From positions 1-48,635 of the forward strand of contig JAFDBG010000019.1 of assembly GCA_019313385.1 (NCBI GenBank): a DNA stretch of 48,635 nt. Direction: 5' to 3'. Made by a program: the position numbers and the translations under genes. Under the pieces are notes generated by a model. The model worked only from the letters and a program-made list of their open reading frames with translations, made no database searches and was not told the DNA's origin. This stretch comes from Deltaproteobacteria bacterium. GTDB taxonomy: Bacteria > Desulfobacterota > Syntrophia > Syntrophales > UBA2210. This document shows positions 1 to 48,635 of this stretch, piece by piece; the first letter of the stretch is position 1, and each line of letters opens with the position of its first letter.

Positions 1-56
1 GCTGCCAAAGCCAAGGCTAGGGGATATCGTACAACGAGAAACCTGATCACGATGAT

Positions 57-1835
57 TTACCTCATCGGTGGTAAACTTGAATTCAGACTACCCACATGAA
101 ACAGCGAGGAACCATTAATATTGTCCCGTTTGATCAAATCATGAACTTCCCTTAACCGAAGAGCCTGATCCTGATTTGTAATGCTGTGAAAAGAGATACC
201 GTTATCATACAGGAATTTATGGACAACAGAATAGTCTTCCCCGTCATCTTCAAAGGAATACAGTATGATATTTATGCCGGAATCGTGTATCTCCTTTACT
301 AATCTTATCACCTGATTGATAACAAGATTCGTATTCGTCTTTGTGGAAAAATAAGCGATATTCATAAGGACACGATCCCAGGGTTCGGGGTTCGGGGTTC
401 GGGGTTCAGGGTTCAGGTCTGCCTTGATCTGATTTTTTAAAATATTGGCACAATTATGGATAGCGTCGTAATTGTTCTCGTCTATTGCAAGGGTCTCTTG
501 AAAATGGGCAAGCGCATGATCCCAAAGGCCCAGTTTACCGAAGGCAGCAGCCATAAAATTGTGGACGAGCGCGTATTGTTTGTCACGGGATGATTCCTTT
601 TTCCATTTCATCCAGTCAATCTTCTTTTTGTTCCGGTCAACTATGTTGATCAGTTCCTGCATCCTGTTTTTATAGGTATGTTCTTCCATAACACGCCTGC
701 GGGCAGCCTCCTTCATGCGGCCCCTCAGTTCCGGTCGGAGCAGGTAGTATTCTATCTTCTCTCTTAGCTCTGACGGTGAATTAAAACAGTCTATCTCTTT
801 TCCCACTTCAAAATATCTGTCCAGGTCCTTCCTATAGTCCGTCAGGAGAAATCCTCCCGAGACCGGAGCATCGAAAAGCCTCTGGTTCAGAGCGGTTTTT
901 ACCTGAGGACGTGATATGTTGATATTGATTTTTGCCGTGTGATATATCTTCTTCAAGTCTCTAAAGTATGAAACCTCGGGAATGAAATTTTCTTTACTCA
1001 CAATATCCAGCCAGGCATCCTCTCCGCATACCTTAAAGTCTATTCCTTCCAGAGCCTCGATGTATGTTTTCCTGTGTTTAACTGTGGCCTCATGTTCCAT
1101 CCAGTTGTCAAAGAGCGCAATAAGGGAAGGATCTGTGGCCTTTTTTCCACACAAAAGATGGAGAATTTGGGTGGAAAATATGTCAACCGGCTGAAGCGTG
1201 GGATCGGCAAGATATAGATCAACCAGTTTATCTAAATCTATTTTCTGTTCGATTCCAAGCAGGGCAAGACATTTTTCCACCTTTTGCCTGTAAGACTTCG
1301 CCTTTTTAATCTCCGATCTTCCAACAAAGACGACATCTGCCGAAAATCTTGAAATTTCATCCTGATTCAATTCAACATTTTGAAAGCTTCGGGGATTTGT
1401 TGCGAGGGGCAGGGGAAATGCCAGATCTGTTCCCTTTTGCTTCACCCCTTCCACGTAGCTTGCGTCAAAAAGAAAAAAGAAGGTGAAGGGCTGCACGATA
1501 TCGTCCGTCCACTGGTCAAGATAAAAGGGCTTGTCAACATACCAGCACACCAGTGATATTTTGAGCAGGTTGCAGATTCTTACAATAATTCCGTCGTTGT
1601 CTAATCCAATGCCATTTATGGTAAATATCATATCCGGTTGGAAGGATACGATTTCAGTTATCCTGTCTATCAAGTTGAAAGACAAAAATATATCCGGATT
1701 CTGTGGATTTCTGACCAGACGTATAATCTTTATCTCATGGCCCAGCTCCCTGAATGCGCTGCTGCATTCCGGATCGATCAGACTGGCAGAATCTGAGAAG
1801 ATTACAATCCTTTTTTCCCCCATTTCACGCATCAT
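57..1835 (-). CDS. CgeB/DUF3880-like glycosyltransferase with C-terminal TPR segment and a trailing partial GT-like N-terminus
   Basis: 592-aa ORF. Glycosyltransferase-like motifs (FDAPVSGGFLLTDYRKDLDRYFEVGKEIDCF) typical of the CgeB-type C-terminal region, then a TPR-like stretch (ALAHFQETLAIDENNYDAIHNCANIL). Confidence 0.75.
   Translation of the reverse strand: MMREMGEKRIVIFSDSASLIDPECSSAFRELGHEIKIIRLVRNPQNPDIFLSFNLIDRITEIVSFQPDMIFTINGIGLDNDGIIVRICNLLKISLVCWYVDKPFYLDQWTDDIVQPFTFFFLFDASYVEGVKQKGTDLAFPLPLATNPRSFQNVELNQDEISRFSADVVFVGRSEIKKAKSYRQKVEKCLALLGIEQKIDLDKLVDLYLADPTLQPVDIFSTQILHLLCGKKATDPSLIALFDNWMEHEATVKHRKTYIEALEGIDFKVCGEDAWLDIVSKENFIPEVSYFRDLKKIYHTAKININISRPQVKTALNQRLFDAPVSGGFLLTDYRKDLDRYFEVGKEIDCFNSPSELREKIEYYLLRPELRGRMKEAARRRVMEEHTYKNRMQELINIVDRNKKKIDWMKWKKESSRDKQYALVHNFMAAAFGKLGLWDHALAHFQETLAIDENNYDAIHNCANILKNQIKADLNPEPRTPNPEPWDRVLMNIAYFSTKTNTNLVINQVIRLVKEIHDSGINIILYSFEDDGEDYSVVHKFLYDNGISFHSITNQDQALRLREVHDLIKRDNINGSSLFHVGSLNSSLPPMR
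380..414. repeat. Heptanucleotide tandem array inside the CDS: AGGGTTC GGGGTTC GGGGTTC GGGGTTC AGGGTTC
   Basis: Five consecutive 7-nt words read directly; encodes the NPEPRTPNPEP segment of the overlapping ORF on the minus strand. Confidence 0.9.
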
Positions 1836-3079
1836 GCAACGCCCATTTTAGCAAGAACTTCCAGGTTTTTTCTCGCAGTTTCGTGTGAGCGATCTATCTC
1901 GAGCACGCGTTTGAAACTATCTTCCGCTTTTGCGTAGTCACCTTCTTTGAAAAAAAGGATCCCCGAAGAAAAGTGCGCCTCGGCTACTTCAGGGTTTATT
2001 GACAAGGTCTTCTGAAACTCCCCGATCGCCTCATTATTTCTTCCCTGATTCTTCAAGAATGTTCCGAAATTATAGCGTATGATGTAGTGATCAGGGTTAT
2101 ATTTCAGGGCTTCGCGGTAGAGCAATTCGGCATCTGTCAGCCGTCCCTTCTTTGCGAGGATTGCCGCCAGATTATTGTAGGCCCCGACATGTCCTGAGTC
2201 GTATTTAAGAACAAGATTATAATAATTAACCGCCTCGGCAGATCTGCCCTGTGCCTCTGTGCACAGTCCCAGATTAAAAAGGATCATGGTATTTTCGGGT
2301 GCCAGCGACTGGGCCTTTTTCAGAAATCCTTCCGCCCTTTCATAATCTTTCAGTTCAATGCACCCGATCCCTTTATACAGGTACGAACGTGCATCAGCCG
2401 ACCCTTTGCCTGTTTCCATTTCATCAACTATACCAAGATACAGCCTTTCTTTCCGCTTTGCGCTATCCATATCACTGATATACCCGTAATGATGTATGGG
2501 AATGTCTGTCTCAACGATCCTCCCCCCTTTTTTCGAAATAGTATATTCAACTATCTCATGCACCTTTCCTTCAAAGTAAATATCCTTGTTTTTTCTGAAG
2601 AGTCTGACGTATGGAGAAGGAGTATATCCTGCACATCCTCTTGCCTCAGGACAGGGGGATTCAACCGCCAGCCATTCACACATTGTGGTTGTCTTCGAAT
2701 AAGTCCTTTGCACAAGCTTATATCCCGTAACATTCTTATCCGTTACAAGTTGTCGTATTTTCGCCAAATCATTAGGCGCCATTGCCTCATCGGCATCCAG
2801 AACCAGGATCCAATCACAGCTGGCATGTTTCAACGACACATTTCTCGCGTCAGCAAAATCGTTTTCCCAGGGGTGATATATCACCTTTGCCCCGAAAGAT
2901 TCCGCGATCTCAATCGTTTTGTCGGAAGAGCCGGTATCAACTATGATCATCTCATCAACCAGAGATTGGACACTTTTCAGACAATCGGGCAGACACGCTT
3001 CCTCATCTTTGACGATCATGCAGAGAGAGATTCCCTGTCTATTTTTCTTTTTCCTGCTCATTTTTGAATATCTTTTCAT
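1832..3079 (-). CDS. Family 2 glycosyltransferase with C-terminal TPR repeats
   Basis: SLCMIVKDEEACLPDCLKSVQSLVDEMIIVDTGSSDKTIEIAESFGAKV...LDADEAM, then several TPR units. 4-bp overlap with the downstream ORF. Confidence 0.9.
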   Translation of the reverse strand: MKRYSKMSRKKKNRQGISLCMIVKDEEACLPDCLKSVQSLVDEMIIVDTGSSDKTIEIAESFGAKVIYHPWENDFADARNVSLKHASCDWILVLDADEAMAPNDLAKIRQLVTDKNVTGYKLVQRTYSKTTTMCEWLAVESPCPEARGCAGYTPSPYVRLFRKNKDIYFEGKVHEIVEYTISKKGGRIVETDIPIHHYGYISDMDSAKRKERLYLGIVDEMETGKGSADARSYLYKGIGCIELKDYERAEGFLKKAQSLAPENTMILFNLGLCTEAQGRSAEAVNYYNLVLKYDSGHVGAYNNLAAILAKKGRLTDAELLYREALKYNPDHYIIRYNFGTFLKNQGRNNEAIGEFQKTLSINPEVAEAHFSSGILFFKEGDYAKAEDSFKRVLEIDRSHETARKNLEVLAKMGVA

Positions 3080-3420
3080 AACATTTGAAAATGGGTGTCA
3101 CGTTTTTGATTATCACTCAGAATAACAATGGAACATTTTTCCGGTTTTCAAACTGCCTGGATGTTAAAAACACCCGGTTTTGTCATTCCCGACCTGATTG
3201 GGGATTCAGTCTTTGGCTTATTTGCCCTTGGATTCCTGCTTCTATAAAAAAGCAAAAACAGTGCCAGCTACCCCAATTTATGAAGAAATATTTTTTGAAA
3301 TATAAACCGGCATAAATCTTGCTCTTGCTTAAGCTATGAAATGTGTGACTACTAACGCCGTCAGACTGAAACTGTTTAGGCTGAAGGCACTCGAATAGTT
3401 ACCAATTGAGAGGAACAGTC

Positions 3421-4494
3421 ATGTTATATCTCGCTCTGAACCCCGGCAATACCTTTGGATGGGGAGTTTGCAGCAAATATTTAATCAGTGAAGTGGGTAA
3501 GCTAAGGGAAATCAGGGTCGTTAACGACAGCAATATAGGACTGCTCACCGAGCCGAATCTACAGGGCAGAGTTTTTCACGCAATCGGCGATCATTCTCTT
3601 CGCAGGCAATACCCCATAAAGGGCGAAATAAACTATGGATACACATTCTTTGAAAACCTTTTAGAGGAAGATGCCCTCAAAAACGCCCGTTTTTATGATC
3701 TTGTATTCGCCGGTTCAACCTGGTGCAGGCAGAAATTGGAAGAAAAAGGAATATCGTGGGTTCAAACGTTGATCCAGGGAATTGACCCTGACCTCTTCTT
3801 CCCGTTAGAACTTGAAAAACCTTCCGGGAAGGACAAGTTTATAATATTTTCAGGTGGAAAATTTGAACTTAGAAAGGGGCAGGACCTGGTCCTTCGTGCC
3901 GTGAAAGTGCTACAGGATAAATATGACGACATCGTTCTGATGAACCTGTGGCAAAACCACTGGAAGTTCAGTTTTGAAACCATGAAGAGATCTTCCTATA
4001 TTAATTTTGTCGTTAATGGAGAAACATGGGAAGAAATTATAAAAAATATAATGGCTGAAAATGGGATAGATCCAGAGAGAAACATCGTTCTCCCTCCGAT
4101 AAACAACAATCAACTGAAAAACGTTTATGCGAACACGGATATCGGACTCTTCCCCAATCGCTGTGAGGGCGGTACAAATCTCGTACTAATGGAATATATG
4201 GCCTGTGCAAGACCCGTAATCGCATCATATAATACGGGGCACAGGGACATACTCACAAAGGACAATGCCTTGCTGCTTGAAGAGATGAAGCCATATGATG
4301 ATTTTGACGAGAAAGGTGAGATGTTGGGGGCCTGGCAGGAACCGGACCTGGATGAGCTGGTATCGAAACTGGAGTATGCGTATCTGAATCGAGATGGACT
4401 GGATTCAATCGCACGGCAGGCGGGAGAGGACATGAAGAGGTACACATGGCACGCTACCGCAAAAGACCTGTTGGAAAAGATTGAGCAGCGATGA
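3421..4494 (+). CDS. Group 1 glycosyltransferase
   Basis: FSGGKFELRKGQDLVLRAVKVL and LFPNRCEGGTNLVLMEYMACARPVIAS motifs. ATG at 3421 preferred over the upstream start. Confidence 0.85.
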   Translation: MLYLALNPGNTFGWGVCSKYLISEVGKLREIRVVNDSNIGLLTEPNLQGRVFHAIGDHSLRRQYPIKGEINYGYTFFENLLEEDALKNARFYDLVFAGSTWCRQKLEEKGISWVQTLIQGIDPDLFFPLELEKPSGKDKFIIFSGGKFELRKGQDLVLRAVKVLQDKYDDIVLMNLWQNHWKFSFETMKRSSYINFVVNGETWEEIIKNIMAENGIDPERNIVLPPINNNQLKNVYANTDIGLFPNRCEGGTNLVLMEYMACARPVIASYNTGHRDILTKDNALLLEEMKPYDDFDEKGEMLGAWQEPDLDELVSKLEYAYLNRDGLDSIARQAGEDMKRYTWHATAKDLLEKIEQR

Positions 4495-4513
4495 CATTTA
4501 CCTTGAATTGAAC

Positions 4514-4554
4514 AGCGAGCGCTAACCCCGCTGCTTGCGGCGGGGTTAGCGCTC
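4514..4554. terminator. Strong hairpin between convergent genes (candidate bidirectional terminator)
   Basis: GAGCGCTAACCCCGC ... GCGGGGTTAGCGCTC inverted repeat between the + strand GT and the - strand TPR gene. Confidence 0.6.
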
Positions 4555-4708
4555 GAATATAAAATAATATTTTCCTTGCCCCCGATAAAGGGGATAAGTG
4601 CGTTAACGAAATTATTTGCTGAAAGAAAAATACATAAAATAATTTCTAACTTACTAAACAATCGGAGATTCCCCGCAACTTGTTGCGGGGAGCTTCAATC
4701 CAATGACA

Positions 4709-6610
4709 TCAGTAAGCGGTATAAGATTTTTCTTCTATGATGTGAGAGCCTAACAATTCATTTATTTTTCTTTTAATGTTTGCCCTATGGTCATTTGTAA
4801 AATAAACACTGCGGGCGAGTTCAATAAAATTCTGATCATATCTTTTATGAAGTTCTTCTTTACGCAGGGCGTCTTCTGTATCCCATAATTTATTGTTTAC
4901 TTTCCATAGTTCTTCGATGAGTCCATCTAATTTTACGGACTTTGAGATCTGTTTTTCATACATTGATTGAAGAATTTCTAGCTCTGTCCTAACGTTCCCT
5001 AATTTTAAGGGATCAGTGATACGCTCAGCTTTTATTTTTAATATCACTAATTTATCAATAAATTCTCCAATTGACACCTCTACTTTGACAGAGGTTTGGA
5101 TCTTCTTGCCCGTTCCTGAAGATGGCGACACCTGTTTAGCACCCAATTTCGTTTTCATGATGTTTGACAAAGCTCCTATAACTTCTTTAATTACAGCGTT
5201 CCAATCCCTTGTTTCCCCTTGTCTGAACAACCTCATTGTCGGATACCAGGGAGAAATATTTTTTTCAAGAAACCAGCGCCAATCCGGCACGTAGGGAAGC
5301 ATGACCCAGACGGGAACACCCAGGGCACCGGCTAAATGGGCAATAGATGTGTCAATGGTGATAACCAGGTCTAGATTTTCCATCACAGCGGCGCTATCCA
5401 TAAAAGGACCGTGATTATCGTCAAAATCTGGGCCAAAATCGTGCAAAATAAAATCGCCTGGCATATTCTCCAGTTGTTCGGTGGGTACTCCTTTTTGAAG
5501 ACTATAAAGTTTGATTCCGTCCATTTTGGACAGGGGATAAAAATCCCTTAACGGGATAGACTTGGAAGATATGGTTTTACGTTGATGGTTTTTCTCGTAA
5601 AGGAAACTGGCCTGCCAGCATAATCCTATTTTGAAATTATTATTTTCTCCCAGCCTGGCATGCCATTGTTTAACCAGCTCTGAATCGGCCTTAATATACG
5701 GTATTTCAGCCAGTATGCTGCTCGGTTTTTCATTTAGTATCCATGGTAAAGACATGAGTGGCGCTTGTAGATCAAAGTCAGGGAAATTGTCTTTTAAAGA
5801 GATCACGGATGTGACATAGGCACAGCTTTTCAAAAGCGTGGTTAATGGATCCTGAGCTGCCGCGATTACAGTAGCGCCACTTTCTTTTGCAACTTTTGCA
5901 TAACGAATAAATTGTATGGTATCCCCGAGGCCTTGTTCTGCATGGAGTAAAATGGTTTTACCTGATAAATCGGACCCATCCCAGAGAGGCTGAGCAAATT
6001 CAAGGGATTTAAGCGCTTTAAGGTGCCTGCGCCACTCATATTCTTCCAGACCATCCTTGAAGTTCTCCAGCAGGAGCAATGCAACAGATCTGTTGAAGTG
6101 CGCTTCAATATAATCAGGACGCAATTCTATCGCTTTATTCTGAAACTCAACGGCTTCCCTGGGGCGACACAGGTCTTTAAGCATGTTCCCTGCGTTATGA
6201 TAAGCCTCAGCATAATTTGAGTCCAGGCAAGTTGCTCTTTGAAAATGCTTGAGAGCATTTTCAGATTTACCAAGATTTCTAAAGGCTAAGCCCAAATTAT
6301 TATGAAAAACGGGATCTTCCGGATTGATCTCAATCGCCTTTTTTATGTAACTTAGAGCCAGTTCATTGTTCCCTCCCTGAAGCGCCAGAATGCCAATTGA
6401 ATGAATTGCATAAGCGTTATCAGGATCATGGTGCAATATTTCAGCATAAACTTCTGCAGCCTGTTGGATATTGCCAGAAATGTGATATTTGATCGCCTGA
6501 TCCAAAGCAGCATCAATATTGAATACAAAGTTTTTTTTGCCTTTAAGGTTGGTTTGGTTTTTCATGTTTAGAAACAGTTTATCCCTTGCAGATCGTAGGT
6601 CAACTGGCAA
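4709..6610 (-). CDS. TPR protein with GT9/GT41-like glycosyltransferase domain and C-terminal DUF6165-like domain
   Basis: N-terminal TPR units; middle domain LVITIDTSIAHLAGALGVPVWVMLPYVPDWRW; C-term VSIGEFIDKLVILKIKAERITDPLKLGNVRTEL resembles DUF6165. Confidence 0.8.
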   Translation of the reverse strand: MPVDLRSARDKLFLNMKNQTNLKGKKNFVFNIDAALDQAIKYHISGNIQQAAEVYAEILHHDPDNAYAIHSIGILALQGGNNELALSYIKKAIEINPEDPVFHNNLGLAFRNLGKSENALKHFQRATCLDSNYAEAYHNAGNMLKDLCRPREAVEFQNKAIELRPDYIEAHFNRSVALLLLENFKDGLEEYEWRRHLKALKSLEFAQPLWDGSDLSGKTILLHAEQGLGDTIQFIRYAKVAKESGATVIAAAQDPLTTLLKSCAYVTSVISLKDNFPDFDLQAPLMSLPWILNEKPSSILAEIPYIKADSELVKQWHARLGENNNFKIGLCWQASFLYEKNHQRKTISSKSIPLRDFYPLSKMDGIKLYSLQKGVPTEQLENMPGDFILHDFGPDFDDNHGPFMDSAAVMENLDLVITIDTSIAHLAGALGVPVWVMLPYVPDWRWFLEKNISPWYPTMRLFRQGETRDWNAVIKEVIGALSNIMKTKLGAKQVSPSSGTGKKIQTSVKVEVSIGEFIDKLVILKIKAERITDPLKLGNVRTELEILQSMYEKQISKSVKLDGLIEELWKVNNKLWDTEDALRKEELHKRYDQNFIELARSVYFTNDHRANIKRKINELLGSHIIEEKSYTAY

Positions 6611-6658
6611 TCAAAAACCCATATCATTACGGGTCAAGCAAGTGGCCGTCTGGAGTTT

Positions 6659-7882
6659 TCAATGCCGGGGGACATTGGGGTCCCCAGCCTTTGAGAATAC
6701 TACGTTGAAAACATAATTGGTTTCAATGTAGTCATCCTTCGATAATCTTGTAAAAGATTGATTCTCATCATTCAACAGATAAGTCTCATAGCCCGACTGC
6801 TCCATATGGAGCCTTAGCTCTTTTTCACTCGTTCCCATTTGTTGTAGGGCGAAGCGATTGATTTCACATATAAGGTAAGGTACATTCTGTCTGGACATCA
6901 TGTTTGCTCCACCTTGAAGGATGGCGCATTCAGATCCTTCTGTGTCGATTTTAATTAGTTTTAATGAGTCAGGATCGTTGTCTTCAAACAGGCTGTCCAG
7001 TGTTGCGGTTTTGATATTTCTTACAACAGGATTAGCACGGCTGTTTTTGTTGAAGGGATGCAGGCCGACATTCCATAAGGCATGTCCACCATCGTTGTCT
7101 GTATTTACAAAGAACTGCTTTTGTTCGATCTTTGACCCTAATGCTACATTGAAAGTCTTGATATTTGAGAATTTATTTAAGGAGATGTTAGTTGTCAACC
7201 GATCAAAATTTGAGAGTTCCGGTTCAATGGCAAATACCTGCCCGCTGCTTCCAACTATTATGGATGCTAATAGAGAAAAATATCCGATGTGCGAACCTAT
7301 ATCTATAAAAGAATCACCCTCCCGCAAAGCGCTCGCCAAAAAATGAGATGTTCCCGGTTCATAAAGTTGTCCCTTGTTTAAGCAGTTCCACATTATTTTC
7401 TGGCTAAATTGAGTAAGATCCAAAGATATCTTGAGGCTATATTGACAGGAGTTGAAACTCACTGACAATTCAGCGATTTTACTGTCTTGGGATCCGCTCA
7501 TATCACGATCGCTTGAACGAAATCTTTGAAGGTCATTCGTTATCATCTCAATGTCATTTGCTGGCAGACAGTGTCGATATTCTTCCAGCACAGCTTCAGC
7601 TTTAACCAAGTTGTTGATGGCAATATAATTTGCTATCAGGTTAAACGCTGCATTTGAATTATTTTTGTCTTTTTGCAGTGCAACCAGAAATAATTGAATC
7701 GCTTCCCCGTATCTGCCCAATCTGTTGAGTATAACGCCTTTATCATTAAGCACAAACACATTGTCAGGATCTTTTTCCAGAAGAGACTCAAAGATCTCAA
7801 GAGCTTCATCTATTCTTCCATGCTGAAGATGTTTCTCTCCTCGCATTATTTCCTCAGTAAACTGATTCGCTTCCATGCTCAT
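6659..7882 (-). CDS. FkbM family methyltransferase with N-terminal TPR repeats
   Basis: TPR N-term; REGDSFIDIGSHIGYFSLLAS ... FAIEPELSNFDRL ... LKLIKIDTEGSECAILQGG typical of FkbM. Confidence 0.88.
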   Translation of the reverse strand: MSMEANQFTEEIMRGEKHLQHGRIDEALEIFESLLEKDPDNVFVLNDKGVILNRLGRYGEAIQLFLVALQKDKNNSNAAFNLIANYIAINNLVKAEAVLEEYRHCLPANDIEMITNDLQRFRSSDRDMSGSQDSKIAELSVSFNSCQYSLKISLDLTQFSQKIMWNCLNKGQLYEPGTSHFLASALREGDSFIDIGSHIGYFSLLASIIVGSSGQVFAIEPELSNFDRLTTNISLNKFSNIKTFNVALGSKIEQKQFFVNTDNDGGHALWNVGLHPFNKNSRANPVVRNIKTATLDSLFEDNDPDSLKLIKIDTEGSECAILQGGANMMSRQNVPYLICEINRFALQQMGTSEKELRLHMEQSGYETYLLNDENQSFTRLSKDDYIETNYVFNVVFSKAGDPNVPRH

Positions 7883-7904
7883 TTCCCCATATTATTAATA
7901 GAAA

Positions 7905-8300
7905 TCATGCTTTTTGCTGTATGAATGCCCAATAGGTATCTGGATCGACAAAATCGAATTCTTGATCTCTGAAATCCAAAAAAGATTGATCCATCTGATA
8001 AGCTTGATAGCCTTTTCGCCTGCATACTGAACAGTCTTCACTATTTAATGTTATACTTGTTGGGTTAAAATCCTTCTCTGTAAATAATTCCAGGGCAAGG
8101 CCCTGGCCGCAGCCTACATCCAAAATTTTACTGTTTGATGGCAAAAAATACTTATCGTTGAAGTAATCAACCATCTGTTCTGTTATAGATAAATGGGGTT
8201 CGCTGATGGGCTCAGGGTAGGTTTCTTCGGCGATCTTTGAGAAAAATGATTGCAATTTGTCGATCTTTGATTGGTTTAACTTCATGTCGTTTCGTCTCAA
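7905..8300 (-). pseudogene. Truncated class I SAM methyltransferase (N-terminal motif I region only)
   Basis: ILDVGCGQGLALELFTEKDF motif I; the ORF ends after EFDFV with a short unrelated tail, lacking the remaining fold. Confidence 0.6.
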
Positions 8301-8336
8301 CTTCTATCGGAACTATTCAGCCACCGATCTATCCGC

Positions 8337-9674
8337 TTAAATGCCAATCCTTGCCAGACCCGCAAGGGCATCCGTGTCATTAGGATCTTGTTCAAGGAGT
8401 TCGGAGTAAAGACCAATGGCAACCTCACTTTTTTTAAGAAAGAGATATATTTTTGCCAGAGCGAGCCATATCCCCCTTTCCACATCAGGCGAGTTCTCTT
8501 TCGCCTTTTCAAAAAAGATCATGGCATCTTCAAATTTCCCAAGTTTTGACATCAGAAATCCAAGCACGCGCAACGTATCAACATTGCCCGGAGCCGCCTT
8601 CAGCGCACTTTTATAGGCATCCGCCGCTTCGTCCAAACGGCCAATGCCTTCCAAAGACTTGCCGTAATAATAAGGAAGAAGGCTTTTCACGCTCAAGAGC
8701 ACGGGACGACCCTCAATTTCTATGCCAAGTTCAGCCGCCTTTCTCAGGCAGGGGATTGCCTCTTCATACCGCTCTAATTGTGTAAAAACGGCCCCTAAGA
8801 CATAGCAGAGAAATCCGCTGTCTGGAAATTCAGAGATGCCGACCTGAAGGTTTTTAACAGCCATATCCCCTTCTCCCAGCCGGAGATAACTCTCGGCAAT
8901 CATGGAGAATGAACTCTTGTAAAAACTCTCTTTCTTTCCGCCAGCCATGGCCGTTTCAAGACACTTTATGCAGCAGCGGTAATCTTCAATCCCAAAATAG
9001 CTCTGCGCAAGATGATAATTTTCTGACGGCGTCCTGTCTCTGTCTTTACTTGCATTGAGAAGAATATGCAGATTCCTTTCAGCCTTGGCCTTAATGGCCT
9101 CCTCATCTTCGTACCCTGTATGAAGAATATGAACATCTTCTTCCACCACCTTTATCCCAAGCCTGCTTAAGGATGAAGCAATCTGCTCATGGACACAGCC
9201 TTCAAAACATGCGCCTTTCATATTGGGAAAGATCCTGAGCTGATAACTGACAGCCGTCTCGCCGTCTGTTTTCCGGTTCAGGATACGCAGCATGCAGGCC
9301 AGATTTCCGGAAGAGGGAAGTCGTTCTTTCAGACGTTTCAGCCCCTGCCTCGCCTCAGGAGAGATGCGGTCATCGGCATCAAGCCACAGAATATAATCTC
9401 CCGTTGCATGCCTGGTCGATTCGTTTCTCGCAGCGGCAAAGTCATCACACCAGGGGAAGTCAAATACCTTTGCCCCGAATCCTTCGGCTATCTTCCTGGT
9501 ATCATCGGCGGAACCGGTATCCACAACAATGATTTCATCAACAGCAGGCTTAACCGACCGGATACAATCCGCAATATTTCCGGCCTCATTCCTGACAATC
9601 ATGCAAAGCGACAATCTCATCGGCCGCCTTTTCCCGATCCTTGGTTTAGACTTCCTGCTCCTTTTTTTCATCAA
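8337..9674 (-). CDS. Family 2 glycosyltransferase with C-terminal TPR repeats
   Basis: RLSLCMIVRNEAGNIADCIRSVKPAVDEIIVVDTGSADDTRKIAEGFGAKVFDFPW...LDADDRIS plus TPR units. Confidence 0.9.
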   Translation of the reverse strand: MMKKRSRKSKPRIGKRRPMRLSLCMIVRNEAGNIADCIRSVKPAVDEIIVVDTGSADDTRKIAEGFGAKVFDFPWCDDFAAARNESTRHATGDYILWLDADDRISPEARQGLKRLKERLPSSGNLACMLRILNRKTDGETAVSYQLRIFPNMKGACFEGCVHEQIASSLSRLGIKVVEEDVHILHTGYEDEEAIKAKAERNLHILLNASKDRDRTPSENYHLAQSYFGIEDYRCCIKCLETAMAGGKKESFYKSSFSMIAESYLRLGEGDMAVKNLQVGISEFPDSGFLCYVLGAVFTQLERYEEAIPCLRKAAELGIEIEGRPVLLSVKSLLPYYYGKSLEGIGRLDEAADAYKSALKAAPGNVDTLRVLGFLMSKLGKFEDAMIFFEKAKENSPDVERGIWLALAKIYLFLKKSEVAIGLYSELLEQDPNDTDALAGLARIGI

Positions 9675-9772
9675 ACTTCCTCTTTCAAGAGTCGTGAGGC
9701 TAAGACTTCTCAGTAAGTTCAGACAAGACCCTTCTGTGCAGGGGCGGTTTGAAACCTTTTCCCTGTGGCACT

Positions 9773-10066
9773 TTAATCAATAATTTCTCTCAGCCACTCG
9801 GGAAAAACAGACCATGGAACCGCGATATTTTCTCCGGGCAAATTCCTTGTTTTATCAATCCTGCACACAATTATCCCCTGCTGTGAAGCATCGCCGCCAG
9901 CAATCTCTTTGAAGCGGTTAAGTCCTTTCACATGGTTGAATGAAGGGGTCGAAGTCAGCTTTATTTCTATTGGCCATAGTTTCCCCTTTGCCTGAATAAT
10001 CAAGTCAACTTCAAGCCCGCCCTGAGATCTCCAGGGAAAGGCTGAGGGTCTTTTCCCGCAAAACAT
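9773..10066 (-). pseudogene. C-terminal fragment of a DUF4143-type ATPase
   Basis: WRSQGGLEVDLIIQAKGKLWPIEIKLTSTPSFNHVKGLNRFKE matches the nuclease-like C-term of AAA/DUF4143 proteins; N-terminal ATPase absent. Confidence 0.6.
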
Positions 10067-10118
10067 GTCAATTTTATTCTTCAGCGTCTACGCTTTAATC
10101 TCTTTTCTCCCTGTGCCT

Positions 10119-13100
10119 TTACGCCTTTACGTGAGATCTCTTTCCATTCTGCGCCTCTTCCAGCCTCTCCAATTCCCAGAGTATGACCTTGATATCTTCC
10201 TGTCCGCCACCCAGCCTGAGCGATTCCTCATAAGCACCTCTGGCGTTTCCAAGTTCTTCCATCTGAATAAAACAATTCCCCAGGGAATTTAAAAGGCCTA
10301 TCTCTTTTGGTTTCAAACTCAATGCCCGTTCAAACCATTGTGCAGCTTTCAGATAATCCTTTTTAGCCTCTTCGCATTTGCCAAGATTCTCTATCGATTC
10401 AAAATAATCAGGATCTATTTCCAAGACACGAATAAAGCGGGAAGCCGCCTCATTCATCTTCCCCTCTTGAAATGCAATTACACCCAGGTTGTTAAGTGGT
10501 TCAACAAGCCGAGGGTCTCTTGAACATATCTGCTCCAAAATGCCTTTAGCGCCTTCAATGTTACCAGACTGAAAGAGCTCCTCCGCTTTCCGGTTATGGA
10601 CTCCTATCAAGTCAGTCCCATCATCTGAATAAAACCGGCGAATAATATCTCCCTTTGCCGCCGCTTTTCTGTACATTGATAGTATCCGTTCATTTTCTTT
10701 TGCCTGACGCTTGCTGTTGCTGTGTTCAACGCTTTCCGGCGATTTAAGATACAACCCCAGCATATCGCGGATATGCAAAAAGCTGTTTGTCTGTGAAACC
10801 CTCAGCCAGAATTCATAGTCTCCGGACGTAACCAGCGTATCGTCAAAATAACCGTATTCGTCATGCAGGGTGCGTCTCCACATAGGTTGCGGACCCATAA
10901 AGCATCCCTTTCCCAACAGGTGATCTCTGCTCCAGTCAAGCCAGCGATAACTGCCTACAGGGGTGCATTTGTTAAATGTTTCATTCTCATTTTCCGTGAT
11001 AATGACGTCCGCATAGACCAAGGCAATGTCAGGCTTGCCCTCCAGCGCCTTCACCATTTGTTCACAGGCGTCTGCGCGACGGCGGTCGTCGGTGTTGGCA
11101 TTGGTTATGTATTTCCCTGATGACGCCTTTACGCCTCGATTCCAGGCGGCGTAGACGGTTTCACGCTGATCGGTTCTTATATATTTAATGTTGGAGTACT
11201 TTTCCTGAAATTCTTTGACAATCGCTTCTTCATTCTGCTCTGAACCGCTGTTGACAACGACAATTTCCAGTCTGTCAGCAATGGTCTGCGCTTCCAGATC
11301 TTCGAGACAGCCTCGGATAAAACGTTCGGAGTTGTAAGTGGAGACTATGGCGGAGACAAGATATTCACAACCTTCATCGCTCACCTCAACTGCTCTTTTA
11401 TCCTGTGAATCTGCCAGTGACCTGGCTATTTCTTCATCGTCTGGATTCTGACACAAATAGGAAGAATAGATGTTCCTTGCATCTTCATATTTTCCCAGGG
11501 ATTTAAAAAGGTCGCCACAATTCAAGATCGTATCCCTGTCATTCGGATCTATTTCCAGGGCCCTTGCAAAATGCTCCACGGCTTTTTGAACCTCTCCGGC
11601 CTGCCAGTACAACACACCAAGGTTGTTATAGGCAGTTGCAAAGTTCGGATTTATCTCTATAGCTTTTGTAAAAACATTTAATGCGCCGTCGGTATCGCCT
11701 TTGTTAAACAGGTCTTCGCCTTGCTGGTTTTCGTGAATACCAGACGGAATTTCACCGATCGAAATAATTTCGACAGAATCGATCTTTAAAAACGCATCAA
11801 AAATTTTCCACTTTGGCTGCCCTGCCCCCTGATTCCACAAAGAACTCCCCTGCATAAATACACGGGGCCTTTCTGAGGATTTTTCAAGCGTTTGACGTAC
11901 AGCCTCTGTAATTACTTCCGGCGCAATATCTTTAACGCAGTGAGTTGTTTGATACTTACACCGCCAATTACAGTCATAACAGTCAAGAGGCAAGCAAACT
12001 ACAGAGGTTAACGGCGAATAAGGTATAAACCGTCCGAAGTGGCCGCCACCGAGGAGGATAACATTCGGAATCCCGACGGCACATGCGATATGAGCCGTTC
12101 CTGTATCTGCTCCGACAGCCAGACGACAACGTTTTAATAATGCCGCTGTCTGACGTAATGTTGTTTTCCCGCATAGATTTATTGTATGTTGTCTGTTTGA
12201 ATTGAGGGCTTCCTGATTAATGGAGTAGTCCGATTCTGAGCCAAATGCGATAATAGTAAGATTTCTGTCTTTATAAATCTCTGATAATGCCAAATTATAC
12301 TGAGTATATACTTTCGCTTCAAATTGTGCTCCAACAAACAAAGCAATTGTTTTCCTCGGCTGCAAGTCATTCGACGTGAAGAAATCATCGGCGAACTTTT
12401 CATCCTCGGAAGTTGTCCACATAATCGGATGTAAGGATGGCACGTCGATTCCAAGACCTTTCAGGAAATCTCTATGCCGCTCAAGTTCCGGTTTGTGCTC
12501 TTCGCTGCTTGGTAAGAGTCTGGAATAAAATTGGTTGTGCCTGTCACGAATTTCCGCGGGAATGTTACAAAGATTGCCGTCAAACGCAATCCGTTCCCTG
12601 GCACCGCTCTCTATCGCAAATACATCTGTTAATGGTTCGCGCGAATAAACTGAGTTCAAGGCAAGATCAGCATTTAACACCCGCAATCGCTGGACAATAC
12701 TCGATCTATATTTTTCGTCCTGTAATGCACGCTGTCTGTCAAATGTAATGATGTCATCCACAAAAGGGCATATTTCATAAATCTCAGCGATATGCTTCTG
12801 GCAAACGACAGTGATCTTTGCAGTCTTATATTTTTCCCGAATATATGGCAGCATCGATGCGGCAAGGATATTGTCGCCAATTGAATCGGTGCGGATGTAT
12901 AATACACTTCCGGCTTCTGCGTAATGCGAGACAAGCGCCCTGTATGCCCCGAAACCACCATCAATCCATTGTTTCAAAAACTTCCCATTGTCTAAGGCCC
13001 TCTGCTCCAGTTCCGCTATCTTTTCTCTGTTAACAACAGCTTCATGTGGCCTGCACAGCACCCTTTCTATCAACCCTTCCATTTCTTGCGAAGAATTGTT

Positions 13101-15401
13101 CAAATATAACAGATGATCAAGGCCGAGTTCCCGGGCCATCAGTTCCGTCTTTTTTTCGCGAACTATGGGGATGCACGGTATCCCGAGAATGGCGCAGAAA
13201 ACCAGGATGTGCATCCTCATCGTGATAACAAGTCTACACTCAGACAACTTTTCAGAAAATTCAAGCGGAGAAACATATTCGCAAAAAACATCACCGCCCA
13301 GACCAGAGCCGACTACCTGTTGCAGGAGGGGGTAATCATATGCAGACTCTTTACGTGTTTCACTGCAAAGCCCCAGCACTTCAATATCAGAGTATTTCTT
13401 CTTCAGTTTTGTTAACGCATGGGATATGGCGTCGATATGAGGATACTGGTTCGATAATCCTTCATTGACGAGACTCAGGCCGATAACGTTTTTTGAAAGT
13501 CCTTCCTTTTCCCGTTGTTTCATGGAGTAGTCGGCCGCGAAGGCGGCATCGGCGCAGACAAAAAGACGCTCCGGGTCGATAGACAGTGAGGAGGCAATCT
13601 TTTTGTCTTCCCCCGAACGCACGGTAATAATATCCAGAAATTCATTATAATAATTCCTTATCAGGTCTTCGGCCTGTTGTGATAAGATGTCGCTTGTGCC
13701 AACCGCGAGCATACATACCGGTTTTTTGAGATCAACCGCGGTTTTTATAAGTCCGGCGCAATAACCCAGTGGATAGCCAAGGTTTGGTTTTTCACTTATA
13801 AGGGTGGCTCCGCCGAGGACTACATGCGTTGACCATTGAAGGGCCCGGACGGCGCCTTCATTGTTAAACGGCCACACTTTTTCAATATCAACAGTGTTCT
13901 TTGTAAATTCAGGCGAGAAAGAAATTACGCCAATCTCTGCTTCAGGTAAATGCGTTCTCGTTGACCTTATTAAACCAGACAGGATAGCGTCATCACCTAT
14001 ATTGCCGGCTCCGTAGCCTGTTCCGCAAAACAATATCCTCCTTGGGATACCCGCCTCATCCTCAATGCGTCCGGGCTCTAATATGTCGGGTTTAAAAACG
14101 ACATCTGCTTTCATGGGCGGCAATCCGGTACTTTGACATTTTACGTCTGACAGTACCTTGTCGATGCAATGTTTCTGCGTAGCATGGATCGACCCTCCAT
14201 CCAGGTTGAGAGATTCGCCCCGGCTCGACAAGCTCGAGATGTTATTTTTGATATTGGACAATTCAGCGTGGTAGTCCTCTGAGGAGATCCTGCCAGAACA
14301 GGGGGGAATGTTTTCCTTTCTGGTTCCTAAAATAATTGAGCGTAGATACGAGGTACGCTTTTTATAATCTAATTGAATGTATTGCGATCTCCCAATACAG
14401 GATGGATCCCTTTCGATCAATTCCAGGGAATTGCCCTTTTCCAGTCCTTCAACAACCTTTTTGCCTGCCTCGGTATGGGCAAGAATAATTGAGTAACCGT
14501 CCTGATTTCCTTTATATTCATCGAGCCACGCGTCAGCGCATGCAATGTCGGAATGCTCAGCCGCAAAGTCATTACAGATCAGACAGGGAAACGGGCGGAG
14601 AGAAAAAGAGTCCCAGATTTTTTGGAAAGACGATTTGGGCCATGGGAATTCCTTGCGCTCTTTGTTCAGAAGCTCTATCGAATATGAGAAGGGGGACCAT
14701 CCCTTTGCCCTGTATCGCACCTCTCCTACGCTGTCGAGATCAATCCCGGACATCCTGAGGGCATCCTCTGTCGCAGCATGATAGACATTGTGCCCGTCCA
14801 TTATCCCGATAAGAAGTTTGACCTTTTTAAAAAGGGGCCCTCCCTTTGATAACATATTTCGGACAGAGGCCATCTGGCAGGGTAACCCGACGACTGCAAT
14901 CTTCTTTATGGCAGGATTGTGCGCCGCTATTCGTAGTCCATTTCCAATCTCAGTCATCCCGTAAATGGATTTGGCGCCGTACATGACATCTCTTTTACTG
15001 GTGGCCAGTATACTTTTCCCATGCAGGGGACGTTCGGGATCGGGCACGTTGATTACGGCGCCATCCAGGGTTCCCCTTTCCATCAGTTCAACGAGGATCC
15101 CTGAAACAATCCCACCCGAAGCGCTGTTCCTGCGAATCTCAGGATTAGTGGAGTGACCCGTCCAAACCTTTTCCACATTACCTAAAAGTGACTCACCTCC
15201 TATATGCTTTTTACCGGAGCAGATATCTAGGCACAACCCGCACCGCTTACATTTGTCGGTATCGATTACAGGTTGAAAAATGCCGGGTGAAAACACATGC
15301 ATTTCTATGGCGCCCTGGATACAAACAGCCGCGCACACTCCACATCCGTGACAAGAGCCCGCCTTCACAACCACTGAAACATTGAGTCTATGATGCCCCA
15401 T
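10119..15401 (-). CDS. Giant multidomain protein: 4Fe-4S ferredoxin + FrhB-type + polysaccharide pyruvyl transferase + GT9 + TPR + GT2 + TPR
   Basis: Single 1760-aa ORF. CHGCGVCAAVC/CKRCGLCLDIC; CLICNDFAAEHSDIACADAWL; ILFCGTGYGAGNIGDDAIL; VLYIRTDSIGDNILAASMLPYI and AVGADTGTAHIACAVGIPNVILLGG; TPR; VSAIVSTYNSERFIRGCLEDLEAQ; TPR. Confidence 0.88.
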   Translation of the reverse strand: MGHHRLNVSVVVKAGSCHGCGVCAAVCIQGAIEMHVFSPGIFQPVIDTDKCKRCGLCLDICSGKKHIGGESLLGNVEKVWTGHSTNPEIRRNSASGGIVSGILVELMERGTLDGAVINVPDPERPLHGKSILATSKRDVMYGAKSIYGMTEIGNGLRIAAHNPAIKKIAVVGLPCQMASVRNMLSKGGPLFKKVKLLIGIMDGHNVYHAATEDALRMSGIDLDSVGEVRYRAKGWSPFSYSIELLNKERKEFPWPKSSFQKIWDSFSLRPFPCLICNDFAAEHSDIACADAWLDEYKGNQDGYSIILAHTEAGKKVVEGLEKGNSLELIERDPSCIGRSQYIQLDYKKRTSYLRSIILGTRKENIPPCSGRISSEDYHAELSNIKNNISSLSSRGESLNLDGGSIHATQKHCIDKVLSDVKCQSTGLPPMKADVVFKPDILEPGRIEDEAGIPRRILFCGTGYGAGNIGDDAILSGLIRSTRTHLPEAEIGVISFSPEFTKNTVDIEKVWPFNNEGAVRALQWSTHVVLGGATLISEKPNLGYPLGYCAGLIKTAVDLKKPVCMLAVGTSDILSQQAEDLIRNYYNEFLDIITVRSGEDKKIASSLSIDPERLFVCADAAFAADYSMKQREKEGLSKNVIGLSLVNEGLSNQYPHIDAISHALTKLKKKYSDIEVLGLCSETRKESAYDYPLLQQVVGSGLGGDVFCEYVSPLEFSEKLSECRLVITMRMHILVFCAILGIPCIPIVREKKTELMARELGLDHLLYLNNSSQEMEGLIERVLCRPHEAVVNREKIAELEQRALDNGKFLKQWIDGGFGAYRALVSHYAEAGSVLYIRTDSIGDNILAASMLPYIREKYKTAKITVVCQKHIAEIYEICPFVDDIITFDRQRALQDEKYRSSIVQRLRVLNADLALNSVYSREPLTDVFAIESGARERIAFDGNLCNIPAEIRDRHNQFYSRLLPSSEEHKPELERHRDFLKGLGIDVPSLHPIMWTTSEDEKFADDFFTSNDLQPRKTIALFVGAQFEAKVYTQYNLALSEIYKDRNLTIIAFGSESDYSINQEALNSNRQHTINLCGKTTLRQTAALLKRCRLAVGADTGTAHIACAVGIPNVILLGGGHFGRFIPYSPLTSVVCLPLDCYDCNWRCKYQTTHCVKDIAPEVITEAVRQTLEKSSERPRVFMQGSSLWNQGAGQPKWKIFDAFLKIDSVEIISIGEIPSGIHENQQGEDLFNKGDTDGALNVFTKAIEINPNFATAYNNLGVLYWQAGEVQKAVEHFARALEIDPNDRDTILNCGDLFKSLGKYEDARNIYSSYLCQNPDDEEIARSLADSQDKRAVEVSDEGCEYLVSAIVSTYNSERFIRGCLEDLEAQTIADRLEIVVVNSGSEQNEEAIVKEFQEKYSNIKYIRTDQRETVYAAWNRGVKASSGKYITNANTDDRRRADACEQMVKALEGKPDIALVYADVIITENENETFNKCTPVGSYRWLDWSRDHLLGKGCFMGPQPMWRRTLHDEYGYFDDTLVTSGDYEFWLRVSQTNSFLHIRDMLGLYLKSPESVEHSNSKRQAKENERILSMYRKAAAKGDIIRRFYSDDGTDLIGVHNRKAEELFQSGNIEGAKGILEQICSRDPRLVEPLNNLGVIAFQEGKMNEAASRFIRVLEIDPDYFESIENLGKCEEAKKDYLKAAQWFERALSLKPKEIGLLNSLGNCFIQMEELGNARGAYEESLRLGGGQEDIKVILWELERLEEAQNGKRSHVKA

Positions 15402-15529
15402 AATATTTTCCCTTAAAAATCTTTCTGTTCAAGAACCCGGGAAGCCTTTCAGTCACCTCTGTATTCAGTGCGTAACCTTCAGGGCTCTGCCTGTATTTTT
15501 CATGTATTTGTTGAACACAGCAATTCCAT

Positions 15530-16230
15530 CTAAAGTGCGAGGGTGACAGGAAAAGATTGCAATCCTGAGCTTTTCACGAATTTGTCACCTGTCTCGATTT
15601 GTTTTTGCGCCTCGTGGTGTGGTCGTTTAATCTTGGTCGCATTAATTTTCCGGTCGACTGCGTCATCAAAAGCCTCTATGACATGATCGACTTTTATCGC
15701 CTCGAAACAGGGGCTAGTCACATCCCGTAAGTAATTTATCTCGGCACAGCCACGGTGTGTTTCCCGTAAGGAGGCGCTGACCGGGACAACGTACTTGTGG
15801 TCGGCAGCGTGGGTCTCCGAGGAAAATGGTCCGAAAAGCACAACACCCGGAATCCCCATGGCGCCCGCTGTATGCGCAATACCCGCATCGACGGACACAA
15901 AAGCGTCGACGTGAGATAATACCGCTATTGTGTCCTGGCAATCGTAAATAAGGGAAGAAGGATTTACAACCGGCGCGTTTAATGAATGGATTTTTTCTTG
16001 CATGACACTTGAGGTTTCTTCGTCCGTAAACAGGACCGCCTGGCAGGTGTTACGTAATCTTCCGACAATTTGATCAAAGAGCTCTGCCGGGGCATCCATA
16101 TGATGAAACTCGGATTTCCAGTTTACACAGAGCAGTTTTTTGCCCGTTTCCTTCCTTATTTGATCGAACAGTGGCACGAGTTTCGAAACCTTTCGAGGGT
16201 TAGGTTCGAGCGCAGGCAGTTTATCCCCAG
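15530..16230 (-). pseudogene. C-terminal part of a GT9/heptosyltransferase-like protein, 5' end replaced
   Basis: KLLCVNWKSEFHHMDAPAELFDQIVGRL and AFVSVDAGIAHTAGAMGIPGVVLFGPFSSETHAADHKYV; the N-terminal GT9 half is absent. Confidence 0.7.
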
Positions 16231-16358
16231 GAGTTAAAGGAATTATACAAAACAAAAGCCCGGACGTTATAGCCCTGCCTGACCAGCTCCTCAGCAAGAT
16301 GAGAGCCGATGAATCCGTCAGCGCCGGTCACCAAAATTTTTTTGTTATTTAAACTCAC
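16221..16358 (-). pseudogene. NAD-dependent epimerase/dehydratase N-terminal fragment
   Basis: VSLNNKKILVTGADGFIGSHLAEELVRQGYNVRAFVLYNSFNSWG then stop, with the GT9 fragment starting in another frame at the same point. Confidence 0.75.
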
Positions 16359-16899
16359 AATCGTACTCTTTCTGTTATTGCATCGAAACAGAGGGTCCTT
16401 CTTCAAAAAATTTGGCTGGCAATTTGCTCTATGCCTCCAACCTAAAGGCAAAAGGCCATTCCTCACACCTTCCGGGTGAGCTCCGCTCCCCTGGGTTACA
16501 TGCCAGAAGGCGTCCCAACTTGTTGAATATTAAGTTTTGAATAAGCCTCCAAGGATCGCAAAGTACTCAGAAACTGCACCATCACCGTTGAAGTTCCAAA
16601 TCAATTTTAGCCCTAAGTGATGCAACTTATGTGCCAGAGAAGGTGCGGCAGCCAATGCTCATTAAAATCAGAGTGTTAAGCCAAATCTAGAGAGAACAGT
16701 ATGTAAAGGTAGAGAGAAAAGGTTAGAATCTTGACACAGGGATAGGGAAAAAATGACCTTGGAGATATTGTGACAACCCTTGGATAGCAAGGCCATATAA
16801 CCATCTCAAGGGCCTCAGCCTGAGCAACCTACCCTGCCAGGTTCATGCTTGTGACCGACATGAGCCCATTTTACCGACAGCAGGAGATAATCTCCCCAC

Positions 16900-17062
16900 A
16901 TTAAAGACAGGACTCGTGTACTTTGAAAAATGCAGGGTTCGATCAGAAACTCGCCAGGGTATCTTCGAATACGTCGAGATATTCTACAATCGTATCAGGA
17001 GACATTCATATTCGGGGTATGTTTCTCCTGTTGACTTTGGAAGGCTGTTTATGGCAACTTAA
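16900..17062 (+). pseudogene. IS3-family transposase (OrfB) C-terminal remnant
   Basis: Manual translation gives LKTGLVYFEKCRVRSETRQGIFEYVEIFYNRIRRHSYSGYVSPVDFG, the typical C-terminal end of IS3-group OrfB. Confidence 0.8.
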
Positions 17063-17275
17063 CCAGGCATCTATTACTTCAGGGAAAAATCATGCTGGCC
17101 TGCCTGAGAATGGAAGACATGAACAGGATCTGAACGGAATGATTATTTTGCCTTCTGTGGTGTTGAGAGGCGTTGTATGGGAAATACAGGGACACTTCCC
17201 ATATTTATATTGACAGTTTGTTAAGAGAAAAAAGTGAAGTAATATGGGAACTCCCCGTATTAAAGGGGGAAATCA

Positions 17276-17830
17276 ATGGCTGAAAAAGTATGTCCCGTGT
17301 GGGTCGGTTATCTTCTTGCCAGTCCCGTTAGAAAATTATTTCAAAATCCTGACAGGATACTCAGTCCATATGTTGAGAATGGCATGACCGTTCTTGATAT
17401 TGGCTGCGCCATGGGGTTTTTCAGCCTGCCCACCGCTCAGATGGTGGGGCCAAACGGGAAAGTCATATGTATGGACATTCAGGAGAAGATGATTCAATCG
17501 CTCAGAAAACGCGCTTTAAAAAATGGCGTGTCAGAGAGGATTGAAACCCGTATATGCACCCAGAATTCACTCGGCCTCGATGATATGACAGAAAAGATTG
17601 ATTTCGCTTTTGCCATTGCTGTCGCGCACGAAATTCCTGATGTTTCCGGTTTCTTCTCGGAAACATACAATACATTAAAACCCGGGCATAAATTTCTGAT
17701 TATCGAACCTAAGGGACATATCTCAGCGGAAGAGTTTGAAAAAACTGTTTCCATTGCCAGGGAAATAAGATTTACAGTAATTGACAAATCAAAATCACGT
17801 TTCAGTCGAGTTGTTGTGTTGAAGAAATGA
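17276..17830 (+). CDS. Class I SAM-dependent methyltransferase
   Basis: YVENGMTVLDIGCAMGFFSLPTAQMVGPNGKVICMDIQEKM. Confidence 0.85.
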   Translation: MAEKVCPVWVGYLLASPVRKLFQNPDRILSPYVENGMTVLDIGCAMGFFSLPTAQMVGPNGKVICMDIQEKMIQSLRKRALKNGVSERIETRICTQNSLGLDDMTEKIDFAFAIAVAHEIPDVSGFFSETYNTLKPGHKFLIIEPKGHISAEEFEKTVSIAREIRFTVIDKSKSRFSRVVVLKK

Positions 17831-17852
17831 AGCCGGAAGGCAGGCTAGCAAT

Positions 17853-18021
17853 ACAGATATAGTCAAATAGTTGAGTGGTTGAGTTAGCAGATAATAGCTA
17901 TAATCTCAGCAAGTTACAAATATAAAAATGGTTGATGTCCAATTGTTTTGCTAAAACCAAATATGCCCGTGAATTTAACCACTTAACTACTCAACAATTC
18001 AACCACTTAACGAGGTCTGGA
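17853..18021. repeat. Dispersed imperfect-palindrome element, copy 1 (8-nt word arms)
   Basis: CAGATATAGTCAAATAGTTGAGTGGTTGAG ... TTTAACCA CTTAACTA CTCAACAA TTCAACCA CTTAACGA GGTCTGG; homologous copy at 41517-41687. Confidence 0.9.
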
Positions 18022-18023
18022 AT

Positions 18024-19736
18024 ATGGGAATACCGCTGCTAAACGACATTTTCATCATATTCGGGTTGTCCGTTGCCATCCTCTTTATATGCCATCGACT
18101 CCGCGTGCCGACGATTGTGGGATTTCTTCTTACCGGAATACTGGCCGGGCCTTACGGGCTTGAACTGATAAAGGGCGTTGGGGATGTTGAAACCCTGGCT
18201 GAAATCGGTGTGGTGCTGCTGCTTTTTACCATTGGAATCGAGTTCTCGCTTCAAAGTCTGCTGCAAATCAAAAAAACTGTCCTGCTGGGCGGCTCGATTC
18301 AGGTTTTGCTGACGGTCCTGGTTACTTTTGTTATAGCCAGCCAACTGGGCCAATCTACAGGCGCCTCGATCTTTATAGGCTTTCTTGTAGCGCTTTCCAG
18401 CACAGCCATCGTTCTCAAGCTGATACAGGGAAGGGCTGAGGTTGACAGCCCTCACGGACGCACAACTCTTGGCATTCTGATCTTTCAGGATATCATTATT
18501 GTCCCGATGATACTGATCACGCCTATGCTGGCCGGAGCAAACGGCAATCCTGTCGAGTCCGTTATCGTTCTTACTGCTAAGGGAATCGGCATCATAGGGC
18601 TGGTGATTGTCAGCGCCAGATGGATTGTACCAAAGGTTTTGTATCAAATCGCCCGGACGAGAAACCGTGAACTTTTCTTGCTGAGCATAGTTGTAATATG
18701 CCTTGCGGTCGCGTGGATAACCTCCAGCGCGGGACTTTCTCTTGCCTTGGGCGCGTTTCTGGCAGGACTGATTATCTCCGAATCTGAATACAGTCATCAG
18801 GCGCTCGGAAATATCCTGCCCTTTCGCGATGTCTTCACAAGTTTCTTTTTTGTTTCCATCGGCATGCTGCTGGATTTAGGTTTTCTTTTCAGAAACCCGG
18901 GGGCTGTTGTGCTGATCGCTTGTGGCGTTCTGGTTTTAAAATCCATCATTGCCGGTTTTGCAACAATTCTATTGGGATTTCCCCTCCGCACCTCAATACT
19001 AGTTGGTCTTGCGCTGGGCCAGGTTGGTGAATTTTCCTTCATTCTATCCAGGTCGGGGATCGAATATGGCCTGGTTACTGAAGACATTTATCAAATGTTT
19101 CTGTCTTTTTCAATACTTACCATGGCGGCAACTCCGCTGATTATGGCCCTGGCGCCCCGCTTGGCGAATAAGGCGGTGCTACTGCCTCTGCCCGGGAGGC
19201 TGATATCGGGCTTTTATCCTGTTTCAGAGGTAAAGGTTGAGGGCAAGAAGGATCACCTTGTTATAATCGGCTTCGGAGTAAACGGCAGAAATGTCGCGCG
19301 TGCCGCCAGGGTTGCAGGCATTCCCTATGCAATCATTGAAATGAACCCCGAAACGGTAAGGAGCGAACAGGCTCAGGGTGAACCAATCTATTATGGCGAT
19401 TCAACCCAGGAGGCGGTTCTTCGGCAGGCAAACATCAAAGACGCGAGGATCGTTGTGATTGCAATCAATGATCCCGCCTCAACCCGCAGAATTACCGGAA
19501 TCACCCGGAGGCTTAATCCGAAGGTCCATCTGATTGTTCGAACGCGTTATCTCCAGGAGATGGAGCCTCTGTATGAATTGGGCGCCAACGAGGTCATCCC
19601 GGAAGAATTTGAAACATCGGTGGAGATCTTTACCCGGGTTCTGGCTAAATATCTCATACCAAGAGAGCAAATCGAAGGGCTCGTCGCTGAAGCTCGATCA
19701 GATGGTTACGAAATGTTTCGGAGTTTTTTTTTATAA
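18024..19736 (+). CDS. CPA2 family cation:proton antiporter (KefB-like) with TrkA-N/RCK-N domain; C-terminus interrupted by frameshift
   Basis: Multi-TM ORF with RVPTIVGFLLTGILAGPYGL and HLVIIGFGVNGRNVARAARVAGIPYAIIEMNPE. The ORF stops at a T9 run and the RCK-C domain follows in another frame. Confidence 0.88.
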   Translation: MGIPLLNDIFIIFGLSVAILFICHRLRVPTIVGFLLTGILAGPYGLELIKGVGDVETLAEIGVVLLLFTIGIEFSLQSLLQIKKTVLLGGSIQVLLTVLVTFVIASQLGQSTGASIFIGFLVALSSTAIVLKLIQGRAEVDSPHGRTTLGILIFQDIIIVPMILITPMLAGANGNPVESVIVLTAKGIGIIGLVIVSARWIVPKVLYQIARTRNRELFLLSIVVICLAVAWITSSAGLSLALGAFLAGLIISESEYSHQALGNILPFRDVFTSFFFVSIGMLLDLGFLFRNPGAVVLIACGVLVLKSIIAGFATILLGFPLRTSILVGLALGQVGEFSFILSRSGIEYGLVTEDIYQMFLSFSILTMAATPLIMALAPRLANKAVLLPLPGRLISGFYPVSEVKVEGKKDHLVIIGFGVNGRNVARAARVAGIPYAIIEMNPETVRSEQAQGEPIYYGDSTQEAVLRQANIKDARIVVIAINDPASTRRITGITRRLNPKVHLIVRTRYLQEMEPLYELGANEVIPEEFETSVEIFTRVLAKYLIPREQIEGLVAEARSDGYEMFRSFFL

Positions 19737-20007
19737 AAAGTCGTTATCTTTATCAGATCTAAAACTTCATCTTCCTGATGTCGAAATCAGCGTCTTGACG
19801 GTTGCCGAGGGGTCACCCCTGGTTGGAAAAAGTATCACCGAAGTTGATCTGAGAAAAAGATTCGGGGTTACAGTACTGGCGATACGCAGGGATTCGCAAA
19901 TATTGTCCAATCCTCGCGGAGACACGCGATTTCTTTCTAACGATATCCTTGTTGCTCTTGGACTCCCTGATAAGGTTGCCAATCTGATGGAGTTTATTCA
20001 TAATTAA
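19735..20007 (+). pseudogene. Out-of-frame TrkA-C (RCK-C) domain of the preceding antiporter
   Basis: KKSLSLSDLKLHLPDVEISVLTVAEGSPLVGKSITEVDLRKRFGVTVLAIRRDSQ...NDILVALGLPDKVANLMEF continues the antiporter after a one-nt shift at the T run. Confidence 0.8.
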
Positions 20008-20215
20008 GCCGCAAACCGTCGAAAAATGTTTGCAGCGCCACATCTCTCAAAAAAAGGTTGACCCCTAATCCGCTTTGTCTTATTGTGAACGGGGAATTGG
20101 AGGAGTTGGACGACTTTACATGCAAATTCCGGGAACATCATCCTTATTTCTATCAGATAGAAACAGATAAGGCGTTTCCGGATTCAAAAACTATCAGATA
20201 AAGGGAGGTTGTCAC

Positions 20216-21178
20216 ATGGCCACGGAGATCACCGCTCAGGAGCTTAACACTGAGCTATTCACTAATGAGAAGATCGGAGAAATCAGAGAAACAGTCGGGG
20301 ACGGAATGGCGATCAACGCCCTTTCGGGAGGCGTCGATTCATCTGTGGTCACGATGTTAGGGCACAGGGCCCTGGGAAAACGTCTCCGGTCTGTCTTTGT
20401 CGAGAACGGCCTCATGCGCGAGGGAGAGGCCCAGCAGGTTGTGGATTTTTTTCAGAAACTTGGTGTTACTGTCGAGGTGGTCGATGCACGCGAAGAGTTC
20501 TTCGCCGCTCTGGCCGGAGTCACTGATCCGGAAGAGAAGCGCGAGGCGATTACCCAGTCCTTTTATCAAAACGTGTTCGGACGCATCGTCAGGGAAAGCG
20601 AAGCGAAATACCTTCTCCAGGGGACTATCCTGACCGATATCGACGAGACCGTCGCGGGGATAAAACGGCAGCACAATGTCTTCGAGCAGCTCGGAATTGA
20701 CCCACAGGAGGCTTTCGGCTACCGCATCCTCGAACCGCTTATCCAGCTTCGTAAGGACGGTGTTAGAAAGATTGGCAAGGCCCTCGGGCTTTCGGTCGAA
20801 CTGTTCAAACGCATCCCCTTCCCCGGGCCGGCCCTCGCGGCACGTGTGATAGGAGCGGTAACCCCGGAGCGCATCGAGACGGTCAGAAAGGCGAACTCGG
20901 TTATCGAGCGACTGCTCAAGGACACCGGCGCCTTTCAATACATGGCAATCCTTCATGAAGACCGCGTGACCGGCATGCGCGACGGAAAGCGCGACTTCGG
21001 TCAGCAGATCGAGGTGCGCTGCTGGGACAGCGTCGACGCACGGACGGCAACGCCAACGCGGCTTCCATTTGAAATCCTCGAAAAACTCGCCGACGAGATT
21101 ATACGAGAGGTTCCGGGTGTTGTCAGTGTTACATACAATATAGCATCAAAGCCCCCTTCAACGATCGAGGCAATTTGA
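20216..21178 (+). CDS. GMP synthetase-like ATP-pyrophosphatase and dimerisation domains, no glutaminase domain
   Basis: MAINALSGGVDSSVVTMLGHRALGKRLRSVFVENGLMR ... LQGTILTDI ... RIPFPGPALAARVIG ... IASKPPSTIEAI. Confidence 0.88.
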   Translation: MATEITAQELNTELFTNEKIGEIRETVGDGMAINALSGGVDSSVVTMLGHRALGKRLRSVFVENGLMREGEAQQVVDFFQKLGVTVEVVDAREEFFAALAGVTDPEEKREAITQSFYQNVFGRIVRESEAKYLLQGTILTDIDETVAGIKRQHNVFEQLGIDPQEAFGYRILEPLIQLRKDGVRKIGKALGLSVELFKRIPFPGPALAARVIGAVTPERIETVRKANSVIERLLKDTGAFQYMAILHEDRVTGMRDGKRDFGQQIEVRCWDSVDARTATPTRLPFEILEKLADEIIREVPGVVSVTYNIASKPPSTIEAI

Positions 21179-21352
21179 CGGGAGTGTCCAGAGCCGGAAT
21201 TAGAAAACAGGGTCTTCGTATATTCGGTGGTCAGATTAAGTAACGCGGCAGCAACCCAAGAGAATAAGGGCGACAAAAGATGTTGTTACACCTTTATTAT
21301 GTCGCCGACCAAGCTAGCCGGGCTCTTTGCGCCCTGCAAATAGGAGGTGATT

Positions 21353-22078
21353 ATGCAACCCGATTCGAAAAACCTGCTTGAGAAGATTGGACTGAAGATT
21401 CCCCTCATAGGATTCTATGACGCGCCTGATACAGCTCCATTCGAGCCGTTGGTGCAGCCCAAACCGGGCGTCCGGGCGTGCACTTTCGCCTTTTACAGAC
21501 AATGGCTTCGCGGAAAAACACTTCATATTACAAAGGAAAATTTTGGCTGTGGCGGTGCCGGTTACTGGCTCTGCGGCGTGGTGGCACGGTCGCGGGGGGA
21601 TTTTGTCACATTTCTGGTTGATGACGAAGGGCTGAAAGCATCACACCATCTGATGAATCAGTGGCTGGATTACAGTGAGGGCTACAAGCAGGAACACCCC
21701 CATCTCCTCATCGGCCCGCTGCGTGAGGATCAGTACGAATATCTCAAGACCGTCACATTCTATGTGAATCCCGACCAACTGGGGCTGCTCACTCTGGGCG
21801 CCCAATACAACAGCGCGCCGGGAGATCCCCCGCCGGTGATAACACCATTTGGATCGGGATGTTCACAACTGGTAGCCCTGTTTGAGGATTTGAACATTCC
21901 ACAGGCGGTCATTGGGGCAACAGACATCGCTATGCGCCAATATATAGGCCCGGATTTGCTTGCATTCACGGTCACCAAACCGATGTACGAACAACTTTGC
22001 GGGCTGGGTGAGGAAAGTTTCCTGTATAAGCCGTTCTGGAAGAAACTCATGAAGGCGAGAGGGAAAACTGATCTGTAG
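21353..22078 (+). CDS. DUF169 family protein
   Basis: ENFGCGGAGYWLCGV ... DPPPVITPFGSGCSQLVA. ATG at 21353 preceded by AGGAGGTG. Confidence 0.75.
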   Translation: MQPDSKNLLEKIGLKIPLIGFYDAPDTAPFEPLVQPKPGVRACTFAFYRQWLRGKTLHITKENFGCGGAGYWLCGVVARSRGDFVTFLVDDEGLKASHHLMNQWLDYSEGYKQEHPHLLIGPLREDQYEYLKTVTFYVNPDQLGLLTLGAQYNSAPGDPPPVITPFGSGCSQLVALFEDLNIPQAVIGATDIAMRQYIGPDLLAFTVTKPMYEQLCGLGEESFLYKPFWKKLMKARGKTDL

Positions 22079-22220
22079 AAGAGGTTACATAGGAACGACT
22101 GTCGCTGCTCTCGCGGAGTAAAAGGGGACCTCCTGCACTTCATCCAGGCAGCGTCCTGTTTTTAGAGGTATTTTCAAGGCGTTGATATTCCACTCAACGT
22201 TCGGGATAATGAATGCTTTG

Positions 22221-22844
22221 TCAGGTATTTTGCTCCAAATCGTGGACTACCACAAGGGCCGTAGCATCCCCTCCAGAAATCGATCGAAGAGCATGTGGAA
22301 TATCGGAGTAAAAGTACAGACTGTCGCCGGGATCCACGACAAAAACCTGCTCGGATTCAAAACCTTTAAACCTCGCCTCCAACACTCCTTCCATAACGAA
22401 AATGAATTCTTCACCCGAATGAGTGGAAAAAATCAGGTCTTCTTCGGTTTTATGCGAGAACTCAACCAGGAAGGGTTCCATGCTCTTGCCTGATATCGAG
22501 TGAGACAATGTTTCGTATCGATAGTTTACATCGGCCCTACCCTGGCTTTGCCCCCTGCTGGTTTTCCATCGTTCATCCTTACGCACCAACGCGACACGCT
22601 GAGAGACAGGTTCACCTCCGAAGAAGTATACAATATTCACCTCTAATGCCTTTGATATTTTCAGCAATGTGGAAACCGGAGGGAAAGCGCCATTGTTCTC
22701 GATCTGAGATAGAAACGGCACAGATATTCCTGCCCTGTCAGAGAGGACCTTTAACGTAAATTTTCTTCGTAGCCGAAGAGCTCGAATCTTCTGTCCCAGG
22801 TTGAGATTTTGCAGGTCACTGATATTTTCTTTTGAATTTTTCAT
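22221..22844 (-). CDS. XRE family transcriptional regulator with C-terminal cupin domain
   Basis: LGQKIRALRLRRKFTLKVLSDRAGISVPFLSQIENNGAFPPVSTLLKISKAL plus cupin region HSGEEFIFVMEGVLEARFKG...VVDPGDSLYFYSDIPHAL. Confidence 0.9.
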   Translation of the reverse strand: MKNSKENISDLQNLNLGQKIRALRLRRKFTLKVLSDRAGISVPFLSQIENNGAFPPVSTLLKISKALEVNIVYFFGGEPVSQRVALVRKDERWKTSRGQSQGRADVNYRYETLSHSISGKSMEPFLVEFSHKTEEDLIFSTHSGEEFIFVMEGVLEARFKGFESEQVFVVDPGDSLYFYSDIPHALRSISGGDATALVVVHDLEQNT

Positions 22845-23236
22845 ATTAACTCCAATTCGTTAACTTCAAATTAGCCCGTCTTTTTGAGACACACTAACCA
22901 CGCTATGTTTTGATAATGTAAGCTATGCGGTCATGTGCTGGTGATTTTTCATATCCTTAAACAAATTCCAGAGAATGATAATGTGGAAACTTCTGAGAAC
23001 ATTAAGAAAGGCCCTGCTGAGATTTTATGGCCGCTTTTAGCGATTGATACCCTCTTTCCCAGCCTGGTGTCAAACTTTTTTTGCTGTAATCAAACTTCGC
23101 CTTCAATACTTTTACTCGCTACCACAAATCCTCAAGAGGCTGTTTCTTGTATATTTATATCTATTTGCCTCTCCTGGGTAGACTAGACAGGATCGTGAAG
23201 CTCCCCGTCCACAAGGCGGGGCATCTAATGATGTTT

Positions 23237-23303
23237 CAGCAAAATAAATTATTTTTGATTATATCAAAAATAACTTGACAAAAACTATTTTGCTGAGTTA
23301 GTG
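23237..23303. promoter_or_regulatory. Nested palindromes and candidate promoter ahead of the oxidoreductase operon
   Basis: TTATTTTTGAT-TAT-ATCAAAAATAA (11-bp perfect arms) inside CAGCAAAATA...TATTTTGCTG, with TTGACA at 23275-23280. Confidence 0.5.
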
Positions 23304-23392
23304 AAATAGCATTAGGTACGAGGCGTTATCAAGGTAAGATGCCTGTTTCAAAATGCAGTGTCAGTGATCAGAAACCATGATGGAGGCGAAGA

Positions 23393-23950
23393 ATGGTTGA
23401 GATAAGATTTCATGGACGTGGTGGACAGGGCGCGGTGATTGGTTCCGAGGTTCTGGCCCGGGCCTTTTTCAATGAGGGCAGGTATGTGCAGTCATTCCCG
23501 GCATTTGGTGTGGAACGGCGCGGCGCCCCGGTTATGGCATTTTGCCGTGTTGACGACAGCCACATCAACCTGCGAAACCAGATTTATGAACCTGATCATG
23601 CGGTGGTGCTGGATGCCACTCTGATTGAGACGGGTGGTGTTACACAGGGATTGAAAAAGGGTGGTTCAATTTTGGTCAATTGCGGGCCGGATTCGAACTG
23701 CTTTCGTGGACTTATTGACACTGGTTTTCAGTTATATGGAGTTGACGCATCATCCATAGCCAGGGAGTACCGGCTGGGGTCGGCTTCCGACCCTATAGTT
23801 AATACCTCCATACTGGGAGCTTTTGCCAAGGCGACCGGTCTGGTAAAGATAGAATCTGTGGAGCGGGCTATTGGAGAATATATACCGATTAAAACAGAAG
23901 AGAACAAAAAGGCCGCCCGCACAGCCTATGAACAGGCTGTTAGAAAATAA
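23393..23950 (+). CDS. 2-oxoacid:ferredoxin oxidoreductase, gamma subunit
   Basis: MVEIRFHGRGGQGAVIGSEVLARAFFNEGRYVQSFPAFGVERRGAPVMAFCRV. Confidence 0.92.
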   Translation: MVEIRFHGRGGQGAVIGSEVLARAFFNEGRYVQSFPAFGVERRGAPVMAFCRVDDSHINLRNQIYEPDHAVVLDATLIETGGVTQGLKKGGSILVNCGPDSNCFRGLIDTGFQLYGVDASSIAREYRLGSASDPIVNTSILGAFAKATGLVKIESVERAIGEYIPIKTEENKKAARTAYEQAVRK

Positions 23951-23974
23951 CCGGTCATAGAAAGGAATGTTGGT

Positions 23975-25780
23975 ATGGCTGTCAAAAAGCGCAGTGATTT
24001 AGGCGTGATCTACGAGTTTAAGACGTGGCGTGACATCACACCGATGAACACATCCGCGGGAACGATGCTTCATAACAAGACTGGGAGCTGGCGTACGATA
24101 AAGCCTGTCTTTGAAAACAAAACGCCGGCATGTCAGAATTCGTGTCCCGCCGGCAACGACATTGAAGGCTGGATAAAGCTGCTCCAGCAAGGCGAATATG
24201 AAAAGGCCTACTGGCATTTGAAGCGCGAAGAGCCATTTCCCTCTGTTCTCGGCAGGGTCTGTTTCAGATTCTGCGAGGAGGCCTGTAATCGTATTCCCTT
24301 TGATGATTGTGTCGGCATCAGCGCGCTGGAAAGATTTATCGGTGACCGAGACGCGTCTTTAGTCCCCCACCCTGATTTGCCCGAATATAATGGAAAGAGC
24401 ATGGCCGTGGTCGGTTCCGGTCCGGCTGGCATGTCAGCCGCGTACTTTGGCAGACTGCTTGGGTTCAGGGTTGCCATCTTTGAGAAACTTCAGGTGATGG
24501 GCGGCGTTCTTCGTGTGGGTATCCCGGAATACCGACTGCCCCGCGATATAATCGCTGCGGAATTTGAGGGATTAGCTGCTATGGGCATTGAGTTGCGGCC
24601 CGGCACCGCGATAGGGAAAGATATTTCTCTTGAAGAGCTTACCGGCAGGTATGATTATATCTTCCTTGCCACAGGTGCGCATGGGAGTAGAAAGCTTGAC
24701 ATAGACGGAGAAGATGAAAGTCGCCGGATCATGAGCGGTCTGGAGATGTTGCGGAAAGTGTCTCTGGGCGAGGACGTTGCATGTGGCAAAAAGGTGGCGG
24801 TTATCGGCGGAGGCAATACCGCGATTGATGTGGCCAGAACGGCCCTTCGCATGGGCAGCGCAGTTACTGTTATCTACCGGCGCTCGGAGGATGAAATGCC
24901 TGCGAATCCTGAGGAGGTTTTGGAGGCGCGCGAAGAGGGCGCCAGATTCCGATTTCTTGCCGCCCCCGAGAGGATTGAACTGAATGATGACGGTTCTATA
25001 AAGAAATTGATATGCTGCGAGATGGAGCTGGCACCCGCTGATGAGAGTGGTCGCATAAGGCCGGCAAAGAAGGATGGGGCGCTGTTTGATGTCGAGACAG
25101 ACAGTATTCTCACCTCTATCGGCGAGGTACCGATCCTCGATTATCTGAAGGGTATCGCGGGGAATGAAAAAGATGTGGTCGCCGTGGATGGTACCCTGAT
25201 GGTCAATACCGGAGGAAACGGAAAAATCTTTGCTGGTGGCGATATCATCGATATCCAGCGCACCGTGGTCAATGCAGTGGCTTCCGGCAAGAAAGCGGCC
25301 ATCGCCATCGACTGCGATTACAGGAGCGCCGACTTCGGCGATGTGCTGAAGGAAATCTCCATTGGCAATGGTTCGGCACTGAGTTTTTCAAGATATATGA
25401 ACTGGAATCCTGAGACGCCGCAGAACATCCACATGGTCGTCGATTCTGAGAAGATAGTATATGACTATTTTGAGAAGGCCCCGCGGGTCATGCAGAAAAC
25501 CGGGGATGCTGAAACTCGGAAAAATTCTTTTAACGCTTACAGAGAAACATTTACAGAAGATGAAGCTCAGCAGGAGGCCTCCCGCTGCATGCACTGTGGA
25601 CGGTGCATCGAGTGCGATAACTGCTTGATCTTCTGCCCCGATATGTCTGTCCTGCCTGAGGGTGATGGCCAATTCGGTTATGAGTTTGACTACGATTACT
25701 GCAAGGGCTGTGGAATATGTTTCACTGAATGTCCGCGGCATGCCATAACTATGGTAAGTGAAGAGGAGGGTGATAAGTGA
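23975..25780 (+). CDS. GltD-like FAD/NAD(P) oxidoreductase fused to a C-terminal 2x[4Fe-4S] ferredoxin (delta-subunit-like) domain
   Basis: VVGSGPAGMSAAYFGRLLGF, VAVIGGGNTAIDVARTALRMG; C-term CMHCGRCIECDNCLIFCPD and CKGCGICFTECPRHAI. Confidence 0.9.
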   Translation: MAVKKRSDLGVIYEFKTWRDITPMNTSAGTMLHNKTGSWRTIKPVFENKTPACQNSCPAGNDIEGWIKLLQQGEYEKAYWHLKREEPFPSVLGRVCFRFCEEACNRIPFDDCVGISALERFIGDRDASLVPHPDLPEYNGKSMAVVGSGPAGMSAAYFGRLLGFRVAIFEKLQVMGGVLRVGIPEYRLPRDIIAAEFEGLAAMGIELRPGTAIGKDISLEELTGRYDYIFLATGAHGSRKLDIDGEDESRRIMSGLEMLRKVSLGEDVACGKKVAVIGGGNTAIDVARTALRMGSAVTVIYRRSEDEMPANPEEVLEAREEGARFRFLAAPERIELNDDGSIKKLICCEMELAPADESGRIRPAKKDGALFDVETDSILTSIGEVPILDYLKGIAGNEKDVVAVDGTLMVNTGGNGKIFAGGDIIDIQRTVVNAVASGKKAAIAIDCDYRSADFGDVLKEISIGNGSALSFSRYMNWNPETPQNIHMVVDSEKIVYDYFEKAPRVMQKTGDAETRKNSFNAYRETFTEDEAQQEASRCMHCGRCIECDNCLIFCPDMSVLPEGDGQFGYEFDYDYCKGCGICFTECPRHAITMVSEEEGDK

Positions 25781-26931
25781 GACAGCTACTGAAGGGAAAT
25801 TACGCTGTGGCCGAGGGGGCGAGACTGTGCCGTGTCAAAGTGGTTTCGGTCTACCCTATCACACCGCAGACCACTATTGTGGAAAGGTTGTCCGAGATAT
25901 GCGCGAGCGGTGAACTGGATGCTAAATTTATAAAAGTGGAAAGTGAGCATTCAGCGATGGCAACCCTTGTAGGCGCGTCTTCAGCCGGTGTTCGGGCATT
26001 CACAGCCACAAGCAGTAACGGCCTGCTGTTGATGCACGAAGTCCTCCACTGGGTTGCAGGCGCCCGGCTTCCCATTGTAATGACGAATGTCAACAGGGCT
26101 GTCAGCGGAGGATGGAATATATGGGCTGATCAAACCGATTCAATATCTCAACGGGATACCGGCTGGCTTCAGATCTATTGCGAGTCCAGTCAGGAGGTGC
26201 TGGACAGCGTGATAATGGCCTACAGGCTGGCCGAAAAGATATTAATGCCCGTTATGCTTACCTATGACGCCTTTTTCCTGAGTCATACAACCGAAGTCGT
26301 TGATGTTCCGGACATCGAACTCGTCGATGAGTTTTTGCCCCCATACCAGCCCGAGTTCAAGCTCGACATCGACAACCCCCGAATGTTTGGCGGTCTTATG
26401 TCTCCGGATTATTTCTATGAGCATCGATACACTGTTCACAAGGCATCTCAGGAGGCATTGGAATATTACCCTGAGGTATGCAGAGAGTTCAGGGATATCT
26501 TCGGCAGAGATTATGACATCACCGAAGAGTATCGAACCGATGGGGCGGAGGTTATCGTCGTTACCACGGGGACAATCACATCCGTTGTTCGTATCACCGT
26601 GGACAAGATGAGAGAAGCGGGACGGAAGGTCGGTTTGATGAAACTGCGTATGTTCAGGCCTGTTCCGGTTGACCGATGGCGAAGCATTCTTGGAAATGTC
26701 GCTAAGGTGGTGGTGATTGACAGAAATCTATCACCGGGCCTGGGAGGAGTGTTTGCCGATGAGGTCCAAGCCGCCCTCTATTCGCTTGAAAACAGACCGT
26801 CAATCTATCCGGTTGTTGCCGGCCTTGGTGGCCGGGATGTCACACCAGCAGATATTGAAGGCATTATCAACCATGCCCTGTCCAGCGATGATCCGGCGGG
26901 GGTTCCCCTGTTCTGGGGGTTGAAAGAATGA
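25777..26931 (+). CDS. 2-oxoacid:ferredoxin oxidoreductase, alpha subunit
   Basis: LKGNYAVAEGARLCRVKVVSVYPITPQTTIVERLSE...ESEHSAMATLVGASSAGVRAFTATSSNGLLLMHE. 4-bp overlap with the preceding gene. Confidence 0.92.
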   Translation: MRQLLKGNYAVAEGARLCRVKVVSVYPITPQTTIVERLSEICASGELDAKFIKVESEHSAMATLVGASSAGVRAFTATSSNGLLLMHEVLHWVAGARLPIVMTNVNRAVSGGWNIWADQTDSISQRDTGWLQIYCESSQEVLDSVIMAYRLAEKILMPVMLTYDAFFLSHTTEVVDVPDIELVDEFLPPYQPEFKLDIDNPRMFGGLMSPDYFYEHRYTVHKASQEALEYYPEVCREFRDIFGRDYDITEEYRTDGAEVIVVTTGTITSVVRITVDKMREAGRKVGLMKLRMFRPVPVDRWRSILGNVAKVVVIDRNLSPGLGGVFADEVQAALYSLENRPSIYPVVAGLGGRDVTPADIEGIINHALSSDDPAGVPLFWGLKE

Positions 26932-26941
26932 AAGGTGCGTT

Positions 26942-27847
26942 ATGGAGAGAACTACTCAGAGAATGATAGAAATACCACGCGATGTGATGACTGGAGAGGA
27001 ATTGTGGCAGCCCGGGGTATTGTCGTGTCAGGGGTGCGGCGGCTCGCTGGCGATGAAACTCGCCTTGAAGGGCCTCGGCCGGCGCACGGTTATCGTTCTA
27101 CCCGCCTGCTGTATGTCAATTATTGTCGGCGCTTATCCCTATTCGACCTCACAGGTTCCACTTCTCCATGTCCCATTTGAAACTGCCGCAGCCGGAGCAT
27201 CAGGCGTACGCGCTGCACTTGATATCAGGGGAGAAGAGGATGTGGTTGTCATGGCTTGGGCCGGGGACGGCGGCACTTTCGATATCGGCCTGCAGGCCCT
27301 CTCGGGTGCAGCTGAACGGAACGAGGACATCCTCTATGTCTGTTATGACAATGAGGCATATATGAACACCGGCATACAGCGTTCCGGCGCGACACCCGCG
27401 GGCGCATGGACAACCACCACACCGGATAAAGCGGTCAAGGAGGAATCGAAAAAAGATATTGAAAGAATTATGCTGAGCCATGACATTCCCTATATGGCCA
27501 CTGCTTCGGTAGCCTATCCGGCTGATATATATGCAAAGTTCAAAAAAATCCGTTCGATTAAAGGCACAAAGTTCATCCATATCCTGTCACCATGCCCTCC
27601 CGGCTGGCAGATTGATTCCGCCGATTCAATCAAGGTCTCTCGCATGGCCACACAGTCAAATGTCTTCCCAATCTACGAAGTTGAAAACGGTAAATATACA
27701 ATCAACGTCTATCCGGAAAAAGAAGTCACTGTGAAAGAATATATGAAAACTCAGGGACGGTTTCGCTATATAACCGATGATGCCGTCAATGCGGCCCAGG
27801 AATGGACCGATCGCAAATGGGAAAAGCTCAAGGGAATGTTAAAATAA
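26942..27847 (+). CDS. 2-oxoacid:ferredoxin oxidoreductase, beta (TPP-binding) subunit
   Basis: SCQGCGGSLAMKLALKGLG...MAWAGDGGTFDIGLQALSGAAERNEDILYVCYDNEAYMNTGIQRSGATP. Confidence 0.92.
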   Translation: MERTTQRMIEIPRDVMTGEELWQPGVLSCQGCGGSLAMKLALKGLGRRTVIVLPACCMSIIVGAYPYSTSQVPLLHVPFETAAAGASGVRAALDIRGEEDVVVMAWAGDGGTFDIGLQALSGAAERNEDILYVCYDNEAYMNTGIQRSGATPAGAWTTTTPDKAVKEESKKDIERIMLSHDIPYMATASVAYPADIYAKFKKIRSIKGTKFIHILSPCPPGWQIDSADSIKVSRMATQSNVFPIYEVENGKYTINVYPEKEVTVKEYMKTQGRFRYITDDAVNAAQEWTDRKWEKLKGMLK

Positions 27848-27947
27848 GTGTCCCTGTAAACCTGCACATATCATACCCGTATTCAAGTAATCGTTTACTT
27901 AATGTAGCAATTTGTGGTACGTGTAGAGATGCAACAGGAGGTACGCT

Positions 27948-28229
27948 ATGGGAAAACTTTTAAATATCCTTCCAGTAAGCGATTTGAGACAGGACGCTGC
28001 CAATGTCCTAAAAAAATTACGAGAAAACAAGGAGCCCATAATCATTACGCAAAGAGGTCGGGCTGCTGCCGTCATAATCGGTGTGGAGGCATATGAGAAA
28101 TCTGAGCACGACAAAAAAATCCTTCGGCTTTTAGCCAAGGGAGAGAAGGAAATAGAAATTGGCGAGGGTTATGATTTAGACGATGTTCTTGCTGAAGCTG
28201 ATTTAATCCTATCCCAGGAACCATCGTGA
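27948..28229 (+). CDS. Phd/YefM-family antitoxin
   Basis: MGKLLNILPVSDLRQDAANVLKKLRENKEPIIITQRGRAAAVIIGVEAYE. Confidence 0.88.
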   Translation: MGKLLNILPVSDLRQDAANVLKKLRENKEPIIITQRGRAAAVIIGVEAYEKSEHDKKILRLLAKGEKEIEIGEGYDLDDVLAEADLILSQEPS

Positions 28230-28519
28230 AAGTCCGCTTCACACCTTCTGCCAGAGCCCAGTTTCTGTATGCTCTCGCATATATTCAGAAAGATAAAACT
28301 TCTGCAGCAAGCAGTTTTCGAGATCATTCCGAAACCGTATTGCGAAGGCTTGAGGACTTTTCTGAATCCGGAAGAATTATACCAGAATTTCCAGACCTTC
28401 CATACCGGGAAGTGATCATATCGCCACACCGATTTTTTTATAAAATCAAAGATGATGTCGTTTGGATAGTCGCCGTGTGGCATGGTGCGCAGCTTCTAAA
28501 GCAACCAAGGCATTGCTAA
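28226..28519 (+). CDS. RelE/ParE-family toxin
   Basis: VKVRFTPSARAQFLYALAYIQKDK...LPYREVIISPHRFFYKIKDDVVWIVAVWHGAQLL; GTGA overlap with the antitoxin. Confidence 0.88.
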   Translation: MKVRFTPSARAQFLYALAYIQKDKTSAASSFRDHSETVLRRLEDFSESGRIIPEFPDLPYREVIISPHRFFYKIKDDVVWIVAVWHGAQLLKQPRHC

Positions 28520-28559
28520 AATAATAATAAAATAGATAAAAGGTCCCTATTAAAAAATT

Positions 28560-30080
28560 ATGCTTTTGATTAATCCTCCAATCGTAAGACCCTGCGAGCC
28601 GCCTGCTGGAATCGCAAAGCTCCTGGGAACGCTTGGAAAACATAACGTTCGCTGCCGTGTGCTGGATGCCAATCTTGAAGGTCTGATGAGTCTCCTTAAA
28701 TGTCCCGTCGAGGCTGACGATACGTGGTCCAGGCGGGCATCAAAACATCTGGATTCGAATGTTTCCGCGCTTTTGCACCCAAATCTCTATAAACACATGG
28801 ACCGCTACAGCCGGGCGGTGAATGATATAAACCACATCCTTAATCTGACCTCGCGCGCTCATGGTGCGGCTGTCGGCCTCGCGAATTATCAGAATCCCAG
28901 CCTTTCGCCTCTAAGAAGTTCCGATCTCATAAGGACATCGGAACAACCGGAAGCAAGTCCTTTTTACGGTTATTTTATGGAGAGACTGTCGGCTGTTTTC
29001 TCGGATGAAGAGCCTTCCATTGTTGGAATTTCGCTGAATTATCTGAGCCAGGCCATACCAACCTTTTCCATGATCGGTCTCATAAGAAAACTCTGTCCCG
29101 ACGCAAGGCTGGTTCTTGGCGGAGGCCTTGTGACATCATGGCTCAGCAACCCCGGCTGGAGAAACCCATTTGATGGCCTTGTTGACGACATGGTGGCGGG
29201 ACCGGGCGAGGGCGCCCTCCTTGACATACTCGGCCTGTCCCCTTCGGATGGGCACGCGGCACCGGATTACAGTCCTTTCCGTGAAAAACCCTATCTGTCT
29301 CCGGGTTTTGTCCTTCCCTACAGTGCGTCAAGCGGATGCTACTGGAGCCGGTGCACCTTCTGCCCGGAAAAGGCCGAGGGCGGTTCCTATTCTCCTCTTC
29401 CGGTGGACAAATCGATCTCCGACATTGAAGGACTCGTCGACAGCGAAAACCCCTGCCTCATACATTTTCTCGATAACGCGATGAGCCCTGCGCTCCTTGC
29501 GGCCATAGTCGACAATCCCCCCGGTATACCCTGGTATGGATTTGCGCGCATAAACCGTCGGCTGACAGACCCCAATTTCTGCAGGGATCTGAAACGTTCC
29601 GGGTGCGTCATGCTGAAGATCGGTCTTGAATCGGGGAACCAGTCCGTTCTTGACGCGCTCGACAAAGGCATTAATCTGGCGGAGGCATCTATGGCGCTGA
29701 AAAACCTCAGGGATGCCGGAATAGCCACCTACGTATATCTCCTTTTTGGAACACCGTCCGAAACGTACAACGAGGCAAAAGCCACCCTTGATTATGTCAT
29801 AGGGCATCAAGAATACATCGGCTATCTTAACCTTGCAATATTCAACATGCCCGCCTATGGCCCGGATGCGGCAGGCCTGGATACGGCAGATTTTTATTCC
29901 GGCGACCTGACCCTCTACAGACAGTTCAGGCATCCCGGAGGGTGGGACAGAAAGCAGGTCAGGCAGTTTCTGGATCGCGAGTTCAGAAGAAATCCCGCGA
30001 TCCAGGCGATCTTGCGAAGAGATCCTCCTGTGTTCACATCGAACCACGCCCCGTTCTTTGTCATGTCCACAGAGGGATAG
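28560..30080 (+). CDS. B12-binding domain radical SAM protein
   Basis: MLLINPPIVRPCEPPAGIAKL; PYSASSGCYWSRCTFCPEKAEGG cluster motif; VMLKIGLESGNQSVLDALDKG. Confidence 0.85.
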   Translation: MLLINPPIVRPCEPPAGIAKLLGTLGKHNVRCRVLDANLEGLMSLLKCPVEADDTWSRRASKHLDSNVSALLHPNLYKHMDRYSRAVNDINHILNLTSRAHGAAVGLANYQNPSLSPLRSSDLIRTSEQPEASPFYGYFMERLSAVFSDEEPSIVGISLNYLSQAIPTFSMIGLIRKLCPDARLVLGGGLVTSWLSNPGWRNPFDGLVDDMVAGPGEGALLDILGLSPSDGHAAPDYSPFREKPYLSPGFVLPYSASSGCYWSRCTFCPEKAEGGSYSPLPVDKSISDIEGLVDSENPCLIHFLDNAMSPALLAAIVDNPPGIPWYGFARINRRLTDPNFCRDLKRSGCVMLKIGLESGNQSVLDALDKGINLAEASMALKNLRDAGIATYVYLLFGTPSETYNEAKATLDYVIGHQEYIGYLNLAIFNMPAYGPDAAGLDTADFYSGDLTLYRQFRHPGGWDRKQVRQFLDREFRRNPAIQAILRRDPPVFTSNHAPFFVMSTEG

Positions 30081-30313
30081 CTGCTCACTTGTTATCACCT
30101 CTTGCTATTCCCCGATCATCAATAGGATTATTCTGCCAAGTGAATTACCCACAAACGTTACATCATCGAGACCCATCACAGGGGAATATGTTTTATGAAT
30201 AAGCCACAGCCTCCCAATACAAGACAGAGAGTCCCCAGAAGTACAAGCCGTAATATATTCCGCACAGGTTAACCTCCTTGATTATAATTACTCCGGCAAT
30301 TAAACATATCAAC

Positions 30314-30378
30314 TGTCATGCCGGACTTGATCCGGCATCCAGACCCATTCTGGACGCCCGCTTTCGCGGAAATGACGG
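30314..30378. repeat. Dispersed palindromic repeat (TCATGCCGGACTTGATCCGGCATCCAG type)
   Basis: Similar in inverted form to the GATACCGGATCAAGCCCGGCATGAC segment near 33985-34010. Confidence 0.6.
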
Positions 30379-30648
30379 CTTTGGCATATATTGTTGCCAG
30401 GGCAATGATTCTGTTAATTTATGAGGATTTTCGTTCAAGATCAAGGCATGCGAAAAAAATAACCGCAGGTATATAGTTGATATTCCGAGGATTATTTTTT
30501 GAGCATAACGCAGAGATCGGGCGAAAAGACCATTAATCAACAGGATCATAATGCCACCTTTTCCTTGACTTTATGCACCATGAAAGTAAAATTGGGGTCA
30601 AATTTACAGCATATTTTACTGGTCAAGCCCGTTGCGGAAGGAGAAAGC

Positions 30649-31758
30649 GTGAGAAAACTGTTTAAAGACAGTGTGATCAACGGCATGAATCTTCCAAATC
30701 GATTCGTTCGATCGGCGACATGGGAGGGGATGGCCGCAGATGATGGGGCCGTTACACCGAAGCTGATTGAGACAATGGCCGCTCTGGCCAGAGGCGGCGT
30801 GGGCCTGATTATCGGAGGTCACGCGTATGTCCGGCCGAGTGGCAAGGCGAGCCCCTGGCAGCTTGGCATCTACAACGATGAACTCGTCCCCGGACTTCAG
30901 GAGATGACCGCTGCGGTTCACGCGTGTGGCGGCAGAATCATCGCCCAGCTGGCCCATGCCGGTTGTTTTACATCCGCGCAATTAACCGGACAACCTCCTC
31001 TGGTTGTTTCAGACTTTGATGAGCTGACGACAGAATCACCGCGAAAGGAAATAACGGCGCGGGATATCAGAGAAATTGTTGACGCCTTTGCCGCCGCGGC
31101 CCGGAGGGCCAGATCAGCAGGTTTTGACGGTGTTCAGATTCATTCCGCCCATGGCTATCTACTAAGCCAGTTTCTCTCCCCCGCATTTAACAAACGCCGG
31201 GATGAATATGGAGGAAGTATTCACAACCGGGCCCGGATTCATCTCGAAGTGTTCCACGCCATCAGAGAGGTTGTAGGCAAAGACTATCCGGTATTGATCA
31301 AGATGAACTGCCAGGATTTTGTGGAGAACGGGCTGGACTTGGAGGAATCCCTTCAAGTCGCTTGTCTGCTCGCCGATGCCGGTCTCGACGCGATCGAGCT
31401 GAGCGGCGGCATGCGTGCAAGCGGCAGATTGTCCCCCATCCGATCAAAGATCAATTCTCAGGACAGAGAGGCCTACTTCAGGGAAGAGGCGAGCGCCTTT
31501 AAAAAGGAGATCGGTATCCCCCTGATCCTGGTAGGCGGCGTGCGGTCCATTGAAGTCGCCGAACAACTTGTGGAAAACGGAGTGACGGATTATATCTCCA
31601 TGAGCCGCCCCTTCATCAGAGAACCGGATCTGATCAATCGCTGGAAGGCCGGGGATCTCCGAAAAGCGCAGTGCAAATCAGACAATCTGTGCTTCGGTCC
31701 CGGGCTTGAAGGCAAGGGGATATATTGCGTGGTAAAAAAAGATGAGGAGGTGGCATGA
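30649..31758 (+). CDS. NADH:flavin oxidoreductase / Old Yellow Enzyme family
   Basis: LPNRFVRSATWEGMAADDGAVT...AQLAHAGCFTS...FDGVQIHSAHGYLLSQFLSPAFNKRRDEYGGS. Start likely GTG 30649. Confidence 0.9.
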   Translation: MRKLFKDSVINGMNLPNRFVRSATWEGMAADDGAVTPKLIETMAALARGGVGLIIGGHAYVRPSGKASPWQLGIYNDELVPGLQEMTAAVHACGGRIIAQLAHAGCFTSAQLTGQPPLVVSDFDELTTESPRKEITARDIREIVDAFAAAARRARSAGFDGVQIHSAHGYLLSQFLSPAFNKRRDEYGGSIHNRARIHLEVFHAIREVVGKDYPVLIKMNCQDFVENGLDLEESLQVACLLADAGLDAIELSGGMRASGRLSPIRSKINSQDREAYFREEASAFKKEIGIPLILVGGVRSIEVAEQLVENGVTDYISMSRPFIREPDLINRWKAGDLRKAQCKSDNLCFGPGLEGKGIYCVVKKDEEVA

Positions 31759-32207
31759 AAATGGGTGAAAAAATCAAGGTTGGGATAATCATCTGTGACC
31801 GATACCGCAGATGCGCGGGCGGAAAATGTTTCAGATCATTGAAGAACAGAGAGGGCGCCTTCAGCCGGTACAAAGATATGGACGCTGAGATCGTCGGTTA
31901 TACTTCTTGCGATGGATGTCCCGGAGGCAATATCGAATATGCTGTGGATGAAATGACGAGAAACGGGGCGAATGTGATACACCTTGCCACCGGGCTGATT
32001 GTGGGATATCCACCGTGCCCTTATATTACTTATTTTCATGATTTTATCGAAAAGAGATACGGCATTGAAGTAATATATGGCACCCATCCCATACCTCAAA
32101 AATACCTCATTATGCATGACAAACTGGGGACATGGAATGATACTGAGTTGAAAGAGATCATTCAGCCGACACTGGCGGATGAAGAGATCCGTTTAGCTTA
32201 TGATTAA
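31755..32207 (+). CDS. CGGC-domain protein
   Basis: KVGIIICDRYRRCAGGKCFRSLKNREGAF...VGYTSCDGCPGGNIEYAVDEM...IHLATGLIVGYPPCPYI. Confidence 0.8.
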   Translation: MKMGEKIKVGIIICDRYRRCAGGKCFRSLKNREGAFSRYKDMDAEIVGYTSCDGCPGGNIEYAVDEMTRNGANVIHLATGLIVGYPPCPYITYFHDFIEKRYGIEVIYGTHPIPQKYLIMHDKLGTWNDTELKEIIQPTLADEEIRLAYD

Positions 32208-32350
32208 TGCGAGGCAAGCCTCGTTAAAACCTTCATTGCCCCGACGTGCCGGGATAATTATGAAAAATGTTCACAGTAGCGTGGGGCCGGAGAGATCTTC
32301 ACTTCACTCCCGTGCCCTGAGTGAAAATGTATAAAAGGAGGCACATACAG

Positions 32351-33274
32351 ATGAAAATAGCAATAATGGGAATAGGCGGAGTAGGCGGTTATTATGGAGG
32401 CATGCTGGCAAAAGGTTATGCCGGTGATGAAAATGTTGAAGTTGTTTTCATAGCACGCGGGCCACACCTGGAGGCGATCAAGGCGGACGGACTGCGGGTG
32501 ATGAGCGCGGCAACAGGAGACTTCACAGCCAGGCCCGATCTGGCAACCGATGATCCGACGGACTGCGGCATATTCGATATCATCCTCCTGTGCGTCAAGG
32601 GCTATGATCTCATAGAAAGCGCGCGACTGCTCGCCCCCAACACAGACAAAAACACCGTTATCATTTCCGTGCTGAACGGGGTGGATAACGCGCAGAAATT
32701 GAAGTCGGTTCAGGGTAAGGGCAAGATATGGAACGGGTGTGTATATATCGGGTCTCATATCGTGCAACCCGGCGTTTGTCAGCAGACCGGTGGTTCATGC
32801 AAGATGTTCTTCGGGAGTGAAACGAATGGCGGGCTGGACGGGACACGTATAGAGAATATATTTCGGAAAGCGGGTATCGACGCGCGGTATACAACCGATA
32901 TAAACCATATCGCGTGGGAAAAATACTTGTTCGTTTCTCCTCTCGCGAACGCGACAACTTTTCTCAACACCACCATAGGGGGGATCTTGGAAGACAAGGA
33001 GGGCATGGAACTTATGGGCAACCTCCTTGATGAACTGTTGGCCCTTGCCAGGGCGCATGGCATTGATTTCCCTGAGGATATCAAGGAATTAACCATCGAG
33101 AAATCCAGGGTTTTTCCCTATGAGGCTAAAACATCCCTGCAGATGGATTTTGAGAAAGGAAAGCGAACGGAAATAGAAACTTTTGTTGAATTCATAGTCA
33201 GAGAGGCCGGAAAACTGGGTCTGCCGGTCCCAACTCACAAAAAGATTTACGCGGCACTAAAAGCCCGTGAGTAG
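32351..33274 (+). CDS. Ketopantoate reductase-family oxidoreductase (2-dehydropantoate 2-reductase-like)
   Basis: MKIAIMGIGGVGGYYGGMLA...SVLNGVDNAQKL...TSLQMDFEKGKRTEIETF. ATG 32351 with AAAGGAGG upstream. Confidence 0.85.
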   Translation: MKIAIMGIGGVGGYYGGMLAKGYAGDENVEVVFIARGPHLEAIKADGLRVMSAATGDFTARPDLATDDPTDCGIFDIILLCVKGYDLIESARLLAPNTDKNTVIISVLNGVDNAQKLKSVQGKGKIWNGCVYIGSHIVQPGVCQQTGGSCKMFFGSETNGGLDGTRIENIFRKAGIDARYTTDINHIAWEKYLFVSPLANATTFLNTTIGGILEDKEGMELMGNLLDELLALARAHGIDFPEDIKELTIEKSRVFPYEAKTSLQMDFEKGKRTEIETFVEFIVREAGKLGLPVPTHKKIYAALKARE

Positions 33275-33374
33275 ATGACAGCGCTGGGGGACACCTGGGG
33301 AACAAGGTGTATGTTGCTATTTTGATACTAAGAATAGCGGACAGGAAAGATGTTCACCAGATTACGTTATAAAT

Positions 33375-33390
33375 AATTGGCGGAAGTGCA
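33375..33390 (-). repeat. Copy of the selC 3' end (AATTGGCGGAAGTGCA), candidate att site
   Basis: 16/16 identity to 40024-40039, the 3' end of tRNA-Sec including CCA, in the same orientation. Confidence 0.7.
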
Positions 33391-33392
33391 CG

Positions 33393-33707
33393 TTATAGTG
33401 GAATTGCAAAGAAATCAAACAGTGGTTTATAAAAGTTTCCCCAGTAGGTTATGGTCACCAAAATAATTGTAGCGATAAGACTTGCCTTAAAATTACGATC
33501 ACTGTCTATTAGTGAAGTCATTAGATTTATTAAGAGTACAGATAGAAACACCAATTGTGGCAATGCTTTCTTTAGCAACTGAAGGATGCTATTCCCGTCT
33601 GATAAGACACCTTTTGCTGGGATCTCAACACCAACAGCTATCGTTGTTATAGCCAAAACACCTAGAAATGCTAAAAAAATGATCAATGGCTTCATTTTAC
33701 CCTCCAT
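33393..33707 (-). CDS. Small hypothetical membrane protein
   Basis: 104-aa ORF with three to four hydrophobic segments. Confidence 0.5.
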   Translation of the reverse strand: MEGKMKPLIIFLAFLGVLAITTIAVGVEIPAKGVLSDGNSILQLLKKALPQLVFLSVLLINLMTSLIDSDRNFKASLIATIILVTITYWGNFYKPLFDFFAIPL

Positions 33708-33829
33708 AGCGTTTTATTATTGATGTTTCGATGCGTCGAATCGTTTTATCAGAACTCTCATAAGTGTTTTATGACTATCACTATTTATATAGGAAATCTA
33801 TATCAATCATATTATTATTTCTTCAAGGA

Positions 33830-33899
33830 AGGAAGAAGTAACTTTCAGACTTCAAATCCGGTGGGGGGTACCAACCCTTAAAAAGTTAAAGAAGGTTAA
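33830..33899. repeat. selC anticodon-arm-like direct repeat, copy 1
   Basis: ACTTTCAGACTTCAAATCCGGTG...AAAAAGTTAAAGAAGGTTAA; paired with 39056-39126; shares GACTTCAAATCCGGTG with the tRNA-Sec anticodon arm. Confidence 0.8.
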
Positions 33900-33912
33900 C
33901 GTTGACGCATTC

Positions 33913-34027
33913 GTAAAAAGTCAGAAAACGCCATTTTTCGTCATTCCGGCGGAAGCTGGAATCCAGTAAATTCAACAGCTTCTGGATACCGGATCAAGCC
34001 CGGCATGACTGTTTTGGGACTTTTTAC
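33913..34027. repeat. Short MITE-like palindromic element
   Basis: Terminal GTAAAAAGTC ... GACTTTTTAC around a CATTCCGGCGGAAGCTGGAATCCAG...CTGGATACCGGATCAAGCCCGGCATGAC core. Confidence 0.65.
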
Positions 34028-34055
34028 TACACCATCAACTGTGAATGTCCTTTTT

Positions 34056-34922
34056 TTACCCCACAAGGCGTAGCCTGAAAAAATGATTCTGTAATCTGGG
34101 CCACCGGACGTTGAGTTGGGAGAATATTCGAGGCAGAGCCCAAAAACTTATTGGCGCGATACCTCTGAGAGCCCACCACGTCAAGGCTCCAATCGTGGTA
34201 GAATCCCTTGATAAGAATGGTAGCAACCTGCGGCGCAAATTTACCAGCTCTTCTGCAGTCACCAAATTGGTATAACCGTAGTTCCGCCGCACTTCTACAC
34301 GAAAGGAGCCAGCTCCCCCGAACAACTTACGGTACAGGATTACACTTCGGTAGACTGCCTGATACTCTCCCTGTGAGAGGGATACACCCTGATGTAAAGT
34401 CGACTCGCGGAGGATAATCGATCCCCCTTCAGTAAGGCGGCTTTTCAAAGAGTGAAGCAGTGCCATAACGTCCTGGTCATTCATATACATACACAACCCA
34501 CCCAGAAAGATCATGTCGAATGAGCCTTCCGGAAGGTCATGTCGACCGTCACCTTCGAGTATCGTTACGTGGGGCAAATGAGCCACCCTTTCCCTGGCAG
34601 CCTTCAACATTAAGCTACTTTGGTCGATTCCTATGACAGTCTTATAGCGTCTGGCGAAGATCTCTAACCAAGTCCCTGCGCCACAGCCAACATCAATCAC
34701 ACGCCCCGAGTCATGCACCTCGCTGAGCCAATCGCTGATGGTTAGCTTCTCTTTGTTTAGTCGATAGCTGGCCGCACTGGCTGGGAGATTGTACTCATGG
34801 GTCATCATACTGACAGTGGCTGCGGTTCCGCCCCTTGGGTTATCAAAATAGCGCTTTACAGCTTCATTATCGATCTGTTGTCCGATGGAGTCGTCGTGAT
34901 TCATTGGTTTAGAGTCAGCCAT
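34056..34922 (-). CDS. Class I SAM methyltransferase, candidate amino-alcohol/phospholipid N-methyltransferase
   Basis: GRVIDVGCGAGTWLEIFARRYKTVIGIDQS...DMIFLGGLCMYMNDQDV...GGSIILREST. Position downstream of the CDP-alcohol transferase suggests head-group methylation. Confidence 0.8.
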   Translation of the reverse strand: MADSKPMNHDDSIGQQIDNEAVKRYFDNPRGGTAATVSMMTHEYNLPASAASYRLNKEKLTISDWLSEVHDSGRVIDVGCGAGTWLEIFARRYKTVIGIDQSSLMLKAARERVAHLPHVTILEGDGRHDLPEGSFDMIFLGGLCMYMNDQDVMALLHSLKSRLTEGGSIILRESTLHQGVSLSQGEYQAVYRSVILYRKLFGGAGSFRVEVRRNYGYTNLVTAEELVNLRRRLLPFLSRDSTTIGALTWWALRGIAPISFWALPRIFSQLNVRWPRLQNHFFRLRLVG

Positions 34923-34967
34923 ATACTTTTTCTGTTTTTTCCAGGTAGGTTGATAATTTCTGTAATT

Positions 34968-35624
34968 TTAGTGATATTTGCTCCAAAGTATACAACCATA
35001 GATAATTGTCAATACAACCGTGTAGACCATAAGAACATAAAACCATTTTCCGGTAAATTTAGGCGTCCGTATCGGGGTCAAATTAAACACCAGAAATACC
35101 ATCAATAGTGCATAAAGGATTGCTGAAAAAACCGTATGACTAATAAAGCCCTCGAACAAGAACACAAAAGCAAGAATAAGGACATTGTTGTCTAATGCCA
35201 GCCCACTGTATGTTTTGTCGTCAATCAGTCCGAAAATGTTGAAATAGCTCAACCGTATAGTGCTGGCGGCGACAATAAGAAATGCTCCCGGCAGGAACCA
35301 TGGACTGAACTTTCCATAACTTAAAAGAAAAATTGCGGGGAATACTCCAAAACTTACAATATCTATCAGCGAATCAAGCTGGCCCCCAAAGGCTCGCTGA
35401 TGATCTGTTCGTCCCGTAATTTGTCGAGCTATGATTCCGTCAGCCCAGTCAAATAAAACAGCCCACAGGACTCCAATTATCGCAACAGGGAAATTACCCA
35501 AAATAGCGAAGTAAATACCAAGCACTGCACATAGCAAGCCTGCAAGCGAACAAATATTGGGAAGATCCCCGGCGAAGGAAAGCATTGTGGGCTGATGTGG
35601 TTGTTTCGGTTCGGGATTTGTCAT
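34968..35624 (-). CDS. CDP-alcohol phosphatidyltransferase family protein
   Basis: Signature LFDWADGIIARQITGRTDHQRAFGGQLDSLIDIVSFGVFP and multiple TM segments. Confidence 0.9.
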   Translation of the reverse strand: MTNPEPKQPHQPTMLSFAGDLPNICSLAGLLCAVLGIYFAILGNFPVAIIGVLWAVLFDWADGIIARQITGRTDHQRAFGGQLDSLIDIVSFGVFPAIFLLSYGKFSPWFLPGAFLIVAASTIRLSYFNIFGLIDDKTYSGLALDNNVLILAFVFLFEGFISHTVFSAILYALLMVFLVFNLTPIRTPKFTGKWFYVLMVYTVVLTIIYGCILWSKYH

Positions 35625-36745
35625 TATTTTAATGCATCTCCGGTTTTCAGGTCCATTATATCGATCAATGCTGCAACTAATTTGCCATTCTCTGCTTCTG
35701 TACGGCTGGCAATCCGAAGATAACGATCAGAATCCGGTTGAGTTTTGCCCACACAGTCCTTTATGTACATATTATGTTTAATAAATAATTGTTTCGTAAT
35801 TTCAGGTCCGCTTTTCACATACTCGGGTAGGCGACAGAAAATAAAGTTTGCATCAGGCTTGAAAACAGTCATACCTCTAATGCCACAAAGCTTTTCATAC
35901 AGGCTATCTCTGTCGATTCGAACTTGTTTACAGCTTTCAATAAATTCTTGTTTGTAATCGGGTAAAAGCCGTAGAAACTCTTCTGCAAATCCGTTAATAT
36001 TCCAGATATGCACGCCGTTTCTTACAGCTTCAGCAAATTGTGAATTTGCAGTCAGCATGTAACCGATCCTCAGTCCACAGATACCGTATGCCTTGCTCAT
36101 GCTTTTAAAAACTGCCGTATTCGGGTAATTTGCTATTTCTTGTGCCAGGCTTATTTGATCAGGGTTCTCTACGAAATCTATAAATGATTCGTCAATAATC
36201 AGCATACAGTCGTGAGTTTCAAGGAGTTTCGCAAGCCGAATGAGATCGGATTTGGGAATTAAGATAGATGTTGGATTGTTAGGCGTTACTACAACAGCGA
36301 CATCTGCTTTTACTCTGATTGCTTCCGCAGCAAATTTATCTACATCCAGCTGGAAAGATGGGAACTCAAGCGGAAATTCGACCACCTGGCCTGAAGGTGC
36401 AGCATTGGCATATTCATTGAAAGAAGGCACGGGAACGATTAACTTGCCTGATATGTGACCGGATACTATTTTTATTAATTCAGCAGCTCCGTTTCCCACA
36501 ACAATCCTGTCCGCAGGTTGGTCAATTATTTTGCCAACAAGCCCGGCAAGGGCATCTTGTGCCACCGGATAATTCAGAACAAGGTCGTGAATTTGATCTT
36601 TGAAGTTGGTGAAAACAGCCTCTGGTGGAAAATAAAGGTTATAAAGATAGGCATGATCAATAAAATTATGCCGATAGTAACCCCCATGTTGGCCGGAGAT
36701 GAATTCGTATTTTTCTGATTGAGTCGTATAATTATTTTGCGTCAC
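35624..36745 (-). CDS. Class I/II PLP-dependent aminotransferase/decarboxylase (HisC/CobD-like)
   Basis: VVVTPNNPTSILIPKSDL...LIIDESFIDF...FKSMSKAYGICGLRIGYMLT...RYLRIASRTEAEN. Confidence 0.88.
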   Translation of the reverse strand: MTQNNYTTQSEKYEFISGQHGGYYRHNFIDHAYLYNLYFPPEAVFTNFKDQIHDLVLNYPVAQDALAGLVGKIIDQPADRIVVGNGAAELIKIVSGHISGKLIVPVPSFNEYANAAPSGQVVEFPLEFPSFQLDVDKFAAEAIRVKADVAVVVTPNNPTSILIPKSDLIRLAKLLETHDCMLIIDESFIDFVENPDQISLAQEIANYPNTAVFKSMSKAYGICGLRIGYMLTANSQFAEAVRNGVHIWNINGFAEEFLRLLPDYKQEFIESCKQVRIDRDSLYEKLCGIRGMTVFKPDANFIFCRLPEYVKSGPEITKQLFIKHNMYIKDCVGKTQPDSDRYLRIASRTEAENGKLVAALIDIMDLKTGDALK

Positions 36746-37613
36746 TGAAGGCTCCTATTGTTTCCCAGGGAGATGGTACAACATTGTGCAAAAAATCGGG
36801 ATGTGAAAGAGTAACAGGTCCCGTTATCGTATAATCGTCTGCGAAAAATAATTTCTCAGCCTCTGCCAGATCTTCAAAAGTGTCTATTTCATACCAGGGC
36901 TTACCATCAAAAGAGACACTTCCAAATGAGAGACTGCCATCAGCAATCATTTCCGCAAATACGGTTTCGTAATAGTCGTTTATTTTGCCATCTGAAATAC
37001 GCTTGCCTAATCTTTTTACAATTTCATGCCAGGAGCTACGTGAAATGCTGTAAATATTAACAGTCTTGTATTTGATCTCACCACAGGAGTCTGCGTTGTC
37101 CGCCCAAAATGCCTTGACTTTTTGATATTTATTGATTGTAACACTTGTTCCATTCATCCATGGTTGCATCTTTGCAACAGCTATTCTGTCAGGATAGACC
37201 ATGTCATCCAGAAGTGATTCGTCAAAAACAAGATCACTTTCGAGCAGCAGAAATGGCTCATCGATAATTTCACGTGCCATCCAGAGAGAATAAATATTAT
37301 TGGTCGTCTCGTATAGGGGACTGAAAATATAATCGACTTTAATGTCCCCTACCTGCGTGCCTAGAAATTCTCTTATATGATTTTCCAGATACCCAGTAAC
37401 CACAACCAACCGTTTGAATCCATGCTGATTGAGATTTGAGATCATCCGTTCAAGTATCGACATGCCATTGACTATTGTCAGGCATTTAGGCGCATTCTTT
37501 GTAAAGGGAAACAGACGGCTACCCATACCGGCTGCAAGAAGTAATGCTGTGGTCACCTGTTCTTTATGGTGAGAGTTCTGCATCAAGTTTATATCCTTTC
37601 CTTCCGTGTACAA
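36732..37613 (-). CDS. Sugar/amino-alcohol-phosphate nucleotidyltransferase (phosphocholine cytidylyltransferase/PntC-N-like)
   Basis: ALLLAAGMGSRLFPFTKNAPKCLTIVNGMSILERM...ETTNNIYSLWMAREIIDEPFLLLESDLVFD...KPWYEIDTFEDLAEAEK. Confidence 0.87.
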   Translation of the reverse strand: MYTEGKDINLMQNSHHKEQVTTALLLAAGMGSRLFPFTKNAPKCLTIVNGMSILERMISNLNQHGFKRLVVVTGYLENHIREFLGTQVGDIKVDYIFSPLYETTNNIYSLWMAREIIDEPFLLLESDLVFDESLLDDMVYPDRIAVAKMQPWMNGTSVTINKYQKVKAFWADNADSCGEIKYKTVNIYSISRSSWHEIVKRLGKRISDGKINDYYETVFAEMIADGSLSFGSVSFDGKPWYEIDTFEDLAEAEKLFFADDYTITGPVTLSHPDFLHNVVPSPWETIGAFSDAK

Positions 37614-37788
37614 TATCTTACAGTAGACATTGATGGAGAAAAAACGAGTCCGGAGCTTATGAAAGTTTCAAACAGTTAAAAAGATTCAGAAGATAACGAC
37701 CCCGCTAATCTGCCGAGCCGACGTTCCAACGGTTGGGTTAAGTCAATCATGCGATGACAATATAAGAAACCATAGAAATCAACCGCAA

Positions 37789-38460
37789 CTACGACAGAAA
37801 TGAGTGGTCATTTGCGAAAGGTGTGGCATTTATACCATCTGTACGTGGAACCAGTACCAAAAACTCACTGTTCCTCTGAACAATATTAAATTTAACTTGC
37901 CCCTTCGATTGGCTCATAGAACTACCGTATTCTATAAAGAAATTTTCTGGCAGTAAAACTTCGACCAAATCTCCTTTTTCGCGCTGGCACAGAAGTACCG
38001 CATGATCGAAGCCACCGACAGGGAGGCCTAAAAACCAACGGCGAGGTTGACGTTCTGTGGCAGAAGCAATACCCACTCGTTTTCCCGACTGTGTTCTATA
38101 AATAGTCGATCCCTTAATCAATTGAAGATGAATCCCTTCTCCTTCAAGTTTACTTAAAAATACCTCTCGTTGTTTCTTTCCCAGCTCTCTTGCCAATGCA
38201 AGCGTCGATGAGCTTTGCATAGTGTTTTTCCCAAGCGATTTTCTCTTGGCAGAATTTGTGGGGACAACTGACTTAGAGTTGTTGCCTCTTAATTCCTCTA
38301 GCTCTAAGACAATCTGCTCGTGGCGTTTGATAAGAAACTCAATTTTTTCTAATTTCTCGCTTTCCAATAGCACCGAATCAGTTTCTCTTTTATGTGCATA
38401 ATCGGATATATTTGATAATATTATATTTTTTTCTTTTTGCAAATCGTCCAGAGTAGCCAC
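37789..38460 (-). CDS. Hypothetical protein
   Basis: 223-aa ORF with no family recognised. Confidence 0.5.
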   Translation of the reverse strand: MATLDDLQKEKNIILSNISDYAHKRETDSVLLESEKLEKIEFLIKRHEQIVLELEELRGNNSKSVVPTNSAKRKSLGKNTMQSSSTLALARELGKKQREVFLSKLEGEGIHLQLIKGSTIYRTQSGKRVGIASATERQPRRWFLGLPVGGFDHAVLLCQREKGDLVEVLLPENFFIEYGSSMSQSKGQVKFNIVQRNSEFLVLVPRTDGINATPFANDHSFLS

Positions 38461-38774
38461 AATGCTACCTCCATCTGGTTTAAATTATTTATTCCGCACC
38501 ATAGAGTGTCATAGACCAAGTGTAGTGTCAAGTGTTTTTGTATTGAAGCACCAGGAGTACGTAATCTATCCGGTTTATGATTGTCATCATGGGGTGGCCA
38601 TGAGAAGGTCAGAGATATCACAGGAGATTTTGAAAATGCGATCTGTAGAGGCATGAAAAGGAGTTTGATTAACCCAGGAAGAAACGGTGCAGAGTTGGGA
38701 GTATGCACCCGGACGTTCTGGAACTCGTCTCGTTGTGTTGTATCTCCCTTCGTTCAGACAATTTTTTCAATAAA

Positions 38775-38810
38775 AAAGCCCTATCTCTCATTTTGAGAAA
38801 CAGGGCTTTA
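38775..38810. terminator. Hairpin terminator-like element
   Basis: AAAGCCCTATCTCTCATTTTGAGAAACAGGGCTTT. Confidence 0.6.
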
Positions 38811-39055
38811 GATGATCAGACCATAATCCCCCCAGGCTACAGCCGTTCAAAAGCATATCCGATACGTTAAAGATCCAAAATATGCTAACCTACTAACTCC
38901 ATTATGGTATATTGTCAAGGGATGTTATAGTGAGACTTTCAATCGGTAATAATCTATTTTTCCCTTTGGAATAGATGGACTGGAATGGTTGAATCTCTTG
39001 CAGATAAGCTCAAATCCTGAAGTGGATAATATTAATAAGAAGATCACTCTCTCAG

Positions 39056-39126
39056 GAAGAAAGAAATAACTTTCAGACTTCAAATCCGGTGTGGGCGCTA
39101 ACCCTGAAAAAGTTAAAGAAGGTTAA
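39056..39126. repeat. selC anticodon-arm-like direct repeat, copy 2
   Basis: ACTTTCAGACTTCAAATCCGGTGTGGGCGCTAACCC...AAAAAGTTAAAGAAGGTTAA; close to selC GGACTTCAAATCCGGTGTGGGGCGCTAGAACC. Confidence 0.8.
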
Positions 39127-39129
39127 AAT

Positions 39130-39164
39130 AATATATTAGCTAAAAATCGAATTTTGCGAATAAA
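39130..39164. repeat. Duplicate of the selC 3'-flanking sequence
   Basis: AATATATTAGCTAAAAATCGAATTTTGCGAATAAA matches 39991-40025 with one difference. Confidence 0.85.
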
Positions 39165-39198
39165 AAGCCCCATTTCGCATTGTAAGAAATAGGGCTTT
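39164..39198. terminator. Hairpin terminator-like element at the 3' end of the SH3 gene
   Basis: AAAGCCCCATTTCGCATTGTAAGAAATAGGGCTTT, same type as 38775-38810. Confidence 0.6.
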
Positions 39199-39215
39199 GA
39201 TTTATCGGTAATCGT

Positions 39216-39953
39216 CTAGAGGTAGAGTTTCGAAGAACGCTTTTTATCCCGCCTTCCCATTGTCAGGCCTATCAAAAGGCCAAGAAGAAGCACGAGTGCC
39301 CCAGTCAGAAACCATCTGTTTCTGTGGGATGATCGCAAGAGTTTGTTTTCTTTTGATGTATTCGCAAGTTCAGCCTCTATTCTTGCAAGATCCAATCGGG
39401 TCTTTTTGAAGCTTTTCCTCAATTCCATAAAGCCCGACGCGCCTTTTCTTAAGGATTCGTAGCTCTCCTTCAGGGTTTCAAGTTCTTTCATCTTTTCTTT
39501 TAGTGCCATTGCGAGAGCAGGATTTCTGGTCTTCATTTCGCTTAGATTTCCTTCCATTGAAGATACCCTTTCCTTAAGACTGGCATTCTCCATTTCCAGA
39601 ACCTTTACGTGCACCTCCCAGGATTCGCGATTCATGAGATAACGGCTCAGTGTCCAACCTTCTTTATCGCCACTTCCGTCAACAGAACGAACGTTGCTCC
39701 ATCCTTCCTTTTCAGACAACACATCTACCGCCTGTCCCGACTTAAGCATGTTGACTATCTTGTGTTTCGGACCGGGGCCTGTACGGAGGGGAACTTCCAG
39801 TTTATCTGAGACATAGGTGGCAGCCCATCCCGAAAGAGTGATCAGGCAGAACCCTGTGATCATAACCATAATTATTGTAGTCTTTTTCATGGTAGATGTC
39901 CTTTTGTCAAGTGAAGTCAAAAACTGTTTTGATATCGGCCTTTTATTTTTCAA
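39216..39953 (-). CDS. SH3-domain, coiled-coil membrane protein (TIGR04211/YgiM-like)
   Basis: Signal sequence, ATYVSDKLEVPLRTGPGPKHKIVNMLKSGQAVDVLSEKEGWSNVRS, coiled coil, C-terminal TM helix. Confidence 0.85.
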   Translation of the reverse strand: MKNKRPISKQFLTSLDKRTSTMKKTTIIMVMITGFCLITLSGWAATYVSDKLEVPLRTGPGPKHKIVNMLKSGQAVDVLSEKEGWSNVRSVDGSGDKEGWTLSRYLMNRESWEVHVKVLEMENASLKERVSSMEGNLSEMKTRNPALAMALKEKMKELETLKESYESLRKGASGFMELRKSFKKTRLDLARIEAELANTSKENKLLRSSHRNRWFLTGALVLLLGLLIGLTMGRRDKKRSSKLYL

Positions 39954-40026
39954 GGGTTAAAGTTAACGAAGGTCAGAGAAAGGTTAAAGAAATATATTAG
40001 TTAAAAATCGAATTTTGCGAATAAAT

Positions 40027-40124
40027 TGGCGGAAGTGCATGGGAATCGAACCCACCTGGGACGGTTCTAGCGCCCCACACCGGATTTGAAGTCCGGGAGG
40101 CCCACCAGTGACCTTGGCACTTCC
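40027..40124 (-). tRNA. selC: tRNA-Sec (anticodon TCA)
   Basis: Minus-strand GGAAGTGCCAAGGTCACTGGTGGGCCTCCCGGACTTCAAATCCGGTGTGGGGCGCTAGAACCGTCCCAGGTGGGTTCGATTCCCATGCACTTCCGCCA; 8-bp acceptor stem, long variable arm, TCA anticodon. Confidence 0.95.
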
Positions 40125-40167
40125 GCACGAATTTCAAGACTATTTATATCTCTCTCCATACTGATTG

Positions 40168-41415
40168 TCAATCGTTGAGATATTCCGGGTCTTTGGTAAA
40201 ATCCTGAGATTTATCGAGTGCCTGAACCATTACATCGCTGCCGGCTTTAACAAAATCGACATCTTCAGGAAGCACTATTATCCCGTTTGCGAGGACCATG
40301 GACTTCAGTATACCGGAGCCCTGTTCTCCGGTGGTTTCCGCGACAAAGCCCTCCCCCTGACTTTTCAAACGGGCCCTAATAAAGTACCGAAGGCCCTTTT
40401 TCTTTTTTATGTCTTCTGCAAGCTTTGCCCTTATGGTTTTTCGGAAGATATTTTCATGTCCGGTCATTTTCAGTATCGCGGGTCTTACGTACTGTTCAAA
40501 GCTGATCATCGATGATACCGGATTTCCGGGAAGTCCAAAGACCGGCCTACCCTCCCTGGCGCCGAAGGTCATGGGTTTGCCTGGCCTCTGTGCCACCTGC
40601 CAGAAATCGATGCCAATGTCCATATCCTTCATTACGTCTTTTACGAAATCGTAGTCTCCAACCGATACCCCGGCCGATGATACGACGATATCAGCCCGCA
40701 TGGCGGCCCTGAATTTCTCAGTCAGATCGTTCATATTATCTTTTGCGATACCAAGCTGAAGCGGTATGCCCCCACACTCCATCACCTGCGCCGCGAGGGA
40801 ATAGCTATTGCTGCTTACGATTTTTTCGGGTGATGACGCTCCGTCTATATCGACAAGTTCATCCCCCGTGGCTATAAGCGCCACTATGGGTCTCTGATAT
40901 ACTTTTACGAAGGAGCGTCCAAGGGCGGACAGCATCCCAATCTCCGCGGGTCTCAACAAAGTTCCGGTTCGTATAACCAGATCTCCTTCCCTTACATCTT
41001 CTCCAGCATACCTGATATTCCGACCCTTTGCGGCCTCCGCGTATATCTGTACACCGGCATCGTCAGACTTTGTTTCTTCCACCATAATGACGGCGTCGGC
41101 TCCCTCCGGCACAAAGGCGCCTGTCATGATCCTTGCCGCCTCTCCGGCTCCCACTGTTTTTTTGGGTGCATATCCAGCAGGTATGTCCTCAATAACATTC
41201 AAAATAACAGGATTACTCGCACCGGCACCGGTTGTTTCTTTCGATTTCAACGCGTAGCCATCCATCGCGGAGTTGTCTCTCGGAGGTATGTCGCGTGGGG
41301 CATGAATATCTTCTCCGATAACCCTTCCCAGGGCGCTTAGTATATCCGCTTTTTCAAGGCCAAGGGGGGAAATGGAACCGAGAATATGATTCAACGCCTC
41401 TTTGACAGTTATCAT
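40168..41415 (-). CDS. moeA: Molybdopterin molybdotransferase
   Basis: DIPPRDNSAMDGYALKSKE...VSSAGVSVGDYDFVKDVM...KPMTFGAREGRPVFGLPGNPVSSMISFEQYV. Confidence 0.93.
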   Translation of the reverse strand: MITVKEALNHILGSISPLGLEKADILSALGRVIGEDIHAPRDIPPRDNSAMDGYALKSKETTGAGASNPVILNVIEDIPAGYAPKKTVGAGEAARIMTGAFVPEGADAVIMVEETKSDDAGVQIYAEAAKGRNIRYAGEDVREGDLVIRTGTLLRPAEIGMLSALGRSFVKVYQRPIVALIATGDELVDIDGASSPEKIVSSNSYSLAAQVMECGGIPLQLGIAKDNMNDLTEKFRAAMRADIVVSSAGVSVGDYDFVKDVMKDMDIGIDFWQVAQRPGKPMTFGAREGRPVFGLPGNPVSSMISFEQYVRPAILKMTGHENIFRKTIRAKLAEDIKKKKGLRYFIRARLKSQGEGFVAETTGEQGSGILKSMVLANGIIVLPEDVDFVKAGSDVMVQALDKSQDFTKDPEYLND

Positions 41416-41516
41416 GATGGAGATCCTTTCACTCCGGCAAAATAAACGCTGTGCCCGAATTTGTGTATAAAACGCCCCTACTATATTAAACTCTTATTCT
41501 TGTCAATATCTCTGAT

Positions 41517-41687
41517 TCCAGATATAGTCAAATAGTTGAGTGGTTAAGCGGTTGAGTTGGAAGATAATCGTTATAATTACAGCAAATATCAAAATGGCAG
41601 ATGTCCAATTGTTTTGCTAAAAACAAATATGCTCGTGAATTTAACCAGTTCACTATTCAACAATTCAACTACTTAATGAGATCTGGA
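41517..41687. repeat. Dispersed imperfect-palindrome element, copy 2 (8-nt word arms)
   Basis: TCCAGATATAGTCAAATAGTTGAGTGGTTAAGCGGTTGAGTTGG ... TTCAACAATTCAACTACTTAATGAGATCTGGA; homologous to 17853-18021. Confidence 0.9.
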
Positions 41688-41788
41688 TTCATTTACGCCT
41701 TGAATAAATATAGCCCATGTTATAGGTAGAGCTCTTATTTATGGACAGGCAGGCGCCGGATATTTGATGACAGCGGAGGAAAAACCTT

Positions 41789-42700
41789 ATGGGCATTATA
41801 GAGACACAGGAAAAAATCAGAAAACTGCTGGCCGACAGAAATGCCATCCTGCTGGCCCATTACTATCAGCGCGATGAGATCCAGGATATTGCGGACATAT
41901 TGGGTGATTCGCTGGCCCTCAGTATTGAAGCGGCTAAAACGACGGCTGATGTTATTCTTTTCGCGGGAGTGCAATTCATGGCCGAGAGCGCTTCGATACT
42001 GTCGCCGGATAAAACGGTCCTCCTCCCACGCCTGGATGCCGGATGTCCTCTCGCGGACAAGATAACCGTCGAGGAGTTAAAGCAGGCAAAGTCAGAGCAT
42101 CCGGACGCCATGGTGGTGACATACGTCAATTCATCGGCCCAGACCAAGGCCCACAGCGACATATGCTGCACCTCCGCAAATGCAGTACGCATAGTGGGCA
42201 GTCTTGACACGGACACCGTTCTGATGGTTCCCGACGGCAATCTCGCACGCTATACCGCACAGTTTACCGAAAAAAAGATAATCCCCTGGAAAGGGTTCTG
42301 TTATGTACATAACAACCTGTTGCCTGGCGATGTGCTTAAGGTGAAAGATAAGAATCCCGGAGCCCCGGTCGCCGTTCATCCCGAATGCCGCCCAGAGGTC
42401 ATCGAAATGGCCGATTTTGTCGGGAGCACAGGGGGAATACTAAAATTCGCTCGGGAAACGGATGCTCAAAAGATTATTATCGGGACGGAACAGGGAATCA
42501 TGCACCAGTTGAAGAAGGATAGTCCCGGCAAAACATTCATACCGGCATCCGATAAACTGACCTGCCTGGATATGAAAAGAATTACACTCGATGACATACT
42601 CACCTCTCTCCTGGAAATGAAACATGTGGTGGCTGTACCTGAAGAGATAAGGGTCCCAGCGAATCTCGCCCTGAGCAGGATGCTGGAAACATCTAAGTAA
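41789..42700 (+). CDS. nadA: Quinolinate synthase A
   Basis: LLAHYYQRDEIQDIADILGDSLALS...AGVQFMAESASILSPDKTVLLPRLDAGCPLAD...HPECRPEV...GTEQGIMHQL. Confidence 0.95.
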   Translation: MGIIETQEKIRKLLADRNAILLAHYYQRDEIQDIADILGDSLALSIEAAKTTADVILFAGVQFMAESASILSPDKTVLLPRLDAGCPLADKITVEELKQAKSEHPDAMVVTYVNSSAQTKAHSDICCTSANAVRIVGSLDTDTVLMVPDGNLARYTAQFTEKKIIPWKGFCYVHNNLLPGDVLKVKDKNPGAPVAVHPECRPEVIEMADFVGSTGGILKFARETDAQKIIIGTEQGIMHQLKKDSPGKTFIPASDKLTCLDMKRITLDDILTSLLEMKHVVAVPEEIRVPANLALSRMLETSK

Positions 42701-42811
42701 CGGTTTACAGTTACCGGTTTACGGTTGCCGGTTTACGGTTGCCGGTTTACGGTTGCCGGTTGTCGATTTACTGTTTTTTAACCGGTAACTGTGAACCGGT
42801 AACCGGTAACT
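42700..42811. repeat. Heptad array/hairpin between nadA and mfd, 16 in-register 7-nt words
   Basis: ACGGTTT ACAGTTA CCGGTTT ACGGTTG CCGGTTT ACGGTTG CCGGTTT ACGGTTG CCGGTTG TCGATTT ACTGTTT TTTAACC GGTAACT GTGAACC GGTAACC GGTAACT. Confidence 0.93.
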
Positions 42812-42836
42812 GCTACTAAAAAAGCTGAATTTTTGC

Positions 42837-45800
42837 GTGAGAAAAACAGTAAATAAAAAGACACAATTTTCGGATTCCTCCCTCCGCGCACTTATCGACA
42901 ATATCCACCGGGGGGATGATGAAACGGATATCTGCGGTCTTCAGGGGTCCGCAAAGCCTTTTATCGCATCACTCCTTTTCAGAAATGCAGGAAAATCCAT
43001 CCTCTTTATAACATCTTCCCGAAAGGAGGCGCTTGATGCCTTCCGCGATCTTTCCTTCTTTCTTGGCGAAGAGAATGTCCTGCTTTTTCCTCCATGGGAC
43101 ATCGTCCATCCGGACGACACACTATCCAGGCAGAATGAAAACGCCACCGGGCGGGCGGGCGTCCTGTCGAGACTCCTGTCAGGAAAACCGGCTGTGGTGG
43201 TTGCTCCCCTGGGCGCCCTTATGCAAAAGGTTGCCCCGGCAAGTGTTTTCGACAGTTATACCGAAACAATCTCAATCGGAGACGACAGAGACAGGGATAG
43301 ATTAGCGGAAAAACTGATTGAGGGAGGTTATCAAAAAGTTCCACTGGTGGAAGAAGAGGGGGAATTCAGCCTGAGGGGATACATCGTTGATATCTTTCCC
43401 CCGGCATGCCCATATCCCTTCAGAATGGAATTTACAGGTAACGAGATTGAATCGATCAGGGAATTTGACCCCGGGGCACAGAGGTCCGTGAGAGAAATAG
43501 TGGATTTCGTTCTTTTTCCAGCGGGAGAGGTAATCCTGTCAAAAGAACAAAAAGCACTGGCATCGAGGAATATGAGGATCAGGGTTAATGAATCGAGCGT
43601 TTCAAGGACAAGGGGGAGAAGACTTGTTGACGCACTTGAAAATGACCTGATTTCTCCGGCAAATCCACAGCTTCTTCCGCTCTTTTTCGAAGATTTCCGT
43701 GCCGACAGCAAAGCGAAAGGCATGGACACCATTTTTGAGTATCTTGCCGGAAACAGCCTGATAGTCTGTGAAAGTCCCGGTGTCATGGAAAAGGCCGCGG
43801 AGGAAATCATAAATGACGCGGACAGATTTCTCCGGAAAGCCGAGGAGGAAGGGAGATTCTATCTTGAAAAGGAGTACTTCCTGACATCATGGGATGACAT
43901 CTCCCGGAGATGCAACACCCTGCAGAGGATATACATGGACAGACTGCAGGCAGTAAATGCTATCCCTTTTGAGGTAGAGGAAACAGAATTAAAGGGCGAC
44001 ACAAAATTTCACGCGGACAGAGATGGTATCCTCGCCCCGCTCACGGATAAGATAAAGTCGTGGATCAGCCAGGGTTGTCTGGTAACTTTTCTCTGCGGCG
44101 AGGGGAAGATGCAGAAGATGGAGCACCTCCTCGAGGGATATTCTCTCCCGGTTTACAGGTCTTCTCATCCCTTCTTTTCCGACCTGGGGGAGATAAAGGG
44201 GGGCCGTCTCATCCTGAGGGAGGGGAAAATAACAAAGGGATTTTCATATCCCCGGATGAAAACGGTTATCGTAAGCGAAGAGGAAATATTCGGAAAGAAG
44301 ACAAGGGGAAGAAGACGGGCGCGCGCCAGAGAAGGATATTTCCTCAAGTCATTTGGAGAACTGGAAAAAGGAGACTTCGTTGTCCATGTGGATCACGGCA
44401 TAGGCCTTTACCTGGGACTTGAGCGATTGACATTTGGCCCCGCGGAGAATGATTTTCTGCTGCTTGAGTACAAAGAGGGAGACAAGCTCTATATCCCGGT
44501 GGACCGGCTGAACCAGATTCAGAGATATATCGGTCCCGACGGCCATATTCCGAATGTGGACAAACTTGGCGGCACATCCTGGGAAACGATCAAGAAAAAG
44601 GTTAAACAATCGGTGCGGGTAATCGCCGAAGAGCTTGTTTCAATCTATGCCGCCAGAGAGGTAATGAATGGGCACAGGTTTTCTCCTTCCGACAGGGACT
44701 ATGAAGAGTTTTCGTCTTCCTTCGAGTTTGAAGAGACACCCGATCAGGCAAGGGCCATTGAAGATGTTTACTATGATATGGGCGATCCAAGGCCGATGGA
44801 CCGGCTTGTATGCGGGGATGCCGGATTCGGAAAGACAGAGATCGCGCTGAGGGCGTCATTCAGGGCCTCCATGGATGGGAAACAGGTGGCAATCCTGGTA
44901 CCTACGACTATCCTGGCGGAACAGCATTACCAGACATTTGCCGAGAGGTTTAGCAAATATCCCGTTCGGATAGAGGTTTTGAACAAATATAAAACAAGTG
45001 GCCAGCAGAAGAAGATAGCGGAGGACATAAACAGTGGTCTCGTGGACATCGCCATCGGCACACACAGGCTCCTGCAGAAGGATGTAAAATTCAAGGATCT
45101 CGGTCTGGTTATTATAGACGAGGAACAGCGTTTCGGTGTGTCCCACAAGGAAAAACTCAAAAAAATGCGGGCACTTGTAGACATGCTTACACTGACGGCA
45201 ACTCCAATACCGAGAACGCTGCAGATGTCCCTCATAGGGATGAGAGACCTTTCCGTTATTGATACCGCCCCTCAGGAACGCCGCCCCGTGGAGGTTCACA
45301 TATGCGAATTCAATGATGATGTTATAAGAGAAGCGATACAGCGTGAGCTTGCAAGAGGGGGGCAGGTCTTCTTTGTTCATGACAGGGTGAGGTCCATACA
45401 CAGTATCGCGCGTTTTATCGAAGAACTGATTCCCGAGGCAAAGATAGGCGTGGCACACGGGCAGATGAAGGCAACGGAGCTTGAGGACATCATGGTTAAA
45501 TTCGTCCGCAGAGATTTCAACATCCTTGTCTGTACCACGATAATAAGTTCCGGCGTCGATATACCCGCGACCAACACCATAATAATAAATCGAGCGGACA
45601 GATTCGGGCTTTCCCAGCTGTATCAGCTGAGGGGAAGAGTCGGCCGGGGGAATGAGGACGCGTATGCGTATCTCCTGATACCTGAAGAGTCCGTCCTTTC
45701 ACGGGATGCCAGAAAGAGGCTTGGCATAGCAAAGGAGTTTTCGGAGCCGGGATCAGGGTTCAAGGTGGCAACACATGATCTGGGCATAAGGGGCGGCGGA

Positions 45801-46373
45801 AGTGTTCTGGGCGTATCTCAATCCGGACATGTATCCGCCATCGGCTATGAGCTATACACAGAGTTAATGGAAAAGACCATCAGGGAGCTGAAGGGGGAGA
45901 AATATCCGAAAGAAGAGATAGATCCCGAGGTACACTTCGGCATACCCGCCTTTATACCGGATGATTTTATCTCGGATATGCATACCAGGTTGATGACATA
46001 TAAGAAAATATCTATGGCCTCTTCGGAAGACGACCTGGCGGGCTTAAAAGAAGAACTCGCCGACTGCTATGGCCCTGTTCCCCCTCAGGTACATAATCTT
46101 ATGGATATAATAAGAGTCAAAAACATGCTGAAGAAGATACTGGGGAAAAGAATGGAGTACGACGGCAGGGAGATGTTTATTGATTTTTGTGAAGACAGCC
46201 CTGTAGATCCTGCCAGGATAATGGAACTCTCACAAAAGAAGTTAAGGGGAATGAGACTTACACCCGATTACAGGTTATTCATCCCCATCCCGGGTCTTGA
46301 GGGAAAAGACATTACAGACCGGGCGAAGCATCTTCTTGGTGAACTGGAGATTGAAGAACAGAGAATATTCTGA
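42837..46373 (+). CDS. mfd: Transcription-repair coupling factor
   Basis: FVVHVDHGIGLYLGLERL (CarD-like), DRLVCGDAGFGKTEIALRASFRAS, IIDEEQRFGVSHKEKLK, QLYQLRGRVGR; 1178 aa. Confidence 0.96.
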   Translation: MRKTVNKKTQFSDSSLRALIDNIHRGDDETDICGLQGSAKPFIASLLFRNAGKSILFITSSRKEALDAFRDLSFFLGEENVLLFPPWDIVHPDDTLSRQNENATGRAGVLSRLLSGKPAVVVAPLGALMQKVAPASVFDSYTETISIGDDRDRDRLAEKLIEGGYQKVPLVEEEGEFSLRGYIVDIFPPACPYPFRMEFTGNEIESIREFDPGAQRSVREIVDFVLFPAGEVILSKEQKALASRNMRIRVNESSVSRTRGRRLVDALENDLISPANPQLLPLFFEDFRADSKAKGMDTIFEYLAGNSLIVCESPGVMEKAAEEIINDADRFLRKAEEEGRFYLEKEYFLTSWDDISRRCNTLQRIYMDRLQAVNAIPFEVEETELKGDTKFHADRDGILAPLTDKIKSWISQGCLVTFLCGEGKMQKMEHLLEGYSLPVYRSSHPFFSDLGEIKGGRLILREGKITKGFSYPRMKTVIVSEEEIFGKKTRGRRRARAREGYFLKSFGELEKGDFVVHVDHGIGLYLGLERLTFGPAENDFLLLEYKEGDKLYIPVDRLNQIQRYIGPDGHIPNVDKLGGTSWETIKKKVKQSVRVIAEELVSIYAAREVMNGHRFSPSDRDYEEFSSSFEFEETPDQARAIEDVYYDMGDPRPMDRLVCGDAGFGKTEIALRASFRASMDGKQVAILVPTTILAEQHYQTFAERFSKYPVRIEVLNKYKTSGQQKKIAEDINSGLVDIAIGTHRLLQKDVKFKDLGLVIIDEEQRFGVSHKEKLKKMRALVDMLTLTATPIPRTLQMSLIGMRDLSVIDTAPQERRPVEVHICEFNDDVIREAIQRELARGGQVFFVHDRVRSIHSIARFIEELIPEAKIGVAHGQMKATELEDIMVKFVRRDFNILVCTTIISSGVDIPATNTIIINRADRFGLSQLYQLRGRVGRGNEDAYAYLLIPEESVLSRDARKRLGIAKEFSEPGSGFKVATHDLGIRGGGSVLGVSQSGHVSAIGYELYTELMEKTIRELKGEKYPKEEIDPEVHFGIPAFIPDDFISDMHTRLMTYKKISMASSEDDLAGLKEELADCYGPVPPQVHNLMDIIRVKNMLKKILGKRMEYDGREMFIDFCEDSPVDPARIMELSQKKLRGMRLTPDYRLFIPIPGLEGKDITDRAKHLLGELEIEEQRIF

Positions 46374-46385
46374 TAGCATTGTTTA

Positions 46386-46566
46386 GTAGTAACTACTCAG
46401 GTAGATAGGCTGAAGACTGTTAGGAAAAAGCGGGGATACTGCGTATTCTGAAGTCCCGATTCAAATCGGGATGCGCGAATCGGCTGTTTCTCCGCCAAAA
46501 CGCCGAAATCGCGCTCTTCCGCCCCCTTCAGCCTTCAGCCTTCAGTCTAAATAGCTTCAGCCTGGC
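46386..46566. repeat. Imperfect-palindrome element with CTTCAGC heptad words between mfd and the PPIase gene
   Basis: AGGCTGAAGACTG on the left arm; CTTCAGC CTTCAGC CTTCAGT CTAAATAG CTTCAGC CTG on the right arm; partial copy in inverse orientation at 3362-3387. Confidence 0.75.
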
Positions 46567-46608
46567 TACGTGAGTTATGATTTAGTTATAGATAATATGG
46601 GGGGTTAT

Positions 46609-47571
46609 ATGAAACTAAAAATATTTTGTATCGTCTGTATCCTTATTGCTTTCTCGTCAGCTTCACTTCATGCCGCCTTTGAAGACAGGATTGTCGCCAT
46701 CGTGAATGACGAGGTGATAACCCTTTCTGAGCTGGATGCCATCCTTCAGACCTTTATGAAAAGGGTTGAAAAGGCTCCCCAGGTTCAGCGGGAAAAAATG
46801 GTGGCACAGGCCCGGGTCACGGCCATGGATAAGCTTATAGATGATATGTTGATTAAGCAGAAGGCGGCGAAGTTGAACATTATCGTAACGGATGAAGACG
46901 TGGACAAGGCTCTGGACAACATATTGGAAGAGAGACATATGTCCGTTGAAAAATTCAGAGAAGCGCTTGTCAGAGAGGGAGCCGTGCTGAATGAGTACAA
47001 AAGCGAAATCAGGAGAAATATTATAAGTGGAAGGATTATAGAGAAGGAGATAAGATCAGGAATAACTATAAGTGAGGAGGAAGTCGGAGCGTATTATGGC
47101 AAGCACAGGAATGATTATGAAGGCAAAGAGGCAACCAGGATACAACAGATATTGCTCCTAAAACCAAGGGATTGCAATGACAGCACCAGGGAAGAACTGC
47201 GTGCAAAAGCGGAAGAAATACTAAAAAGGGTGAAAGACGGCGAATCATTTGATCTCCTGGTGGACAAGTATTCTCAGGGTCCTGCCGCCAAATCCAGGGG
47301 CGATCTGGGTTTTGTTGAAAAGGGAATGATGTTTCCCGAGGTGGACACAGCCGTCTCCGGGCTCAATAAGGGTGAATCAAGCGGAGTAATAGAGTCTCCC
47401 GTTGGCTTCCATATTATCAGAGTAATAGACAAAAGAGGCGCCGGGATCAAACCTGTCGACGAGGTAAGAGAAGAAATCGTCCGAAATATAGGGAATGAAA
47501 AGATAAATAAAAAGTTTAAGGAGTGGCTGAAAGAACTGAGGGAGAAATCCCTTGTTGAGATAAAGCTGTAA
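46609..47571 (+). CDS. SurA/PpiC-type periplasmic peptidyl-prolyl isomerase
   Basis: Signal peptide MKLKIFCIVCILIAFSSASLHA, VNDEVITLSELDAIL, parvulin domain EATRIQQILLL...SQGPAAKSRGDLGFVEKGMMFPE...ESPVGFHIIRV. Confidence 0.9.
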   Translation: MKLKIFCIVCILIAFSSASLHAAFEDRIVAIVNDEVITLSELDAILQTFMKRVEKAPQVQREKMVAQARVTAMDKLIDDMLIKQKAAKLNIIVTDEDVDKALDNILEERHMSVEKFREALVREGAVLNEYKSEIRRNIISGRIIEKEIRSGITISEEEVGAYYGKHRNDYEGKEATRIQQILLLKPRDCNDSTREELRAKAEEILKRVKDGESFDLLVDKYSQGPAAKSRGDLGFVEKGMMFPEVDTAVSGLNKGESSGVIESPVGFHIIRVIDKRGAGIKPVDEVREEIVRNIGNEKINKKFKEWLKELREKSLVEIKL

Positions 47572-47582
47572 CAATTTAAAAA

Positions 47583-47789
47583 ACGGTTATCGGTTACCGG
47601 TTACCAGTTATCGGTTGAAGAAACGGTTTACAGTTATCAGTTTGCAGTTCACGGTTAAAAAACAGTGGACTATCAACGGACAGTAAATAGTAGCTATTAG
47701 CAGTTAGCTATCGATAAGCAACAACCAGTGACTGTGAACCGATAACCGTGAACCGTTAACCGTGAACTGTGAACAGTGAACCGTGAACC
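47583..47789. repeat. Heptad array/hairpin immediately upstream of uvrA
   Basis: ACGGTTA TCGGTTA CCGGTTA CCAGTTA TCGGTTG ... and GTGAACC GATAACC GTGAACC GTTAACC GTGAACT GTGAACA GTGAACC GTGAACC, ending 3 bp before the uvrA ATG. Confidence 0.93.
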
Positions 47790-47792
47790 GTC

Positions 47793-48635
47793 ATGAAATA
47801 TATAAAAATCAGGGGTGCGCGTCAGCACAACTTAAAAAATGTAAATCTCGACATTCCGAGGGACAAGCTTGTTATTATAACCGGCGTGTCCGGTTCCGGG
47901 AAATCCTCTCTCGCGTTTGACACCATATACGCCGAGGGCCAGAGACGGTATGTAGAATCACTTTCGACCTATGCGCGCCAGTTCATCGGCCAAATGGATA
48001 AACCCGAGGTCGAATCCATTGAGGGACTCTCCCCCGCCATAGCCATTGAGCAGAGAACCGCGAGCCGCAATCCCCGTTCAACGGTTGGCACTGTAACCGA
48101 AATATATGATTATCTGCGTCTGCTCTTCGCCCGCGTTGGGATACCTCACTGCTATAACTGTGGAAAGCGGATTGAGGCCCAGACCATCGACATGATGGCG
48201 GAGACGGTACAGTCTCTTCCTGAAGGGACGAAGATCAACGTCATGTCACCCATCGCCAGGGGCAAGAAGGGCGAATTCCAGAAAGAGCTGAAGAAACTGC
48301 GAAAAGATGGCTTTGCCCGTGTGCGAGTCGACGGGTCGGCAAGAGATCTTGGCGAGGATATCGCGCTGGACAGGAACAAGCGCCATGATATAGACGTGGT
48401 GATCGACAGACTGATTATCAATACCGGCATCGGAAAGCGATTAAGAGATTCACTGGAGATCGCCACAGGGCTTTCGGGAGGGCTCGTCGGCATCCAGGTT
48501 GTGGATGGAGAAGAGCTGCTTTTCAGTGAAACTTACGCCTGTCCCGAATGCGGCATCAGTATACCGGAACTCGCACCCCGGATGTTCTCCTTTAACAGCC
48601 CATACGGCGCCTGTCCCGAGTGCGGGGGACTGGGA
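47793..48635 (+). CDS. uvrA: Excinuclease ABC subunit A, 5' part (runs off window)
   Basis: Manual translation: [89 protein letters not shown]; not in the ORF track because no stop lies in the window. Confidence 0.96.

Follow-up and report, generated by a model that had tools for sequence, protein, structure and literature searches.

The locus and its domain organization

The window (the whole stretch of DNA analysed, 48,635 nucleotides) carries on its minus strand a single ORF that runs from 15401 to 10119. It starts with ATG, spans 1760 codons (1760 aa) and has no internal stops, and the purine-rich AAGGGAAA lies a few bases 5′ of the start codon. GC content is continuous along the ORF (0.44–0.49; 0.46 for the window), and the plus strand across the same interval is closed by many stops. 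The earlier note on this DNA had reported an uninterrupted ORF at 10119–15401, which was borne out exactly; it left the strand unstated, and we add it here. Its proposed order of ferredoxin, FrhB, polysaccharide pyruvyl transferase (PPT), GT9, TPR, GT2 and TPR was recovered by Pfam with all domains above cut-off (Table 1), and the motif it had noticed in the GT9-type domain is present as DTGTAH.

Table 1. Coordinates of features in the glycan island and of the domains of the 1760-aa protein (positions in the window).
Feature	Position	Strand	Basis
CgeB-type glycosyltransferase (Glyco_trans_1_2)	57..1835	minus	Pfam
GT2-TPR protein	1832..3079	minus	56% identical over 97 aa to gene in flagellin-linked G349 locus
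GT4-type glycosyltransferase	3406..4494	plus	
TPR protein with DUF6165, possible GT-B part	4709..6610	minus	TPR and DUF6165 tested; GT-B from DTSIAHLAG motif alone
TPR-FkbM methyltransferase	6659..7882	minus	
Truncated methyltransferase (MetW-like, 131 aa)	7905..8300	minus	
GT2-TPR protein	8337..9674	minus	63% identical over 101 aa to gene in flagellin-linked G349 locus
Whole protein, mosaic	10119..15401	minus	single 1760-aa ORF
TPR block 2, residues ~1603–1750	10152..10595	minus	Pfam
GT2 domain, residues 1347–1583	10653..11363	minus	Glycos_transf_2 1350–1478 (2e-24); NTDD 1436, SGDYEFW 1526
TPR block 1, residues 1228–1330	11412..11720	minus	Pfam
GT9-type domain, residues 831–1180	11862..12911	minus	Glyco_transf_9 959–1145 (9e-24); TDSIGDN 838, DTGTAH 1099
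Polysaccharide pyruvyl transferase (PPT), residues 467–747	13161..14003	minus	PS_pyruv_trans 7.8e-28; R729-M-H731; K751 just outside
FrhB_FdhB C domain, residues 166–330	14412..14906	minus	Pfam 4.2e-26; GLPCQ 172, CLICNDF 273
FrhB_FdhB N domain, residues 79–152	14946..15167	minus	Pfam 8.8e-15
2x[4Fe-4S] ferredoxin, residues 16–61	15219..15356	minus	Fer4_7 8.8e-7; CHGCGVC 17, CKRCGLC 51
Block 81% identical in DNA to L009	10147..12893	minus	DNA comparison
GT9 remnant, C-terminal part	15530..16297	minus	profile positions 104–215/247 only
Synteny breakpoint versus G006	17259..17259	.	synteny comparison

The ORF lies in the leftmost 17.26 kb (window 1–17258), an island of GTs, GT2-TPR proteins, a TPR-FkbM methyltransferase and gene remnants. 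This segment is absent at the matching place of the same-genus genome G006, the flank of which is ~93% identical. At 15530–16353 the GT9 remnant follows the opening ~35 codons of an epimerase/dehydratase-like gene (ILVTGADGFIGSHLAEEL), an arrangement suggestive of a deletion that joined the two. A possible IS transposase remnant was seen by eye beside the island edge (16400–17150). The genes that surround the 1760-aa ORF in the window include no recognised flippase, polymerase or exporter. Given the truncated genes in the island, the ORF could have arisen incidentally through rearrangement.

Several further features were observed elsewhere in the window. A methyltransferase, a CDP-alcohol phosphatidyltransferase, an aminotransferase and a nucleotidyltransferase stand in a row at 34056–37613 (read by eye); they resemble a head-group cluster for a phospholipid or phosphonolipid, in which a PEP mutase was not noticed. 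Dispersed repeats that are 82–89% alike occur at 17854–18021 and 41519–41687 and at 33826–34040 and 39054–39126. They gave no Rfam match, and copies of the element near 33.9 kb are also found in L101 of a same-genus genome. A selenocysteine tRNA was identified by ARAGORN and Rfam (40027–40124, minus), and a 46-bp repeat lies beside it at 39980–40025 and again at 39119–39164. The GMP synthase-like ORF at 20216–21178 (320 aa) apparently comprises the ATP pyrophosphatase half only, without the glutaminase part, as judged by eye.

Family assignment of the catalytic units

The PPT unit scored 98.6 bits against PF04230 (gathering threshold 25.3) and covered profile positions 1–277 of 280. CsaB and WcaK carry the same domain. 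In CsaB the pattern is R-x-H followed by K at +20 (R306, H308 and K328), and docking or mutation has linked these residues to PEP binding (PMC10435577). R729, H731 and K751 have the corresponding spacing here, as judged by the motif rather than by alignment to CsaB. The unit differs from CsaB in being embedded in a 1760-aa chain and in falling below the cut-off of the CsaB equivalog TIGR03609 (107.9 against 213.1 bits; 5.9e-31). A search of solved structures with the PPT segment returned no sequence matches, even at E 1.

The N-terminal units belong to the FrhB/FdhB beta subunit superfamily (PF04422 and PF04432, with Fer4), and PDB entries 8riu, 7np8 and 3zfs align across the full Fer4-FrhB or FrhB unit. 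The Fer4-FrhB layout and conserved cysteine motifs are held in common with FpoF, the N-terminal part of Fsr and 8riu, aligned over residues 11–331, but here the score lies below every equivalog cut-off (69 against 331.5 bits for the F420 hydrogenase FrhB equivalog TIGR03289) and the unit is linked to a PPT, not to a hydrogenase or sulfite reductase.

Membership of GT9 is supported by PF01075 (84.6 bits, gathering threshold 22) together with the DTGTAH motif at residue 1099. The LPS heptosyltransferase equivalogs were not reached (II, 77.5 against 134.6 bits; I, 61.9 against 185.3 bits), and a role as LPS heptosyltransferase was dropped for this reason. The GT2 domain matched PF00535 at 86.7 bits (gathering threshold 23.3) and carries the acidic donor motif NTDD at residue 1436. 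Domains of such profile strength would not be expected in the ORF by chance.

The Fer4-FrhB-PPT cassette occurs on its own in other genomes

The same order of the three N-terminal units was found in stand-alone fusions of 918 aa (G145), 822 aa (G358) and 879 aa (G520). Unlike the protein described here, these lack any GT or TPR fusion. They sit amid exopolysaccharide-type genes (judging from the ORF sequences, GTs together with ABC exporters or a flippase-like protein). Other FrhB matches are mostly ~420 aa long; at eight such loci the 1.5-kb flank contains a PPT-like ORF of its own, so that FrhB and PPT are also recurrent neighbours as separate genes. Since the pair is either fused or separate but neighbouring at multiple loci, FrhB and PPT are probably functionally coupled. 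When plasmids were searched with the N-terminal 800 residues, no match reached 80% query coverage, and the matches listed were FrhB-only. Our literature search found nothing joining FrhB or F420 with a polysaccharide pyruvyl transferase, and to our knowledge the role of the FrhB unit in glycan loci is unexplained.

The GT9-TPR-GT2-TPR core is conserved and joined to a different partner in another family

Residues 831–1753 are 80% identical to part of a 1203-aa ORF in a Syntrophobacterales bacterium of another family in the same order (G033; locus L009, also L031, JAGGSD010000290.1). The shared block begins at residue 831, the start of the GT9-type domain. At the DNA level identity is abrupt at both ends (12893 and 10147), and the flanking DNA differs upstream and downstream. 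In G033 the core is preceded not by a pyruvyl transferase but by a methyltransferase-like domain, which matches Methyltransf_3 weakly though above cut-off; the contig begins inside the ORF, and the N-terminus is seen there only in part. The comparison shows exchange of the N-terminal module at about residue 831, the core edge. Purifying selection acts on the core (dN 0.126, dS 0.70, dN/dS 0.18 overall; 0.09 for GT2 alone). By its domain content the 1760-aa protein is a mosaic of two blocks, Fer4-FrhB-PPT and the GT9-TPR-GT2-TPR core.

Relatives of the core are modular and often lie beside flagellin genes

GT2 or GT9 units of the core recur in modular ORFs of 455–3614 aa in the phylum, and their module partners vary case by case. 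The largest, elsewhere in the phylum, holds the entire core at 47% identity inside a 3614-aa ORF (G258, L054:3547–14391) with radical SAM, several GT2 and GT4 units ahead of the core as well as GT9 and TPR units; a flagellin gene lies ~3 kb away. Others are a methyltransferase-GT9 ORF of 678 aa (G305), a 1956-aa ORF with several GT2 and TPR units (G095), and ORFs of 2606 and 2696 aa on two MAG contigs with GT2, GT9, methyltransferase and TPR units. The multi-GT, TPR-rich ORFs (G258 and G095, which are flagellin-linked, and L009) resemble the 1760-aa protein in their GT9-TPR-GT2(-TPR) or TPR-GT2 modules, at 47–80% identity, but they carry extra modules (methyltransferase, radical SAM, GT4 and further GT2) and none was found with Fer4-FrhB-PPT.

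We examined 15 core-relative loci chosen solely by similarity to the 1760-aa protein. Flagellin lies within ~8 kb in seven of them (G095, G258, G305, G419, G349, G503 and G394). Several of the others are on contigs of 4–11 kb, too short to show a neighbour. Genomes carry one to three flagellin genes, so that such adjacency is expected by chance at ~1% of loci; the binomial P is ~3e-11 for the mean rate and 2e-9 for the highest (flagellin counts of two were assumed for G326 and G394). Linkage of homologues to flagellin genes, one feature looked for in flagellin O-glycosylation systems, is present in this family.

The host genome lacks flagellin

The host genome (G000) comprises 2.15 Mb in 138 contigs and is 93.6% complete. 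Neither flagellin (PF00669) nor FlhA (PF00771) was found in it; both are present in G001, G004 and G033. Flagellin is therefore not the obvious acceptor now, and we rejected it as the current acceptor in this genome. The nonulosonic acid synthase NeuB, which is common, though not universal, in flagellin O-glycosylation systems, was also not found in G000. Type IV pilin-like N_methyl proteins are present.

The complete chain was found only in the window

No full-length homologue that includes the N-terminal cassette was found in 156 genomes of the order or 396 genomes of the phylum, and none was found in phages. Genome contigs likewise yielded none, in a search by core alignment and two short peptide patterns that is blind to distant or N-terminal relatives. 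The join of Fer4-FrhB-PPT to GT9-TPR-GT2-TPR was seen solely in the window. The earlier note's view that all these activities in one chain are unusual holds for the combination, but the protein does not stand alone: it is one case of module swapping in a multi-domain GT family, and Fer4-FrhB-PPT is itself a recurrent fusion. In the open-access literature we found no family with a conserved GT9-TPR-GT2 core and varied N-terminal chemistries, encoded by ORFs that reach 3614 aa and frequently adjoin flagellin.

Discussion

We consider it reasonably probable that the ORF encodes a mosaic surface-glycan enzyme, in which an exopolysaccharide-type cassette has been joined in frame to the core of a flagellin-linked modular GT family of the same phylum. 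Because G000 has neither flagellin nor FlhA, the acceptor here would be something other than flagellin, or the gene would be stranded. Among the closest characterised systems is FlmG of Caulobacter crescentus, a 596-aa protein of TPR and GT-B that is needed for flagellin modification (PMC7591256). FlmG is similar in fusing a TPR region to a GT domain and in acting in cytosolic flagellin glycosylation, and many core relatives adjoin flagellin; it differs in having one GT-B domain rather than GT9, GT2 and the redox and pyruvyl units, and in that flagellin is missing from G000. The earlier note had pictured a self-contained assembly line that performs redox chemistry on, pyruvylates and elongates a glycan, possibly docked by its TPRs to a protein acceptor. 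Retained catalytic signatures, the dN/dS of the core, the FlmG precedent and the flagellin-linked relatives favour that picture, but "self-contained" is unproven and the expected acceptor is absent.

The flagellin neighbourhood also bears on a rather unlikely alternative, namely that the enzyme builds a lipid-linked glycan of exopolysaccharide or O-antigen type. Every domain would then act on an undecaprenyl-linked glycan, the TPRs would merely tether enzymes and no protein would be glycosylated. Such a role would suit the exopolysaccharide-type loci in which Fer4-FrhB-PPT fusions occur, the lipid-linked disaccharide that is the characterised CsaB substrate (PMC10435577) and a host without flagellin. 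It fits poorly with core relatives that adjoin flagellin far more often than chance and with the lack of a recognised flippase, polymerase or exporter around the ORF.

The state of the island raises the question of an artefact or dead product. The chain could be an assembly chimera, or a deletion in a decaying island could have fused genes in frame. A draft assembly of 138 contigs, a second copy of the complete chain not having been found, and the nearby GT9 remnant with its epimerase start, truncated methyltransferase and synteny break at 17259 are compatible with this. We regard it as unlikely, however, because the joins fall in frame between intact domains, with no stops in 1760 codons, and an independent MAG (G033) shows a join of this kind at the identical core edge, with another partner; GC is continuous and the catalytic motifs are kept. 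Production of two or more polypeptides by internal initiation or proteolysis, the ORF being a one-frame operon, seems very improbable. The core and the N-terminal cassette do occur separately in other genomes, but residues 800–840 contain no in-frame ATG or GTG and only a single TTG, at residue 809.

If the ORF does encode a mosaic surface-glycan enzyme, the whole chain would act in the cytosol. By analogy with FlmG, the TPR blocks may hold the acceptor (in the relatives a protein, for example flagellin) or partner enzymes. GT9 and GT2 would add one sugar each, and the pyruvyl transferase would form a pyruvate ketal from PEP. The substrate of the electron-transfer step carried out by the ferredoxin-flavin FrhB unit would be a sugar precursor or a linked sugar. 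With the core unchanged, module exchange would alter the resulting decoration. Candidates for the present acceptor are a type IV pilin, some other surface protein and a lipid-linked glycan; alternatively, the gene may have been stranded recently. Our best reading is that the gene derives from a flagellin-island GT family and was apparently recruited by, or stranded in, a non-flagellated host.

More tentatively, and with doubt outweighing confidence, the family may follow an NRPS-like combinatorial glycan logic, with interchangeable units (pyruvyl and methyl transfer, redox, radical SAM and several GTs) set on TPR spacers in a single chain. Recombination at module edges would rewrite the glycan in one step, and a complete redox-pyruvylation cassette would have been gained here. 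The GT9-TPR-GT2 core family would provide a direct test of module-by-module glycan assembly and of the pace at which surface decoration changes. The presence of an FrhB unit and a pyruvyl transferase in one chain makes the role of FrhB in glycan loci testable.
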